A DNA stretch of 64,000 bases. It comes from Rhodospirillales bacterium. GTDB taxonomy: Bacteria; Pseudomonadota; Alphaproteobacteria; ATCC43930; CGMCC-115725. Where the stretch lies: positions 1 to 64,000 of the forward strand of contig DAHUYF010000019.1 of the NCBI GenBank assembly GCA_027315365.1, written 5' to 3'. Below are positions 1-64,000 of this stretch, in pieces (positions within the stretch are counted from its first letter, which is position 1; each line of letters begins with the position of its first letter). The notes below the pieces were generated by a model. It was given only the letters and a program-made list of their open reading frames with translations. It did no database searches and was not told where the DNA came from. The position numbers were made by a program, and so were the translations under genes.

Positions 1-353
1 GCGACCGGGCCGCCGGCCAGGAGGTGCTCGGCCCGGTCGGCGAATTCCCAGGCGCCGGCCAGCATCTCGTAGAACCACTCGCCCTCGATGAAGATGGCGA
101 GGATGAGGCGCGGAAAGCGGCGCTCCTTGAGCTCGTAGAGCGCGCCGGCGAGCGCCTCGAGGCTGAAGCCGCCCGGGCGCAAGGCGACGCGCGCGCCGGT
201 GTCCTGCGGGCGGATGTGGATGAAGCCGCGCTCGCGCACGGCATGGGCGGCGAGACCGAGGTCGGTCGGGATCGTGCCGAGGCGGCGGACCAGCTCCCAG
301 GAGCCGTCGGGCCAGCGCCGTCCCTTCTCGTCGATCAAGATGCCGTCGGCCAT
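1..353 (-). CDS. Hypothetical protein, N-terminal part (runs off left edge)
   Basis: An open frame on the minus strand begins with ATG at 351-353 and continues without a stop to base 1, giving about 117 residues. GGAGACAGAGGG lies directly upstream and serves as a ribosome binding site. The protein begins MADGILIDEKGRRW and is rich in charged residues, with no signal peptide or membrane segment. A hydrophobic beta-like stretch (RLILAIFIEGEWFYEML) occurs near residues 80-95. I do not recognise a family. It lies 49 nt beyond the stop of the first XRE regulator and in the same direction, so the two could be co-transcribed. The C-terminus is outside the window. Confidence 0.6.
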   Translation of the reverse strand, partial: MADGILIDEKGRRWPDGSWELVRRLGTIPTDLGLAAHAVRERGFIHIRPQDTGARVALRPGGFSLEALAGALYELKERRFPRLILAIFIEGEWFYEMLAGAWEFADRAEHLLAGGPV

Positions 354-402
354 CCCTCTGTCTCCGGCTGAGCCCGCCGCGGCGCCGCCTGCGGCGGCGC
401 CC

Positions 403-840
403 TTACTCCGGCGCGCACGCCTCCTCGCTCGCTGCCTTGGCCAGGCGCAGGATCCGCTCGCGCTGGCTGGTGCTGGCAATCGCGCGGAAGGTAAACACCA
501 GCTCGATCTCGAGCGGCGTCAACCCGGCCTCCTGCATGCGCGCGGCCGGTGCCACCTCCTCCTTGAACAGGAACGACATCGGCACGCCGAGGAACTTTAC
601 CACCGCCGCGAGCCGGGCCGCCGTGAGGCGCCGCGCGCCGCTCTCGTATTTCTGCACCGATTGTGCACTGACGCCGAGCGCGCTGCCAAGCTGCTCCGGA
701 CTGGCGCCGGCCATCAGGCGGGCCTCGCGCAGGCGTCGCCCGACCAGGAGGTCGACTTGATTGACGCGCCGCTTGCTCGGCTGGCGCCTCGATGGACCGC
801 GGCTCTGCGCCGCGGCGCTCGACATCTTATCCCGCTTCAT
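403..840 (-). CDS. XRE-family transcriptional regulator (copy 1)
   Basis: A 145-residue DNA-binding protein. Residues about 30-85 form a Cro/CI-type helix-turn-helix: VGRRLREARL, then ASPEQLGSALGVSAQSVQKYESG as helices 2-4. LGVPMSFLF follows, and a C-terminal helical segment contains TPLEIELVFTFRAI. This layout is the one seen in alphaproteobacterial PraR/PhrR-like regulators. The basic N-terminus (SKRRVNQVDLLVG) is shared with the neighbouring paralog. The open frame extends to 945, but the region upstream of MKRDKMSS has the composition of non-coding sequence, so I chose the ATG at 840; the ATG at 825 is also possible. The target genes cannot be told from the sequence. A tandem duplication with the next gene is likely. 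Confidence 0.8.
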   Translation of the reverse strand: MKRDKMSSAAAQSRGPSRRQPSKRRVNQVDLLVGRRLREARLMAGASPEQLGSALGVSAQSVQKYESGARRLTAARLAAVVKFLGVPMSFLFKEEVAPAARMQEAGLTPLEIELVFTFRAIASTSQRERILRLAKAASEEACAPE

Positions 841-1020
841 GCTCAGAGGCTGCCCTGCCCGAAACCCGCGATGGCGGCGATCATACCGTTGTCGGGGCGC
901 GGCTGCCATCAAAAGTAGCGGCGCCGTCCTGCGAACCCTGGACAATGCAGGTCCGCGCCGCCAGCCGGTTCCCGCACGCGCTTCGCGGGCAAGCGCGCGC
1001 CGGGATCCGGGTGGCCGCGG

Positions 1021-1449
1021 TCACCGCCCGGACAGGTTCTGCTCGCTGATGATCTTGGTGAGTCGCAGCAGATGCTCGCGCATGTCGTCGCTGCGGATGG
1101 CGCGGAAATGGCGCACCAGCTCGATCTCCTTGGAGGTAAAGCCGGCCGTGTCGGTTGCCGCCTGCGGTTCGGTGTCGTCCTGGAAGAAGAAGGACATCGG
1201 CACGCCGAGGAACTTCGCCGCCGCGGCCAGGCGGCCGGCGGACAGGCGGTTCTCGCCGTTCTCGTATTTCTGCACCGCCTGGAAACTCACGCCGATGGCG
1301 GTGCCGACATCCTCCTGGCTCGCCCCGGCGAGAAGCCGCGCCTGGCGGAGCCGGCTGCCGACCGAGAGATCGACATGATTGGCCCGGCGCTTGCGCGGCT
1401 TGCGCCGCTGAGCGTCAAGCGCGACGGGCTCGATTTTCGTCTGCGTCAT
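1021..1449 (-). CDS. XRE-family transcriptional regulator (copy 2)
   Basis: A 142-residue helix-turn-helix regulator paralogous to the gene at 403-840. It has the same basic leader (RKRRANHVDLSVGSRLRQARLLAG), the same recognition region (SQEDVGTAIGVSFQAVQKYENG), the same LGVPMSFFF block and a matching C-terminal segment (SKEIELVRHFRAI). The start at 1449 is supported by GGAGG about 11 nt upstream; the longer open frame to 1503 would add an unconserved leader. The two copies lie in tandem with 180 nt between them. Family knowledge (PraR/PhrR-like) suggests a repressor controlling surface, stress or symbiosis functions, but nothing local identifies its regulon. Confidence 0.85.
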   Translation of the reverse strand: MTQTKIEPVALDAQRRKPRKRRANHVDLSVGSRLRQARLLAGASQEDVGTAIGVSFQAVQKYENGENRLSAGRLAAAAKFLGVPMSFFFQDDTEPQAATDTAGFTSKEIELVRHFRAIRSDDMREHLLRLTKIISEQNLSGR

Positions 1450-1636
1450 AGGGGTCAAAACCTCCGTTCCCAGATCGGTTGTCGTTTGTTGCCGAAGCAC
1501 CATACCCTTACCGGTTGTCCAACGCTCTTTTCTACCATAAGGGGCGACTTGACCGGTCGGACAACTTAACCCGAACGCCGGCCTACTTCAATCCGTCATG
1601 ATTTTATTTATCGAACGATCGCTACGCGCGGGTCCA

Positions 1637-2602
1637 TCAGGCGCGCGGGCGCAGGCCGCGCGCGGCGAGGCGCGCCTCGATCGCGTCCCACACCCGCGTC
1701 TCCAGCCGGGCGCCGTCGAGGCGGTTGATCTCCTGGATGCCGGTGGGCGAGGTGACGTTGATTTCGGTGAGATGGTCGCCGATCACGTCGATGCCGACGA
1801 AGACCAGCCCCTGCGCGCGCAGGGCCGGGCCGATGGCGGCGCAGATCTCGTGCTCGCGCGCGGTGAGCGTCGTCTTCGCCGCCTTGCCGCCGACATGCAG
1901 ATTGGCGCGCGCCTCGCCCGCCGCCGGCACGCGCAGCACCGCGCCGAGCGGCTCGCCCTCGACCAGGATGATGCGCTTGTCGCCCTGGCGCACCTCCGGC
2001 AGGTAGCGCTGGACGATGATCGGCTCGCGATAGAGCTGAGTGAAGAGCTCCAGCAGCGCGTTGAGATTGTCGTCCGCCGGCCGCAGGTGGAAGACCCCGG
2101 CGCCGCCGTTGCCGAACAGCGGTTTCAGGATGATGTCGCCGTGCTCGCGGCGGAAGCCGACGATCGCCTCGCGGTCGGCGGTGATCAGCGTCGGCGGCAT
2201 CAGCCCGTCGAAATGCGTGGCGAAGAGCTTCTCCGGCGCGTTGCGGACGCTGACGGGATCGTTCACCACCAGCACCTCCTCGCGCACATGCTCGAGGAGA
2301 TGGGTCGCCGTGATGTAGGCCATGTCGAAGGGCGGGTCCTGGCGCATCAGGATCACGTCCATGGCGGCGAGGTCGAGCGCCGCCACGGCGCCGAGCGTGA
2401 AGTGCCGGCCGCGCTCGCGCCGCAGCGCGAGCGGCCGCGCCCGCGCCGTCAGCCTGCCGTCGTGCAGGGTCAGCGCGCGCGGCACGTAATGATAGAGCGC
2501 ATGGCCGCGCGCCTGGGCTTCGAGCCCCAGCACGAAGGTCGAATCCGCGTCGATGTCGATGCCCTCGATCGGGTCCATTTGAATGGCGACGGCGAGGCCC
2601 AT
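1637..2602 (-). CDS. gshB: Glutathione synthetase
   Basis: A 321-residue ATP-grasp ligase that joins gamma-glutamylcysteine and glycine in the cytoplasm. The N-terminal domain begins [22 protein letters not shown], as in Gsh[34 protein letters not shown] and the ATP-grasp segment ([17 protein letters not shown]) follow. The C-terminal substrate and metal region is [23 protein letters not shown]. The open frame continues to 3103, but that extension has no family match and overlaps livG. The ATG at 2602 has AGGAAG upstream and gives the usual GshB length. It is divergent from the Liv importer. Confidence 0.95.
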
Positions 2603-2933
2603 GCGGCGCTTCCTGCTGCGGCGAAGATATACATCATAACAGGGCGCCGCGCCGAAAGGCGAGGCGCCGCGGCCCCGCCCTCGCCCCGCCCCGCCGCGCT
2701 CCTCGCGAAAAGTTTTTCGCAAAAGGCTTTGACGGCCGGGGGATTGCAGATATTTTCCTTGCCGCCGAGACGACATCGGCGGCAAGGCGGGCCTGCCTCT
2801 TTTCTGGGGGGAGCCCCCTAAGCCGGCGGCGGACAGGGTGACGGCGAACGGTCGCAGGGAGGTCTGGTTTGGGCAAACGGGCATGCTGCCCGCGCGAGGC
2901 GAGCCCCGCGCGCTCGGCCGGCAAGGCAGGACG
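2603..2933. other. Intergenic region gshB/livG with several palindromes
   Basis: These 331 bp between the divergent gshB and livG starts contain no credible gene. Three inverted repeats can be seen. GCGAAAA/TTTTCGC lies at 2705-2720. An 11-bp perfect stem CTTGCCGCCGA/TCGGCGGCAAG with a 7-nt loop lies at 2758-2786. A short G5/C5 hairpin lies at 2806-2818. Promoters for both genes must lie here, but no clear -35/-10 pair stands out. The stretch 2640-2700 is almost pure G+C. The hairpins could be terminator or attenuator structures or remnants of a dispersed intergenic element. Confidence 0.5.
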
Positions 2934-3724
<791 letters not shown>

Positions 3725-3728
<4 letters not shown>

Positions 3729-4438
3729 GCGCCCTCCTCGAGCTGCGCGGGCTCTCCGCCGCCTACGGCCCGACCTCGGTGCTGCGATCGATCGACCTCG
3801 CCGTCGAGCAGGGCGGCATCGTCACCCTGCTCGGCGCCAACGGCGCGGGCAAGACCACCACCTTGCGCGCCATCTGCAACATGATGGTGCGGATCAGCGG
3901 CGAGATCCGCTTCAACGATCAGCGCATCGACGGCAATGCGACCGAGGACATCGTCCGCCTCGGCGTCGGCCATGTGCCGGACGGTCGCGGCACCTTCGTC
4001 AGCCTCAGCGTCGAGGAGAATTTGCGGCTTGGCGCCTATACCAGGCGCGACCGGCAGGTGGCGCAGGATTTCGAGCGCGTCTACGGCTATTTTCCGCGGC
4101 TCAAGGAGCGCCGCCGCCAGCAGGCCGGAACGCTGTCGGGCGGCGAGCAGCAGATGCTCGCGATCTCGCGCGCGCTGATGCTGCGGCCGAAGCTGCTGCT
4201 GCTGGACGAGCCTTCCTTCGGCCTCGCGCCGCTGATCGTCCAGGAGATCTTCCGCATCCTGCGCGCGATCAACGAGCAGGAAGGCGTCGGCATGCTGCTG
4301 GTCGAGCAGAACGCCAACATCGCCCTCGAGCTGGCCGACCAAGCCTATCTGCTGGAGACCGGGCGCGTGGTGATGCACGGCCCGTCGGCGGTGATCGGCA
4401 GCGACGAATCCGTGCGCCGCGCCTATCTCGGATATTAG
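3725..4438 (+). CDS. livF: ABC transporter ATP-binding protein, LivF type
   Basis: A 237-residue second ATPase of the importer. Walker A is GANGAGKTT, the LivF hallmark GRGTFVSLSVEENL follows the Q-loop, the signature is LSGGEQQMLAISRAL, Walker B is LLLLDEPSFGLAP, and the H-loop region reads LLVEQNANIALE. The start is a GTG overlapping the livG stop by 4 nt (GTGA), which indicates translational coupling. The LivG/LivF heterodimer would power the LivH/LivM permease at the inner face of the membrane. The frame is open upstream to 3275, but that part is antisense-like shadow over livG. Confidence 0.93.
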
Positions 4439-4446
4439 GAGCCGCC

Positions 4447-5319
4447 ATGCAAGCCCTCCTCCATCAGGTGCTGTCCGGCCTCGCCAATGGCGGCATCTAT
4501 GCGAGCGTGGCGCTCGCGCTCGTCATGATCTACCAGTCGACGCATCACGTGAACTTCGCCCAGGGCGAGATGGCGACCTTCTCGACCTACATCGCCTGGC
4601 AGATGATCAATCTCGGCCTGCCCTATTGGGTCGCCTTCCTGCTCACCCTGGTCTTCGCCTTCGTGATGGGGGTGGCGATCGAACGCATCATCGTGCGGCC
4701 GTTCTACAAGGCGCCGGCGCTCAGCGTCGTCGCGGTGTTCATCGGCCTGCTGCTGGTCATCAACAGCCTCTCCGGGGCGATCTTCGACTATACGATCAAG
4801 CCCTTCCCGAGCCCGTTCCCCACCGACGCCTGGTACGGCAGCCCCTATCTCTCCTCGCACGAGGTCGGGATGATCTTCGTCACGCTGGTGGTGCTGGCGC
4901 TGGTCTTCGCCTTCTTCCGCTTCACCCCGCTCGGCCTCGCCATGCGCGCGGCCGCGGAGAACCCGGTATCGAGCCGGTTGGTCGGCGTGCGCGTCGGCTG
5001 GATGCTCGCCCTCGGCTGGGGCCTCGCCGGCCTGATCGGCGCGGTCGCCGGCATGATGACCGCGCCCATCGTCTACCTCGATCCCTACATGATGTTCAGC
5101 GTCCTGCTCTACGGTTTCGCCGGCGCGCTCCTCGGCGGCATCGACAATGCCTGGGGCGCAGTGCTCGGCGGCTTCATCGTCGGCGTGCTGCAGAACCTGG
5201 CCGGCGCCTATCTCGTCGGCACCGAGCTGATGGTCACGGTGGCGCTGGTGATCATCGTCGGCATTCTCGTGATCAAGCCTGCCGGCCTGTTCGGCCGCAC
5301 CATCGTGACGCGGGTGTGA
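4447..5319 (+). CDS. livH: Branched-chain amino acid-type ABC permease, LivH
   Basis: A 290-residue inner-membrane permease with about eight hydrophobic segments. It opens with LLHQVLSGLANGGIYASVALALVMIY and the LivH-specific VNFAQGEMATFSTYIAW. The cytoplasmic coupling loop (FTPLGLAMRAAAENPVSSRLVGV) corresponds to the EAA-like region. The C-terminus ends IKPAGLFGRTIVTRV, as in the family. GGAGCC lies upstream. The gap to livF is 8 nt and to livM 2 nt, so the gene is certainly co-transcribed. Confidence 0.93.
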   Translation: MQALLHQVLSGLANGGIYASVALALVMIYQSTHHVNFAQGEMATFSTYIAWQMINLGLPYWVAFLLTLVFAFVMGVAIERIIVRPFYKAPALSVVAVFIGLLLVINSLSGAIFDYTIKPFPSPFPTDAWYGSPYLSSHEVGMIFVTLVVLALVFAFFRFTPLGLAMRAAAENPVSSRLVGVRVGWMLALGWGLAGLIGAVAGMMTAPIVYLDPYMMFSVLLYGFAGALLGGIDNAWGAVLGGFIVGVLQNLAGAYLVGTELMVTVALVIIVGILVIKPAGLFGRTIVTRV

Positions 5320-5321
5320 CC

Positions 5322-6344
5322 ATGGCGACGCTCGACACTTCGCGCCCCGCCGCCGCCGAGCTTTTCGCCGGGCTCAGCCTGCGCACCTGGAAGCTGGTCG
5401 GCCTCGCCGCGGTGCTGGTGGCCGCCTGCATACTGCCTTTCGTGATCAGCAGCTATCAGCTTCTCCTCGCCACCCAGGTGATCGTCTACGCCGTTGCGCT
5501 GCTCGGGCTCAACATCCTGACCGGCTATAACGGTCAGTTCTCGCTGGGCCATGGTGCCTTCTATGCGATCGGCGCCTACACCACGGCCATCCTGCTCGAC
5601 AAGACCGGCATCCCCTATTGGGCGACGATCCCCGCCGCCGGCATGATCTGCCTCGTCATGGGGTTCCTCTTCGGCCTGCCGGCGCTGCGTCTGGAGGGGC
5701 ATTATCTGGCGCTCGCCACCTTCGCCCTCGCCTTCGCCATGCCGCAACTGCTCAAGTTCAAGGATTTCGATTTCCTCACCGGCGGCGTGCAGGGCATCGT
5801 CATCACCGCGCCGGATCCCCCGGCGGGCCTGCCGATCCGCGCCGATCAGTGGCTCTATTTCTTCTGCCTGCTGTGGACCGTGCTGCTTTTCCTCCTCGGC
5901 TGGAACCTCCTGCGCGGGCGCACCGGGCGGGCGCTGGTGGCGATCCGCGACCATCCGCTCGCCGCCGCGACCATGGGCATCGACACGGCGCGCTACAAAT
6001 CGTTCACCTTCGGCGTCTCGGCGATGTACACCGGCATCGCCGGCGCGCTGGGCGCGCTCTTGGCGCAATTCGTCTCGCCCGACAGCTTCGACCTTTTTCT
6101 CTCGATCAGGTTCCTCGTCGGCATCGTCGTCGGCGGCCTCGCCTCGATGGGGGGCGTCTTCTTCGGCGCGATCTTCATCGAATTCGTGCCCAACATCGCC
6201 GACCAGCTGTCGAAGGCGGCGCCGCAGGCGCTCTACGGCGGCGTGCTCATCGCCTGCATGTATGTGATGCCGAGCGGTGTCGCCGGCCTCGTCCGCGGCA
6301 TCGGCCTCAGGCTCAAGCGCTGGACGGCGGCAGGCCCGCCGTGA
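5322..6344 (+). CDS. livM: Branched-chain amino acid-type ABC permease, LivM
   Basis: A 340-residue permease partner of LivH. The N-terminal extension is followed by hydrophobic helices, the family signature LTGYNGQFSLGHGAFYAIGAYTTA, and the coupling loop RTGRALVAIRDHPLAAATMGID. SIRFLVGIVVGGLASMGGVFFGA lies near the C-terminus. The ATG at 5322 is 2 nt after the livH stop, and the longer open frame upstream is a shadow of livH. With LivH it forms the translocation channel. Confidence 0.93.
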   Translation: MATLDTSRPAAAELFAGLSLRTWKLVGLAAVLVAACILPFVISSYQLLLATQVIVYAVALLGLNILTGYNGQFSLGHGAFYAIGAYTTAILLDKTGIPYWATIPAAGMICLVMGFLFGLPALRLEGHYLALATFALAFAMPQLLKFKDFDFLTGGVQGIVITAPDPPAGLPIRADQWLYFFCLLWTVLLFLLGWNLLRGRTGRALVAIRDHPLAAATMGIDTARYKSFTFGVSAMYTGIAGALGALLAQFVSPDSFDLFLSIRFLVGIVVGGLASMGGVFFGAIFIEFVPNIADQLSKAAPQALYGGVLIACMYVMPSGVAGLVRGIGLRLKRWTAAGPP

Positions 6345-6390
6345 AACGGCCGTCAAATAGATCGAGACATTCACCAGGGAGAGAGGACGC

Positions 6391-7596
6391 ATGACATTCA
6401 AGACTTCGATGCTGACGGCCGCGGCGCTGCTGGCGCTGGTGGCCCCCGCCGTTGCGGCCGACGCGCCCGGCGTCACCGCGACCGAGATCAAGATCGGCAA
6501 CACCGAGGCCTATAGCGGCCCTGCCTCCGCCTACGGTGCCATCGGCAAGGGCGAGAGCGCCTTCTGGACCATGATCAACGAGCAAGGCGGCGTCGCCGGC
6601 CGCAAGATCAACTTCATCTCGGTCGACGACGGCTACAACCCCGCCAAGACGGTCGAGCAGACGCGCAAGCTGGTCGAGCAGGACGGCGTCGCATTCTTGT
6701 TCAACGCGCTGGGCACGCCGACCAACAGCGCGGTCCACAAATACCTCAACCAGAAGAATATCCCGCAGCTCTTCGTCGCCACTGGCGCCGACAAATGGGG
6801 CGACTACAAGGACTTCCCCTGGACCATGGGGTGGCAGCCGAGCTATCGCACCGAGGCGCAGATCTACGCCAAGTATATCCTCAAGGAGAAGCCCAACGCC
6901 AAGATCGCGATCCTCTATCAGAACGACGATTTCGGGAAGGACTACGTCGCCGGCGTCAAGGACGTGCTGGGCGACAAGTACGCCAAGATGGTGGTGAAGG
7001 AAGCCACATATGAGACGTCGGATCCGACTATCGACTCGCAGGTGGTGACGCTGCAAGCCTCGGGTGCCGACACGCTGATCACCGCAGCGATCCCGAAATT
7101 CGCCGCCCAGACCATCCGCAAGGTCTATGACATCGGCTGGAGGCCGACGCACTTCCTCACCAACGTGTCGCTCTCGGTCGCTGCGGTGATGCTGCCCGCC
7201 GGCGCCGAGAAGGGCATCGGCGTCATCACCTCGAATTACGGCAAGGACGCGACCGATCCCGCCTGGAAGGACGATCCCGGCATGAACGAGTGGCGCGCCT
7301 TCATGAAAAAGTACATGCCCGGCGCGGACATGTCCGACAACAACTTCGTCTACGCCTATGGCGTGAGCCTCACCATGCTGCAGGTGCTGAAGCAGTGCAA
7401 CGGCGACTTCTCGCGCCAGAACGTGATGAAGCAGGCGGCGAACATCCACGATCTGGTGCTGCCGACCGCGCTGCCCGGCGTCAAGGTCAACACCAGCCCG
7501 ACCAACTTCCATCCCATCCGGCAGATGCAGCTGCAGAAATGGGACGGCAAGACCTGGGTGCGCTTCGGCGACGTGATCAGCGGCGCTGGCTCCTGA
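6391..7596 (+). CDS. Periplasmic ligand-binding protein of Liv-type ABC importer
   Basis: A 401-residue type I periplasmic binding protein (LivK/HAAT family). Its signal peptide MTFKTSMLTAAALLALVAPA is probably cleaved after AVA near residue 23. The mature domain starts TATEIKIGNTEAYSGPASAYG and contains DDGYNPAKTVEQTRKLVEQD and YQNDDFGKDYVAGVKD, both typical of the family. GGGAGAGAGGACGC precedes the ATG. Members of this clade bind branched-chain amino acids but also aromatic acids, amides or urea, so the ligand is open. It is the last gene of the operon, whereas in many operons it is first, and is followed by a strong hairpin. Confidence 0.9.
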   Translation: MTFKTSMLTAAALLALVAPAVAADAPGVTATEIKIGNTEAYSGPASAYGAIGKGESAFWTMINEQGGVAGRKINFISVDDGYNPAKTVEQTRKLVEQDGVAFLFNALGTPTNSAVHKYLNQKNIPQLFVATGADKWGDYKDFPWTMGWQPSYRTEAQIYAKYILKEKPNAKIAILYQNDDFGKDYVAGVKDVLGDKYAKMVVKEATYETSDPTIDSQVVTLQASGADTLITAAIPKFAAQTIRKVYDIGWRPTHFLTNVSLSVAAVMLPAGAEKGIGVITSNYGKDATDPAWKDDPGMNEWRAFMKKYMPGADMSDNNFVYAYGVSLTMLQVLKQCNGDFSRQNVMKQAANIHDLVLPTALPGVKVNTSPTNFHPIRQMQLQKWDGKTWVRFGDVISGAGS

Positions 7597-7623
7597 ACGA
7601 CGCGCTCCGCGCTGCGACATGAC

Positions 7624-7650
7624 GGGCCCGGCCGCTGCGCGGCCGGGCCC
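7624..7650 (+). terminator. Hairpin terminator after the liv operon
   Basis: A perfect 12-bp G+C inverted repeat (GGGCCCGGCCGC / GCGGCCGGGCCC) with a 3-nt loop is followed by ATTCTTT. It lies between the convergent liv operon and the SirB1-like gene and may work in both directions. The T-run is short, as is common in high-GC genomes. Confidence 0.7.
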
Positions 7651-7672
7651 ATTCTTTCCGGCGATCGCCCGA

Positions 7673-8518
7673 TTATTGCAGCTGCGCCTTCAGCCGCTGC
7701 AGCAGCGCCGCGACCTGGCGCCCCGCGGCCTCGTCGCCGGCCAGCGCGCGGCAGCGTTCGAGCGCCGCGATGCCGGCGCGGAGGTTGCCGAGCTCGGCCT
7801 GGATCAGCCCCGCCTCGCGCCACAGTCCCGCCTGCTCGGGTGCGAACAGCAGCATGCCCTCGATCACCGCCAGCGCCGACGCCAGCTGCTGGCCATCGAT
7901 CAGCCGCAGCTTCAGATTGTTCTGCAGCCGCAGCAGGATGTCGCGGTCGCTCGCCGCCGCGTAATGCCGCGGCTCCAGCTCGGCCGCATTGCCGGCGATG
8001 GCCTTCAGCAGCTCGCGCAGCTCGGCCGCGTCGCGCGCGCGGCCGCCATGGAAGGGGTCGATCACGAGACGTTCGTCGTGGGATTCGAGGCGCAGCAGGA
8101 AATGGCCGGGAAAAGCGAGGCCCGCGATCTTCCAGCCCTGCGCCCGCCCGGCATGGAGGTAGAGGATGCCGAGCGCTACCGGCAGGCCTTTGCGGCGGTC
8201 GATGACGCGCATCAGATTGGCGTTCTGCGGATCCTCGTAGGTGAGCGTGTCGCCGGCATAGCGGTGGTGGCCGACGATGACCTCGTTGAGCGCGGCGATG
8301 CGCGACGCGGCGCTCGCCGCAGTTGCGGCGGCCTCGCCGACTTCGCGGGCGAGCGTGGCGAGATGCTGGTGGTAGCGCCCGAGATCGACGCGCGGCCGGT
8401 CGCGACAGGCCAGCGCCAGCGCCGCCGCACCGAGCGGCAAGGGCGCCACGCCCAGCCCGGCGAGGCCGCTCAGGAAAGCGTCGGCACCGGTGCGATCGCT
8501 GAACGGTGCGGCGGTCAC
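7673..8518 (-). CDS. SirB1-family protein (transglutaminase-like fold with C-terminal helical repeats)
   Basis: A 281-residue cytoplasmic protein. The central block LNEVIVGHHRYAGDTLTYED, NANLMRVIDRRKGLPVALGILYLHAG, GWKIAGLAFPGHFLLRL and VIDPFHGG is the SirB1/transglutaminase-like core. The C-terminal third (QNNLKLRLIDGQQLASALAV onward) resembles TPR repeats, as usual in this family. No enzymatic activity is established for such proteins; they are often found near release-factor or peptidoglycan genes. Its start overlaps the stop of the upstream BON-domain gene by 4 nt, indicating co-translation. Confidence 0.85.
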   Translation of the reverse strand: MTAAPFSDRTGADAFLSGLAGLGVAPLPLGAAALALACRDRPRVDLGRYHQHLATLAREVGEAAATAASAASRIAALNEVIVGHHRYAGDTLTYEDPQNANLMRVIDRRKGLPVALGILYLHAGRAQGWKIAGLAFPGHFLLRLESHDERLVIDPFHGGRARDAAELRELLKAIAGNAAELEPRHYAAASDRDILLRLQNNLKLRLIDGQQLASALAVIEGMLLFAPEQAGLWREAGLIQAELGNLRAGIAALERCRALAGDEAAGRQVAALLQRLKAQLQ

Positions 8519-9258
8519 TTGAGCGGCTGCACCTCGATGGTGGCGCGCGGCGTCGGGGCGCCGGCGGGAGTGTCCTCGGCGGGCGCTGCCGCCGGCGCGG
8601 CGGCATCCGGCGCGCCCGTGGCGGCGGGAGCGGCGGCGCCGGCTTCCGCCGGTTCGCCCGAGCGGATGCGGACATAGGAGACGACGCGGCGCACATTGGA
8701 GATGTTGCGCGCATAGTCGGTGACGCGGTTGAGCTCCTGCTGGCTGCGCGCGGTGCCGAGGATGTAGACGACGCCGTCCTCGGTGTGGATGGTGTAGTTG
8801 ATCGAGCGGACGTACTTGTCGAAGAGCAGGTCGTTGCGCAGCCGCCCGGAGATCACCGCATCCCGGGCCTCGTCCATGAAATGCGTGTCGGGTCCGACCT
8901 CGATCTCGTCATAGACTTCTTTGACGCCGTCGGCCTTCCAGGCCAGCTTCACCGCTTCCTGGCGCCATTCCGGATTGGGCACGCGGCCGGTGACCAGCAC
9001 GCGCCCGTCATAGACCGTCGCCGTCAGGTCATGCGCCACCTCCTGGTTGTAATTGCCCCAGGATTGAACGATCACGGTCTGCATCGCCGTGTCTTTCACC
9101 TGCTGCTCGGGCGAGCGCTCCTGGCCGAGGATGGTGTAGCCGCCGGCGGCGCCGCCGGCGCCGGCGGCGGCAACCAGGCAGCCGGAGAGCGAAGGCGCCG
9201 TCGCCAGCAGCGTGCCGGCGAGGATCAGGGCGCGACGGCGGGAACGGAGTTGGGGCAA
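8515..9258 (-). CDS. BON-domain outer-membrane lipoprotein
   Basis: A 247-residue exported protein. A basic N-terminus and hydrophobic segment end in a lipobox (LSGC, Cys27), so it is probably a periplasm-facing lipoprotein. Two BON domains follow, at about residues 55-120 (VYDGRVLVTGRVPNPEWRQEAV) and 130-195 (IHTEDGVVYILGTARSQQELNRV). The family binds phospholipid at the outer membrane and helps maintain the envelope (as DolP/OsmY do). The last 50 residues are a low-complexity Ala/Pro tail. It is co-directional with and overlaps the SirB1-like gene. Confidence 0.9.
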   Translation of the reverse strand: MPQLRSRRRALILAGTLLATAPSLSGCLVAAAGAGGAAGGYTILGQERSPEQQVKDTAMQTVIVQSWGNYNQEVAHDLTATVYDGRVLVTGRVPNPEWRQEAVKLAWKADGVKEVYDEIEVGPDTHFMDEARDAVISGRLRNDLLFDKYVRSINYTIHTEDGVVYILGTARSQQELNRVTDYARNISNVRRVVSYVRIRSGEPAEAGAAAPAATGAPDAAAPAAAPAEDTPAGAPTPRATIEVQPLK

Positions 9259-9371
9259 GGCGATCTCCTGGCAGGAAGGGCTTGCCTATTGTCGTGGCCG
9301 ATCGCGGCGACGCAAGGGTCGCTTTATGGCGAGACCGGGGCCGCCCGAAGAGGCGATATCTGGGGCGCCTC

Positions 9372-9749
9372 TTAGGACGAACCGCTCTCGCTGCGCCAGG
9401 CATCGGCGATGCGCCGCGGCCAGCGTCGGGGGGTCACCACCATGACGTCGAACCGGATGTCGAGCCGCGCCAGATCCGGGCGCTGCGCCAGGAAATGATC
9501 GAGCGCGCGGGTGATGCGCCGACGCTGCCGCGGCGAGATCGATTCGACGGCGGCGGCGAGGCTGTCGCGCGCCTTCACTTCGATCGCCGCCAGCACGCGG
9601 CCGCGACGGGCGATCAGGTCGATTTCGCCCGACGGCACGCGGAAGCGCCGCGCCAGGACGCGCCAGCCGCTGAGCCGCAGGTGCCAGAGGCATTTCAGCT
9701 CCGCGGCATGGCCGCGGCGGAACGCCCGGCGCTTGCGCGCGACGCTCAT
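9372..9749 (-). CDS. yraN: YraN/UPF0102-family endonuclease-like protein
   Basis: A 125-residue protein with the restriction-endonuclease-like fold of UPF0102. The conserved core is RGHAAELKCLWHL, ILARRFRVPSGEIDLIARRG with the D of EIDL, and IEVKARDS with the E-x-K pair; together these give the PD-(D/E)xK-type residues. Its cellular substrate is unknown. It overlaps the rsmI stop by 4 nt, and rsmI-yraN next to a divergent lpoA-like gene is a widely conserved arrangement, which supports the assignment. Confidence 0.92.
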   Translation of the reverse strand: MSVARKRRAFRRGHAAELKCLWHLRLSGWRVLARRFRVPSGEIDLIARRGRVLAAIEVKARDSLAAAVESISPRQRRRITRALDHFLAQRPDLARLDIRFDVMVVTPRRWPRRIADAWRSESGSS

Positions 9750-10717
9750 CCGCCGCGCCCGACGAGCAGCAGCGCCCGCGCATAGATCTCGCGGCGCGGC
9801 TTGCCGGTGGCCGCCGCGACTGCGGCGCTGGCGTCGCGGATGCTCATGGCGGCGAGCGCCGCGGCAAGCTGCCGGTCGAGCGCCTCTTCCGACAGCGCGT
9901 CCGCGTCCGCCTCGGGCGGCGCCACCACCACGGCCAGCTCGCCACGCGGCGGTCCGGCGGCGTCGTAGTGCGCCGCAAGCTCGGCGAGGTCGCCGCGCCG
10001 GACCTCCTCGTAGAGCTTGGTGAGCTCGCGCGCCACCGTCGCCGGCCGCTTGCCCAGCACCGCCGCCATGTCGGCGAGCGTGGCGGCGAGCCGCGAGGCG
10101 CCCTCGAAGAAGATCAGCGTCGCCTTGACCCCTTGCAGCTCGCCGAGGGCGCGGCGCCGCGCCGCCGTCTTCGGCGGCAGGAACCCGGCAAACAGGAAGC
10201 GGTCGCTGGGCAGTCCCGACAGCACCAGCGCCGCCAGCGCCGCCGACGGACCGGGCAGCGTGGTCACCGATAGGCCCTCGGCGACCGCCGCGCGCACCAG
10301 CTTGAAGCCGGGATCGGAGACCAGCGGCGTGCCGGCATCCGAAACCAGCGCCACCGCCTCGCCGCGCCGCAGCCGCAGCAGCAGCAGCGGCCGCATGCGT
10401 TCGGCATTGTGTTCGTGATAAGCGAGGAGCGGGCGCTCGATGTCGTGGCGCGCGAGCAGTTTGGCTGTGACGCGTGTGTCCTCGCAGACGATGACATCGG
10501 CCGCGCCGAGGGTCCTGAGCGCGCGCAGGGTGATGTCCTCGGCATTGCCGATCGGCGTCGCCACCAGATAAAGTCCCGGCGCGATGCCGGGCGTCGCCTG
10601 CGGTTTACTTCCCGCCGGGGCGGGATTAGGCTCGCCGCCCGTGGCGGTGACGGAGGGTGTGCGTGTTGGGCCGGTGTGATCGGCGTCTCTTCGGTCCGCG
10701 CCTTGCCGTCGCGGCAT
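9746..10717 (-). CDS. rsmI: 16S rRNA (cytidine1402-2'-O)-methyltransferase
   Basis: A 323-residue SAM-dependent methyltransferase of the tetrapyrrole-methylase fold that modifies the ribose of C1402 in 16S rRNA. Visible motifs are LYLVATPIGNAEDITLRAL, VICEDTRVTAKLL, LVSDAGTPLVSDPGFKLV, TLPGPSAALAALVLSGLP and FAGFLP. The roughly 45-residue N-terminal extension before the conserved start looks unusual. However, the ATG at 10717 has a good GGAGAGG site upstream and I see no better start. The 5' ends of rsmI and the divergent lpoA-like gene therefore overlap by about 55 bp. Confidence 0.92.
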   Translation of the reverse strand: MPRRQGADRRDADHTGPTRTPSVTATGGEPNPAPAGSKPQATPGIAPGLYLVATPIGNAEDITLRALRTLGAADVIVCEDTRVTAKLLARHDIERPLLAYHEHNAERMRPLLLLRLRRGEAVALVSDAGTPLVSDPGFKLVRAAVAEGLSVTTLPGPSAALAALVLSGLPSDRFLFAGFLPPKTAARRRALGELQGVKATLIFFEGASRLAATLADMAAVLGKRPATVARELTKLYEEVRRGDLAELAAHYDAAGPPRGELAVVVAPPEADADALSEEALDRQLAAALAAMSIRDASAAVAAATGKPRREIYARALLLVGRGG

Positions 10718-11904
10718 TGCTTGTCCTCTCCGCGCTGGCGCTCTCCGCCTGCGCCAAGACCATACCGGTAGCCCCGGGCGGCCCGCAAGCGACCGCCCCG
10801 GCCGTGCCCGCGCCGCCCGCCGCCCAGCCCGCCGCGCCGCCGCCCGCTGCCGCGGTGTCGCCGGCGGCCGCCGCCGGCAAGACGCCGGTGGCGCTGCTGC
10901 TGCCGCTCTCCGGTGCGAATGCCGCGCTCGGCAGCGCCATGCTCGATGCGGCGCAGATGGCGCTCTACGACGTCGCCGACGAGACGCTCGAGCTGTTGCC
11001 GCAGGACACCCGGGGAACGCCGCAAGGCGCCGCGGCCGCCGCGCAGGCGGCGCTCGCCGCCGGCGCCCAGCTGATCATCGGTCCGCTTATCGCCGCCGAG
11101 GTCGAGGCGGTGAAGCCGATCGCGCATGCGAAGGGCGTTCCGGTGCTGGCCTTCTCGACCTCGGCCCAGCTCGCCGGCGACGGCACCTATCTCATGGGCT
11201 TCTTGCCGCGTCAGGAGATTGAGCGCGTCACCACCTTCGCCCATGCCAAGGGCGCCGCGCATTTCGCCGTGCTGGCGCCGCGAACTCCTTATGGCGAGAT
11301 CGCGGTGGAAGCGCTGCGCGGCGCGGTCGCGGCACAAGGCGCCAGCCTCGAGCGCATCGATTTCTATGATCCGGCGGTGCCGGACCCGGCGCCGGCGGTA
11401 AAGGCGTTCGCTGCCGCCGCGCAGGGCGCCGATGCCGTGCTGCTGCCCGAAGGCGGGGCGCGGCTCAAGGCGCTGGCGCCGCTGCTCGCCTATTACAATA
11501 TCGACCCCGGCAAGGTGCACTTCCTCGGCACCGGCCTCTGGGACGAGCCCGGGATCGGCAGCGAGGTGTCGCTCGACGGCGGCTGGTACGCGGCGCCGCC
11601 GCCGGCGGCGCGCGCCGATTTCGAGAAGCGCTTCGGCGACCTCTACCGCCGGCCGCCGCCGCGGCTGGCGACGCTTGCCTATGACGCCACGGCGCTTGCC
11701 GCGGTGCTGGCGCACGGGGCAAACGGTCCCGACTTCTCCGCGGCGGCGCTCACCAATCCCAGCGGCTTCGTCGGGGTCGACGGCATCTTCCGCCTCCTTC
11801 CGGACGGCCTCGTCCAGCGCGGACTCGCCGTGCTCGAGGTCCGTCGCGACGGCAACGCCGTGGTCGATCCCGCGCCGGAGACCTTCCAGGCGACGGGGAA
11901 CTAA
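10663..11904 (+). CDS. Penicillin-binding protein activator, LpoA-like lipoprotein
   Basis: A 413-residue lipoprotein with a signal peptide and lipobox ALSAC (Cys30). A Pro/Ala-rich linker (residues 35-65) is followed by a type I periplasmic-binding-protein fold: VALLLPLSGANAALG, LIIGPLIAAEVEAV, VPVLAFSTSAQ, and VGVDGIFRLLPDGLVQRGLAVLEV. In gammaproteobacteria LpoA stimulates PBP1A; alphaproteobacterial homologs have only this domain. I chose the GTG at 10663 because CGGAGG lies 6 nt ahead; the GTG at 10657 would abut the site. It is divergent from rsmI-yraN, a conserved neighbourhood. Confidence 0.88.
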   Translation: MLGRCDRRLFGPRLAVAALLVLSALALSACAKTIPVAPGGPQATAPAVPAPPAAQPAAPPPAAAVSPAAAAGKTPVALLLPLSGANAALGSAMLDAAQMALYDVADETLELLPQDTRGTPQGAAAAAQAALAAGAQLIIGPLIAAEVEAVKPIAHAKGVPVLAFSTSAQLAGDGTYLMGFLPRQEIERVTTFAHAKGAAHFAVLAPRTPYGEIAVEALRGAVAAQGASLERIDFYDPAVPDPAPAVKAFAAAAQGADAVLLPEGGARLKALAPLLAYYNIDPGKVHFLGTGLWDEPGIGSEVSLDGGWYAAPPPAARADFEKRFGDLYRRPPPRLATLAYDATALAAVLAHGANGPDFSAAALTNPSGFVGVDGIFRLLPDGLVQRGLAVLEVRRDGNAVVDPAPETFQATGN

Positions 11905-11905
11905 A

Positions 11906-11935
11906 AGCCGTCAGCTATCGGCGGTGCTGACGGCT
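11906..11935. terminator. Bidirectional hairpin between convergent genes
   Basis: The perfect 10-bp inverted repeat AGCCGTCAGC / GCTGACGGCT with a 10-nt loop sits in the 35-nt gap between the convergent lpoA-like and histidine kinase genes. A-rich sequence on one side and CCCTT on the other fit a two-way terminator. Confidence 0.65.
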
Positions 11936-11939
11936 GCCC

Positions 11940-12995
11940 TTATCCCGCCGGCACCCTCAAGGTGAATTGCGAGCCGCGGCCGGGCTCGCTTATGACGCTG
12001 ATGTCGCCGCCCATCAGGCGACAGAGCTTGCGGCTGAGCGCGAGGCCGAGACCGGTGCCGCCATAGCGCGCGGCGATCGACGCGTCGGCCTGGGTGAAGT
12101 TGGTGAACAGCCTGTCCAGCGTGTCGGCGTCGATGCCGATGCCGGTGTCGCTGACGGCGATGCGGATCCAGTCGCCGGCCGCCTTGGGCTCGCGCGCGAC
12201 AGCGAGCGTGATGCGGCCGTTCTCGGTGAACTTGGCGGCGTTGCCGAGCAGGTTGAGCGTCACCTGCCGCAGCTTGGTCGCGTCGCCGACCATGGTGCCG
12301 AGATCGGGCGCGCGCTCGATCCGCAGTTCGTTCCGCCGCGCGGCCATCAACTGGCGGCCGGTCGCGGCGATGTCGTCGAGGAAATGAACGAGGTCGATCG
12401 GCTGGGCCTGCACGTCCATCCGCCCGGCCTCGATCTTGGAGAGGTCGAGCACGTCGTTGACCATCGACAGCAGATGCCGTCCAGCGCTGCGGATGCGCCT
12501 CACATCGGCGGCGTGCTGCTCGTCGACGCCGTTTCCGGCATCGGCGTCCTCGAGCAGCATCTCGCTGTAGCCGATCACCGCGTTCAGTGGCGTGCGCAGC
12601 TCGTGGCTCATGCGTGCGAGGAACTCGCTCTTGGCCCGGCTCGCCGTCTCCGCTTCCTCGGTGGCGGCGGTGAGCTGGGCGGTGAGCCGCGTCAACGCCC
12701 GCTGCGACTGCGCCAAGCGGTGGATGATGTGCTGCAGATAGAGAATGAGCGGCAGGCCAACGATCGGGGCGACGATGGCGGCCGCAATCGGCACCTGGAG
12801 CGGCACGGGGCCGAACAGCAATCGCCAGGTGAGGACGCTGAGCGACAGCGCCAAGCCCAGAACGATGGCGAGCAGCACCGCCGTCCCCGCCGGCCGCTCG
12901 AGCCATCCGGGCTCGAGCAGGCCGCGCGGAGCGTCGCTCGGCGCGCGCGCCACCACCACCGCGACGGGCGGCTCTGCCGGTTTCGACCGCTGCAT
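11940..12995 (-). CDS. Membrane-bound sensor histidine kinase
   Basis: A 351-residue kinase with two transmembrane helices (about 38-60 and 67-89) separated by only a few residues, so there is essentially no periplasmic sensor domain. A coiled coil follows. The HisKA domain has the phospho-acceptor His131 in FLARMSHELRTPLNAVIGYSEM. The HATPase_c domain has the N box (LLGNAAKFTENG), G1 (SDTGIGID) and G2 (GGTGLGLALSRKL). There is no receiver or Hpt domain and no cognate regulator beside it. Orphan kinases of this type often feed a phosphorelay, and the Hpt and receiver proteins at 19-20.4 kb are possible partners. Confidence 0.92.
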   Translation of the reverse strand: MQRSKPAEPPVAVVVARAPSDAPRGLLEPGWLERPAGTAVLLAIVLGLALSLSVLTWRLLFGPVPLQVPIAAAIVAPIVGLPLILYLQHIIHRLAQSQRALTRLTAQLTAATEEAETASRAKSEFLARMSHELRTPLNAVIGYSEMLLEDADAGNGVDEQHAADVRRIRSAGRHLLSMVNDVLDLSKIEAGRMDVQAQPIDLVHFLDDIAATGRQLMAARRNELRIERAPDLGTMVGDATKLRQVTLNLLGNAAKFTENGRITLAVAREPKAAGDWIRIAVSDTGIGIDADTLDRLFTNFTQADASIAARYGGTGLGLALSRKLCRLMGGDISVISEPGRGSQFTLRVPAG

Positions 12996-13188
12996 TAGGC
13001 CGCCAATCTACGGCAATTCGCCCGATTTCGCTGGTTTTTTAGCGACAAGTTTAGGAAATGCCGCGGTGCCGGCGCCGATGCGATGCCGGCCTCGCCGCGG
13101 CAACGCTCGAGCGAAGAATAATTCTTTCATAATAGTGGGTTAGGGTTTATCCGCCGGGGCAGTGCCGTCTGCCGGCGGGGTTGGTGCC

Positions 13189-14367
13189 TCACGGCGCCAG
13201 CAGCGCCGTCAGCACGGCGTTGAGACGCTGCCGGCCCGCCGGGGTGGCGCGCAGGCCGCGCGCGTCGAGCTCGATGAACCCGGCCTCGATGAGATCGGGC
13301 AGGCGCGCCGGGTCGAGCGCCGCGTCGAGCTCGCTCCCGGTTCGGGCGCGGAAGCGGCGGCGCTCCACCCCTTCGGCAAGCCTGAGCCCCATCATCAGCG
13401 CCTCGCGCCGGCTCTCCTCGGGCGCGAGATCGAGGCTCTCGTCGCGGCCGTGACCCTGGCGCTCGACCGCGGCGAGCCAGGTCTCGGGCGCGCGATACTG
13501 GCGCGTCGCGATGCGGTCGGCAGCGCGCGTCAGCCGCCCGTGGGCGCCGGGGCCGATGCCGGCATAATCGCCGTAGCGCCAATAGACCAGGTTGTGGCGG
13601 CTCTCGCCGCCGGAGCGCGCGAAGTTCGAGATCTCATAGGCGGCAAGTCCGGCGGCGGCGAGCGCCGCCGCAGTCGCTTCATAGAGCGCCGCGGCGAGCT
13701 CGTCGTCGGGCAGCGCGAAGGCGCCGCGCGCGTAGGATGTGGCAAAGGCGGTGCCGGGCTCGATGGTGAGCTGATAGAGCGAGAGATGATCGCCGGCGAG
13801 CGCCAGCGCGCGCGCGAGCTCCGCCTCCCAGGCGGCAAGCGACTGTCCCGGCCGGGCGTAGATGAGATCGAAGGAGAAGCGCCGGAAATGCCGTCGCGCC
13901 AGTTCGATCGCGGCGAGCGCGTCGGCGGCATCGTGCGCGCGTCCGAGGAAACGCAGGGCGTCGTCGTCGAGCGCCTGCACGCCCAGCGACAGACGGTTGA
14001 CGCCGGCCTCGCCGAGCGCGCCGAATGCCGCCGCCTCGACCGAGCTCGGATTGGCCTCGAGCGTGATCTCGATGTCGTCGGCGAAACGCCAGTGGCGCGC
14101 GGCGCGCGCCAGCAGCGCCGCCACCGTGTCGGGCGCCATCAGCGAGGGCGTGCCGCCGCCGAAGAAAATCGAGCCCAGCCGGCGCCCGCCGGTCGCGACC
14201 GCGGCGTGATCGAGATCGGCCAGCAGCGCATCGCGCCATCGCCGCTGGTCGACGGCCTCGCGAACATGGCTGTTGAAGTCGCAATAGGGGCATTTGGATT
14301 TGCAGAACGGCCAGTGGATGTAGAGCGCGAGGTCGTCCAGCCCGTCCCCCGGCGGGGCGGGGGTCAC
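13189..14367 (-). CDS. hemW: Radical SAM heme chaperone HemW
   Basis: A 392-residue radical SAM protein. [20 protein letters not shown] carries the CX3CX2C cluster (Cys22, 26, 29) without the extra C-terminal Cys found in true HemN oxidases, which points to Hem[20 protein letters not shown] and [11 protein letters not shown] follow, and the C-terminal HemN domain is present. HemW delivers heme to acceptor proteins. The GTG at 14367 overlaps the rdgB stop (GTGA), giving a coupled rph-rdgB-hemW operon; the open frame to 14391 is not needed. Confidence 0.93.
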
Positions 14368-14975
14368 GCTCCGCCCGCGCGCGCAAAGCACGCGGCCACC
14401 AGCTTGCGGAAGGCGTCGGCGCGGTGGCTGATGGCGTGCTTGGCCGCCGGCGCCATCTCGCCGAAGCTCTCGCTGCCGCCGGCCGGCACGAAGATCGGGT
14501 CATAGCCGAAGCCGCGCGTGCCGCGCGGCGGAAACACCAGCCGGCCCTCCACCTCGCCGCGGAAGGTCTCGACATGGCGGTCGGGCCAGGCCAGCGCCAG
14601 CACCGCGACGAAGCAGGCGCTGCGGCCGGCCCGGCCCGCGAGCCGCGTTTCGACCAACGCCATGGCGCGGGCGAAGTCGCGCTCGGGGCCCGCCCAGCGC
14701 GCGGAATGGATGCCGGGGGCGCCGTCGAGCGCCGGCACCACAAGGCCGCTGTCATCGGCCAGCGCCGGCAGGCCGGTCGCCTGGGCCGCGGCCTCGGCTT
14801 TGAGCGCGGCATTGGCCTCGAAGGTCGCGCCGGTCTCTTCAGGTTCCGCGAGACCCAGCGCGCCGGCGCCGACGACCTCGACGCCGAACGGGTGCAGCAA
14901 TGCCTCGATCTCCGCCAGCTTGCCGCGGTTGTGCGTGGCGATGACCAGCCGTTCGCCCGCGAAGCGGCGCGCCAT
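14364..14975 (-). CDS. rdgB: XTP/dITP diphosphatase
   Basis: A 203-residue Ham1/RdgB-family house-cleaning pyrophosphatase that removes non-canonical purine nucleoside triphosphates. The N-terminal substrate loop is [42 protein letters not shown] contains the catalytic Asp pair. [10 protein letters not shown] and [10 protein letters not shown] complete the family pattern. It lies between rph (overlap TGATG at 14973-14977) and hemW (GTGA), all translationally coupled. Confidence 0.96.
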
Positions 14976-15697
14976 CAGGCGAGCCCGAGCGCCCGGCGCT
15001 GCATCAGCACGAGCTGGCCGATGCCGAGCCGGGCAAGCGCCAGCATCTCGGCGAAACGCGCTTCGGCGAAGGCCTCGTGCTCGGCTGTGGCCTGGATCTC
15101 GACGATGCCGCCGGCGCCGGTAAGCACGAAATTGGCGTCTGCCTGGGCGGCGGAATCTTCGGCATAGTCGAGGTCGAGCACCGCCTGGCCGCCATGGATG
15201 CCGCAGGAGATCGCCGCCACCGCGTCGCGCAGCGGCAGCGCCGGCAGGCTCCCGGCGGCGACCAGGCGCTGCAGCGCAAGGTGGAGCGCCACATAGCTGC
15301 CGGTGATCGAGGCGGTGCGGGTGCCGCCATCGGCCTGAAGCACGTCGCAGTCGACGCGGATCTGTCGCTCGCCCAGCGCCTTGAGATCGGCCACGGCACG
15401 CAGCGAGCGGCCGATCAGCCGCTGGATCTCTTGGGTGCGGCCGCTCTGGCGCCCGCGTGCCGCTTCGCGCTCGGTGCGCTCATGCGTCGAGCGCGGCAGC
15501 ATGCCATACTCGGCGGTGATCCAGCCGCGGCCGGTGTTGCGCAGGAAGGGCGGGACCTTCTCTTCGACCGTGGCGGCGCACAGCACATGGGTGTCGCCGA
15601 AGCGGACGAGGCACGAGCCTTCGGCGTATTTGGCGAAGCCCGGTTCGAGACGGACCTGGCGCAGCTCATGCGGGGCGCGGCCGGACGGGCGCGACAT
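14975..15697 (-). CDS. rph: Ribonuclease PH
   Basis: A 240-residue phosphorolytic 3'-5' exoribonuclease that trims tRNA 3' ends. Signatures are [15 protein letters not shown] at the N-terminus, [36 protein letters not shown], the phosphate-binding [21 protein letters not shown] and [13 protein letters not shown]. The length is the usual one. It begins a minus-strand operon rph-rdgB-hemW and is divergent from hrcA, with 124 nt between them. Confidence 0.96.
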
Positions 15698-15778
15698 AAG
15701 GGATGCCTTTCTTGCCTTGCGTGTCGGGCCGGCAGGCTAGTGCGCCGCCGCGCCGCCGTCCAGGCTCCCGGACCGCGG

Positions 15779-15807
15779 TTGACGCTGTGCGGCGGCCTAC
15801 CTACATT
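15779..15807 (+). promoter_or_regulatory. Candidate promoter of hrcA-grpE
   Basis: TTGACG (15779-15784) and TACATT (15802-15807) are separated by 17 nt, about 15 nt before the hrcA ATG. This is a plausible vegetative promoter, although the untranslated leader would be short. No CIRCE inverted repeat is visible in the rph-hrcA gap, so autoregulation by HrcA through CIRCE is not supported here. Confidence 0.4.
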
Positions 15808-15821
15808 TCCTCGCCCCAGAG

Positions 15822-16910
15822 ATGTCTGAGAGAAATATGACTGCGGAGCGGCCGCCGCCCGTCCCCAAACCGATCATCACGGAGCTCAACGAGCGCAGCC
15901 GTGAGATCTTCCGGCTGATCGTCGACGCCTATGTCGAGACCGGCGAGCCGGTGGGGTCGCGCACGCTGGCGCGCCGCGGCGCCCTCGATCTCTCGCCCGC
16001 CACCATCCGCAACGTCATGGCCGATCTCGAGGAGGCCGGGCTGCTCTTCGCACCGCACACCTCGGCCGGGCGGCTGCCGACGGAGGCAGGGCTGAGGCTG
16101 TTCGTCAATGGCCTGCTGGAACTCGGCGGCTTGAGCGATGGCGAGCGCGCCAGCATCGATGGAAGGCTGGCCGCTGCCGGCAAGAGCCTTGGGCAGGCGC
16201 TCGAGGAAGCGACCACGGCGCTGTCGGGCCTGTCGCGCTGCGCCGGGCTGGTGGTGGCGCCCAAGACCGAGCGCCGCGCGCTGAAGCATATCGAGTTCGT
16301 GTCGCTGTCGCCCGGCCGCGCGCTGGTGGTCATGGTCACCGAGGACGGGCTGGTCGAGAACCGGCTGATCGAGGTACCGCTGGGCACGCCGCCATCGACC
16401 ATGGTGCAGGCGAGCAACTACCTGAGTTCGCGCCTCGTCGGCCACACCGTCGAGGAGGCGAAGGCGGTGATCGCCACCGAGATCGCCTCGAACCGCGCCC
16501 AGCTCGACGAGCTCACCCGCCGCCTGGTCGAGGCCGGGCTTGCCTCCTGGGGCGGCGGCGGCGAAGGCAGCGCGCTCATCGTGCGCGGCCAGGCGAATCT
16601 GCTCGAGGACGTGACGGCGCTGGCCGATCTCGAGCGGCTGCGTGCCCTCTTCGACATGCTCGAGGCCAAGGAGTCCATGCTGCGGCTGCTCGACGCGACG
16701 CGCGAGGGCGCCGGCGTGCAGATTTTCATCGGTTCCGACAATCCGCTGTTCGGCGTCGCCGGCTGCTCGATGATCGTGGCGCCCTATGCCAACAGCCGCG
16801 AGCAGGTGGTCGGGGCGATCGGGGTGATCGGCCCGACGCGCATCAACTACGCGCGGATCATACCGCTGGTCGACTACACCGCGAAGATGATCGGTAAACT
16901 CTTGGGATAG
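15822..16910 (+). CDS. hrcA: Heat-inducible transcription repressor HrcA
   Basis: A 362-residue repressor. The N-terminal winged helix (ITELNERSREIFRLIVDAYVETGEPVGSRTL, LSPATIRNVMADLEEAGLL, PHTSAGRLPTEAGLRLFV) matches HrcA closely. The GAF-like and dimerisation domains extend to the C-terminus (GVAGCSMIVAPY, GVIGPTRINYARIIPLVDYTAKMIGKLL). HrcA usually represses groESL by binding CIRCE with GroEL as co-factor. The alternative start MTAER at 15837 is possible. It is followed directly by grpE. Confidence 0.96.
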   Translation: MSERNMTAERPPPVPKPIITELNERSREIFRLIVDAYVETGEPVGSRTLARRGALDLSPATIRNVMADLEEAGLLFAPHTSAGRLPTEAGLRLFVNGLLELGGLSDGERASIDGRLAAAGKSLGQALEEATTALSGLSRCAGLVVAPKTERRALKHIEFVSLSPGRALVVMVTEDGLVENRLIEVPLGTPPSTMVQASNYLSSRLVGHTVEEAKAVIATEIASNRAQLDELTRRLVEAGLASWGGGGEGSALIVRGQANLLEDVTALADLERLRALFDMLEAKESMLRLLDATREGAGVQIFIGSDNPLFGVAGCSMIVAPYANSREQVVGAIGVIGPTRINYARIIPLVDYTAKMIGKLLG

Positions 16911-16926
16911 GGTGGGAACGAGCGAC

Positions 16927-17484
16927 ATGAGCGACGACAGGAACGAGGCTCCATCGATGCCGGAGAGCGCCGGGGCGGCACCGACCGCCGAGGAGCGGCT
17001 TGCCCGCGGCGAGGCCGAGCTGGCCGAGACCAAGGACCGGCTGCTGCGCGCGCTGGCCGAGACCGAGAATGTGCGCCGCCGTGGCGAGCGTGAGCGCGCC
17101 GATGCTCAGAAGTACGGCGGCACGACGCTGGCGAAGGACCTGCTCAACGTCGCCGACAATCTGCGCCGCGCCCTCGACAGCATGCCGGCGGACCAGGCCG
17201 ACGAACGCGTGAAGACCCTGCTCGAGGGGGTGGCCGCCACCGAGCGCGAGCTGCTGGCGGTGTTCGAGCGCCACGGCATCCGCCGCATCGATCCCGCCGG
17301 CGAGAGGTTCGACCACAATCTCCACCAGGCGATCTTCGAGGTCGAAAGCGCCGCCCCGCCGGGTACGGTGGTGCAGGTGCTGCAGCCCGGCTATGTCATG
17401 CACGATCGGCTGCTGCGGCCGGCCATGGTCGGCGTCGCCAAGGGTGCGCCCTCCGAGGCGCAGCGCGTCGACCAGGTGGTGTAA
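16927..17484 (+). CDS. grpE: Nucleotide exchange factor GrpE
   Basis: A 185-residue co-chaperone for DnaK. A long N-terminal coiled coil (AEERLARGEAELAETKDRLLRALAETENVRRR) leads into the four-helix and beta-wing region. RFDHNLHQAIFEVES, GTVVQVLQPGYVMHDRLLRPAMVGVAKG is the standard GrpE C-terminus. An in-frame GTG at 16912 would add five residues; I prefer the ATG at 16927. It lies 16 nt after hrcA and is presumably co-transcribed with it. Confidence 0.95.
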   Translation: MSDDRNEAPSMPESAGAAPTAEERLARGEAELAETKDRLLRALAETENVRRRGERERADAQKYGGTTLAKDLLNVADNLRRALDSMPADQADERVKTLLEGVAATERELLAVFERHGIRRIDPAGERFDHNLHQAIFEVESAAPPGTVVQVLQPGYVMHDRLLRPAMVGVAKGAPSEAQRVDQVV

Positions 17485-17500
17485 CGCCCCGAGCGGGCGT
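17484..17500 (+). terminator. Short hairpin after grpE
   Basis: ACGCCC / GGGCGT with a 5-nt loop overlaps the last base of the grpE stop codon and is followed by CGTTT. It is a likely weak terminator or attenuator before the LuxO-like gene. Confidence 0.45.
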
Positions 17501-17566
17501 CGTTTCACGAATATTAACCGCTTTCCGGCATGCTCGGCCTCATCGCTCCCAGCGCGTGAAGTCGCC

Positions 17567-18967
17567 GTGTCGGAAAACGCCAAGCCGCTGGTCCTGCTGG
17601 TCGAAGACACCGTCCCGCTGGCCCAGCTCTATCTCGAATACCTGCGGCGTGCCGCGGTCCGGTCGCGCGCCGCCGCGAGCCTGTCCGAGGCCAAGGAGGC
17701 GCTGTCCTCGCTGCGTCCGGCGGCGGTGCTGCTCGACCTCGAACTGCCCGACGGCAACGGCCTCGACCTCATCGACTGGGCGCACGGTGCCGGACTCGAT
17801 CCCGCCTTCATCGTCATCACCGCGCATGGCTCGATCAACGCCGCGGTTGAGGCGATGCGCGCCGGCGCCCAGGACTTCCTGGTGAAGCCGTTCAATGCCG
17901 AGCGCCTCGCCACCACGGTGCGCAACGCGCTCGAGCGCCGCCGCCTCTCGCGCATCGTCGAGACGCTTGGCACCGAGCTGACGGGCGGCGGCTTCGAGGG
18001 TTTCATCGGCACCGATCTTTCGATGCAGGCGGTCTATCGCGTCATCGACCTCGCCGCCCGGAGCCGCTCCACCGTGTTCATCACCGGCGAAAGCGGCACC
18101 GGCAAGGAGGTCTGCGCCGAGGCGATCCATCGCCGCGGCCCGCACCGCGGCGGCGCCTTCGTCGCGATCAATTGCGGCGCGGTGCCCAAGGAGCTGATGG
18201 AGAGCGAGATCTTCGGCCATGTGAAGGGCGCCTTCACCGGCGCCACCGCCGATCGCGAGGGCGCGGCGATCCGGGCGGATGGCGGCACCCTCTTCCTCGA
18301 CGAGCTCTGCGAGATGGACCTGGCGTTGCAGGTGAAGCTGCTGCGCTTCGTCCAGACCGGCGTGGTGCAGCCGGTCGGCAGCGACAAGAGCCGCAAGGTC
18401 GACGCCCGCATCATCTGCGCCACCAACCGCAATCCGCTGGCCGAGGTCGAGGCCGGCCGGTTGCGCGAGGATCTCTATTACCGCCTGCACGTCATTCCCA
18501 TCCAGCTGCCGCCGCTGCGCGAGCGCGGCGGCGACGTGCTGTTGCTGGCGCGGCATTTCCTCGCCGCTTTCAGCCACGAGGAAGGCCGCGATTTCCAGGG
18601 CTTCACGCCCGAGGCGGAGGCGCGACTCGGCGCTTCGCCCTGGCCCGGCAATGTGCGCCAGCTGCAGAACGTCCTGCGCCAGGCGGTGGTCGTCCACGAC
18701 GGCGGCCTCGTCACCGAGGCAATGCTGCCCGATCTCGAGGGCGAGCGTCATGGCGAGGCGCCCCGCGTTGCGGCCAAGCCGGCTGCGGCGCCCCGGCCAG
18801 GGGCGGCGGAGGAGATCGTGCCGCTGGCATTGCTCGAGCGCCGCGCGATCGAGCGCGCGATCGAGCTGTGCGGCGGCAACATGACCGAGGCCGCCATCCG
18901 CCTCGGCGTCAACGTCTCCACCATCTATCGCAAGCGGCAGAGCTGGCTCGGCCGGGCGGCGGAATAG
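17567..18967 (+). CDS. LuxO-like sigma54-dependent response regulator (NtrC family)
   Basis: A 466-residue three-domain activator. The receiver (2-120) has acidic residues in LLVEDT, phospho-acceptor Asp57 (LLDLELPDG), Thr85 and Lys107. The AAA+ domain has Walker A GESGTGKE (174-181), an intact GAFTGA loop (221-226) for sigma54 contact and Walker B TLFLDE (241-246). The C-terminal Fis-type helix-turn-helix ends AAIRLGVNVSTIYRKRQSW. Phrases such as GFIGTDLSMQAVYRVID, TGKEVCAEAIH and LFLDELCEMDL match Vibrio LuxO far better than NtrC. The GTG at 17567 gives the proper receiver start. A convergent Hpt gene (LuxU-like role) lies 3 nt beyond it. Confidence 0.93.
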   Translation: MSENAKPLVLLVEDTVPLAQLYLEYLRRAAVRSRAAASLSEAKEALSSLRPAAVLLDLELPDGNGLDLIDWAHGAGLDPAFIVITAHGSINAAVEAMRAGAQDFLVKPFNAERLATTVRNALERRRLSRIVETLGTELTGGGFEGFIGTDLSMQAVYRVIDLAARSRSTVFITGESGTGKEVCAEAIHRRGPHRGGAFVAINCGAVPKELMESEIFGHVKGAFTGATADREGAAIRADGGTLFLDELCEMDLALQVKLLRFVQTGVVQPVGSDKSRKVDARIICATNRNPLAEVEAGRLREDLYYRLHVIPIQLPPLRERGGDVLLLARHFLAAFSHEEGRDFQGFTPEAEARLGASPWPGNVRQLQNVLRQAVVVHDGGLVTEAMLPDLEGERHGEAPRVAAKPAAAPRPGAAEEIVPLALLERRAIERAIELCGGNMTEAAIRLGVNVSTIYRKRQSWLGRAAE

Positions 18968-18970
18968 CCG

Positions 18971-19552
18971 CTAGGCCGTTGGGCGGCTTATCGCGCGCCA
19001 GGCGCTGCTGCCGCTGCCGAGCGCTTCGGCCGCCGCCTCGACCAGCGCCACGAGCCGCGCCTCCGGTGCGGCGGCGGCTTGGCTTTCGATCTCGCAGGCG
19101 AGCGCCGCCACGCGCTCGAAGCCGAAGGTGCCGGCCGAGCTCTTGATCGAATGCGCCGCGCGCTCGAGCGGCTTGCGCTCGCCCGCGGCAGCGAACCGCC
19201 GCATCGCTGCCAGGCGCTGTTGGGCGTCGCCGAGGAAGACCTCGACCAGCTCGCCCGTGGTCTCGGCGCCGATCTCGTCGATCAGCCGCTTGGCGCGCGT
19301 CGGGTCGAAATCGGTGGTCTCCCGGACGCGCTCGTGTCGCCCGATTGCGCCGACGAGGAATGTCGCTCCGGGCGCCAGCAGCGCGACCAGGCCGGTCTCG
19401 TCGCTCGCCGGCGTCGCCGCGGCCGGCGCCCAAACAACCGCCGCCAGGCCGGCGAGCGCCGCGGCGAGGAACGGCCACAGCGCGAAGGCGAGGAGCATCC
19501 GGTCGGGCACGGCAGTGTCCGGATAGGCATCGGTGATAAGGCGCCAGCGCAT
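18971..19552 (-). CDS. Membrane-anchored Hpt (histidine phosphotransfer) protein
   Basis: A 193-residue protein with a hydrophobic N-terminus (about 19-41, possibly a second segment at 54-70), a linker, and a C-terminal Hpt four-helix domain. The phospho-acceptor His134 lies in RAAHSIKSSAGTFGFERV. Hpt proteins shuttle phosphate between a hybrid kinase receiver and a terminal regulator; the neighbouring LuxO-like protein suggests the equivalent of LuxU. Membrane anchoring of a stand-alone Hpt protein is unusual. The exact start is uncertain, because GTG and ATG alternatives would remove part of the membrane segment. Confidence 0.85.
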   Translation of the reverse strand: MRWRLITDAYPDTAVPDRMLLAFALWPFLAAALAGLAAVVWAPAAATPASDETGLVALLAPGATFLVGAIGRHERVRETTDFDPTRAKRLIDEIGAETTGELVEVFLGDAQQRLAAMRRFAAAGERKPLERAAHSIKSSAGTFGFERVAALACEIESQAAAAPEARLVALVEAAAEALGSGSSAWRAISRPTA

Positions 19553-19691
19553 GATCCGTCTCCCGAAGCGCCCGAATCTGGCCGCGGCTGGTTAATTTTT
19601 CGCGCATCGCCGGCGCGAACGCGCAAAACCCCCGGGCAAAGTGCACGGGCGGTTCGCGTCCGGCCCCTCGCGGGCTCGGCCGGGCCGACAA

Positions 19692-19705
19692 AAAACCAAG
19701 GTTTT
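19692..19705. promoter_or_regulatory. Inverted repeat upstream of sigma54-like promoter
   Basis: AAAACC-AA-GGTTTT is a perfect 6-2-6 palindrome 16 nt ahead of the -24 element at 19722. It might be an activator-binding site, although enhancers for sigma54 activators usually lie farther upstream. It stands out because the surrounding DNA is very GC-rich. Confidence 0.35.
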
Positions 19706-19721
19706 CTGCGGTATTTGCTCT

Positions 19722-19736
19722 TGGCACGAAGCTTGA
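19722..19736 (+). promoter_or_regulatory. Candidate sigma54 (RpoN) promoter
   Basis: TGGCACGAAGCTTGA matches the -24/-12 consensus TGGCACG-N4-TTGC except for the last base (GA instead of GC). It lies 33 nt before the ATG of the 84-residue gene that precedes the receiver gene, and about 0.75 kb from a gene encoding a sigma54 activator with an intact GAFTGA loop. The fit in both sequence and neighbourhood makes it a credible RpoN promoter. Confidence 0.6.
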
Positions 19737-19769
19737 TGATGGGATGGCAGGCCATCAAGGAACCGTGCC

Positions 19770-20024
19770 ATGAGCGCCGAGATCATCACCCTCGCCGACC
19801 ACCGCAAAGCGGTCGCCGCGCCGCTCTCCTCCGGCAACCTCGCCGCCACGGGTACCGCTTTTGCCGCCGCCTGCCGGGCCCTGACCACCAGCCTGGACCG
19901 GGTGCGGCAGCATAGCGCCGCGATCCGTGCCGACCTGGAGCGGCTTCAGCGCGGCGCCCTCCTCGAAGCGGCGCAGGCGCTGACCGGCGTGAGCCGCTCG
20001 TCGGGCGAGCCCGCGCATGCGTGA
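19770..20024 (+). CDS. Small hypothetical protein, coupled to receiver gene
   Basis: An 84-residue protein, mostly helical and without a signal peptide or cysteine. The segment FAAACRALTTSLDRVRQHSAAIRADLERLQRGALLEAA has heptad-like spacing and could form a coiled coil. It starts at ATG 19770 with GGAACC upstream and its end overlaps the receiver gene start by 8 nt, so the two are probably co-translated. I recognise no family. Location behind a sigma54-like promoter and ahead of a receiver suggests a small partner in the local signalling module. Confidence 0.6.
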   Translation: MSAEIITLADHRKAVAAPLSSGNLAATGTAFAAACRALTTSLDRVRQHSAAIRADLERLQRGALLEAAQALTGVSRSSGEPAHA

Positions 20025-20421
20025 GACAACACCGCGGCCGACGGCCCTCGTCGTCGACGACGACCCCTCCTATCGGATCCTGATGCGCCAGTATCTCGAG
20101 CTTGCCGGTTTCGTCGTGATCGTCGCGAGCGACGGGCGCCAGGCGCTGCGCGTGCTGGAAGAGCGGCCGGTGAGCGTGCTGGTGACCGACCTCATCATGC
20201 CGGAAATCGAAGGACTGGAGCTGATCCAGCTGGTCAAACGCGGCTTTCCCGGCCTCCGCATCGTCGCCGTTTCCGGCGACGGCCGCGGGCCCGAAGCGGG
20301 ATATCTCCGCCTTGCCCGGCTGTTCGGCGCCGATGCCGCCCTGCCCAAGCCGTTCAGCGGCAGCGCGCTGGTCGAGGCGGCGATGCCGTCGCCGCAGGCC
20401 TGCGCCGCGCCGGCGAATTGA
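20017..20421 (+). CDS. Single-domain response regulator (CheY-like receiver)
   Basis: A 134-residue stand-alone receiver. It has the acidic triad LVVDDDPSYR, phospho-acceptor Asp58 (VLVTDLIMPEIEGLEL), Ser86 in place of Thr (IVAVSGDG) and Lys111 (LPKPFSG). It has no output domain, so it must act by protein contact or as a phosphate sink or relay element. It overlaps the preceding small gene by 8 nt. Its last 68 nt overlap the 3' end of the convergent DUF1848 gene. Confidence 0.9.
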   Translation: MRETTPRPTALVVDDDPSYRILMRQYLELAGFVVIVASDGRQALRVLEERPVSVLVTDLIMPEIEGLELIQLVKRGFPGLRIVAVSGDGRGPEAGYLRLARLFGADAALPKPFSGSALVEAAMPSPQACAAPAN

Positions 20422-21301
20422 GCGTGGACGGCGCGATCAGGAACGGGCTTTCGGGATCATGCGCCTTGAGGCGGCGCCGCGCTGCATTCGGACTCGCCAC
20501 GGCATAGCAATAGGCGCAGCCCTGGGCGCAGCTGTCATAGGCGCCGATGTCGCGGCTCTCGGCGCAGAGACAGCCGGGGCGATTGCCCTTCTCGCGCCCC
20601 GCCACCGGCCTTCCCGCCGCCTCGCTCAACCGCCCGGCATCGATGCAGCGCGCCGCCGCGAGACCGGGGGCGAGGAGCTCCGGCTGCGTGCAGAGCGTCA
20701 GCCGGATGCCGTGATCGGCGGCGATCGCCGCGAGCTCCGCCGCGAGCGCCCGCTTCTCCGCCGCCTCGGGATCGCGCCAGGTGAAGCCGTGGCGCCGCGC
20801 CGCGGCATCGAGATTGCGCACGGTCTTGCGGTAGGGCCGGACGAAGGACAGCACGACCTCGTCGACGCCGCCGCGCAACGCGCCGGCGAGCGCGGCGAAA
20901 CTGGCGCGATGCCAGGAGGCCGGCGTCAGCGACGACAGCACCACCGGGTCATAGCGCCACACCGCCGCCCGCGGGCCCCAGCGGCGACGGAGCTCGCAAA
21001 GCTGCGCCAGCGCCGCGTCGGGCGCGATCACCCCCGGCTCGAGCGCGCGCGGGTATCCGGTCAGCGTGTACTGGACGATGAATGGGGCGCGCGCCGCGAT
21101 GCCGGCAAGCTCCGGCAGCAGCGGCCCCAGATTGCGCGTCCAGAAGACGAAGCCGCTGACCGCACCGGGCGCTAGGGACACCCGGTAGGCCGGGCCGCCA
21201 TAGGGGTTGGCCACGCTGCAGAAGCCGGCGGCGAGCCGGGCCAACAACCAGCGCGTGTAGAAGGCGGGGATATCTGTCCGATAGCTCGCCGAAACGATCA
21301 T
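20354..21301 (-). CDS. DUF1848-family protein with cysteine cluster
   Basis: A 315-residue protein starting MIVSASYRTDIPAFYTRWLLARL, the hallmark of DUF1848. FCSVANPYGGPAYRVSL, FVFWTRNLGPLL, YTLTGYPRALEPGV and WRYDPVVLSS follow. Near the C-terminus GCLCAESRDIGAYDSCAQGCAYCYA contains five cysteines (C-x-C, then C-x3-C-x2-C), which suggests an iron-sulfur cluster. The biochemical role of the family is unknown; a DNA-repair or radical-SAM-like role has been guessed for related proteins. The start at 21301 is chosen over the longer open frame to 21415, which would cover the dnaK promoter. Confidence 0.85.
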   Translation of the reverse strand: MIVSASYRTDIPAFYTRWLLARLAAGFCSVANPYGGPAYRVSLAPGAVSGFVFWTRNLGPLLPELAGIAARAPFIVQYTLTGYPRALEPGVIAPDAALAQLCELRRRWGPRAAVWRYDPVVLSSLTPASWHRASFAALAGALRGGVDEVVLSFVRPYRKTVRNLDAAARRHGFTWRDPEAAEKRALAAELAAIAADHGIRLTLCTQPELLAPGLAAARCIDAGRLSEAAGRPVAGREKGNRPGCLCAESRDIGAYDSCAQGCAYCYAVASPNAARRRLKAHDPESPFLIAPSTLNSPARRRPAATASPPRPARCR

Positions 21302-21329
21302 CGTCCGGTGGTCGCGAGCTGTCGTGCGG

Positions 21330-21359
21330 CTTGCATTTTCGCCCTCGCTCTCCCCATAT
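21330..21359 (+). promoter_or_regulatory. Sigma32 (RpoH)-type promoter of dnaK
   Basis: CTTGCAT (21330-21336), 15 nt, then CCCCATAT (21352-21359) fits the heat-shock consensus CTTGAAA-N11-15-CCCCATNT closely. It lies 174 nt ahead of the dnaK ATG and just beyond the divergent DUF1848 start, so dnaK is expected to be RpoH-controlled. No CIRCE repeat is visible in this leader. Confidence 0.75.
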
Positions 21360-21533
21360 CCCGGCCCAGCGTGACATTTGCCGGAACGGCCGTCTGCACG
21401 GTTGCAGCGACGCATGGCCGTTCATATATAAACCCTGCCCGGCACAGGGAAACGGGTGCGCCGGGCAAAATCCAAGGGGGTTCGATGCAGTGCCACCAGG
21501 GGCTGCCGGACCCTGCTGCAACAAGAGGTGGCT

Positions 21534-23459
<1,926 letters not shown>

Positions 23460-23556
23460 GCCGAGGCCCGGACCGAGACGGGTTTGGACGAACCGCCCCG
23501 CCGCGAGGAGCCGATCTTCGCGCCGGGGCGGTGGCATGTGAGGGACTGCGCGGCGT

Positions 23557-24687
23557 ATGGCGAAGACGGATTTTTATGAGCTTCTCGGCGTAGCGAAGGA
23601 CGCCTCGGCCGAGGATCTGAAAAAGGCCTACCGCAAGCTCGCCATGCAATATCACCCGGACCGCAATCCCGGGGACAAGGCGGCCGAGCAGAAGTTCAAG
23701 GAGTGCGGCGAGGCCTACGAGATCCTCAAGGACGAGCAGAAGCGCGCCGCGTATGACCGTTTCGGCCACGCCGCCTTCGAAAATGGCGGCCGCGGCGGCG
23801 GCGGCGACAATTTCGGCTTCGCCGCCGGCTTCGCCGACATCTTCGACGAGATGTTTGGCGACTTCATGGGCGGCCGGCGCGGCCAGGGTGCCAACGCCCG
23901 CGGCAACGATCTGCGCTACAACCTCGAGATCACGCTCGAGGAGGCGTTCAAGGGACGCCAGACCACGGTACGCGTGCCGACCATGGCGCCGTGCGAGCAC
24001 TGCGGCGGCAGCGGCGCCGAGTCCGGCTCGAAGCCGGTGAGCTGCCCGACCTGCTACGGCAATGGGCGGGTGCGCGCGCAGCAGGGTTTCTTCACCATCG
24101 AGCGCACCTGCCCCTCCTGCCATGGCGCCGGCCGGGTGATCGAGAACCCCTGCCGGCACTGCGGCGGGCAGGGCCGCGCGCGCAAGGAGAAGACGCTCTC
24201 CGTCAACATCCCGCCGGGGGTCGAGGACGGCACGCGCATCCGGCTTGCCGGCGAGGGCGAGGCGGGGCTGCGCGGCGGCGCCGCGGGCGATCTCTACATC
24301 TTCCTGGCGGTGAAGCCGCATCGCTTCTTCCAGCGCGACGGCGCCAACATCCATTGCCACGTGCCGATCTCGATGCCGACCGCGGCGCTGGGCGGCGCGG
24401 TGGAGGTGCCGACGATCGACGGCGGCCGGGCCAAGGTGAACGTCTCGCCCGGCACGCAAAGCGGCCATCAGTTCCGCCTTAAAGGCAAGGGCATGTCGGT
24501 GTTGCGCTCGGGCTCGCGCGGCGACATGTACGTGCAGGTGGTGGTCGAGACGCCGGTCAACCTCACCAAGCGCCAGCAGGAGCTGCTGCGCGAGTTCGAC
24601 AAGTCCGGCGACAGCAAGCCCACCCATCCCGAGAGCGAAGGCTTCTTCGCCCGGGTGAAGGAATTCTTCGAGGATCTGCGCGAGTAG
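23557..24687 (+). CDS. dnaJ: Chaperone DnaJ (Hsp40, type I)
   Basis: A 376-residue co-chaperone. The J domain includes the HPD motif ([11 protein letters not shown]), then a Gly/Phe-rich linker, then four zinc-finger repeats CxxCxGxG ([32 protein letters not shown]), then the C-terminal substrate-binding domains ([22 protein letters not shown]). It stimulates DnaK ATP hydrolysis and presents substrates. It follows dnaK after 97 nt, a gap that contains an imperfect GC-rich inverted repeat (23492-23499 with 23525-23532). Confidence 0.97.
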
Positions 24688-24703
24688 CGCCGGCGCGCGA
24701 ATA

Positions 24704-24743
24704 GCGCCAGCGGTTGCGTCAGCAACCGCGAGAGCCCGCGCCG
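24704..24743 (+). repeat. REP-like palindrome, copy A
   Basis: The core hairpin GCGGTTGC-GTCA-GCAACCGC (24710-24729) is flanked by GCGCC and by a tail ending in CGCGCCG. It lies between the convergent dnaJ and glnD genes. Similar elements occur at 35729, 38289 and 62015. It may also act as a terminator for dnaKJ. Confidence 0.6.
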
Positions 24744-24765
24744 TGCCGTCGACTCGCGGGAGCCC

Positions 24766-27534
24766 CTATTCCGCCGCCGCCTGCGCCGCGCCGCGGTCGG
24801 CCATGACATCGAGCAGCCGCTCGCGGATGTCCTTGAGCCGCTGCTCGTGCTCGACCTTGTGGCCGAACAGGTCCTTCACGTAGAAGACGTCCACCACCTT
24901 CTCGCCGTAGGTGGAAATCTTGGCGTTCGCGATCTGCAGGTTGAGGCCGGTGAGCGCGCGCGTCAGCTCGAACAGCAGCGCCGGCCGGTCGCGGCCGTTC
25001 ACCTCGATAACGGTATGGGTGAGGCTCGCCCGGTTGTCGATGAGGACGCGCGGCGAGACGGTGAAGACGCGGGTGCGGCTCGGGATGGCGCCGGGCTTGG
25101 CCAGGTCGAGATGCGGTTTGATGCGGCCGGACAGCACGTTCTCGAACAGCACCGCGAGCTTGGCGAGCTTGTCCGGCCGGTCGAAGGCGCCGCCGGCCTG
25201 ATCCTGCACGGTGAAGGTATCGAGCGCCATGCCGTTCGACAGCGTCAGGATCTTGGCATCGACGATGTTGGCTCCGGCCAGCGCCAGCGCGCCGGCGATA
25301 CGCGAGAACAGCCCGGCATGGTCGGCGGTGTAGAGCGTGATCTCGGTGACCGCGCGGTGCGCGTCGACGCGGGTGTCGACGGTCAGCGGCGCGCCGCTGC
25401 GCTCGGCCTCACGCGTCAGCCGCGCGTGCCGCGCCTGGGCCTGCGGATCGAAGGAGAGCCAATAGGAGGGATAGCCTTCGGCGATGAAGGCGTCGATCTC
25501 GGCCGGCGTGAAATCGGTCAGCAGCTCGCGCACCGCCCGCTGCGCCGCGGCGATGCGCTGGTCGCGGCTGTCGGCGACGAGCCCGCCCGACATCTCTTCC
25601 ACCGCGCGGTGATAGAGCTCGCGCAGCAGCGTCGCCTTCCAGCCGTTCCACACCTTGGGTCCGACTGCGCGGATGTCCGCGGCGGTGAGCACCAGCAGCA
25701 GCTTCAGCCGCTCGGGCGACTGCACGCGCTCGGCGAAGTCGCGGATGGTCTGGGTGTCGTCGATGTCGCGCTTGAAGGCGGTGTTGCTCATCAGCAGGTG
25801 GAAGCGCACCAGCCACGCCACCGTCTCGATCTCCTCGGCGCTGAGTCCGAGCCGCGGCCCCAGCCGTTCGGCCACCTGCGCGCCCAGCTCCGAATGGTCG
25901 CCACCGCGGCCCTTGGCGATGTCGTGCAGCAGCACCGCGACGTAGAGGGCGCGCCGGCTGTCGATGGTGCGGACGATCTCGGTGGCGAGTGGCAGTTCCT
26001 CGGCAAGCTCGCCGGCCTCGATCTTGCCGAGGATGCCGATGGCGAAGATGGTGTGCTCGTCGACAGTGTAGACGTGATACATGTCGTATTGCATCTGCGC
26101 GACGACGCGGCCGAAATCCGGGACGAAGCGGCCGAACACGCCGGCCTCGTTGAGCCGGCGCAGCGCGATCTCCGGCTCCTTGCGCGAGGTCAGCATCTCC
26201 AGGAACAGGCGGTTGGCCTCGGGATCGGCGCGGAGCTTCGCGTCGATCAGCTTCAGCGACTGGGTGACGAGGCGCAGCGCATGCGGATGGATGTCGAGCC
26301 CGTGCTGCTGCGCCACGTGGAAGAGGCGCAGCAGGTTGATGGGATCATCGCGGAAGCAACGCTCGCTCGCCACGTCGAGCCGGGCGGCATCGACCGCGAA
26401 GCCGTCGATCGCGCGCTTGCGCAGCCCCCAGGGGCGCCAGCTGAAGCGCGGCCGGCGCTCCTGCTCGATCTCGAGCTGGGCGCAGAAGATGCGGGTCAGG
26501 TCGCCGACATCCTTGGCGACGAGGAAATAGTGCTTCATGAAGCGCTCGACGCCGCGCGAGCCGGCATGGTCGGTGTAGCGCATGCGCCGGCCGACCTCGC
26601 CCTGGCGGTCGAAGGTGAGCCGGTCCTCGGCGCGCTCGGTGAGGTAGTGCAGGTGGCAGCGCACCGTCCAGAGGAAATTCTGCGCCCGCTCGAAGCGATG
26701 CGCCTCCTTGCCCGACAGCACGCCCTGCTCCACCAGCGTCTCGACATCGTCGACGCGATAGATGTACTTGGCGATCCAGAACAGCGTCTGCAGGTCGCGC
26801 AAGCCGCCTTTGCCCTCCTTGACGTTGGGCTCGACGACATAGCGGCTGTCGCCCATGCGCTGGTGGCGCTGGTCGCGCTCGGCGAGCTTCGCCTGCACGA
26901 ATTCCGCGGCGGTGCGCTTGATGATCTCGCTCTCGAAGCGACGCTTCATATCGGCGAACAGCTTCTGATCGCCCCAGATGTAGCGCGCCTCGAGCACCGC
27001 CGTGCGGATGGTGAGGTCGGCCTGCGCCTGGCGCAGCGTCTCCTCGATCGAGCGCGTCGCCTGCCCGACTTTGAGCCCGAGATCCCAGAAGGTGTAGAGC
27101 ATGTACTCCACCACCTGCTCGGTATGCGGCGTCGGCTTGTAGGGCAGCAGGAAGAGGAGATCTATGTCGGAATAGGGTGCCAGCTCGCCGCGGCCGTATC
27201 CGCCCACCGCCAGCACCGCCATGTGCTCGCCGGCGGTGGGATTGGCGAGCGGATAGATGTGGCTGCCGACGAAGTCGTAGAGCGCGCGGATGAGCTGATC
27301 CATGAGGAAGCTCAGCGCGCGCACCGTCTCGCTGCCGTCGCCGCTCTGCTCGAAGCGCTGGCGCACCGCGTCGCGGCCGTGCTGCAAGGCCAGGCGCAGC
27401 ACCTCCACCACCCGTGGCCGCGGCGGCTCGGCGGCATCCTCGGCCAGCGCCTCGAGCGCGGCGAGAACCGCCCGCCGGTCGACGATCTCGCGCTGGCGCT
27501 GGACCTGGTGGCTCATGAGCCGCAGTTTAGCCAT
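24766..27534 (-). CDS. glnD: Bifunctional PII uridylyltransferase / uridylyl-removing enzyme GlnD
   Basis: A 922-residue nitrogen sensor. The nucleotidyltransferase domain has VGGYGRGELAPYSDIDLLFLLP with the catalytic GG and DxD. The GlnD helical domain follows. The HD phosphohydrolase domain contains VAVLLHDIAKGRGGDHSELGA. Two C-terminal ACT domains (EITLYTADHAGLFSRIAGALALAG and IEVNGRDRPALLFELTRALTGL) sense glutamine. It uridylylates or deuridylylates PII proteins according to nitrogen status. Full length, with no missing domain. It is convergent with dnaJ. Confidence 0.97.
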   Translation of the reverse strand: MAKLRLMSHQVQRQREIVDRRAVLAALEALAEDAAEPPRPRVVEVLRLALQHGRDAVRQRFEQSGDGSETVRALSFLMDQLIRALYDFVGSHIYPLANPTAGEHMAVLAVGGYGRGELAPYSDIDLLFLLPYKPTPHTEQVVEYMLYTFWDLGLKVGQATRSIEETLRQAQADLTIRTAVLEARYIWGDQKLFADMKRRFESEIIKRTAAEFVQAKLAERDQRHQRMGDSRYVVEPNVKEGKGGLRDLQTLFWIAKYIYRVDDVETLVEQGVLSGKEAHRFERAQNFLWTVRCHLHYLTERAEDRLTFDRQGEVGRRMRYTDHAGSRGVERFMKHYFLVAKDVGDLTRIFCAQLEIEQERRPRFSWRPWGLRKRAIDGFAVDAARLDVASERCFRDDPINLLRLFHVAQQHGLDIHPHALRLVTQSLKLIDAKLRADPEANRLFLEMLTSRKEPEIALRRLNEAGVFGRFVPDFGRVVAQMQYDMYHVYTVDEHTIFAIGILGKIEAGELAEELPLATEIVRTIDSRRALYVAVLLHDIAKGRGGDHSELGAQVAERLGPRLGLSAEEIETVAWLVRFHLLMSNTAFKRDIDDTQTIRDFAERVQSPERLKLLLVLTAADIRAVGPKVWNGWKATLLRELYHRAVEEMSGGLVADSRDQRIAAAQRAVRELLTDFTPAEIDAFIAEGYPSYWLSFDPQAQARHARLTREAERSGAPLTVDTRVDAHRAVTEITLYTADHAGLFSRIAGALALAGANIVDAKILTLSNGMALDTFTVQDQAGGAFDRPDKLAKLAVLFENVLSGRIKPHLDLAKPGAIPSRTRVFTVSPRVLIDNRASLTHTVIEVNGRDRPALLFELTRALTGLNLQIANAKISTYGEKVVDVFYVKDLFGHKVEHEQRLKDIRERLLDVMADRGAAQAAAE

Positions 27535-27623
27535 CGCGCCGGCGAACCGCCACCGCCGGCTTTCCGGAGGCCGCGGACCGCCCTAGAGTGCCGCCACCCC
27601 GCCACAGCGATCCCGGAGGAAAG

Positions 27624-28064
27624 ATGCGCTCGTCGGTTTTGGCTTTCGCCGTGCTGCTGCTCGCGGCATCGCCGGCCTTTGCCGGGCCCGAGCAGGAGGC
27701 CAACAAAGCAACGGTGATCGCGTTCTACGAGGCCGGCCTCAACCAGAAGGACTTCGCCAAGGCGGCGCAGTATATCGGCTCCCGCTACACCCAGCACAAT
27801 CCCAACGCCGCCGACGGGCCGGAAGGTTTCCACCGCTTCATCGACTTCCTGCGCGCGAAATTCCCGCAATCGCACAGCGAGATCAAGCAGGCCTTCGCCG
27901 ATGGCGACTACGTCATCCTGCACGTCCATGCCGTGCGCGAGCCCGGCACGCGCGGCAGCGCCATCGTCGACATCTTCAAGCTCGAGCGCGGCAAGATCGT
28001 CGAGCATTGGGACGTGGTGGAGCCGATCCCCGAGCAATCAGCCAACGGAAACGGCATGTTTTGA
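27624..28064 (+). CDS. Exported SnoaL-like (NTF2-fold) protein
   Basis: A 146-residue protein with a clear signal peptide (MRSSVLAFAVLLLAASPAFA, cleavage before GPEQ). It has a SnoaL-type NTF2 fold: NKATVIAFYEAGLNQKDFAKAAQYIGSRYTQHNP, GPEGFHRFIDFLRAKFP and KIVEHWDVVEPIP. In this family the cavity His/Asp residues bind small ligands and some members are cyclases or hydrolases; the function here is unknown. CGGAGGAAAG lies immediately ahead of the ATG at 27624, which decides the start. It is divergent from glnD. Confidence 0.85.
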   Translation: MRSSVLAFAVLLLAASPAFAGPEQEANKATVIAFYEAGLNQKDFAKAAQYIGSRYTQHNPNAADGPEGFHRFIDFLRAKFPQSHSEIKQAFADGDYVILHVHAVREPGTRGSAIVDIFKLERGKIVEHWDVVEPIPEQSANGNGMF

Positions 28065-28162
28065 AGCGAACTTCGGCACGGAATTTGCCTCGGGAAATCG
28101 GATAGAGCGCGCCGCCGCGCCGGCGCAAGAATGGCGACGCCACCCAATGAAGGAGCGTCCCC

Positions 28163-28639
28163 ATGAGCTTCCGTGTCTCCGGCCTTTCCGTCGCCGACTT
28201 CGCGCCGCTGTTCCAGCTTGACGACGCCGCGCTCGCCGCGCGGGGCGCCCGGCGCTGCCGTGCGCCGATGGACGGGGCGCGCATGCCCTGTCGCGTCAGC
28301 CTGCGTTTCACCCCGGCAGGCGAAACTGCGATCCTGCTGGCCTACGCGCACTTGCCCGCGCCGCACTCGCCCTTCCGCGCCTCGGGCCCGGTCTTCGTGC
28401 GCGAAGCCGCACGCGAGACCTTCGACCGCGTCGACGCGCTGCCGCAAGCGATCGCCGACAGCGGCGCGCTGTCGCTGCGCGCCTATGACCGCGGCGATAT
28501 GATGGTCGATGCCGAGCTGGTGCCGGGAAGCGGTGCCGTGCCGGTGATCGAGCGTTTGTTGGGACGCGGCGACGTGGCCTATCTCCACGCCCATTTCGCG
28601 CCGCGCGGCTGCTATCTGGCGCGCATCGATCGGGCGTAA
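28163..28639 (+). CDS. DUF1203-family protein
   Basis: A 158-residue cytoplasmic protein. The N-terminal MSFRVSGLSVADFAPLFQL, the central CRVSLRFTPAGETAILLAYAHLP, SPFRASGPVFVRE, and the C-terminal VAYLHAHFAPRGCYLARIDR are typical of DUF1203. The FRASGPVFVR and HAHFAPRGCY blocks are the most conserved parts of the family. No function is known. GAAGGAGCGTCC lies upstream of the ATG. It stands alone between the SnoaL-like gene and a convergent cupin gene. Confidence 0.85.
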   Translation: MSFRVSGLSVADFAPLFQLDDAALAARGARRCRAPMDGARMPCRVSLRFTPAGETAILLAYAHLPAPHSPFRASGPVFVREAARETFDRVDALPQAIADSGALSLRAYDRGDMMVDAELVPGSGAVPVIERLLGRGDVAYLHAHFAPRGCYLARIDRA

Positions 28640-28670
28640 GAGCAGCGCGGCGCGAAGCGTCGTCGCTAGC

Positions 28671-29078
28671 CTACTTCGCCTTCTCGGTCAGCGGCTGGCC
28701 CTTGGCGACGATGAACAACTCGGTGGTGCGCGCCGGCTGGTTGCTCAGATTGCGCGTCTCGTGCACCACCATGGGCGGGATGTGCAGCACCTGGCCGGCC
28801 TTCAGCAGATGTGCGCCCGAGCCGTCGACGGTGATCTCGATCTCGCCTTCCTGTACCGTGGTGTACTGGTCGCCGTGATGGAAGTGGCGGCCGCTATCGG
28901 CGCCGGGCGGGATGGCGACGTTCAGGATCCTGACCTCGCGCGTGGCATCGCCGGTGAGCGGCGTCGAGATCAGCTCGGTCGGCTTGACCGCCACCGGCTC
29001 GGCTGCCTGGCTCAGCATCGCGGTCGCCGCGCCGCCGACGATCGCCGCCGCGCAGGCGGCATGGACCCATTTACGCAT
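28671..29078 (-). CDS. Exported cupin-domain protein
   Basis: A 135-residue protein with a signal peptide (MRKWVHAACAAAIVGGAATA, cleavage after SQA) and a single cupin barrel. Motif 1 is GRHFHHGDQYTTVQEGEIEI with His, His and Glu metal ligands, and motif 2 is HIPPMVVHETRN. It is probably a periplasmic metal-binding protein of unknown substrate. The start at 29078 is supported by GGGGAGGAACCTT directly upstream, and the longer open frame to 29501 lies over the permease gene. It is in the same direction as the permease. Confidence 0.85.
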   Translation of the reverse strand: MRKWVHAACAAAIVGGAATAMLSQAAEPVAVKPTELISTPLTGDATREVRILNVAIPPGADSGRHFHHGDQYTTVQEGEIEITVDGSGAHLLKAGQVLHIPPMVVHETRNLSNQPARTTELFIVAKGQPLTEKAK

Positions 29079-29152
29079 AAGGTTCCTCCCCTCGACTATT
29101 GGCGCGCCTCTATACCGCGCCGGCGCCGGCGCGGGAAGCGCGGCGGCGAGGG

Positions 29153-30607
29153 CTATTCCGCCGCCGCGTGGCGCCGGGCGCGGCTGCGGGCGCGGCCGTA
29201 GCCGAAATAGATTGCGAGCCCGATCGCCAGCCAGACGATGAGCCGCCACCAGTTCTCCGGCCCGAGCGAATACATCATGGTGGCGCAGGTCAGGATGCCG
29301 AGGATCGGTACCAGCGGGACGAAGGGCGTGCGATAGGGCCGCGGCAGGTCGGGCCGCGTGCGGCGCAGCGCCAAGACCCCGGCGCAGACGATGACGAAGG
29401 CGAGCAGCGTGCCGATGCTGGTCATATGCGCGAGCAGCGAGATCGGCACGAATCCCGCCAGCAGGCCGCCGAACACCATGAACGCCAGATTGGCGCACCA
29501 CGGCGTGCGCCAGCGCGGATGGATGCGGGCGAAGAAGCGCGGCAGCAGCCCGTCCTCCGCCATGGAAAAGGCGATGCGCGACTGTCCCAGCAGCGCCACC
29601 AGGATCACCGAGGTGAAGCCGCAGACGATGCCGAACTTGATCAGCAGCTGCAGCCAGGGATAGGGCGTGCGGTCGATGGCCGTCGCCACCGGCGCGGCGT
29701 CGCCCTTCATCGCCGCGTAGTTCACCATGCCGGTGAGCACCAGGGCGAAGGCGATGTAGAGCACGGTGCAGACCGCCAGCGAGCCCAGGATGCCGATCGG
29801 CAGGGTGCGCTGCGGGTCCTTGGTCTCCTGCGCCGCCGTCGAGACCGCGTCGAAGCCGATATAGGCGAAGAAGATGACGCCGGCGCCGCGCAGCACTCCG
29901 CTCCAGCCGTAGACGCCGAACGCGCCGGCATTGGCGGGAATGAACGGCGTGTAGTTGCGCGGGTCGATGTAGGAGACGCCGACGGCGATGAAGATCGCGA
30001 CGATCGCCAGCTTGACGATCACGATGGCGTTGTTGACGCCGGAGGATTCGCGGATGCCGCGCATCAGCAGCAGCGACAGCGCGACGATGACGAAGATCGC
30101 CGGCAGGTTGACGCTGCCGGCGACCGCGCCGCCGCCGGCGAGCGTCACCGTCTCGAAGGGTCCGGCGGCGAGCCGCGCGGGAAAGTCGATGCCGAGATCA
30201 TGCAGCAGCGACAGCGCGTATCGCGACCAGCTCACCGCCACCGCCGAGGCGCCCACCGCATATTCCAGCACCAGGTCCCAGCCGATGATCCAGGCGACGA
30301 TCTCGCCCAGCGTGGCGTAGGCATAGGTATAGGCGCTGCCCGCCACCGGGATCATGGTGGCGAGCTCGCTGTAGCACATGCCAGCAAAGGCGCAGCCCAG
30401 CGCAGCGACCAGAAAGGAGAGCGTCACCGCCGGCCCGGCATTTTCCGCGGCGGCGATGCCGGTGAGCGAGAACAGGCCGGCGCCGACGATCATGCCGATG
30501 CCGAGCGCGATGAGGCCGAAGGGGCCGAGATGCCGCTTGAGGCCGGGCCCGCCGCTGCCATCCTCCCCCGCGAGGCGCTGCAGGCGCTTGGTAACGAAGA
30601 GATCCAT
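29153..30607 (-). CDS. APC-family amino acid permease
   Basis: A 484-residue inner-membrane transporter with about 12 helices. The N-terminal consensus GLIALGIGMIVGAGLFSLTGIAAAENAGPAVTLSFL is that of the cationic amino acid / YfnA-like branch of the APC superfamily. SELATMIPVAGSAYTYAYATLGEIVAWIIGWDLVLEY and GFDAVSTAAQETKDPQRTLPIGILGSL follow, and RTRPDLPRPYRTPFVPLVPILG lies near the end. The substrate is probably an amino acid taken up with protons; which one cannot be told. Confidence 0.9.
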   Translation of the reverse strand: MDLFVTKRLQRLAGEDGSGGPGLKRHLGPFGLIALGIGMIVGAGLFSLTGIAAAENAGPAVTLSFLVAALGCAFAGMCYSELATMIPVAGSAYTYAYATLGEIVAWIIGWDLVLEYAVGASAVAVSWSRYALSLLHDLGIDFPARLAAGPFETVTLAGGGAVAGSVNLPAIFVIVALSLLLMRGIRESSGVNNAIVIVKLAIVAIFIAVGVSYIDPRNYTPFIPANAGAFGVYGWSGVLRGAGVIFFAYIGFDAVSTAAQETKDPQRTLPIGILGSLAVCTVLYIAFALVLTGMVNYAAMKGDAAPVATAIDRTPYPWLQLLIKFGIVCGFTSVILVALLGQSRIAFSMAEDGLLPRFFARIHPRWRTPWCANLAFMVFGGLLAGFVPISLLAHMTSIGTLLAFVIVCAGVLALRRTRPDLPRPYRTPFVPLVPILGILTCATMMYSLGPENWWRLIVWLAIGLAIYFGYGRARSRARRHAAAE

Positions 30608-30676
30608 CGCGCACGACCTCCGGGGGGATTTCTCCGCTCTCGGTAACCTCCGGCAAGACAGGATGATGCCGTGCCG

Positions 30677-33361
30677 CTAGGACGGCAACAACCCCTTCAG
30701 CCGGTAGACCAGCTCCAGCGCATCGCGCGGGGTAAGCGCGTCGGGCTGCACCTCGGCCAGCGCTGCCTCGACGGCCGACGGCCTGGCCTCGACGCGGCCG
30801 GCCGGACGTGCGGCGGTGAACAGCGGCAAATCGTCGGCGAGCCGCGCCAGCGCGCCGCTCTGCTCGCCCGTTTCCAGCAGCGTCAGCACCTCCTCGGCGC
30901 GCGCCACCGCCGCCGGCGGCAGCCCCGCCAGCTTCGCCACATGGATGCCGTAGGAGCGGTCGGCCGCGCCCGGCGCCACCTCGTGCAGGAACACCACCTC
31001 GCCCTGCCATTCCTTGACGCGCATGGTGTAGCAGGCAAGGTGCTCGAGCTTGGCCGCGAGCGCGGTGAGCTCGTGGTAATGGGTGGCGAAGAGCGCGCGG
31101 CAGCGGTTGACGCCGTGCAGGTGCTCGACCGCGGCCCAGGCGATCGACAGCCCGTCGAAGGTGGCGGTGCCGCGGCCGATCTCGTCGAGAATGACCAGCG
31201 CGCGCTCGCCCGCCTGATTGAGGATCGCAGCGGTCTCGACCATCTCCACCATGAAGGTGGAGCGGCCGCGGGCGAGATCGTCGGCCGCGCCGACGCGGCT
31301 GAACAGCCGGTCGACGACGCCGATGCGCGCTGCTTCGGCCGGAACGTAGGAGCCCGCTTGCGCCAGGATGGCGATGAGCGCGTTCTGACGCAGGAAGGTA
31401 CTCTTGCCTGCCATGTTGGGGCCGGTCAGCAGCCACAGGCGCTGGCCGGGCTTCAGCTCGCAGTCATTGCCGACAAAGCGCTGCGCCGGCCCCGCGCGCA
31501 GCGCTGCCTCGACCACGGGATGACGGCCGCCCGCGACCGAAAAATCGCTGCTGTCATCGACCGCCGGCCGGCAATACCGCTCGGATTCGGCCAGCTCCGC
31601 CAGCGCCGCCGCGACGTCGAGCCGCGCCAGCGCGGCGGCCGTGCGTGCGATTTCGCCGGCGCGCGCCGTCGTCGCGGCGAGCAGCTCCTCGAACACGGTG
31701 AGTTCGAGCGCCACCGCGCGGTCGGCGGCCGAGGCGATCCGGCTCTCGAGTTCGCCGAGTTCGACCGTGGTGAAGCGCATGGCGTTCGCCATGGTCTGGC
31801 GATGGATGAAGCGCTCCTTGAGCTTCGCCGCCTGCGCCGCCGTCACCTCGACGTAATAGCCGAGCACGTTGTTGTGGCGGATCTTGAGCGACGCGACGCC
31901 GGTCTCCTCGGAGTAGCGCGCCTGGAGTGCGGCGATCGTCCGCCGGCTCTCGTCGCGCAGCTGGCGCAGCTCGTCGAGCTCGGGCGAATATCCGGCGGCG
32001 ACGAAGCCGCCCTCGCGCGTGATCGCCGGCAGTTCGGCGCCGAGGGCGCGGGCGAGCAGTGCCACGAACTCGCCGTGCTCGCCGAGATCGCGCATCGCGC
32101 GCTCGAGCAGCAGGGGCTTGGCCGCCGCATCCTGCAGCAGTCGCCGGAGATGCGCGCTCTCCCTGAGCGTGTCGCGCAGCGCGGCGAGGTCGCGCGGGCC
32201 GCCGCGACCGAGCGCCAGGCGCGCCATCGCGCGCTCGATATCGGCCGAACGCTTCAGCGCCGCGCCGAGATCGGTGCGCAGCCGCGCCTCGCCGATGAGG
32301 AATCCCACCGCGTCGAGCCGCAGGGCGATCGCGCCGGGATCGGTGAGCGGCGCCGCCAGATGCTCGGCCAGCAGCCGCGCGCCGGCGCCGGTGACGGTGC
32401 GGTCGATGGTGGCGAGCAGGCTGCCGCGGCGATCGCCGGAGAGCGTCTCGGTCAGCTCCAGATTGCGCCTGGTGGCAGCGTCGATCTCCATCACCGCGCC
32501 GGGGCCGAGCCGCCGCGGCGGCAGCAGCAGCGGCGCCTTGCCCTGCTGCGTCAGGTTGACATAGTCGACCAGCGCGCCGCCGGCGGCCAGCTCGGCGCGG
32601 CCGAAGCTCCCGAATCCGTCGAGGGCGCGCACGCCGTAGAGCGTCTCGAGCCGTTTGCGGCCGTTCTCGCTGTCGAAGCGCGCGCCGGCGAGCGGCGTCA
32701 GCCGGCGCTTCCAATCGCCCAGCAGCTCGGCCAGGTCGGGGCGCTGCAGCAGCCGCTCGGGCACCAGCACCTCGCCGGGCGCGATGCGCGCCAGCGCCGC
32801 GCCGATGCCCGCCGCCGTCACGCTCTGCAGCCGGAAGGCGCCGGTCGACAGCTCGAGCCAGGCCAGCGCCAGCTCGCCGGCGGCATCGGCCAGCGCCGCC
32901 AGATAGTTGCTGCGCCGGGCGTCGAGCAGCGAATCCTCGGTCAGCGTGCCGGGGGTGACGATACGGACGACGGCGCGGCGGATGGCGGCCTTGCTGCCGC
33001 GCTTCTTCGCCTCGGCCGGATCCTCCATCTGCTCGCAGACGGCGACGCGAAAGCCCTGGCGGATGAGGCGCGCGAGATAGGCTTCGGCGGCATGGACCGG
33101 CACGCCGCACATCGGGATGTCCTCGCCCTCGTGCCGCCCGCGCTTGGTGAGCTGGATGTCGAGCGCCGCCGCCGCCTTCGCGGCGTCTTCGAAGAACAGC
33201 TCGTAGAAATCGCCCATGCGGTAGAACAGCAGGCAATCGCGATGCTGGCGCTTCAGCTCGAGATACTGGGCCATGGCCGGCGTCGCCGCCTCGGGCGTCG
33301 CCGGCGCGGCGGCCGCGCCCATGACACTGTCCGGAGCAAGGCGCGGTAAGCTATCGTTCAT
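30677..33361 (-). CDS. mutS: DNA mismatch repair protein MutS
   Basis: An 894-residue mismatch sensor. The N-terminal domain carries the mismatch-probing [15 protein letters not shown] (Phe-x-Glu). Connector, lever and clamp domains follow, then the ATPase with Walker [49 protein letters not shown], and [10 protein letters not shown]. The open frame runs to 34198 but the first 279 residues are unrelated shadow; the ATG at 33361 gives the normal length. No strong ribosome site is visible, and MGAAAA at 33322 is an alternative start. No mutL lies nearby. Confidence 0.96.
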
Positions 33362-33436
33362 CGCCAGACGGGATGGGGTTGCGAACGGCGTTGCGCCGCC
33401 GCAACCTAGCAGATGTAAAGGGATCAAGACAGAATC

Positions 33437-33967
33437 ATGGCCGACACCTCCAACAAGCCGCCTTTTCCGGTGATCCGCGAGGCGGTCGCCGCGTTCGCCG
33501 ACAAGCCGGCCCTGCGCCGTGGCGTGGCGGCGCTGCTCAAAGCGGGCTTCAGGCCGACCGACCTGTCGCTGCTGGCGGGTCACGATTCGCTGGAAGTGGC
33601 GGGCGACCTGCCCGCCTATCCCGGCAAGCCCGGCGAGAGCCTGCTGGCCGGGCTCACCGACGAGGTGGCCTTCCTGTCGCCGCTCACCGTCGCCGGCATC
33701 GTGCTGCTGTCGGGCGGCCCGATCGCGGTCGCGCTGGCGGCGGTGGTTGCGGCCGGGCTCGGTGGCGTTGCGCTCAAGGAGGTGCTCGACCGCTTCATCG
33801 CCAACGAGCACAGCGACGAGTTCGCCGATGCGCTCGAGGACGGGGCGGTGCTGCTCTGGGTGCGGGTGGACGAGCCCGAGCTCGAGGCGATGGCGGTGCG
33901 GCTGCTGGAAGAGGCCGGCGGCGAGGACGCGCATGTCAATGCGCGGGCGCTCGGTCGCAAAAGCTGA
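33437..33967 (+). CDS. Hypothetical protein with one hydrophobic Gly/Ala-rich hairpin
   Basis: A 176-residue protein. A soluble N-terminus ([29 protein letters not shown]) is followed by a hydrophobic stretch at about 77-112 ([27 protein letters not shown]), then an acidic segment ([39 protein letters not shown]). The last part resembles the C-terminus of general-stress-type small membrane proteins that pair a Gly-zipper with a flexible-wing domain, but I cannot place it in a named family. It is divergent from mutS with 75 nt between them. Confidence 0.75.
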
Positions 33968-33980
33968 CCGCGCGACGGTG

Positions 33981-34250
33981 CTATCGGCCGGCGATGGCGG
34001 GCGCCTGCGGCTGGTCACGCGCCGCTTCGCGCTCGTGCAGGGTGCGGGCGCCGGCGGCATAGGCGGCCTTGCCGGCCTCCCAGAGATCGCCGGCGCCTTC
34101 CTTCGCCGAGGTGGCCAGTCGCTCGACGCCGCGCCTGAAGGTGGTGCTGATGTCCTCGGCGGCCGCGGTGGGTGGCTCGGTGCGGGCGGTCTGAGCACTG
34201 GCGGCGAAACCCGTCAGCAGCAGAGCGGCGACAATTGGCAGCGAGCGCAT
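33981..34250 (-). CDS. Small exported hypothetical protein
   Basis: An 89-residue protein with a signal peptide ([20 protein letters not shown], cleavage near SAQ-TA). The mature part is alanine- and glutamate-rich and probably helical ([30 protein letters not shown]). GAGGAGAACGCC lies upstream of the ATG. It is convergent with the preceding gene, with a 13-nt gap. No family recognised; such proteins are common in alphaproteobacterial periplasms. Confidence 0.65.
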
Positions 34251-34409
34251 GGCGTTCTCCTCAGCGATCGTTAACGCCGCGCCGGCCGATCCGTCCCAAA
34301 ATCGAGCCTGCCGCTCGAGGGCCGTGGGCAGCGGCGGGTACTGCCATTATGCTGCGCCAGGACCGGAGCCGGAGGCTGGCCGGTCGGCGAGGCAGGCGAG
34401 GAGCCGGGG

Positions 34410-35270
34410 ATGAGCAGCATGAAGGCCGATGAACGCAACGCCGACCAGATCGCCTTCTGGAACGGACCGGGCGGCCGCCATTGGGTCGATCGGCAGCAGG
34501 CCCAGGACGTGGTGCTGGCGCCGGTGCTGGCCGCGGCGCTCGACCGCGCCGCGCCGCGTCCGGGCGAGCGCGTGGTCGATGTCGGCTGCGGCTGCGGTGC
34601 CACCACGGTCGAGCTTGCCCGGCGGGTCGGCGCCGCCGGCCGCGTCCTGGGCATCGACGTCTCCGCGCCGATGCTGGCGCGGGCGGCCGAGCGGCTGCCG
34701 CCGGGCCTGCCGGTCGAGCTGGCGCAGGCCGATGCTACGACCCATGCCTTTCCGGCGGCCGAGTTCGACCTGCTGTTCTCGCGCTTCGGCGTCATGTTCT
34801 TTGCCGAACCCGAACGCTCCTTCGCCAATCTGCGCCGCGCGCTGCGGCCCGGCGGGCGCCTCGCCTTCGCCTGCTGGCGGGCGCCGCGCGAGAATCCCTG
34901 GCTGATGCTGCCGCTGCAGGGGGCCTACGAGCATGTGCCGCCGCTGCCCAAGCTCGGACCGGAGGATCCCGGCCCGTTCTCCTTCGCCGATGCCGAGCGC
35001 GTCCGCCGCATCCTCGGCGCCGCCGGCTTTGCCGCCCCCGGGCTGGAGCCGCTGGACCTCACGCTCGACCTCGCGGCCGGCGGCGGTCTCGATGCCGCGG
35101 TCGCGGCGGCGCTCGACATCGGTCCGACCAGCCGCGCCATCGATGACCAGCCGCCATCGGTGCGCGACGCGGTAGCGGGGTCGATCCGGAAATTGCTGGC
35201 GCCGCATCTGCGCGGCGCGTCGGTGCCGCTCGCCGCCGCCATCTGGCTGGTCACCGCCGCCAACCCTTGA
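34410..35270 (+). CDS. Class I SAM-dependent methyltransferase
   Basis: A 286-residue methyltransferase of the UbiE/Methyltransf_25 type. It opens QIAFWNGPGGRHWVDRQ, the family's usual N-terminus. Motif I is VVDVGCGCGATTVELA, acidic motif II is VLGIDVSAPML, and the post-motif region reads DLLFSRFGVMFFAEP and RALRPGGRLAFACWR. The C-terminal region varies between family members, and the substrate cannot be inferred. The gene stands alone. Confidence 0.88.
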   Translation: MSSMKADERNADQIAFWNGPGGRHWVDRQQAQDVVLAPVLAAALDRAAPRPGERVVDVGCGCGATTVELARRVGAAGRVLGIDVSAPMLARAAERLPPGLPVELAQADATTHAFPAAEFDLLFSRFGVMFFAEPERSFANLRRALRPGGRLAFACWRAPRENPWLMLPLQGAYEHVPPLPKLGPEDPGPFSFADAERVRRILGAAGFAAPGLEPLDLTLDLAAGGGLDAAVAAALDIGPTSRAIDDQPPSVRDAVAGSIRKLLAPHLRGASVPLAAAIWLVTAANP

Positions 35271-35357
35271 GCGGGGCCCGCCGTCCGATGATTGTTCTTG
35301 AAATGTTCCTGGCGCCGCCCTAAGCTCCCTTCACGGGTTCAAGCGCGAGGGACGGCG

Positions 35358-35693
35358 ATGAGCGGCTTCGACGACAGCTACGACAAGGTCGACGAGTTCC
35401 TGGTGGCGAATTATCACCGGCATCTCGAGGATGTGCTGTGCGACGGCTGCCTGATCGGCCGGCTCAGCACCCAGTTCGGCGAGCGCGCGCGGTTGATGGC
35501 GCGGCTCATCCGCTCGACGCGCGAGGAAGATGGCGGGCTGGCCAATGCCTATGAAGGCATCCTGGTGCTCGACGGCCTCTGGTACCGCTTCGCCTGCCAG
35601 GTCTTCATCGACCATGGCGGGCAGCGTTTCCTCAGCGATGTCAGCCAGTTCGAAGCGGTGCAGTGGCAGGCCGAGGTGAAGGTGCCGGCGTAG
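35358..35693 (+). CDS. Hypothetical protein
   Basis: A 111-residue soluble acidic protein (MSGFDDSYDKVDEFLVANYHRHLED at the start). It contains CDGCLIGRL, a CxxC pair, and a region LDGLWYRFACQVFIDHGGQRFLSDVSQFEAVQW that looks like a beta-rich core. I do not recognise it. The ATG at 35358 is preceded by GCGAGGG; the open frame to 35292 adds an unlikely leader. It is followed by a 285-nt gap before maeB that contains a REP-like element. Confidence 0.65.
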   Translation: MSGFDDSYDKVDEFLVANYHRHLEDVLCDGCLIGRLSTQFGERARLMARLIRSTREEDGGLANAYEGILVLDGLWYRFACQVFIDHGGQRFLSDVSQFEAVQWQAEVKVPA

Positions 35694-35728
35694 TCGACGC
35701 AACGTCGGACGTCGTCGCCGACGGGCGG

Positions 35729-35762
35729 CGGCGGTTGCTCTTGCAGCCGCGGGAACCCGCGC
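35729..35762 (+). repeat. REP-like palindrome, copy C
   Basis: The core hairpin GCGGTTGC-TCTT-GCAGCCGC (35731-35750) has one G-T pair in the stem and is followed by a tail ending CCCGCGCCG as in copy A. It lies 38 nt after the stop of the hypothetical gene at 35358-35693, in the gap before maeB. Confidence 0.5.
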
Positions 35763-35978
35763 CGACCAGGCAGTTCTCCCGATATCCGCTCGAGCTGCGC
35801 GGCCCGGCGCGCGCGAAGAATAGCGCGCGGCACCTCCTCGGAATGTGAGAGTTTACCGGCGCCATTGCCGCGGCGCGCGGCCGCTTTGACGCGCCGCACG
35901 GCGGTCCTTAGACTGGCCGGCAACATAACGAGAAGGGCCGCCCCCGGGCTGCCCCGCCTAGAAGAGGAACCTCATCCC

Positions 35979-38258
35979 TTGTCATCTCCGGACAAGCCAG
36001 ATACGCGCGTCACCGAGGAAGAAGCTCTGCAGTTCCACGCCAAGGGCTCTCCCGGCAAGCTCGAGATCGCGCCGACCAAGCCGCTGACCACGCAGCACGA
36101 TCTGTCGCTGGCCTATTCGCCGGGGGTGGCGTTTCCCTGCCTGCATATCGCCCGCGACCCGGCGCTGGCCTATGACTACACTGCCAAGGGCAACCTGGTC
36201 GCGGTGATCTCCAACGGCACGGCGGTGCTCGGGCTGGGCGATCTCGGTGCGCTCGCCGCCAAACCGGTGATGGAAGGCAAGGCGGTGCTGTTCAAGCGCT
36301 TCGCCGGCATCGACGGTGTCGATCTCGAGATCGACACCAAGGATGTCGACGCCTTCGTCAATTGCGTGCGCTATCTCCATCCGGCCTTCGGCGGCATCAA
36401 TCTCGAGGACATCAAGGCGCCGGAATGCTTCATCATCGAGCAGCGCCTGCGCGAGCTGCTCGACATCCCGGTCTTTCACGACGACCAGCACGGCACCGCC
36501 ATCATCGCCACCGCGGCGCTGCTCAACGCGCTCGACCTCACCGGCCGCGACCTCAAGACCATCCGGATGGTGGTGAACGGCGCCGGCGCCGCCTCGATCG
36601 CCTGCGTCGAGCTGCTGAAAAGCATGGGGCTGCCGCATGACAATGTCATCCTTTGCGACACCAAGGGCGTGGTCTATCAGGGCCGTACCGACGGCATGAA
36701 CCAGTGGAAATCGGCGCATGCCATCGCCACCAAGCGGCGCACGCTGGCGGAGGCAATGGAGGGCGCCGAGGTCTTCTTCGGCCTGTCGGTCAAGGGCGCG
36801 GTCAGCCAGGCGATGGTGAAGTCGATGGCGAAGAACCCGATGATCGCCGCCATGGCCAATCCCGATCCCGAGATCACCCCCGAGGACGTGCTCGCCGTCC
36901 GCTCGGACGCCATCATCTGCACCGGCCGATCGGACTACCCGAACCAGATCAACAACGTACTCGGCTTTCCCTATATCTTCCGCGGCGCCCTCGACGTCCG
37001 CGCCTCGACCATCAACGACGCGATGAAGATCGCCGCCGCCCACGCGCTCGCCAAGCTCGCGCGCGAAGACGTGCCCGACGAGGTGGCGGCGGCCTATTCC
37101 GGGCAGCGGCTGCAATACGGCCCCGACTACATCGTGCCGACCCCCTTCGATCCGCGCCTCATCTGGGCGGTGCCGTCGGCAGTGGCCAGGGCGGCGATGG
37201 AGTCGGGGGTGGCGCGCAAGCCGATCGCCAACATGGACGCCTACAAGGCGAGCCTCAGGGGCCGGCTCGATCCCACCGCCGCCAGCCTGCAGCGCGCGCT
37301 CGACGAGGTGCGCGCCAATCCCAAGCGCGTCGTCTTCGCCGAGGGCGAAGAGGAGAAGGTGATTCGCGCCGCCCTCTCCTTCCGCGACAACGGCTACGGC
37401 ACGCCGGTACTGATCGGACGCGAGGAGCGCATCCGCGAGACCATGCGCCGCATGGGCCTCGGCGGTGCCGGCGATCTCGAGATGCACAATGCGCGGCTCT
37501 CGCGTTCCAACAAGACCTATACCGATTTCCTCTATGCCCGGCTCCAGCGCCGCGGCGCGCTGCACCGCGACTGCCAGCGCATGGTCAATCAGGATCGCAA
37601 CATCTTCGCCGCCTGCATGGTCGCCTGCGGCGATGCCGACGCCATGGTGACCGGCGCCACGCGCAACTACTTCACCGCCTTCGAGGAGGTGATGCGCGTA
37701 CTCGGTCCCAAGGATGACAGCAAGGTCTTCGGTTACGCGCTGCTGCTGTCGCGCGGCCGCTCGGTGCTGGTCGCCGACACCACCGCCCATTCGCGCCCCG
37801 ACGCGGCGCAACTCGCCGACATCGCAGTGCAATCGGCGCGCCGCGCGCGGCAGATGATGGGGCAGGAGCCGCGCGTCGCCTTCCTCTCCTACTCCTCCTT
37901 CGGCAACCCGCTACGCCACGTCGACCAGCGGACGCGCGACGCGGTGGCGATCCTCGATCAGCGCGGCGCCGATTTCGAGTATGACGGCGAGATGAGCGTC
38001 GAGGTGGCGCTCAATCATGCGTTGATGCGCGAGCGCTATCCCTTCTGCCGCCTGCGCGGCCCGGCCAACGTGCTGATCATGCCCGGCCTCCACGCCGCCA
38101 ATATCGCCACCCAGCTGCTCGAGGAGATGGGCGGCGGCAAGCGCGTCGGCCCGCTGCTCATGGGCCTCGACAAGCCGGCGCAGATCTTCGACATCGGCGG
38201 CACGGTTTCCGACATGGTCAACCTCGCCGCGCTGGCCGCCCACGAGGCCATCGGATAA
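35979..38258 (+). CDS. maeB: NADP-dependent malic enzyme with C-terminal phosphotransacetylase-like domain
   Basis: A 759-residue two-domain enzyme of the MaeB type. It oxidatively decarboxylates malate to pyruvate with NADP+. The malic-enzyme half contains [58 protein letters not shown] and the Rossmann motif [16 protein letters not shown]. The C-terminal half (about 430-759; [29 protein letters not shown]-like, [10 protein letters not shown]-like) is phosphotransacetylase-like and is usually regulatory, binding acetyl-CoA. No ATG fits. The TTG at 35979, behind AGAGGAAC, gives exactly the length of the E. coli enzyme. Confidence 0.95.
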
Positions 38259-38288
38259 GTCGCGAGCGCGAAGCGCCCGTCGACGGCG

Positions 38289-38326
38289 GCGCCGGCGGTT
38301 GCGCCAGCAACCGCGAAAGCCGCGCC
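38289..38326 (+). repeat. REP-like palindrome, copy B
   Basis: The core hairpin GCGGTTGC-GCCA-GCAACCGC (38295-38314) is flanked by GCGCC and by the tail CGAAAGCCGCGCC, close to copy A. It lies 30 nt after the maeB stop and before phoR. Confidence 0.6.
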
Positions 38327-38421
38327 ATTTGGACCAGCGCGCCGCACCTCCAACCCCCGCTCTGGAACCTCGGCCGCGATTGCGCCAAGATCGATGACGC
38401 AACCGAGGAGGCCCGCTGCCG

Positions 38422-39801
38422 ATGACCCCGATCGCGCGATGGCTCCTGGGCGCCCTGGTGTTTGCCGCGCCCGGCGTTGTCGCGCTCGCCGCCTTCGCCG
38501 CCGCCGGCGACATCGGCGGGCGCTGGACCCTTTTCGCCGCGCTGGCGCTCTATCTCGCCGTGCTGCTGCTGGCGCGGCCGCTGATCCTGGGCGTGGCGGC
38601 GGTGCAGGCCGCCGTCGACCGCATGGCGGCGGGCGAGGCGGCGACGTCGGATGTCGAGACCCTGTCGCCCACCGTGCGCGAGCTCTGGCTCGCCGTCGGC
38701 CGTTGGGCGCGCGCCTCGCGCCAGAAGCTCGCGGCGCGCGAGGCCGAGCTTGCCTCGACCCAGGCGGTGCTGACGGCGCTGCCGGACCCGCTGATCCTGC
38801 TCGACGAGCGCCGGCGCATCGTGCGCGCCAACCTAGCCGCCAACGAGCTTCTCGGCATGCGGCTGGTCGATCGCGACCTCGCCGTGGCGCTGCGCCATCC
38901 GGCGGTGCTCGCCGCCGCCGATGCCGTGCTCCGCGGCGAGGAGGCGCGCATCGTCGAGTTCGACATCACCACGCCGGTCGAGCGCCATCTCTCGGCGCGG
39001 TTGGCCGCGCTGCGCCCGCACACCGCCGAGGAGGCGGCGGCGGTGCTGACGCTCCACGATCTCACCGCCGCCAAGCGCAGCGAACGGCTGCGCGCCGATT
39101 TCGTCGCCAACGCCAGCCACGAGCTGCGCACGCCGCTCGCCTCGCTCATCGGCTTCATCGAGACCTTGCGCGGTCCCGCCCATGACGACGGTACCGCCCG
39201 CGACCATTTCCTCGCCATCATGGCCGAGCAGTCGCAGCGCATGAAGCGGCTGGTCGATGATCTGCTGTCGCTGTCGCGCATCGAGATGAACGAGCACCGC
39301 CCGCCGACCGAACGCATCGATCTCGGCGGCGTGCTGCGCACCGTCGCCGACCTGCTGGGGCAGCGCGCCGAGGCGCGCGACATGCGCATCGTGCTCGACC
39401 TGCCGCGCGGGGCGTGCGAGGTGCTGGGTGATGCCGACGAACTCGCCCAGGTGTTCCAGAACCTGCTCGACAACGCCATCAAATACAGCCGCCCCGGCAC
39501 GCCGATCGAGGTCACCACCCGCCCCTCGCCGCGCTTCCTTATGGGCGCCCGGCCGGGCGAGCGGCCGGCGGCGATCGCGGTGATGGTCCGCGATCACGGC
39601 GACGGCATTCCGCGCGAGCATCTGCCGCGGCTGACCGAGCGCTTCTACCGGGTCGATGCCGCGCGCTCGCGCGAACTGGGCGGTACGGGGTTGGGCCTCG
39701 CCATCGTCAAGCACATCGTCAACCACCACCGCGGCGCGCTCGATATCGACAGCGAGCTGGGCGAGGGCTCGATATTTACGGTCCATCTACCGATGCCCTA
39801 G
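38422..39801 (+). CDS. phoR: Phosphate-regulon sensor histidine kinase PhoR
   Basis: A 459-residue kinase. Two N-terminal membrane helices (about 8-28 and 36-60) are followed by a HAMP/linker region and a PAS domain (VLTALPDPLILLDERRRIVRANLAANELLGM). HisKA has the phospho-acceptor His233 (FVANASHELRTPLASLIGF). HATPase_c has VFQNLLDNAIKYS, DHGDGIPREHLPRLTERFYRVD and GGTGLGLAIVKHIV, all typical of PhoR. It phosphorylates PhoB under low phosphate and is inhibited through PstB/PhoU. It heads the pst-pho locus. Confidence 0.94.
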   Translation: MTPIARWLLGALVFAAPGVVALAAFAAAGDIGGRWTLFAALALYLAVLLLARPLILGVAAVQAAVDRMAAGEAATSDVETLSPTVRELWLAVGRWARASRQKLAAREAELASTQAVLTALPDPLILLDERRRIVRANLAANELLGMRLVDRDLAVALRHPAVLAAADAVLRGEEARIVEFDITTPVERHLSARLAALRPHTAEEAAAVLTLHDLTAAKRSERLRADFVANASHELRTPLASLIGFIETLRGPAHDDGTARDHFLAIMAEQSQRMKRLVDDLLSLSRIEMNEHRPPTERIDLGGVLRTVADLLGQRAEARDMRIVLDLPRGACEVLGDADELAQVFQNLLDNAIKYSRPGTPIEVTTRPSPRFLMGARPGERPAAIAVMVRDHGDGIPREHLPRLTERFYRVDAARSRELGGTGLGLAIVKHIVNHHRGALDIDSELGEGSIFTVHLPMP

Positions 39802-39813
39802 GGTTAAACCGAT

Positions 39814-39853
39814 CCGTCATAAAATTGCAACAAAATAGTCGTAAGCATGCAAC
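39814..39853 (+). promoter_or_regulatory. Candidate Pho box before pstS
   Basis: Four 7-nt units spaced by 4 nt occur in register: CCGTCAT-AAAA-TTGCAAC-AAAA-TAGTCGT-AAGC-ATGCAAC. The 11-bp period and the sequence of the first units (CTGTCAT in the consensus) are those of PhoB half-sites, so two overlapping Pho boxes may be present. It lies about 85-125 nt before the pstS GTG in an otherwise GC-rich region, as expected for PhoB activation of the pst operon. Confidence 0.6.
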
Positions 39854-39937
39854 CGGGTGCCTGTAGCCAAGGGCAGCGAAGCGCCGCGCCGGGATGGAAA
39901 TCCGGTGGCGCCAACCCACCCCGTGAGGAGAACACCC

Positions 39938-41002
39938 GTGCAGGCTCGTAGCAGAATGACGCTTTGGCTCGGCGCTCTCGCCCTTCTGGGCGCGGCGATC
40001 CAGCCTACGCTCCAGGCCCGGGCGGCCGAGATCGCCGGCGCCGGCGCCACCTTTCCGTTCCCGATCTACGCCAAATGGGCCGAGGCCTATAAGGCCAAGA
40101 CCGGCGTCAGCATGAACTACCAGTCGATCGGCTCCGGCGGCGGCATCAAGCAGATCGAGTCGAAGACCGTCGATTTCGGCGCCTCGGATATGCCGCTGCA
40201 GCCGGCGGAACTCGAGAAGCATGGCCTGACCCAGTTTCCCGCGATCATGGGCGGCGAGGTGCTGGCGATCAATCTGCCCGGACTGAGGGCCGGCGAAATG
40301 ACCCTCGACGGTCCGACCGTTGCCGATATCTACCTCGGCAAGATCACGAAATGGAACGATCCGGCGATCGCCAAGCTCAATCCCGGGGTCAAGCTGCCGT
40401 CCACGGCCATCGCGGTCGTGTATCGCTCGGACGGATCGGGCACGACCTTCATCTTCACCGATTATCTCTCCAAGGCGAGCTCCGAATGGAAGGACAAAGT
40501 CGGCGAAAACACCTCGGTCGAATGGCCGGCGGGGATCGGCGGCAAGGGCAATGAGGGCGTAGCGGCGCTCGTCTCGCGCACCATGGGGGCCATCGGCTAC
40601 GTCGAATACGCCTATGCCGTCCAGAACAAGCTCGTCTATACCAAGCTCATCAACAAGGACGGCAGCGCCCTCCTGCCCAGCAGCCAGACCTTCCAGGCGG
40701 CGGCGGCCAATGCCGATTGGGCGAAGGCGCCGGGCTTCTATCTGCTGCTGACGGACCAGCCGGGCAAGGAGAGCTGGCCGATCTCGGGCGCGAGCTTCAT
40801 CCTGATGTATAAGCAGCAGGCGAAGCCGCAGGTCGCCAAGTCGGTGCTCGATTTCTTCGCCTGGTCCTTCGCCAACGGGCAGAAGATGGCCGAGGAACTG
40901 GTCTACGTGCCGATGCCCGCCACCGTTGTGAAGGTCATCGAGGCCTCGTGGTCCGCCAACATAAAGGACGCCGCCGGCAAGCCCGTCTGGCAGGCGCAGT
41001 AG
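39938..41002 (+). CDS. pstS: Phosphate ABC transporter periplasmic binding protein PstS
   Basis: A 354-residue high-affinity phosphate binder. The signal peptide covers about 30 residues (MTLWLGALALLGAAIQPTLQ, then ARA). The mature part begins EIAGAGATFPFPIYAKWAEAY, then MNYQSIGSGGGIKQI and FGASDMPL, with RSDGSGTTFIFTDYLSKAS supplying phosphate-binding Ser/Thr/Arg/Asp residues. A GTG at 39938 lies 7 nt behind GAGGAG, which decides the start over the ATG at 39956. It is first in pstSCAB-phoU-phoB. Confidence 0.95.
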   Translation: MQARSRMTLWLGALALLGAAIQPTLQARAAEIAGAGATFPFPIYAKWAEAYKAKTGVSMNYQSIGSGGGIKQIESKTVDFGASDMPLQPAELEKHGLTQFPAIMGGEVLAINLPGLRAGEMTLDGPTVADIYLGKITKWNDPAIAKLNPGVKLPSTAIAVVYRSDGSGTTFIFTDYLSKASSEWKDKVGENTSVEWPAGIGGKGNEGVAALVSRTMGAIGYVEYAYAVQNKLVYTKLINKDGSALLPSSQTFQAAAANADWAKAPGFYLLLTDQPGKESWPISGASFILMYKQQAKPQVAKSVLDFFAWSFANGQKMAEELVYVPMPATVVKVIEASWSANIKDAAGKPVWQAQ

Positions 41003-41021
41003 TCGATCCCGGCGCGCCGGC

Positions 41022-41987
41022 ATGACCAGCACACTGACCGTCACCCTCCGCCGCCGGCTCGACCGCCAGCGCGTGCAGGACGCCGCCTTCCGCGGCACCA
41101 CCCGCCTCTTCGCCTTGGGCGTGCTGGTGCTGATGGGCGGGGTGGTGGCGGCGCTGGCTGCCGGCGCGATCCCGGCCTTCGCCAAATTCGGTTGGTCCTT
41201 CCTGACGAGCGACGCCTGGAACCCGGTAACGGAGAAGTTCGGCGCTCTCCCCGCCATCTACGGCACGCTCGTCACCTCCTTCATCGCCATGCTGATCGGC
41301 ATCCCGCTGGCGCTCGGCATCGCCGTCTTCCTGACCGAACTCTGCCCGCTGCCGCTGCGCCGTCCGATCGGCACGCTGATCGAGCTGCTGGCTGCGGTCC
41401 CCAGCATCATCTACGGCATCTGGGGCCTGTTCGTGCTGGCGCCGGTGCTGCAAAACACCGTGCAGCCGTTCCTGGTCGACACCTTGGGCGAAGTGCCGAT
41501 GATCGGCGCGCTCTTCGCCGGGCCGCCGCTCGGCCTCGGCATTCTCACCGCCGGCCTGATCCTGGGGGTCATGGTATTGCCGTTCATCGCCGCGGTGATG
41601 CGCGACGTGTTCTCGACCGTGCCGCCGATGCTGCGCGAAAGCGCCTACGGCGTCGGCGCCACCACCGCCGAGGTGATGCGCCATATCGTGCTGCCCTATA
41701 CGCGGGTCGGCGTCATCGGCGGCATCATGCTGGGCCTCGGCCGCGCGCTGGGCGAGACCATGGCCGTCACCTTCGTCATCGGCAACGCGCACCGCATCAA
41801 GGCCTCGCTGCTGGCGCCGGGGACGACGATCTCGGCGACGCTCGCCAACGAGTTCACCGAGGCGGTGGGCGATCTCTACACCTCCTCGCTCTTCGCGCTG
41901 GGCTTCATCCTCTTCGTCATCACCTTCATCGTGCTCGCCGCCGCCAAGCTGATGCTGCTGCGGCTCGAGCGCCGCGCGGCCAAATGA
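41022..41987 (+). CDS. pstC: Phosphate ABC transporter permease PstC
   Basis: A 321-residue inner-membrane permease with six predicted helices. The conserved regions are [31 protein letters not shown], the [17 protein letters not shown] segment, and the coupling helix [29 protein letters not shown]. It pairs with PstA to carry phosphate. Its TGA overlaps the pstA start (ATGATG). Confidence 0.95.
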
Positions 41988-42838
41988 TGCGCATCAGCGG
42001 CCTCTACGCGCGCCGGCGCGCGGTCAACGGCGTCTATCTCGCCCTCTCCGTGGCGGCGACGGCGACCGGTCTCGCCGTCCTGTTCCTCATCCTCTGGACG
42101 CTGCTGCGCAACGGCATCCCGGCGCTGGGCTCGGACCTCTTTACCGAGACCACGCCGCCCCCAGGCAGCCGCGGCGGCATCGCCAATGCGATCTATGGCA
42201 GCGTCGTCATGACGCTGGTCGCGACGCTGGTGGGCACCCCGGTCGGCGTGCTGACCGGCACATACCTCGCCGAGTTCGGCGCCGGCAGCCGCATCGCGCC
42301 GGTGGTGCGCTTCGTCAACGACATCCTGCTGAGCGCGCCGTCGATCATCATCGGCCTTTTCGTCTACGAGCTGATGGTGGTGCGGATGGGCCATTTCTCG
42401 GCCTGGGCCGGCTCGGCGGCGCTCGCCATCCTGGTCGTGCCCGTGGTGGTGCGCACCACCGAGGACATGCTGCGTCTGGTCCCGGGGAGCCTGCGCGAGG
42501 CCGCCGCGGCGCTCGGTGCGCCGCAATGGAAAGTGATTGCGGCGGTGATCTACCGCGCCGCCCTCCAGGGAATGCTGACCGGCGTCATGCTGGCGGTGGC
42601 GCGGATCGCCGGCGAGACGGCGCCGCTGCTCTTCACCGCGCTCAACAACCAGTTCTGGTCCGCCGACATGAACGGGCCGATGGCCAACCTGCCGGTGGTC
42701 ATCTTCCAATTCGCGCTCAGCCCCTACGCCGATTGGCAGGTGCTCGCCTGGGGCGGCGCGACGCTGATCACCATCGCCGTCCTGATGCTCAACATCCTCG
42801 CCCGCGCCCTCGCCAGCTGGAGCAATCGCTCGCCATGA
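41984..42838 (+). CDS. pstA: Phosphate ABC transporter permease PstA
   Basis: A 284-residue permease. The N-terminal helix is followed by a [34 protein letters not shown] segment, the [15 protein letters not shown] region and the coupling helix [33 protein letters not shown], all family hallmarks. The start ATG 41984 (or the second ATG at 41987) overlaps the pstC stop. Its TGA in turn overlaps the pstB ATG (ATGA). Confidence 0.95.
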
Positions 42839-43686
42839 CCGCCGACACCTCGCTGACCGCCGCGCCGCCGCGCGCGCCGACCCTGGGCCGTCCCGTCGTC
42901 CGTCCGCAGGAGCCTGCCGCCGTGGCCCAGACCGCCCCCAAGGTCGTGATCAAGGACGTCCATTTCTATTACAAGGCCTACGAAGCGCTCAAAGGCATCA
43001 GCCTGGCGCTGCACGACAAGCGCGTCACCGCCTTCATCGGCCCCTCGGGCTGCGGCAAGTCGACCCTGCTGCGCATTCTCAACCGCATCTACGAGCTCTA
43101 TCCCGGCCAGCGTGCCACGGGCGAGGTGCTGGTCGACGGCAACAACATCCTCGACCCCGGTCAGGACCTCAACCTGCTGCGGGCCAAGATCGGCATGGTG
43201 TTCCAGAAACCGACGCCGTTTCCGATGTCGATCTACGACAATGTCGCCTTCGGCATCCGCCTCTACGAGCGAACCTCGACGAGCGAGCTCGACGAGCGCG
43301 TCGAGAACGCGCTCAGGCGGGCGGCGCTGTGGGACGAGGTCAAGGACAAGCTGCGCCAGAGCGGCCTCTCGCTCTCCGGCGGCCAGCAGCAGCGACTCTG
43401 CATCGCCCGCGCCATCGCCGTGAAACCGGAGATCCTGTTGCTCGACGAGCCCGCCTCGGCGCTCGACCCGATCTCGACCCAGCGCATCGAGGAACTCATC
43501 GGCGAGCTCAAATCCGACTACTGCATCGCCATCGTCACGCACAACATGCAGCAGGCGGCGCGCAGCTCCGACTATACCGCCTTCATGTATCTGGGCGAGC
43601 TCGTCGAATACAGCGAGACGGAGACGATCTTCACCCACCCCCGGGAGAAGCAGACCGAGGACTACATCACCGGCCGCTTCGGTTGA
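42835..43686 (+). CDS. pstB: Phosphate ABC transporter ATP-binding protein PstB
   Basis: A 283-residue ATPase. A variable N-terminus of about 35 residues precedes [23 protein letters not shown]. Walker A is GPSGCGKST, the Q-loop is [18 protein letters not shown] (very characteristic of PstB), the signature is [14 protein letters not shown] and Walker B is [12 protein letters not shown]. The switch His lies in [13 protein letters not shown]. It also takes part in signalling phosphate sufficiency to PhoR via PhoU. Confidence 0.96.
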
Positions 43687-43696
43687 GGAGGATCCC

Positions 43697-44443
43697 ATGG
43701 CCTCAGAGCATATCATCAAGAGCTACGACGAGGAGCTGCAGCGCCTCGACAACACCCTGACCCAGATGGGCGGCATCGCCGAGAGCCAGCTCGGCGCCGC
43801 CATCGAGGCGGTGGTCAAGCGCGACAGCGACCTCGCCACCGAGGTGATCGAGGGCGACGTCCGCGTCGACACGCTCGAGCGCGAGATCGAGGCCCTGGTG
43901 GTGCGTCTCCTGGCGCTGCGCCAGCCCATGGCGCGCGACCTCAGGCAGTCGATCGCCGCGCTCAAGATCGCCAGCGACCTCGAGCGTATCGGCGACTATG
44001 CCGCCAACGTCGCCAAGCGCTCGATCGCGCTCAACCAGACGCCGCCGGTGCGGCCCGTCTATGCCGTGCCGCGCATGGGCAAGCTCTGCCAGGCGATGAT
44101 CAAGGACATGCTCGACGCTTATGTCGAGCGCGACGCCGACAAGGCGCTGGCGGTGTGGCTGCGCGATGAAGAGCTGGACGAGATGTACACCAGCCTCTTC
44201 CGCGAGCTCCTGACCTATATGATCGAGGACCCTCGCAACATCACCGCCTGCACCCATCTGCTGTTCATCGCCAAGAATCTGGAGCGCGTCGGCGACCACA
44301 CCACCAATATCGCGGAGACGCTCTACTTCCTCGTGCACGGCACACCGCTCGCCCAGGCGCGGCCCAAGGGGGACCGCTCGAGCCTCGCCGTCGTGCGCGG
44401 CGGCCCGGTCAGAGGCGAGCCCGAGAAGGAGGAGGACGCTTGA
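43697..44443 (+). CDS. phoU: Phosphate signalling regulator PhoU
   Basis: A 248-residue protein of two three-helix bundles. IIKSYDEELQRLDNTLTQMGGIAESQLGAAIEAVVKRD and the repeated metal-binding D/E-x-x-x-E/D signatures in each half (DLERIGDYAANVAKR and NLERVGDHTTNIAE) identify it. It links PstB to PhoR so that PhoR is silenced when phosphate is high. GAGGAGGATCCC lies upstream. It overlaps the phoB start. Confidence 0.95.
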   Translation: MASEHIIKSYDEELQRLDNTLTQMGGIAESQLGAAIEAVVKRDSDLATEVIEGDVRVDTLEREIEALVVRLLALRQPMARDLRQSIAALKIASDLERIGDYAANVAKRSIALNQTPPVRPVYAVPRMGKLCQAMIKDMLDAYVERDADKALAVWLRDEELDEMYTSLFRELLTYMIEDPRNITACTHLLFIAKNLERVGDHTTNIAETLYFLVHGTPLAQARPKGDRSSLAVVRGGPVRGEPEKEEDA

Positions 44444-45135
44444 TGCGGCCCTTGGTGCTGGTGGTCGAGGACGAGCCGGCGCTCGTCACCTTGCTGCGCT
44501 ACAATCTCGAGCGCGAAGGCTTCGCCGTCAGCGAAGCGCATGACGGCGAGGAAGCCCTGCTGCAGCTCCGCGAAAGCAAGCCCGACGCGGTGCTGCTCGA
44601 CTGGATGCTGCCGCGCATCTCCGGTCTCGAGGTGTGCCGCCAGATCCGTCGGGCCCCCGCCTGGCGCGACCTGCCGGTGATCATGCTGACCGCGCGCGGC
44701 GAGGAAGGCGACCGGGTGCGCGGCCTCGACAGCGGCGCCGACGACTATGTCGTGAAGCCGTTCTCGCCGGGCGAGCTCATCGCCCGCCTGCGCGCCGTCA
44801 TCCGCCGAGTGCGGCCGGTGACGACGGCGGAGACGCTGCGCTTTGCCGACATCGTCATGGATCTGTCCGCCCATCGCGTCGCGCGCGCCAACGCGGCGAT
44901 CCATCTCGGCCCGACCGAGTTCCGCCTGCTGCGCTTCTTCCTGGAGCGGCCGGGCCGCGTCTTCTCGCGCGAACAGCTGCTCGACGGCGTCTGGGGGCGC
45001 GAGGCGGAGGTCGAGCTGCGCACCGTCGACGTGCATATCCGCCGGCTGCGCAAGGCGCTCAACGACAGCGGCCGCAGCGACGTCATCCGCACCGTCCGCG
45101 CCGCCGGCTACGCCCTCGACGCCAGCGACGCATAG
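44443..45135 (+). CDS. phoB: Phosphate-regulon response regulator PhoB
   Basis: A 230-residue OmpR/PhoB-family activator. The receiver has acidic residues in LVVEDEPALV, phospho-acceptor Asp53 (VLLDWMLPRISGLEV), a conserved Thr (MLTARGEEGDRVRGLDSGADDYVVKPFS) and Lys. The winged-helix DNA-binding domain (LGPTEFRLLRFFLERPGRVFSREQLLDGVWG) ends VDVHIRRLRKALN. It binds Pho boxes such as the one at 39814. The ATG at 44443 overlaps the phoU stop; TTG 44440 is an alternative. Confidence 0.95.
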   Translation: MRPLVLVVEDEPALVTLLRYNLEREGFAVSEAHDGEEALLQLRESKPDAVLLDWMLPRISGLEVCRQIRRAPAWRDLPVIMLTARGEEGDRVRGLDSGADDYVVKPFSPGELIARLRAVIRRVRPVTTAETLRFADIVMDLSAHRVARANAAIHLGPTEFRLLRFFLERPGRVFSREQLLDGVWGREAEVELRTVDVHIRRLRKALNDSGRSDVIRTVRAAGYALDASDA

Positions 45136-45213
45136 CCGTCCTTGCGACCGGGCGGCGGCGGAGGTTAGCCTCTCCGGCCGGCGGCGATGTCCCGCCGGCG
45201 CGAGGAGACAGCG

Positions 45214-46065
45214 ATGCCAGAGACCATCGCCATCATCGCCCCGGGCGAGATGGGCGGCGCCACCGGCCGAAGGCTCAGGGAACACGGCGCCCGCATCCTC
45301 ACCTCGCTCGCCGGCCGCAGCCCCGCGAGCGCGGCGCGCGCCGCGCGGGCCGGCTTTGTGGTCATCGACGACCCCGCGCTTATGGTGGAGGAATCGGCGC
45401 TACTGCTGTCGATCGTGCCGCCGGGCGAGGCGCTGGACGTGGCCGAGCGCTTCGCGCCGGTGCTCGCCGCGGCGCGGCGCAAGCCGGTCTTCGTCGACTG
45501 CAATGCCGTCTCGCCTGCGACCGCGCGGCGCATCGGCACCGTCATCGCCGCGGCCCGGTGCCGCTTTGCCGATGCCGGCATCATCGGCCCGCCGCCCTCG
45601 CCCGGGGCGCGGACCGTCTTCTATGCCTCGGGCGAGGCGGCGCCGGATCTCGCGCCGCTCGGCGCGCTCGGCCTCGACCTGCGCGTGCTGGCCGCCCCGG
45701 TCGGCGCCGCCTCGGCGCTGAAGATGTCCTATGCCGGCCTCACCAAGGGGATATCCGCGCTGGGATCGGCCATGGCGCTGGGCGCGGCGCGCGACGGCAC
45801 GACCGACGCGCTGATCGCCGAGCTGCGCGACAGCCAGCCGCATCTGCTGCCCTATCTGGCGCGGCTTCCGACACTCTTCCCCAAGGCCTATCGCTGGGTT
45901 GCCGAGATGGAGGAGATCGCCGATTTCCTCGCCGGCGACGCGGCGGCGCAGGAGCTCTATCGCGCCATGGCGCGGCTCTACCAGCGTCTGGCGGCGGGCG
46001 CCGCGGCGCCCGAGGCGGGCGAGCTGGCGGCCATCGCCGCGTTCGCCGGCAAGGCCGCGCCCTGA
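45214..46065 (+). CDS. NAD(P)-dependent oxidoreductase, 6PGDH-like (DUF1932 C-terminal)
   Basis: A 283-residue dehydrogenase. The Rossmann motif ETIAIIAPGEMGGATGRRLREHG is that of 6-phosphogluconate / hydroxyisobutyrate dehydrogenase-like enzymes. LLLSIVPPGEALDVAERF and FADAGIIGPPP follow. The catalytic Lys region reads ALKMSYAGLTKGISALGSAM, and the C-terminal helical DUF1932 domain includes PTLFPKAYRWVAEMEEIADFL. The substrate is unknown. The ATG at 45214 is preceded by GAGGAGACAG; an upstream in-frame ATG at 45187 is less likely. It could be the upstream neighbour of the sugar operon, but a 128-nt gap with its own AT-rich patch separates them. Confidence 0.85.
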   Translation: MPETIAIIAPGEMGGATGRRLREHGARILTSLAGRSPASAARAARAGFVVIDDPALMVEESALLLSIVPPGEALDVAERFAPVLAAARRKPVFVDCNAVSPATARRIGTVIAAARCRFADAGIIGPPPSPGARTVFYASGEAAPDLAPLGALGLDLRVLAAPVGAASALKMSYAGLTKGISALGSAMALGAARDGTTDALIAELRDSQPHLLPYLARLPTLFPKAYRWVAEMEEIADFLAGDAAAQELYRAMARLYQRLAAGAAAPEAGELAAIAAFAGKAAP

Positions 46066-46149
46066 CGCGCCGGGCTGCGCGGCCGCGGCCGAATGTGCCT
46101 TTTCAGGAATTTCAAAAGCTTAGATGCATGCTGCGGCCTGAACGCAGGC

Positions 46150-46177
46150 TTGCGAACCCCTCGGATTTGGATATTTT
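46150..46177 (+). promoter_or_regulatory. Weak candidate promoter of the sugar operon
   Basis: TTGCGA and TATTTT with 16 nt between them lie in an AT-rich patch (46097-46180), unusual for this genome. Transcription would begin close to the ribosome site, so the true promoter could be slightly upstream in the same patch. Confidence 0.3.
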
Positions 46178-46193
46178 ACGCGGAGTGCCAAGT

Positions 46194-47183
46194 ATGGCAC
46201 CTCAAGGGGACGTGCCGTTGCAAGGTAATGTCGATGTCGACGCCGGGACGCTCGAGCGCCTCTATCGCGGCCTCCGGCGCATCCGCCGGGTCGAGGAAGA
46301 GGTCGCGCGGCTCTATCCCAGCGACAAGATCAAGAGCCCCGTCCACCTCTCGATCGGGCAGGAGGCGATCGCCGTCGGCGTCTGCGATCCGCTGCGGGCG
46401 GACGATGTGGTGGCGCCCACCTATCGCGGCCATGCGGCCTATCTCGCCAAGGGCGGCGATCTCAACGGGATGATGGCCGAGCTCTACGGCAAGGTCGGCG
46501 GCTGCGCCCGCGGCAAGGGCGGCTCGATGCATCTGATCGGCATGGAGCGCTTCATCCTTGGCGCCTCCGCCGTCGTCGGCACCACCATCCCGCTGGCGCT
46601 GGGCTTTGCCCTGGCGCTGAAGCGCGAGGGCAAGGGCCGCATCGCGGTGGCGTTCTTCGGTGACGGCGCGACCGAGGAAGGCGTGTTCTACGAGAGCCTC
46701 AATTTCGCCGCCCTGCATCGGTTGCCGCTGCTTTTCGTCTGCGAGAACAATTTCTTCGCCATCCACACGCCGCTGGAGAAGCGCTGGGCGACCGATCGGC
46801 TGTGCGAGCGGGTGGCGACCTACGACATTCCGACCACCAAGATCAGCGACGGCGACGTGATCAAGATCCATGCCTGGACCACGGAAAGCGCCGCGGCGCT
46901 GCGTACCGGCGCCGGTCCGCGCTTCCTCGAATGCCACGCCTGGCGCTGGCGCGAGCACGTCGGCCCGGGCGAGGATTACGACGCCGGCTACCGCGCGCGC
47001 GCCGATCTCGCGGCCTGGCAGCAGAACGACCCGGTCGAGCGCATCGGCGGACGCATCGCCGCGCCCGTCCGCGCCGCCGTCGACGCCGCGATCGAGCGCG
47101 AGATCGCCGATGCCGTGGCGTTCGCCGAGGCCAGCCCCTTCCCGGATGCCGAGGAGCTCACCGCTCATGTCTTCGCGGAGTGA
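46194..47183 (+). CDS. PDH-E1-like alpha subunit (ThDP enzyme) of the sugar operon
   Basis: A 329-residue thiamine diphosphate enzyme subunit resembling the alpha chain of 2-oxoacid dehydrogenase E1. It has PVHLSIGQEAIAVG, YRGHAAYLAKGGDLNGMMAELYGK, GCARGKGGSMHLIG with the conserved His, and the ThDP/Mg motif GDG (156-158) through ENN (184-186). No E2 or E3 gene lies nearby. PDH-E1-like pairs without E2 are known from octose biosynthesis, where they transfer a two-carbon unit from pyruvate onto a keto-sugar (avilamycin AviB1/AviB2 are, from memory, such a pair). Location at the head of a sugar operon suggests that role. GGAG lies 8 nt ahead of the ATG. Confidence 0.85.
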   Translation: MAPQGDVPLQGNVDVDAGTLERLYRGLRRIRRVEEEVARLYPSDKIKSPVHLSIGQEAIAVGVCDPLRADDVVAPTYRGHAAYLAKGGDLNGMMAELYGKVGGCARGKGGSMHLIGMERFILGASAVVGTTIPLALGFALALKREGKGRIAVAFFGDGATEEGVFYESLNFAALHRLPLLFVCENNFFAIHTPLEKRWATDRLCERVATYDIPTTKISDGDVIKIHAWTTESAAALRTGAGPRFLECHAWRWREHVGPGEDYDAGYRARADLAAWQQNDPVERIGGRIAAPVRAAVDAAIEREIADAVAFAEASPFPDAEELTAHVFAE

Positions 47184-48264
47184 GGCCGCGGCCCCGTTGC
47201 GCGCGGCGGCGCCGGAACGCCGGCTGCGCTATGTCGAGGCGCTGAACGAGGCGGTAGCGCAGGAGATGGCGCGCGATCCTCGCGTCTTCATCTTCGGACT
47301 CGATGTCGACGACCACAAGGGCATCCAGGGCTCGACCGTCGGGCTGCAGCAGCGCTTCGGCCGCGACCGCGTGTTCAACACGCCGCTCTCCGAGGACGCG
47401 ATGACCGGCGTCGCCATCGGCGCCGCGATGGCCGGGATGCGGCCGATCCATGTGCATATCCGCATGGATTTCCTGATGCTGTGCATGAACCAGCTGGTCA
47501 ACATGGCGGCGAAGGCGCATTACATGTATGGTGGCGCGGTCAAGGTGCCGCTGGTGGTGCGCAGCATGATCGGCAAGTCCTGGGGCCAGGGGGCGCAGCA
47601 TTCCCAGGGGCTCCATGCCATGTTCATGCACGTGCCGGGGCTCAAAGTGGTGGCGCCGTCCAACGCGCATGACGCCAAGGGCTGCCTTATCGCCGCCATC
47701 CGCGACGACAACCCCGTGATCTTCGTCGAGCATCGCCTGCTCTACGGCACCGAGGCGGCGGTGCCGGAGGTGCCTTACGCCACGCCATTCGGCCAGGCGC
47801 GCATCATGGGTCGCGGCGACGATATCACCATCGTCGGCATCTCCAACATGGCGGTCGAGTGCTTGAGGGCGCGCGAGCTGCTGTCGGCGGCCGGCATCGC
47901 GGCGGAGATCATCGATCCGATCTCGCTGGTGCCGCTCGACATCGAGACCATCGCCGCTTCGGCGCGCCGCACCGGACGGTTGCTGGTCGTCGACAACGCC
48001 TGGATGACCTGCGGCGCCAGCGCCGAGATCGTCGCGCGCGTACTCGAACGGCTGGGCACCAGGGCGCTGCAGTCGGTCGGCCGCATGGGCTTTGCGCCGA
48101 CCACCTGCCCGACGACGCCGGCGCTGGAGCGGGAGTTCTATCCCAACCCCGCCACCATCGCCGAGCGCGCGCATCTGCTGGTGCGGCCGGATGCGCCGGC
48201 TTGGCGTCCCGCCGCCGAGGATGCCGCGCTCGCCTATCAGCTGCAGTTCCGCGGCCCCTTCTGA
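47167..48264 (+). CDS. PDH-E1-like beta subunit (ThDP enzyme) of the sugar operon
   Basis: A 365-residue beta chain. RLRYVEALNEAVAQEMARDPRVFIFGLDVDDHKG, the FNTPLSEDAMTGVAIGAAMAGMRPI block, MNQLVNMAAKAHYMYGGAVKVPLVVRSMIG, and WGQGAQHSQGLHAMFMHVPGLKVVAPSNAHDAKGCL match E1-beta. LLVVDNAWMTCGASAEIVARV lies in the C-terminal domain. It overlaps the alpha gene by 17 nt and forms the heterotetramer with it. The N-terminal 20 residues are extra. Function as for the alpha subunit: two-carbon transfer is an inference, oxidative decarboxylation as part of a PDH complex is unlikely. Confidence 0.85.
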   Translation: MSSRSEAAAPLRAAAPERRLRYVEALNEAVAQEMARDPRVFIFGLDVDDHKGIQGSTVGLQQRFGRDRVFNTPLSEDAMTGVAIGAAMAGMRPIHVHIRMDFLMLCMNQLVNMAAKAHYMYGGAVKVPLVVRSMIGKSWGQGAQHSQGLHAMFMHVPGLKVVAPSNAHDAKGCLIAAIRDDNPVIFVEHRLLYGTEAAVPEVPYATPFGQARIMGRGDDITIVGISNMAVECLRARELLSAAGIAAEIIDPISLVPLDIETIAASARRTGRLLVVDNAWMTCGASAEIVARVLERLGTRALQSVGRMGFAPTTCPTTPALEREFYPNPATIAERAHLLVRPDAPAWRPAAEDAALAYQLQFRGPF

Positions 48265-48280
48265 GCGGGATCACGACGCG

Positions 48281-49450
48281 ATGTTCTACGAGCTGGCGGC
48301 GAGCACCTGGGGCGAGGAAGAGCGCGACGCGATTCTCGCCGTGCTGGACAGCGGACGCTTCACCATGGGCAGCCGGGTGGCGGCTTTCGAGGAGGCGTTC
48401 GCCGGCTATCACGGCCGCAAATACGGCGTCATGGTCAATTCCGGTTCCTCGGCCAATCTCGTCGCCATCGCGGCGCTCTGCCACAGGCGCGAACGGCCGC
48501 TGCAGCGCGGCGACGAGGTCATCGTGCCGGCCATCTCCTGGGCCACGACGTATCACCCGCTGCACCAGTACGGCCTCAAGCTCCGCTTCGTCGACGTCGA
48601 GCTGGACACGCTCAACATGGATTGCAGCCAGCTCGAGCGCGCGCTCACGCCGCGCACGCGCGCGATCGTCGGCGTCAGCATTCTCGGCAATCCTGCCGCG
48701 CTCGACGTGATGCAGGCATTCGCCGACCGGCACGGGCTCTATTTCTTCGAGGACAATTGCGAGTCGGCCGATGCCGAGCTCGGCGGCCGCAAGGCCGGCG
48801 CCTTCGGCGACATGAGCAGCTTCAGCTTCTTCTTCTCGCATCACATCACCACCATGGAAGGCGGCATGGTGCTGACCGACGACCGGGAGCTGTTCGATCT
48901 GCTGCGCAGCCTGCGCAACCATGGCTGGACGCGCGACCTGCCGGCGGATACGACGCTGTTCGAGCGCGGCGCCAACGAGCATTTCGAGGCCTATCGCTTC
49001 ATCCTGCCCGGCTACAATGTCCGCCCGCTCGAGATCACCGCCGCCATCGGCCTGATCCAGCTCGGCAAGCTTGCCGGCATGACGGCGCAGCGGCGGCGGA
49101 ATCTGGCGTTGTTCCAGGCCAAATTCGCCGGCGACCGCCGCTTCATTATCCAGCGCGAGAACGGCAAGAGCTCGACCTTCGCCTTCACCATCATCCTCAA
49201 CCCCGAGCGCAGCGTCGACCGCGAGCGCGTGTTCGCGGCACTGCGCGAGGCGGATATCGGCTTCCGCATGATCACCGGCGGCAACTTCCTGCGCCACGAC
49301 GTGATCAAGTATTACGACTACACCACCGTGGGCGAGATGCGGAACGCCGACATCGCCCACGATTACGGCTTCTTCGTCGGCAACCACCCGCACGATCTCG
49401 CGCCGCAGATCGAGCGGCTGCACGCGGTCCTGGACGGCATATGCAACTGA
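48281..49450 (+). CDS. ColD/RfbH-like PLP-dependent nucleotide-sugar 3-dehydratase
   Basis: A 389-residue DegT/DnrJ/EryC1-fold protein. The cofactor site differs from aminotransferases: where the Schiff-base Lys is expected, the sequence reads SFSFFFSHHITTMEGG, placing His at 188. ColD (GDP-4-keto-6-deoxymannose 3-dehydratase) also has its active-site His at 188 and is 388 residues long; RfbH/E1 likewise has His. Other motifs are VNSGSSANLVAI, DEVIVPAISWATTYHP, EDNCESADAELGGRKAG and GYNVRPLEITAAIGLIQLGKL. It should remove the C3 hydroxyl of a 4-keto nucleotide sugar. The C-terminal half lacks the RfbH N-terminal iron-sulfur-partner features. It lies 16 nt after the E1-beta gene. Confidence 0.88.
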   Translation: MFYELAASTWGEEERDAILAVLDSGRFTMGSRVAAFEEAFAGYHGRKYGVMVNSGSSANLVAIAALCHRRERPLQRGDEVIVPAISWATTYHPLHQYGLKLRFVDVELDTLNMDCSQLERALTPRTRAIVGVSILGNPAALDVMQAFADRHGLYFFEDNCESADAELGGRKAGAFGDMSSFSFFFSHHITTMEGGMVLTDDRELFDLLRSLRNHGWTRDLPADTTLFERGANEHFEAYRFILPGYNVRPLEITAAIGLIQLGKLAGMTAQRRRNLALFQAKFAGDRRFIIQRENGKSSTFAFTIILNPERSVDRERVFAALREADIGFRMITGGNFLRHDVIKYYDYTTVGEMRNADIAHDYGFFVGNHPHDLAPQIERLHAVLDGICN

Positions 49451-49463
49451 GGCGGACAGCAGG

Positions 49464-50402
49464 ATGAGCTTCTCGATTCTCGTCACCGGCGGCGCCGGAT
49501 ATCTCGGCTCCACGCTGGTGCCGGCGCTACTGGCGGCCGGCCACAAGGTGACCGTGCTGGACAATTTCATGTTCCGGCAGAGCCCGCTCAACCAGCTCTG
49601 CGCCGAACCCGGATTCGACGTGGTGCGCGGCGACGCGCGCGACGACGCGGTGCTGCGCCCGCTGCTGCGGCAAACGGACATCTTCATCCCGCTGGCGGCG
49701 CTGGTGGGTGCGCCGCTCTGCGACAACGACAAGCAGGGGGCGGAAAGCATCAATCTCGGCGCGGTGCGCGCCGCCATCGCCCTGATGAGCCCGCAGCAGC
49801 GCATCCTGCTGCCGACCACCAACAGCGGCTATGGCATCGGCGAGCCCGGCCAGCACTGTACCGAGGAGACGCCGCTCCGGCCGATCAGCCTCTACGGCCG
49901 CACCAAGGTCGAGGCGGAGCGCGCCGCGCTCGACCGGGGCAACGCCATCAGCTTCCGGCTTGCCACCGTCTTCGGCATGTCGCCCCGCCTGCGCATCGAC
50001 CTGCTGGTGAACGATTTCGTCTATCGCGCCGTCACCGACCGCGCCCTTGTGCTGTTCGAGGCGCATTTCAAGCGCAACTACATCCATGTCCGCGACGTCG
50101 CCGGCGCCTTCCTGCATGGAATCGAGCACTTTGAAACCATGCGCGATCGGCCCTACAATGTCGGATTGTCGGATGCCAATTTGTCGAAGCTCGAGCTATG
50201 CCAGCGGATACAGGCCCACGTGCCGAAATTCGTATTCCTGGAGGCGCCGATCGGCGAGGACCCGGACAAGCGGGACTATATCGTCTCCAATGCCCGGATC
50301 GAAGCCACCGGCTTCCGGCCGCGCCATTCGCTCGATGACGGCATCCGCGAGCTGATCAAAGGCTACCGGATGATCCGGAACGCGGCCTACGGCAATGTGT
50401 GA
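49464..50402 (+). CDS. SDR-family nucleotide-sugar oxidoreductase/epimerase
   Basis: A 312-residue extended SDR. The NAD motif is GGAGYLG (9-15) and the catalytic pair is Tyr144 and Lys148 (YGRTK). The third site reads TTNSGYG (118-124) instead of the TDEVYG pattern of 4,6-dehydratases, so a dehydratase role is less likely. Other blocks are RLATVFGMSPRLRIDLLVNDFVY, FKRNYIHVRDVAGAF and YNVGLSDANLSKLEL. It is probably an epimerase or 4-keto reductase acting on the sugar made by its neighbours. It follows the ColD-like gene after 13 nt. Confidence 0.88.
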   Translation: MSFSILVTGGAGYLGSTLVPALLAAGHKVTVLDNFMFRQSPLNQLCAEPGFDVVRGDARDDAVLRPLLRQTDIFIPLAALVGAPLCDNDKQGAESINLGAVRAAIALMSPQQRILLPTTNSGYGIGEPGQHCTEETPLRPISLYGRTKVEAERAALDRGNAISFRLATVFGMSPRLRIDLLVNDFVYRAVTDRALVLFEAHFKRNYIHVRDVAGAFLHGIEHFETMRDRPYNVGLSDANLSKLELCQRIQAHVPKFVFLEAPIGEDPDKRDYIVSNARIEATGFRPRHSLDDGIRELIKGYRMIRNAAYGNV

Positions 50403-50439
50403 CCGGTTGGGATTCGGGGGAGAAGGGTAGAGGGGTCGG

Positions 50440-51966
50440 ATGGCGGAGAGTGGCGTCTATGTCCCGGAGGGCGATCGGCCGGATCTCGTCCTGATCAATC
50501 CAGGCGGCCGCGACAAGGTCTATCAGGCGCTGGGGACCGAGCTGACCGCGGTCGAGCCGCCGCTGTGGTGCCGGTTGCTGGCCAGCTATGTCCGCCATCG
50601 CGGCTACAGCGTCCGCATCATCGATTCGGAGGCGGAGAATTGGGGGCCTGAGACGGTGGCCGAAGCGGTGGCGCGACTCAACCCGCTTCTGGTCGGCATG
50701 GTCGTCTTCGGCCACCAGCCTTCCGCCTCGACCCAGATGATGGCCGGCGCCGGCGAGGCCTGTGCGGCGATCAAAGACCGCACCCCGGAGCAGAAGCTGA
50801 TCATCCTCGGCGGCCACGTATCGGCGCTGCCGGAGCGCACGCTGCGCGAGGAACGGGTCGACTTCGCGGCGATCGGCGAAGGCCCGCAGACGCTGCAGCA
50901 GCTCCTCGACGTGCTGCGCTCGGCAGAGCCGGAGCGGGTGGAAGGGGTGGCCGGGCTCGCCTATTGGAAGGATGGTGCGGTCGTCCTCAACCCGATGCCG
51001 CCGCTGATCGCCGATCTCGACGCCGATCTGCCGGGCGACACCTGGGACCTGCTGCCGATGCAGCGCTACCGCGCCCACAACTGGCAATGCTTCGGCGATC
51101 TGGCACGGCGCGTGCCCTACGCCTCGATCTACACCTCGCTCGGCTGCCCCTATAAATGCTCCTTCTGCTGCATCAACGCGCCGTTCGGCAAGTCCAACTA
51201 CCGTATGCGCAGCGCCGAAGCCGTGGTCGCCGAGATCGAGCATCTCTACCGCACCTATGGCGTGCGCACCTTCAAGATCATCGATGAGCTGTTCGTGCTC
51301 AACGACCGCCATGTCCGCGGCGTCTGCGAGGGGCTGATCGCGCGGGGATTCGCCGACGAGCTCAACATCTGGGCCTATGCGCGGCCCGACACGATCAAGC
51401 CGGCGCAGCTTGCGCTGCTGCGCAAGGCCGGCATCCGCTGGCTCGCGCTCGGCATCGAATCCGGCAGCAAGAAGGTGCGCGACGACGCCGACAAATCGCT
51501 CAAGAGCGACGACATCAAGGGCATCGTCGAGCAGATCCAGAAGGCCGGGATCCACATCATCGGCAACTACATCTTTGGCCTGCCCGAGGACGATCTCGAC
51601 ACCATGCGCGAGACCCTGGAGCTGGCCAAGGAGCTCAACACCGAATTCGCCAATTTCTATTCCGGCATGGCCTATCCGGGCTCGCGGCTCTACGATCAGG
51701 CGCTGGAGCTTCACTGGGAGCTGCCGCAGAGCTGGAGCGGCTACTCGCAGCACGCCTACGACGCCCAGCCGCTGCCGACCAAGCACCTTCCCGCCGCGGA
51801 GGTGCTGCGCTTTCGCGACGCGGCGTTTGACGAGTATTTCACCAACCCGCGCTACCTCGACATGGTCGCGCAGCGCTTCGGCCTCGAGACGCGGCGCCAC
51901 CTCGAGGCGATGACGCGGCACAAGCTCCGCCGCAAGCTGCTGGAGCCCGCGGCGGAGGTCGCGTGA
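50440..51966 (+). CDS. B12-binding-domain radical SAM enzyme
   Basis: A 508-residue class B-type radical SAM protein. The N-terminal region (about 15-160, Rossmann-like; LASYVRHRGYSVRIIDSE, VGMVVFGHQPSAS, LIILGGHVSALPE) has the cobalamin-binding fold but no DxHxxG motif, as is usual for this class. The SAM domain has CX3CX2C at Cys236, 240, 243 (GCPYKCSFCCINAPFG), then MRSAEAVVAEIEHL and LGIESGSKKVRDDADKSLK. Such enzymes methylate unreactive carbons or rearrange skeletons. In this operon C-methylation of the sugar is a reasonable guess. Its TGA overlaps the next GTG. Confidence 0.88.
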   Translation: MAESGVYVPEGDRPDLVLINPGGRDKVYQALGTELTAVEPPLWCRLLASYVRHRGYSVRIIDSEAENWGPETVAEAVARLNPLLVGMVVFGHQPSASTQMMAGAGEACAAIKDRTPEQKLIILGGHVSALPERTLREERVDFAAIGEGPQTLQQLLDVLRSAEPERVEGVAGLAYWKDGAVVLNPMPPLIADLDADLPGDTWDLLPMQRYRAHNWQCFGDLARRVPYASIYTSLGCPYKCSFCCINAPFGKSNYRMRSAEAVVAEIEHLYRTYGVRTFKIIDELFVLNDRHVRGVCEGLIARGFADELNIWAYARPDTIKPAQLALLRKAGIRWLALGIESGSKKVRDDADKSLKSDDIKGIVEQIQKAGIHIIGNYIFGLPEDDLDTMRETLELAKELNTEFANFYSGMAYPGSRLYDQALELHWELPQSWSGYSQHAYDAQPLPTKHLPAAEVLRFRDAAFDEYFTNPRYLDMVAQRFGLETRRHLEAMTRHKLRRKLLEPAAEVA

Positions 51967-52736
51967 GGGAAGCGGCGTCCGGCGATGCGGCGCGGCCCGC
52001 GTCGGAGCTCTCTCGCGTCGACGTCGCGGTGCTGGCAGGCGGGCTCGGCACGCGCCTGGCGACGCGGCTGGGCGAGTTGCCCAAGATCATGGCGCCGGCG
52101 GGCGGGCGTCCGTTCCTCGACCATCTCCTCGCTTGGCTCGCCGGCCAGGGCGTGCACCGCGTCGTGCTCTGCCTCGGCCATCGCGCCGCCCCCGTCCTCG
52201 ACCATCTCCGGCACTCGCCGCCCGCCGGCATCGAGGTCGTTTGCAGCGTCGAGCCCGAACCGCTGGGCACCGCCGGCGCCCTCGCCCACGCCCGGAAGCT
52301 GCTGACCAGCGATCCCGTGTTGGCGATGAACGGCGACACGCTGGCGGAGGTCGATCTCGCGGCGTTTCTCGCCGCATACCGCGCCGCGCGCGCCGGCATG
52401 GCGCTGGTCAGCGCCGCGGTCGACGAGCCCGGCCGCTATGGCAGGATCGAGATCGACGGCGACGGGAGGGTGCTGCGCTTTCGCGAGAAGTCGCAGGCCG
52501 AGGCGCCGCCCTATTGGATCAGCGCCGGGATATACCTGCTCGACCGGGCGACGCTCGACGAGATCGCCGCACTGGGCCGCGGCTCGCTCGAGCACGATTT
52601 CTTCGAGCGCCGGCCGGCGGGCTCTCTCTTCGCCTTTCGCATCGCCGGGCGCTTCCTCGATATCGGCACGCCGGAGACGCTGGCGCTGGTGCGCGACGGC
52701 GTCGGCGCCTACGCCGCAAGCCCTGACGCGCGATGA
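51963..52736 (+). CDS. HddC-like sugar-1-phosphate nucleotidyltransferase
   Basis: A 257-residue nucleotidyltransferase. The nucleotide loop is VLAGGLGTRLATRLGELPKIMAP (signature GGLGTRL 26-32, Lys41) and the metal motif is NGD (123-125). PPYWISAGIYLLDR and GSLEHDFFERRPAG follow, and FLDIGTPETLALVRDG ends it. Together with the HddA-like kinase this resembles D-glycero-alpha-D-manno-heptose-1-phosphate guanylyltransferase (HddC), although other NDP-hexose pyrophosphorylases share the fold. The GTG at 51963 overlaps the preceding stop; its own stop overlaps the kinase ATG by 4 nt. Confidence 0.85.
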   Translation: MREAASGDAARPASELSRVDVAVLAGGLGTRLATRLGELPKIMAPAGGRPFLDHLLAWLAGQGVHRVVLCLGHRAAPVLDHLRHSPPAGIEVVCSVEPEPLGTAGALAHARKLLTSDPVLAMNGDTLAEVDLAAFLAAYRAARAGMALVSAAVDEPGRYGRIEIDGDGRVLRFREKSQAEAPPYWISAGIYLLDRATLDEIAALGRGSLEHDFFERRPAGSLFAFRIAGRFLDIGTPETLALVRDGVGAYAASPDAR

Positions 52737-53737
52737 TCATCAGCCGCACCCCCTTCCGCATCTCGCTGTTCGGCGGCGGCACCGACTATCCCGCCTGGTA
52801 CCGCCGGAATGGCGGCGCGGTGGTCGGGACCACGATCAACAAATACTGCTACATCAGCCTCAGGGCGCTGCCGCCCTTCTTCGAGCACCGCCATCGCATC
52901 GCCTATTCCAAGATCGAGACGGTCAGGGAGATCGCCGATATCCAGCACCCGGCGGTGCGCGCCGTGCTGCAACAGCTCGAGGTCAAGGAAGGCCTCGAGA
53001 TCCATCACGACGGCGATCTTCCGGCGCGCTCGGGGCTGGGATCGAGCTCGGCCTTCACCGTCGGCCTCCTCAACGCGATCTCGGCGCTGCGCGGCCGGAT
53101 GGTCACGGCGCGCGAGCTGGCCGCCGAGGCGATCCGCATCGAGCAGGAGGTGCTGCAGGAAAGCGTCGGGTCCCAGGACCAGGTCTGGGCGGCCTATGGC
53201 GGCACCAGCGTCATCAACTTCCTGCCGGACGGCACCTTCCAGGTGACGCCCCTGATCATGAGCGCCGAGCGACGCAAGGAGCTGCAGGCGTCGCTGGCGC
53301 TCTATTTCACCGGCCTGTCGCGCTTCGCGCCGAGCATCGCCGCCAAGCAGATCGCCAATTTCGACGCCCGCGAGCAACAGTTGCGGGCGATGGCGTCGAT
53401 GGTGCCCGAGGCGGTTGCGATCCTCGGCGACGAGCGGCGGCCGCTCAGCGAGATCGGCACGCTGCTGCACGAGAGCTGGCAATTGAAGCGACAGCTCGCC
53501 GATGCCGTGTCGACGCCGGCGATCGACGATATCTACGAGGCCGGGCGCGCCGCCGGCGCGCTCGGCGGCAAGCTGCTCGGCGCCGGCGGCGGCGGCTTCC
53601 TTCTGTTCTTCATCGATCCCGCGAAGCGGGCGGCGCTGCGCGAGCGGCTCGGCACGCTGATCGAGGTGTCGGTCGAGATCGGCAGCGCCGGCAGCAAGAT
53701 CGTCGTCTACGAGCCCTCGGGCCTCGAGAACAGCTGA
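52733..53737 (+). CDS. HddA-like D,D-heptose-7-phosphate / sugar kinase (GHMP family)
   Basis: A 334-residue GHMP kinase. MIISRTPFRISLFGGGTDYPAWYRRNGG opens it, as in HddA and fucokinase-like proteins. The ATP loop is DLPARSGLGSSSAFTVGLL (GLGSSS 101-106), and the C-terminal motif is KLLGAGGGGFLLFF. HddA phosphorylates D-glycero-D-manno-heptose-7-phosphate at C1 on the way to GDP-heptose. It overlaps the nucleotidyltransferase by 4 nt and ends the operon. No gmhA or gmhB lies in the window. A different C7 or C6 sugar substrate is possible. Confidence 0.87.
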   Translation: MIISRTPFRISLFGGGTDYPAWYRRNGGAVVGTTINKYCYISLRALPPFFEHRHRIAYSKIETVREIADIQHPAVRAVLQQLEVKEGLEIHHDGDLPARSGLGSSSAFTVGLLNAISALRGRMVTARELAAEAIRIEQEVLQESVGSQDQVWAAYGGTSVINFLPDGTFQVTPLIMSAERRKELQASLALYFTGLSRFAPSIAAKQIANFDAREQQLRAMASMVPEAVAILGDERRPLSEIGTLLHESWQLKRQLADAVSTPAIDDIYEAGRAAGALGGKLLGAGGGGFLLFFIDPAKRAALRERLGTLIEVSVEIGSAGSKIVVYEPSGLENS

Positions 53738-53758
53738 TCGCCGGCGCCGCCGGAAGGC

Positions 53759-54763
53759 TCAAAGCTCCGGCTTCTTGCGGTAGAGCCAGTCGTCGGTCGC
53801 CGGAATGCCGCGCGCCGGCGGCACGCCCTCTTCGACCGGGCGGTGGCGCAGGAGCCGCAGGCCGCGGCGCGCGACCTGGCGGAAGAAGGCGGCCGGCCGG
53901 CGCGGATAGGTGACCAGCGCCCCCGCCAGATAGACGACCGCGCTCGGATAGCGTCCGGCATAGAAGCGGGCGGCCGCCTCTTCCATGCGAAGCCCCGCCT
54001 TGAAACGGGCGGCGGCCCAGAATCCGCGCCGGCGCATCGCCGCCAGATGCTTGGCGCGCAGGCGACCGAGCGCCGCATGGACGGACTCGGCGTTCACCGT
54101 CTCGGCGATGAAGACCCGCGCCAGCGGCTCGCCGACGACAACCAGATCGTGCTGCGTCGTGTAGCGCAGCAGCCAGTCCCAATCCTCCAGCCGGCGCAGG
54201 CTCTCGTCGAAGAGGCCGTGGATGTCGAAGGCGCGACGGCGAATGAACGCGGTCGAGCCTGGGCTCAAGGTGCAGCCGCCCAACAGCGTGTCGCGCCAGG
54301 GTGCGCTGCTTTGCGGGATTCTCGCCGTCACCTCGCGCGAGCGCTCGCGCATCATCCAGTAGCCGCTGCAGCACATCAGCACCTCTTCCGGCGCCGCCGC
54401 CAGGCAGGCGACCTGCCGCTCGAGCTTCTCGGGCAGCCATTCATCGTCGGAATCTAGGAAGGCGATGAACTCGCCGCGGGCGGCCCGGATGGCGGTGTTC
54501 CGCGCCGCCGCCGCTCCGCGGTTGACCTCATGGCGCAGGAGGCGCAGACGCGGATCGGCGCCCCGGGCCAGCAGCCGCGCCGCGGTGCCGTCCGTCGAGG
54601 CGTCATCGACCACCAGCAGCTCGAAATCGCCATGGGTCTGCCGTAGCACGCTGTCGACCGCGCGGTCGACAAGCCCTTCGCGGTTGTGGACGGGGATGAC
54701 GACGCTGACCTGGGGCAAAGCGGCCGGGACACGCAAGGGGTTGGCACAGGCGGCGGATTCCAC
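53759..54763 (-). CDS. Family 2 glycosyltransferase
   Basis: A 334-residue inverting GT-A glycosyltransferase. The start of the fold is VSVVIPVHNREGLVDRAVDSVLRQTHGDFELLVVDDASTDGT. VNRGAAAARNTAIRAARGEFIAFLDSDDEW has the metal-binding DSD. The acceptor region (LRRLEDWDWLLRYTTQHDLVVV) has the ED motif. The last 100 residues are basic and probably membrane-associated. The GTG at 54763 is my best start; TTG downstream or other codons upstream are possible, and no ribosome site stands out. It is convergent with the kinase, 21 nt apart, and is a candidate to use the sugar made by that operon. Confidence 0.85.
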   Translation of the reverse strand: MESAACANPLRVPAALPQVSVVIPVHNREGLVDRAVDSVLRQTHGDFELLVVDDASTDGTAARLLARGADPRLRLLRHEVNRGAAAARNTAIRAARGEFIAFLDSDDEWLPEKLERQVACLAAAPEEVLMCCSGYWMMRERSREVTARIPQSSAPWRDTLLGGCTLSPGSTAFIRRRAFDIHGLFDESLRRLEDWDWLLRYTTQHDLVVVGEPLARVFIAETVNAESVHAALGRLRAKHLAAMRRRGFWAAARFKAGLRMEEAAARFYAGRYPSAVVYLAGALVTYPRRPAAFFRQVARRGLRLLRHRPVEEGVPPARGIPATDDWLYRKKPEL

Positions 54764-54908
54764 CAGAAATCCGGAGGCGGTGCAACTTGCCCGGCCGGGG
54801 GCTTGGTGGCGGCGGTTGACCGGTCTCGGACCGGGGCTAAGCTGGCGCGGAAAAGAAACGCCGTGCCGATCACGGCGGGCCGGCCGAGCGGCAGAGGAGG
54901 GGAGTCGG

Positions 54909-56285
54909 ATGGCCCAGGACGGTATCGTCGAGGTTTCGCAGTTCATCGATCAGCGCGGGGTCGGCCGGTTCCAGCTGTTCGTCGCGGTGCTCTGCGCGCT
55001 GGCCGTGTTCATGGATGGTTTCGACACGCAGATGGTCGGCTATGTGCTGCCGGCGATCGCGCGCTCGCTGCAGATCGAGCCCGCCGCCCTGACCTCGGTG
55101 GTGGTCAGCGGCCTCGTCGGGCTGATGGCCGGCGCGCTGATCTTCGGTCTCGTGGCCGATCGCATCGGGCGCAAATCGGTCATTATCTTCTGCCTCGTCT
55201 TCTTCGGCCTGGCCATGCTGCTGACGCCGACGGCCGACACCGTGGCGGGGCTGGGCATCTGGCGGTTTCTCACCGGCCTCGGCCTCGGCGGCGCGATGCC
55301 GAACGCGATCGCGCTGACCGCGGAATATTCGCCGCGGCGCAGCCGCGCCACCATGGTGATGATGATGTTCTTCGGTTTCTCCTTCGGCGCGGCGGTCGCC
55401 GGCTTCGCCACCGCGGCGCTGATCGAGCGCTTCGGCTGGCCGGCGGTGTTCTATTCCGGCGCGGCGCTGCCGATCCTGTTTGCGCCGGTGCTGGCGGCGG
55501 CGCTGCCGGAATCGATCCGCGTGCTGGCGCTGCGCGGGACGCAAGCCTCGCGTATCGCGCTGCTGCTCGCGCGCATCGACCCGGCACGGTCGCCCGCCGC
55601 GGGCGCGCGCTTCGTCATCGCCGAGGAGAACGAGGCCGGCGGCCTGCCGCTGCTGCATCTCTTCCGCGAGCGCCGCGCGCTCTCGACCGTGCTGTTGTGG
55701 ATCATGTTCTTCATGAACCTGCTCTGCCTCTTCTTCCTCGCCACCTGGCTGCCCACGGTGATCCATGGCAAGGGCCTGTCGCTGGCAACGGCGGCGGTCG
55801 CCACCGCGTTGCTGCAAATCGGCGGCTGCACCGGGACGCTCTGCTTCGGCCCGCTGGTTGATCGCTTCGGTGCCTTCGCCGTGCTGTCGGTGACCTATCT
55901 CGGCGCGGCGGTCTTCGTCGCGCTGGTCGGCATTTCCGGCACGCTCGCGCCGGTGATCATGCTGACCGTCTTCGCCGCGGGCTTCTGCATTGTCGGCGGG
56001 CAGAACGCAATGAACGCGCTCGCCGCGACGCTCTATCCCACTGCCATCCGCTCGACCGGGGTCGGCTGGGCGCTCGGCATCGGCCGCATCGGCACCATGG
56101 CGGGCTCGGCGATGGGCGGCGCGCTGCTCGCGCGCCATCTGCCTATTCCGACGGTCTTCACGCTGGCGGCGCTGCCCGCGCTCTGTACCGCGGCCGCGAC
56201 CTTCGCCCTCGGCCGCGCCGAGCGCCGGCGCCAGGGACGGTCGGGGCAAGCTGATTTCGCGCCGAGCGGCGCCGCGGCCGGCTGA
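54909..56285 (+). CDS. MFS transporter, aromatic acid:H+ symporter (AAHS) type
   Basis: A 458-residue 12-helix transporter. The first-helix motif AVFMDGFDTQMVGYVLPAIARSL contains the DGFD signature of AAHS transporters (PcaK/BenK type). GLVADRIGRKSVII is the MFS loop 2-3 motif, and RFLTGLGLGGAMPNAIALTAEYSPRRSRATMVMMMF matches the family. It probably imports an aromatic or related carboxylate. The ATG at 54909 is preceded by GAGGAGGGGAG. It begins the plus-strand catabolic pair with the deacylase and is divergent from the glycosyltransferase. Confidence 0.9.
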   Translation: MAQDGIVEVSQFIDQRGVGRFQLFVAVLCALAVFMDGFDTQMVGYVLPAIARSLQIEPAALTSVVVSGLVGLMAGALIFGLVADRIGRKSVIIFCLVFFGLAMLLTPTADTVAGLGIWRFLTGLGLGGAMPNAIALTAEYSPRRSRATMVMMMFFGFSFGAAVAGFATAALIERFGWPAVFYSGAALPILFAPVLAAALPESIRVLALRGTQASRIALLLARIDPARSPAAGARFVIAEENEAGGLPLLHLFRERRALSTVLLWIMFFMNLLCLFFLATWLPTVIHGKGLSLATAAVATALLQIGGCTGTLCFGPLVDRFGAFAVLSVTYLGAAVFVALVGISGTLAPVIMLTVFAAGFCIVGGQNAMNALAATLYPTAIRSTGVGWALGIGRIGTMAGSAMGGALLARHLPIPTVFTLAALPALCTAAATFALGRAERRRQGRSGQADFAPSGAAAG

Positions 56286-56344
56286 CGCGGCTCGGCCGGC
56301 GGCACGCCATCCGAAAGGTTTCTGTCGCGACCGGAGAGTTCAGC

Positions 56345-57625
56345 ATGCTCGATCAGGAGATCACTGCCGCTATCGTGAAGGCCGTCGATGCCGGCTTCGA
56401 GGAGCAGGTCGAGCTCACCGCAGAGCTCGTGCGGTTTCCGTCGCTGCGTGGCGCCGAGCACACCGCGCAGGATTTCGTCGCCGCCGAGATGCGCCGCCGT
56501 GGCCTTGCGGTCGATCGTTTCCAGGTCAAGGTCGACGACATCCGCAACCTGCCCGGCTTCTCGCCGGTGCACGTGGCCTACGACAACGCCTTCAACGTCG
56601 TCGGCTGCCGGCGCGTCGACAATCCCAAAGGCCGCTCGCTCATCCTCAACGGTCATATCGACGTGGTGCCGACCGGGCCGCTCGACATGTGGACGACGCC
56701 GCCTTTCGAGCCGCGGCGCGACGGCAACTGGCTCTATGGCCGAGGTGCGGCCGACATGAAGGCGGGGCTCGCCGGCTGCCTTGCCGCTCTCGCGGCGCTT
56801 GCCCGGATCGGCTGCGCGCCGGCGGCTGACGTCATCATCCAGTCGGTGGTGGAGGAGGAATGCACCGGCAACGGCGCGCTTGCCTGCCTTGCCCGCGGCT
56901 ATCGCGCCGATGCGGTGCTGATCCCCGAGCCGACGTGGAACAAGCTGGTCCGTGCCCAGGTCGGCGTGCTCTGGTTCCAGGTGCGGGTGCGCGGCATTCC
57001 GGTGCATGTCCGCGACGCCGGCGCCGGCGCCAACGCCATAGAGGCGGCCTACGGGCTGATGCACGCGCTGCACCGGCTGGAGGAGGAATGGAACGGCCGG
57101 CGTAGCGCGTTTCCGCCCTTCGACGCGGTCGAGCATCCGATCAACCTGAACATCGGCAAGATCGCCGGCGGCGACTGGCCCTCAAGCGTCCCCGCCTGGT
57201 GCAGCTTCGACGTGCGGGTGGCGATCTATCCCGGCCAGGGCATCGCCGAGGCGAAGCGCGAGATCGAGCAGGCGATCCTGGCGGCGGCGCGGCAGAACCG
57301 CTTCCTGGACAATGCTCCGCCGGAGATCGTCTATCACGGCTTCGAGGCGGAAGGCTACGTGCTCGCCGGGGCGGGGGAGCCGGTCGAACGGCTGGGCGCC
57401 GCGCACCGCGCCGTCTTCGGCCGCGCGCTCGATGAGGTGGCGACGACCGCGACGACCGATGCGCGCTTCTTCGGTCTCTATGCCGGCATCCCGGCGCTGG
57501 TCTACGGGCCCAATTCGGAATCGATCCACGGCTTCGACGAGCGCGTCGACTTGGACTCCGTGCGCCGGATCACCCAGGCGATGGCGCTGTTCATCGCCGA
57601 TTGGTGCGGACTGGAGAAGCGCTAG
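56345..57625 (+). CDS. ArgE/DapE-family M20 deacylase
   Basis: A 426-residue zinc-dependent amidohydrolase (M20 family). Metal and catalytic residues are in LILNGHIDVVPTGP (His and Asp), LYGRGAADMKAGLAGCL (Asp), QSVVEEECTGNGAL (Glu pair), LIPEPTWNKLV, and ESIHGFDERVDLDSV near the end (His). It would cleave an N-acyl bond of an acylated amino acid or similar amide. The ATG at 56345 lies behind GGAGAG. It ends 1 nt from the convergent amidohydrolase. The importer upstream could supply its substrate. Confidence 0.9.
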   Translation: MLDQEITAAIVKAVDAGFEEQVELTAELVRFPSLRGAEHTAQDFVAAEMRRRGLAVDRFQVKVDDIRNLPGFSPVHVAYDNAFNVVGCRRVDNPKGRSLILNGHIDVVPTGPLDMWTTPPFEPRRDGNWLYGRGAADMKAGLAGCLAALAALARIGCAPAADVIIQSVVEEECTGNGALACLARGYRADAVLIPEPTWNKLVRAQVGVLWFQVRVRGIPVHVRDAGAGANAIEAAYGLMHALHRLEEEWNGRRSAFPPFDAVEHPINLNIGKIAGGDWPSSVPAWCSFDVRVAIYPGQGIAEAKREIEQAILAAARQNRFLDNAPPEIVYHGFEAEGYVLAGAGEPVERLGAAHRAVFGRALDEVATTATTDARFFGLYAGIPALVYGPNSESIHGFDERVDLDSVRRITQAMALFIADWCGLEKR

Positions 57626-57626
57626 T

Positions 57627-58619
57627 TCAGGCGATCTTGCGCTGCAGCAGCCGCTCGGCATTGCCGCGAAGGATCAGCATGCGGCTGGCGGCATCAAGGC
57701 CTGCCGCGTCGATCGCGTCGCGGGTGGCGGCGATCGGGCCGAAGGGCGCATCGCTGGCGAAGACGATTTTCTCGGCGCCGAAGAAGCCGAGGCCGCAGGG
57801 CAGGCCGTGCGAGGCGCCGAACAGCGCGGTATCGGCGTGGAACATCTTGAAATACTCGATATGCGGCCGCTTCAGCCCGGCGAGGACGCCGGAATAGTCC
57901 TCCTCGCGGGTGCGGCTGCCGAGCACCGCGAGCCCGCTCTCGATGCGCTTGTCGAAGAACGGGATCATGCCGCCGAGATGATGGGTGATGATGTCGATCC
58001 CGGGATGACGGTCGAAGAGGCCGGCGAAGACCAGCCGCGCCATCGCCACCGAGGTGTCGTAGGGCCAGCCGAAGCACCACCAGAGCTCGAAGCGCGAGTG
58101 CCTCTCGGCGGCATAGTCGGTGGTCTCGGCGGTGCGCGCCGGATGCAGCCAGATCGGCCGCCCGTGGCCTGCCATCGCCGCGAAGAGCGGCGCGAATTCC
58201 GGCCGGTCGAGCGGCTTGCCCTGGACGTTGGTGAAGATCTGCACGCCGACCGCGCCGAGCTCGGCGATGGCGCGGTCGATCTCGCGCAGCGCCGCGTCCA
58301 TATCGGCCATCGACAGCGCCGCAACGAAGCCCGGAAAGCGGTCCGGATGGCGCCGCACCAGCTCGGCCATGCCGTCATTGGCGAGGCGCGCCAGTGCGGC
58401 GCCCGTCGCGGCGTCGGCGAAATCCTCGATCGGCGGATTGGGCAGCGCCACGATCTGGCGATAATCGCCGACCTCGTCCATGGCGCGGAAGCGCTGATCG
58501 AGATCGTGCAGCTCGCGCACCTGCATCAGCCGCTTGACCAGGCCGAAGCGCGCGCCGCCCTTTTCCAGCGCGCCGGTGAATTCCTTCGGCAGGACGTGGG
58601 TGAAAATGTCGACGATCAT
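57627..58619 (-). CDS. Amidohydrolase family (ACMSD-like) protein with altered metal site
   Basis: A 330-residue TIM-barrel protein related to aminocarboxymuconate-semialdehyde decarboxylase. The first strand reads MIVDIFTHVLP: the usual DxHxH has Phe at residue 6, so one of two N-terminal metal His is missing, while His8 remains. Later ligands appear intact: WLHPAR, IDIITHHLGGMIPFF and FASDAPFG (Asp). Similar DIFTH forms are known in related clades, so metal binding may be altered, not lost. It is coupled to the upstream ThDP enzyme gene by a 4-nt overlap, so the pair probably acts in one pathway. Confidence 0.85.
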   Translation of the reverse strand: MIVDIFTHVLPKEFTGALEKGGARFGLVKRLMQVRELHDLDQRFRAMDEVGDYRQIVALPNPPIEDFADAATGAALARLANDGMAELVRRHPDRFPGFVAALSMADMDAALREIDRAIAELGAVGVQIFTNVQGKPLDRPEFAPLFAAMAGHGRPIWLHPARTAETTDYAAERHSRFELWWCFGWPYDTSVAMARLVFAGLFDRHPGIDIITHHLGGMIPFFDKRIESGLAVLGSRTREEDYSGVLAGLKRPHIEYFKMFHADTALFGASHGLPCGLGFFGAEKIVFASDAPFGPIAATRDAIDAAGLDAASRMLILRGNAERLLQRKIA

Positions 58620-60343
58620 GGCTGGGCCCCGCGCGGTCCGACGATGATGTTGAGCAGCGCCTGGCGCTTTTCCACGGTGACGGCGTGGAGCGCGCGCTCG
58701 AGCGCACCGGGCAGCGCCTCCGCCGTCTCCACCCGCTCGCCATAGCCGCCATAGACCGCCATCATGTGCTCATAGGCGGCGGCGGGGCCGAGATGCGCCA
58801 CCGGAATGCGGTTGGCGCGCGCCGCGTGGCCGTCGGGGAAGACGCTGAGCGCGGCGCGCTCGACCTCCTCCCACATGGCGTTGTTGAAGATCAGGAACAG
58901 CACCGGCAGGTCGAGCGCGCGCAGCACCTGATGACCGGCGGTGGGGTTGCCGAACATGTAGGCACCGTCGCCGAGCGTGGCGATGACGGTCCGGTCCGGC
59001 GCGGCCAGCTTGGCGCCGATCGCCGCGCCGATGCCCCAACCGAGTCCGCCGCCCGACGGCGTGCCGAAATAGCTGCGCGGCTGCGGGAAGGCGGCATAGC
59101 GCTGGATCAGCGGATATTCGTTGACCAGGATTGCATCGGCAGGCTTGGCGCGGGAGATGCAATGGCTCGCCCAGGCCGGATGGATGGGCTTTGCCGCGGC
59201 CGCGCGCGTCAGCCGCTGCGTGGTCTCGGCCGCGCCGCGCTCGCGGCCGGCGGCAAGGCGCTGCCGGCGCGCCGCCACCGCGACCGGTGCGATCCTGCCG
59301 GCCAGCGCCGCGGCGAGCTGCGGCAGCGCGATGGCGGCTGGGCCGGTGACCGCCACGTCGCAGGGAAAACCGCGGATGGGCAGGCGCTGCCACAGCGGAT
59401 CGACGCCGAGCTGGATCACCTTGCAGCCGGGGGCGGGATCGCCATGGTGCAGCGGGATCCACGGCACGTCGCTATCGATGCAGAGAATGACATCGGCCTC
59501 GCCGAGATGCGGCAGCGGATCGTATCCCAGCAGCATCGGATGGTCGCTCGGCAGCGAGTTGGTCAGCGCGCGGAACTCGATCACGGGGACGGCGAAGCGT
59601 TCGGCGAACTCGGCCAGCGCCGCCGCGTTGGCGGCGAGCCGCCCGGCGGCGCGGGCGAAGATCAGCGGCCGCTCGGCCGTCGCCAGCATCGCCGCGGCGC
59701 GCTCCAGCGCATCCGGCGCGGCGCCCGAACGGGTGTAGAACCCGCGGCGCGGCGCGGCCTCGAAGCTGAAGCGCGCCATCGGCGCGCTCAGCACCTCCCG
59801 CGGCAGGCTGAGATAGACCGGGCCGCAGGGCTCGGTGGTGGCGATCTCCAGCGCGCGGTCGACGACGTCCTCGAGCTGCTCACCGTTGCGCAGCTCGTAA
59901 TCCCATTTGCAGAGCTCGCGCACCATGCCGGCCTGGTCGAACATCTCCTGGCCCCAATGGATGCCGGTGTCGCGCGAGCCGCGCATGCCCCGCTCGGTCA
60001 GCGGGTTGCGACCGGCGGTGAACAGGATCGGCACCTGGTCGCGCGCGGCGTTGGCGAGCGCGTTGATGCCGTTGGCGGTGCCGACATTGACGTGGAACAT
60101 CACCGCCTGCGGCCGGCCGGTCAGCAGGTAGTAACCATGCGCCATCGATGCCGCGACATTCTCGTGCGCGACCGAGACGACCTTCAGCCGCGGCGTGCGG
60201 CCCTTTGCCTCGGCGGCGGCGAGGCCCTCGACCATCGGCGCGAAATCGGTGCCGCCATTGGCGAACAGCCAGTCGATGCCGCGCTCGGCCAGCAGGCTGA
60301 CATAGGCCTCGGCGACGGTCTCGACCTCGATGGTCTTTTTCAT
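58616..60343 (-). CDS. ThDP-dependent enzyme, acetolactate-synthase / decarboxylase family
   Basis: A 575-residue thiamine diphosphate enzyme. The conserved activating Glu61 is in VAHENVAASMAHGYYLLTG, a middle domain follows, and the cofactor motif is TLGDGAYMFGNPTAGHQVLRALDLPVLFLIFNNAMW. It resembles acetolactate-synthase-like lyases and benzoylformate-type decarboxylases, but the FAD-binding arginine pattern of true ALS is not evident. The neighbourhood suggests a 2-oxoacid decarboxylase or C-C lyase in a catabolic pathway. It is transcribed ahead of the ACMSD-like gene and is divergent from the TetR regulator. Confidence 0.87.
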   Translation of the reverse strand: MKKTIEVETVAEAYVSLLAERGIDWLFANGGTDFAPMVEGLAAAEAKGRTPRLKVVSVAHENVAASMAHGYYLLTGRPQAVMFHVNVGTANGINALANAARDQVPILFTAGRNPLTERGMRGSRDTGIHWGQEMFDQAGMVRELCKWDYELRNGEQLEDVVDRALEIATTEPCGPVYLSLPREVLSAPMARFSFEAAPRRGFYTRSGAAPDALERAAAMLATAERPLIFARAAGRLAANAAALAEFAERFAVPVIEFRALTNSLPSDHPMLLGYDPLPHLGEADVILCIDSDVPWIPLHHGDPAPGCKVIQLGVDPLWQRLPIRGFPCDVAVTGPAAIALPQLAAALAGRIAPVAVAARRQRLAAGRERGAAETTQRLTRAAAAKPIHPAWASHCISRAKPADAILVNEYPLIQRYAAFPQPRSYFGTPSGGGLGWGIGAAIGAKLAAPDRTVIATLGDGAYMFGNPTAGHQVLRALDLPVLFLIFNNAMWEEVERAALSVFPDGHAARANRIPVAHLGPAAAYEHMMAVYGGYGERVETAEALPGALERALHAVTVEKRQALLNIIVGPRGAQP

Positions 60344-60492
60344 GAGCGCCTTGCCTCCCTGCGATCGCCGGCCTGCCTGCCGGTAAAATCGAACGCGTTC
60401 AGCCTAGGATCGGCCTCTCTTGCCGTCAACGCCGGGGGCTTGCCGGGCGCGGCACGAAATGCTAGGTCGGACGCCCGTCTGCGAGGTCGCCT

Positions 60493-61125
60493 TTGCAGCT
60501 TCGACGCCACGAGCCGAGCCTGCGCGAGCGCAACAAGGCGCGCAAGCTGCAGAAAATCAGCCGTGCCGCCCGCACGCTGTTCGTCCGCCGCGGCTATGAC
60601 GCGACCACCTTGCGTCAGATCGCAGCCAAGGCCGATGTCGGGCTCGGCACGCTGTTCTCCTACGCCACCGACAAGCGCGACCTGCTGTTCCTCATCATCA
60701 ACGACGACATCGAGGCGATGAACGCCCGCGCCTTCGCCGAGGCGCCGCGGGACGTGCCGCTGCTCGACCGGCTGACCGGGATATTCCGCCGCTTTTTCGA
60801 ATTCTTCGGCCAGCAGCCCAATCTGTCGCGCATCATCCTCAAGGAGCTGACCTTCTACTCCGCGGGACCGCAGGCGCAGCGCTTCCAGAACGGGCGCACG
60901 CAGGTGCTGGCGCGGCTCGCCGAAATCGTGGCCGAGGCGCAACGCACCGGCGAGATCGGCAGCGTCGAGGATCCCCACGAGATCGCCGATACCGTTTTCT
61001 CGATCTATGCCGCGGCGATCCGGCACTGGCTGGACGCCGCCCAGCCCGATCTCGACCAGGGCCTCGCCGCGCTGCGTCGCCATTTCCGTCTGCTGCTGGC
61101 CGGCCTCGCCCCGCGCGGCGGCTGA
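60493..61125 (+). CDS. TetR-family transcriptional regulator
   Basis: A 210-residue repressor. The N-terminal helix-turn-helix reads KISRAARTLFVRRGYDATTLRQIAAKADVGLGTLFSYATDKRDLLFL, a clear TetR domain. The C-terminal ligand domain contains KELTFYSAGPQAQRF. It is divergent from the ThDP gene with 149 nt between, the usual geometry for a TetR protein controlling both promoters. The TTG at 60493 behind GAGG gives the normal length; an ATG does not fit. Confidence 0.9.
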   Translation: MQLRRHEPSLRERNKARKLQKISRAARTLFVRRGYDATTLRQIAAKADVGLGTLFSYATDKRDLLFLIINDDIEAMNARAFAEAPRDVPLLDRLTGIFRRFFEFFGQQPNLSRIILKELTFYSAGPQAQRFQNGRTQVLARLAEIVAEAQRTGEIGSVEDPHEIADTVFSIYAAAIRHWLDAAQPDLDQGLAALRRHFRLLLAGLAPRGG

Positions 61126-61131
61126 ACGCTG

Positions 61132-61974
61132 CTACAGCCCCAGGATGCGCTCGGCGTTGGCGTGGAAGATTTTCTCCATCACCGCATCGGCATATCCCAG
61201 CTCGCGCCATTCCCGCAGCAGCCGGTCATAGGGGATGCTGGGATAGTCGCTGCCGAACATCACCTTGTCCTGGAGCCGCGCGCGGATATCGGTCTTGAGC
61301 TGCGCCGGGAAGTATTTCGGCGCCCAGCCCGACATCTCCCAATAGACATTGCCCTTGTGCAGCGCCACCGCCGTCATCTCGTCAACCCAGGGCCAGCCGG
61401 GATGCGCGGCGATGATCTTGAGGTCGGGAAAATCGGCGGCGAGCTCGTCGATGCAGGAGGGATGGGCGTGGCGGATCTTGGCGCCGAGCCCGCCCGGCAT
61501 GCCCGCGCCCATGCCGGTGGTGCCGACATCGATCATCACCGGCACCTTGAGCGCGTTGATGACTTCGAAGAGCGGGTAGAGCCGCCGGTCGTTGACCGCG
61601 AAATGGCCCATGATGGGATGGAAGTGGAAGCCGAGCATGCCGAGTTCGGTGATCGCGTGCCCGGCCTGTTGGATCGCGATCTCGCCCTTGAAGGGATCGA
61701 CCGCCGCCCAGGCGTGGATGATGCGGTCGGGATGGCGCTGCTGCATCGCCTTGACGTAATCGTTGGTGCAGGGCGGCGTGCCGGTGGTGGTCTCGAGATC
61801 GAGCGCCACCAGCACCGCTTCGACGCCGGCGGCGGCGAATTCGGCGACGACCTCGTCCTCCTGCTTCCAGGTCCAGGCGCGATTCCAGTATTTCGCCAGC
61901 GCTTCGACATAAGGCCCCTGGCAGTGGATCCAGGGCTCGGTGTTGGGATAGCAATGGAGGTCTATGATACGCAT
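61132..61974 (-). CDS. Amidohydrolase-family protein with altered metal site (second)
   Basis: A 280-residue TIM-barrel amidohydrolase. The first strand is MRIIDLHCYPNTEPW: DxHxH with Tyr9 replacing the second His, the opposite change from the protein at 57627-58619. Other expected ligands are present: GFHFHPIMGH, IIAAHPGWPWVDE and FGSDYPSIPYDR (Asp). ALDLETTTGTPPCTNDYVKAMQQRHPDRI is a typical early region for this group. It may be a decarboxylase or hydrolase of a carboxylic intermediate. It is convergent with the TetR gene (6-nt gap). Confidence 0.85.
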   Translation of the reverse strand: MRIIDLHCYPNTEPWIHCQGPYVEALAKYWNRAWTWKQEDEVVAEFAAAGVEAVLVALDLETTTGTPPCTNDYVKAMQQRHPDRIIHAWAAVDPFKGEIAIQQAGHAITELGMLGFHFHPIMGHFAVNDRRLYPLFEVINALKVPVMIDVGTTGMGAGMPGGLGAKIRHAHPSCIDELAADFPDLKIIAAHPGWPWVDEMTAVALHKGNVYWEMSGWAPKYFPAQLKTDIRARLQDKVMFGSDYPSIPYDRLLREWRELGYADAVMEKIFHANAERILGL

Positions 61975-62014
61975 GGCGTCTCCTGGATGTTCCTCATGCT
62001 CTTGCTATGAGCGG

Positions 62015-62050
62015 TGTTCGCGGATGCTGACGCAACCGCTGGCGCCGCCG
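62015..62050 (-). repeat. REP-like palindrome, copy D
   Basis: On the minus strand GGCGCCAGCGGTTGCGTCA matches copy A (24704-24721), then GCATCCGC completes the stem with one A-A mismatch. It lies between the 5' end of the second amidohydrolase gene and the 3' end of the aryl ligase gene. The most divergent of the four copies. Confidence 0.45.
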
Positions 62051-62064
62051 CGGGCGACCGCCCC

Positions 62065-63696
62065 TCAGGGGCGTCCGCCCAGCATCTCGACCAGCGATTT
62101 CTTCGACACCTTGCCGAAGGTGGAGAGCGGGAAATCGCTCATCAGCTCCAGCCGTTCCGGCAGCTTGAACCTGGCGATCTCCTTGCCGGAGAGGAAGGAC
62201 AGGAGCTCGTCGAGGGTGAGATTATGTCCGGCGCGCGGGATGACACAGGCGCACATGCGCTCGCCAAGCTGCGGATCGGGCATGGCGATGCAGGCGACGT
62301 TCTGCACCGCGGGATGCGACAGGATCAGGTTCTCGATCTCCTCGGCGCTGATCTTCTCGCCGCCGCGATTGATCAAATCCTTCTTGCGTCCCTCGACCAT
62401 GTAGTTGCCCGAGGGGTGGCGGCGCATCAGGTCGCCTGAACGATAGAAGCCGTCGCGGGTGAAGGCCTTGGCGTTGTGCTCGGCGGCGCCGTAATAGCCG
62501 CGCAAGGTATAGGGACCGCGCACGCAGAGCTCGCCGACCTCGCCGTCCGGCACCTCGTTGTCGTCGTCGTCGAGCAGGCGCACCTCGTCGTCGGGCGAGA
62601 TCGGCCGCCCCACCGTCTCGAGCCGCACCTCCTCGGGATCGTCGCGGCGCACGAAGAACAGCGTACCCTCCGACATGCCGAAATTCTCCTGCACGAAGCA
62701 GGAGGGAATGAGCGCGCGGGTCTTGAGACGCACCTCCGGCTGCAGCCGCTGGCCGCCGCTCTGGATGTAGCGCAGCGAGGAGGTGTCGTACTGCGTCACC
62801 GCTGGATGGCTGATGAGCCGAATGAGGAGCGCCGGCACCACCTTGAGATGGCTGACGCGGTGCTTCTCGATCAGCGGGAAGAGCTCCTCGGGCCGCGTGC
62901 TCGCGCTCAGCACGACGCGGCCGCCGCTGAGCAGGAAGCCCTGCAGCCCGGGACAGGCGAGCGGCAGATTGTGCGCGATCGGCAGCGCCAGCAGCAGCAC
63001 CGAGTCGCGCTCGACGCCACAGACCTCCGCCGCGGTGCGGGAGTTGTAGACGTAGTCGTTGTGCGTGCGCGGGATGAGCTTCGGCACGCCGGTGGTGCCG
63101 CCGGAGAGCTGAAAGATGCAGGGATCGACGGGATCGAGGGCGAGCGCGGCGAGCGCCGCTTTGGGCAGGGTGGCGGGCCGCTCGATCAACTCGCCGAGCG
63201 ACAGCTCGCCGGGGCCGGGCCGGCCCAGCACGATCGGCCAGCGCAGGCAGGGATTCTCCGCCTTGACGCGGGCGATCATTGGCGCGAAGGCGAAGTCGCC
63301 CTGGCGCTCGGGATAGACGCAGGCCGCGGCCTGGGCGAGGCGGGTAAACTGGCTCGCCTCGGCGTAGCGGTGGCTGGCGAGCGCGGCGATCGGGATGGCG
63401 CCGAGCTTCTGCAACGCGAAATAGAGCACCGCGAATTCGGCGACGTTGGGCAGCTGCAGGACCACCCGGTCGAGCGGCGTCAGGCCGAGCGCCAGCAGGT
63501 TGAGCGCGAGATTGTCGCTCAGCCGGTCGATCTCGGCATAGCTGAGCCGCCGCTCGCCGTCGATCACCGCCACCCGCGGGCCGAAGGCGGCAAAGGCGTC
63601 GGCGAATTCCCGCGCCAGCGGCCGGTCCCGCCAATAGCCCTTGTCGCGGTAGCGCTGCGCGAAATCCAGCGGAAAGGGAACGACGCCGTCGAGCAT
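62065..63696 (-). CDS. AMP-dependent aryl-acid ligase (EntE/DhbE-like)
   Basis: A 543-residue adenylate-forming enzyme. The phosphate loop is FQLSGGTTGVPKLIPRTHNDY. The aryl-binding region LPIAHNLPLACPG retains the Asn of dihydroxybenzoate/salicylate ligases (EntE/DhbE). ENFGMSEGTLFFVRRDDP, DGFYRSGDLMRRHPSGNYMVEGRKKDLINRGGEKISAEEIE and FPLSTFGKVSKKSLVEML (A10 lysine) complete the pattern. It activates an aryl acid as AMP ester, then probably thioester to CoA. No aryl-carrier or NRPS gene lies nearby, so a catabolic CoA ligase is more likely than a siderophore step. The start lies 8 nt beyond the SDR stop. Confidence 0.92.
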   Translation of the reverse strand: MLDGVVPFPLDFAQRYRDKGYWRDRPLAREFADAFAAFGPRVAVIDGERRLSYAEIDRLSDNLALNLLALGLTPLDRVVLQLPNVAEFAVLYFALQKLGAIPIAALASHRYAEASQFTRLAQAAACVYPERQGDFAFAPMIARVKAENPCLRWPIVLGRPGPGELSLGELIERPATLPKAALAALALDPVDPCIFQLSGGTTGVPKLIPRTHNDYVYNSRTAAEVCGVERDSVLLLALPIAHNLPLACPGLQGFLLSGGRVVLSASTRPEELFPLIEKHRVSHLKVVPALLIRLISHPAVTQYDTSSLRYIQSGGQRLQPEVRLKTRALIPSCFVQENFGMSEGTLFFVRRDDPEEVRLETVGRPISPDDEVRLLDDDDNEVPDGEVGELCVRGPYTLRGYYGAAEHNAKAFTRDGFYRSGDLMRRHPSGNYMVEGRKKDLINRGGEKISAEEIENLILSHPAVQNVACIAMPDPQLGERMCACVIPRAGHNLTLDELLSFLSGKEIARFKLPERLELMSDFPLSTFGKVSKKSLVEMLGGRP

Positions 63697-63704
63697 GGGC
63701 CGCC

Positions 63705-64000
63705 TCAGGTCGAGCTGGAGAAGCCGCCGTCGATGACCACGACCTCGCCGGTGACGAAGCGGTTTCCCTCGATCAGCGACAGCATGGTTTCCGCCACGTC
63801 GTCGGCGGTGACGACACGCTTCAGCGGCGTGAGCTTGGCGCGGCGGCCCATGAGTTCGTCGTACTTGTCCCTAAGCATGCGCTTCATCCAGCCGCCTTCC
63901 ATCCATCCCGGCGCCACCGCGTTGACGCGGATCTGGGGGCCGAGATTATAGGCGAGCGTCTTGGTCAGGTTGATCACTGCCGCCTTGCTGGCGGCGTAAG
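63705..64000 (-). CDS. Short-chain dehydrogenase/reductase, C-terminal part (cut by right edge)
   Basis: About 98 C-terminal residues of a classical SDR are visible, and the frame is open to the right edge, so the N-terminus is outside the window. [21 protein letters not shown] carries the catalytic Yxxx[14 protein letters not shown] is the typical SDR motif after it. The end, [14 protein letters not shown], is the family C-terminus. It precedes the aryl ligase (8-nt gap), so the two form an operon. Substrate unknown, probably a hydroxyl or keto intermediate of the same pathway. Confidence 0.9.

Follow-up and report, generated by a model that had tools for sequence, protein, structure and literature searches.

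The gene at positions 48281-49450 (forward strand) of the stretch of DNA analysed here, a 64,000-nucleotide window from a Rhodospirillales bacterium, encodes a 389-residue protein of the ColD family in which the PLP lysine of aminotransferases is replaced by histidine. We propose, with a probability of about 0.72, that this protein is a PLP/PMP-dependent, histidine-based GDP-4-keto-heptose 3-dehydratase, and that it acts within an operon for the synthesis of a 3-deoxy, C4-branched heptose. In the proposed pathway, GDP-heptose would be converted to its 4-keto form and then to the 3-deoxy-4-keto sugar, which would receive a two-carbon branch at C4. The gene set is widespread and apparently unreported so far, and it predicts a widespread bacterial class of C4-branched 3-deoxy-heptoses. 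With this proposal, a clade of DegT-family dehydratases that is currently annotated as aminotransferase only gains a specific predicted reaction.

The operon consists of seven co-directional genes (46194-53737, all on the forward strand), with intergenic gaps of -17 to +37 bp. It opens with a gene for an E1 alpha-type TPP subunit (46194-47183; 329 residues), which scores 180 bits against human PDH E1 alpha and adjoins the dehydratase in many relatives, followed by one for an E1 beta-type subunit (47167-48264; 365 residues) with the Transket_pyr and Transketolase_C domains (PF02779 and PF02780). These two genes overlap by 17 bp, and the second ends 16 bp before the dehydratase gene. Downstream of the dehydratase are, in order, a homologue of the GDP-heptose C4-dehydrogenase Cj1427 (49464-50402; 312 residues; an SDR protein), a B12-binding radical SAM protein (50440-51966; 508 residues; PF02310 and PF04055), an HddC-like sugar-1-phosphate guanylyltransferase (51963-52736) and an HddA-like GHMP heptose-phosphate kinase (52733-53737). 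A preliminary description of this DNA had stated that neither gmd nor a transaminase gene lies next to the dehydratase; this is correct, as its neighbours include neither a Gmd-family dehydratase nor another gene of the DegT family, and the same description did not include the Cj1427-type gene directly downstream, the E1 pair directly upstream or the radical SAM gene. A convergent GT2 glycosyltransferase gene (53759-54946, reverse strand; PF00535) shows no conservation with the module and is possibly unrelated to it. A HIBADH-like gene at 45187-46065 was rejected as an operon member, since it is not conserved with the module either. Directly upstream lies a pho/pst cluster (38422-45135) with genes for a sensor kinase, PstS, permeases, PstB, PhoU and PhoB.

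The reading frame of the dehydratase is open and coding (GC3 0.88), and its product is assigned to the DegT fold family. In comparisons with PDB entries, it scores 365 bits against ColD (2gms; E 3.7e-108; about 45-50% identity), as opposed to 173.5 bits against DdhC/RfbH and at most 138 bits against any aminotransferase, and the earlier classification as a ColD-type dehydratase is thus borne out. The four-cysteine [2Fe-2S] set of RfbH is incomplete, with residues other than Cys in three of the four columns, while the fourth is common to all ColDs; against the RfbH model the protein scores 268 bits, under the 423-bit cut-off. Alignment places the first His of an SHH motif at the position of the aminotransferase Lys. 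This replacement had been recognised before but was assigned to position 188, which is the ColD numbering; the residue in the window protein is H187, and it aligns with the residue changed in the H188N and H188K structures of ColD (3b8x and 2r0t). H187 is invariant in all 48 members of the clade described below and in 40 of 40 colitose-type ColDs, and H188 is kept in 47 of the 48 clade members, with Gln in the other one. We are nearly certain that the protein is a 3-dehydratase of the ColD type.

The mechanism of ColD-type enzymes has been reviewed (PMC8987622). In the window enzyme, the sugar would form a Schiff base with PMP, H187 would abstract a proton, the C3 hydroxyl would be lost and hydrolysis would follow, with PMP being regenerated from glutamate. 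Although the protein is like ColD in its fold family, in the SHH motif with His for Lys and in having no RfbH cysteine set, it differs at 18 clade-specific positions, for example T332 for Val, H339 for Asn and Y238 for Phe. Fixed differences between heptose-type and colitose-type proteins occur at positions 238 (Y/F), 330 (mostly I, M in the window protein, versus P), 332 (T/V), 339 (H/N) and 360 (H/D). Judging from the alignment, these five positions are candidates for residues that govern the choice of substrate.

How could a relative of ColD obtain a 4-keto sugar with no Gmd at hand? We predict that the Cj1427-type SDR supplies the 4-keto group. This protein scores 370 bits against the Cj1427 entries in the PDB (6vo6/6vo8), one of which is titled as a complex with NADH and GDP-D-glycero-D-mannoheptose, and its predicted structure matches that of Cj1427 with a TM score of 0.93-0.94 at 53-54% identity (best chains). 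Its motif reads TNSGY (SSEVFG in the Gmd-like protein of the related locus L031), and it was rejected as a missing 4,6-dehydratase because it lacks the catalytic Glu of those enzymes and is Cj1427-like. Cj1427 oxidises C4 of GDP-D-glycero-D-mannoheptose with recycling by alpha-ketoglutarate (PMC10680097), and on the precedent of its homologues the window SDR would likewise oxidise C4 of GDP-heptose. In Campylobacter HS:2, Cj1427 feeds an epimerase and a reductase, whereas the window SDR adjoins a 3-dehydratase and a TPP pair.

A precedent also exists for the next step. The C3-dehydratase of C. jejuni HS:5 is PLP- and glutamate-dependent and acts on GDP-6-deoxy-4-keto-heptose, and Cj1427 together with this enzyme produces GDP-D-glycero-3-deoxy-4-keto-heptose in vitro, with an ion at m/z 616.08 reported for GDP-3-deoxy-4-keto-heptose (PMC10680097). 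In the window, such a pair seems to occur naturally within one operon, as an apparent counterpart of a C4-dehydrogenase and 3-dehydratase pairing so far put together in vitro from Campylobacter parts. The likeness to this C. jejuni enzyme (HS5.12) lies in the reaction: the window protein is predicted to carry out, as HS5.12 does, a PLP/Glu-dependent C3 deoxygenation of a GDP-4-keto-heptose (PMC10680097). The natural substrate of HS5.12, however, is a 6-deoxy sugar from a 4,6-dehydratase, while the sugar delivered by the C4-dehydrogenase of the window is predicted to keep its 6-OH.

The activating genes had been described as heptose-type, and this holds for the best PDB relatives of both the kinase and the nucleotidyltransferase, though both proteins stay under the NCBIfam cut-offs. 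For the guanylyltransferase, these relatives are 5xhw/6jq8 of the 6-deoxy-mannoheptose pathway (120 bits), and its NCBIfam matches are mannose-1-P guanylyltransferase at 136 bits (top) and HddC at 113 bits, both under cut-off. For the kinase they are 3k85, 4usm and 4n3o, and HddA is the best NCBIfam model, again under cut-off. GmhA- and GmhB-like genes are found elsewhere in the genome of the window, with scores that are also under the cut-offs, and GmhA is near the module in four clade loci (L029, L034, L061 and L072).

Heptose-type and colitose-type dehydratases form separate groups, with one change each and support of 92-96, in a tree of 104 proteins made by a quick method, with 48 heptose-type and 40 colitose-type rows and with the Campylobacter HS:5 dehydratase left out. 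The two groups also keep different company. Near the 48 heptose-type genes, a Cj1427-like SDR occurs at 41 loci, the kinase at 34, the nucleotidyltransferase at 22, the radical SAM protein at 23, an E1 pair at 29, a split transketolase at 9 and Gmd at 2. At 39 colitose-type loci, on the other hand, the SDR, kinase, nucleotidyltransferase, radical SAM protein and E1 pair are all absent, a split transketolase is found at 3 and Gmd at 37; the characteristic partners there are Gmd and ColC, as against C4-dehydrogenase, heptose activation and TPP pair in the heptose-type clade. The window protein thus lies outside the colitose ColDs, both by its clade and by its partners (Gmd at 2/48 versus 37/39 loci). 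The earlier proposal that it acts on a 4-keto heptose gains support from the Cj1427-like neighbour, the heptose activation genes, the separate clade and the lack of a gmd over cut-off, and on these sequence grounds a heptose is very probably the substrate.

Members of the clade occur in Alpha-, Beta- and Gammaproteobacteria, four of them on Azospirillum plasmids, and also on contigs labelled Myxococcota, Acidobacteriota, Elusimicrobiota, Nitrospirota and Campylobacterota, several of which are MAGs whose labels may err. Among 398 Pseudomonadota genomes sampled, three besides that of the window have a clade member (64-68% identity); in 74 searched genomes of a small-genome family, no clade member above 51% identity was found. 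Two genomes of the window's own family (L031, 7354-13878, and L032) show the order E1 alpha-E1 beta-ColD (about 40%)-Gmd-like; next in L031 comes a fusion of a guanylyltransferase with a HAD phosphatase. This arrangement suggests that the pathway also exists in a 6-deoxy-heptose form. A Bdellovibrionia contig (L080, 10001-12092) has a deep-branching ColD, outside both main clades, beside a 50%-identical Cj1427-like SDR.

The proposed branching step depends on the TPP enzyme. The E1 alpha subunit carries the TPP motif GDG-X26-NN at residue 156, and the E1 beta subunit scores 290 bits against the NCBIfam model of PDH E1 beta, under the cut-off. Enzymes of the E1 type normally feed a lipoyl E2. 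In the window operon, no E2 partner gene was seen, and an E1 alpha/beta pair that has the TPP motif and no E2 in its operon is what would be expected of a sugar-branching enzyme of the E1 type. Against the proposed pathway, the window operon shows no obvious side-chain reductase. A second E1 beta copy elsewhere in the genome, 43% identical, may be the housekeeping E1. Across the clade, 38 of 48 loci have either an E1 pair or a split transketolase, and no locus has both. The chance of finding no overlap is 5.5e-5 if kinship is ignored; on the tree there are seven switches, but only four independent contrasts lie on well-supported branches, and these give p 0.125 in a sign test. Ten clade loci have neither type, most of them short or cut near the gene. 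Weaker E1-like genes are present in two loci with no counted TPP pair (L056 and L059).

Pairs of this kind have been implicated in sugar branching before. For Plm8/Plm9 of paulomycin biosynthesis, a role in attaching a two-carbon chain derived from pyruvate has been proposed and has genetic support (PMC4802897), and EvdU5/EvdS3 of everninomicin biosynthesis have likewise been proposed to add a pyruvate-derived two-carbon unit to a 4-keto sugar (PMC10338323). Like the window pair, these are PDH-E1-like heterodimers encoded beside deoxysugar genes, but they belong to pathways for hexoses or pentoses of antibiotics, while the window pair is predicted to serve a GDP-heptose pathway. YerE, too, is encoded beside deoxysugar genes and adds a pyruvate-derived two-carbon unit to a 4-keto sugar; it is of the acetolactate-synthase type and acts on a CDP-hexose. 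By analogy with the E1-type pairs, the window enzyme would decarboxylate pyruvate on TPP and join the resulting two-carbon unit to the sugar at its C4 ketone, and we consider it likely that the TPP pair does perform the branching. In two other loci (L086, 4.9-9.9 kb, and L087, 1.2-6 kb), a split transketolase pair neighbours a 3-dehydratase of the RfbH (CDP-sugar) type, which is a hint that CDP-sugar clusters, too, carry out C2 branching once the sugar has been 3-deoxygenated.

If the protein were an ordinary colitose-type ColD, it would act on GDP-4-keto-6-deoxymannose made by a distant gmd, and both its degree of identity to ColD and the shared catalytic motif would agree with such a role, as would the gmd genes found elsewhere in three of four related genomes. 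Considering that the genome of the window (99.25% complete) has no gmd over the TIGR01472 cut-off (best match 81 versus 415 bits), that the same is true of another genome with a clade gene (G086, 97% complete), that the window operon has no ColC-like gene, and that the linked Cj1427-type gene sets the clade apart (41/48 versus 0/39), this assignment seems improbable. The best gmd-like matches, beside an aminotransferase (C166) and beside an apparent RmlA-type gene (C186), were rejected as Gmd. The preliminary description had named strong grouping with ColDs of colitose clusters, or a gmd elsewhere with equal activity on the mannose derivative, as findings that would refute its reading; as far as sequence can show, neither refutes it, since the dehydratase falls in its separate 48-locus clade and no gmd over cut-off turned up in either genome. 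Less credible still is the view that the protein works as an aminotransferase and yields a 4-amino heptose. The DegT fold family would accommodate it, but all clade members have His in place of the PLP lysine, and an added Lys as well as an added Asn were reportedly needed to make an aminotransferase of ColD.

A different doubt concerns the end product. Perhaps the operon makes a plain 3-deoxy-heptose, the ketone being reduced by an unlinked reductase and the E1 pair being engaged otherwise; a role for the pair outside sugar chemistry is possible. Campylobacter makes 3,6-dideoxyheptoses with a dehydratase, an epimerase and a C4-reductase, in a published pathway that has no TPP enzyme (PMC10680097), and at 13 clade loci there is a GDP-fucose-synthase-like reductase whose role could be just to reduce C4. 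It is nevertheless difficult to reconcile this idea with a TPP pair near the gene at so many clade loci, in two distinct types that never co-occur, and with an operon in which no E2 partner was seen. Moreover, L028, which has no TPP pair close to the gene, carries an E1 beta of the same type (72%) elsewhere in its genome, on a different contig. We therefore regard the plain sugar as an unlikely product, and favour the C4-branched 3-deoxy-heptose.

What might the radical SAM protein add to the branched sugar? It carries the motif CPYKCSFC at residue 236, and its nearest folds by Foldseek are AprD4 (6fd2) first, and also TsrM and OxsB. Among curated families it is nearest to HpnJ (167 bits) and BchE (159 bits), both under cut-off. 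BchE carries out an isocyclic ring closure. The hopanoid cyclitol ether is the product of HpnJ (PMC12583986), which acts on a hopanoid glucosamine. Nearness to these two enzymes suggests that the window protein may form a ring, with methylation or deoxygenation equally possible; it would make a further change to the sugar, perhaps a ring closure.

One known sugar has a skeleton of this kind. Caryose, from Trinickia (Pseudomonas) caryophylli, is a 4,8-cyclo-3,9-dideoxynonose (PMC9026286), and can be drawn as a heptose with a 3-deoxy position, an acetyl group at C4 and a C7-C8 bond, a likeness drawn post hoc by comparing gene content with structure. If the operon made such a sugar, the acetyl carbons from pyruvate would become C8 and the C9 methyl, and the B12-radical-SAM protein would join C7 to C8, closing a five-membered carbocycle. 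That a carbocyclic nonose of the caryose type is the product is a tentative idea that we consider rather unlikely, but it offers a concrete gene set for caryose-like sugars and, with it, a possible explanation of the way in which rare surface sugars with nine carbons, caryose among them, are assembled. The literature searched contained nothing on caryose biosynthesis or on the branching of GDP-heptose. If the idea is true, the operon would be the first example of how enzymes make a carbocyclic surface sugar of the caryose kind, it would be present across several phyla, and the transketolase variant would give hydroxylated side chains.

As for the use of the sugar, four loci (L028, L030, L040 and L114) have genes for TPR/GT41 glycosyltransferases close to the module, and the module of L027 (2374-7691) is beside fliF and a MotA/ExbB-family gene. 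These neighbours may mean that the sugar is used for glycosylation of protein, namely flagellin.
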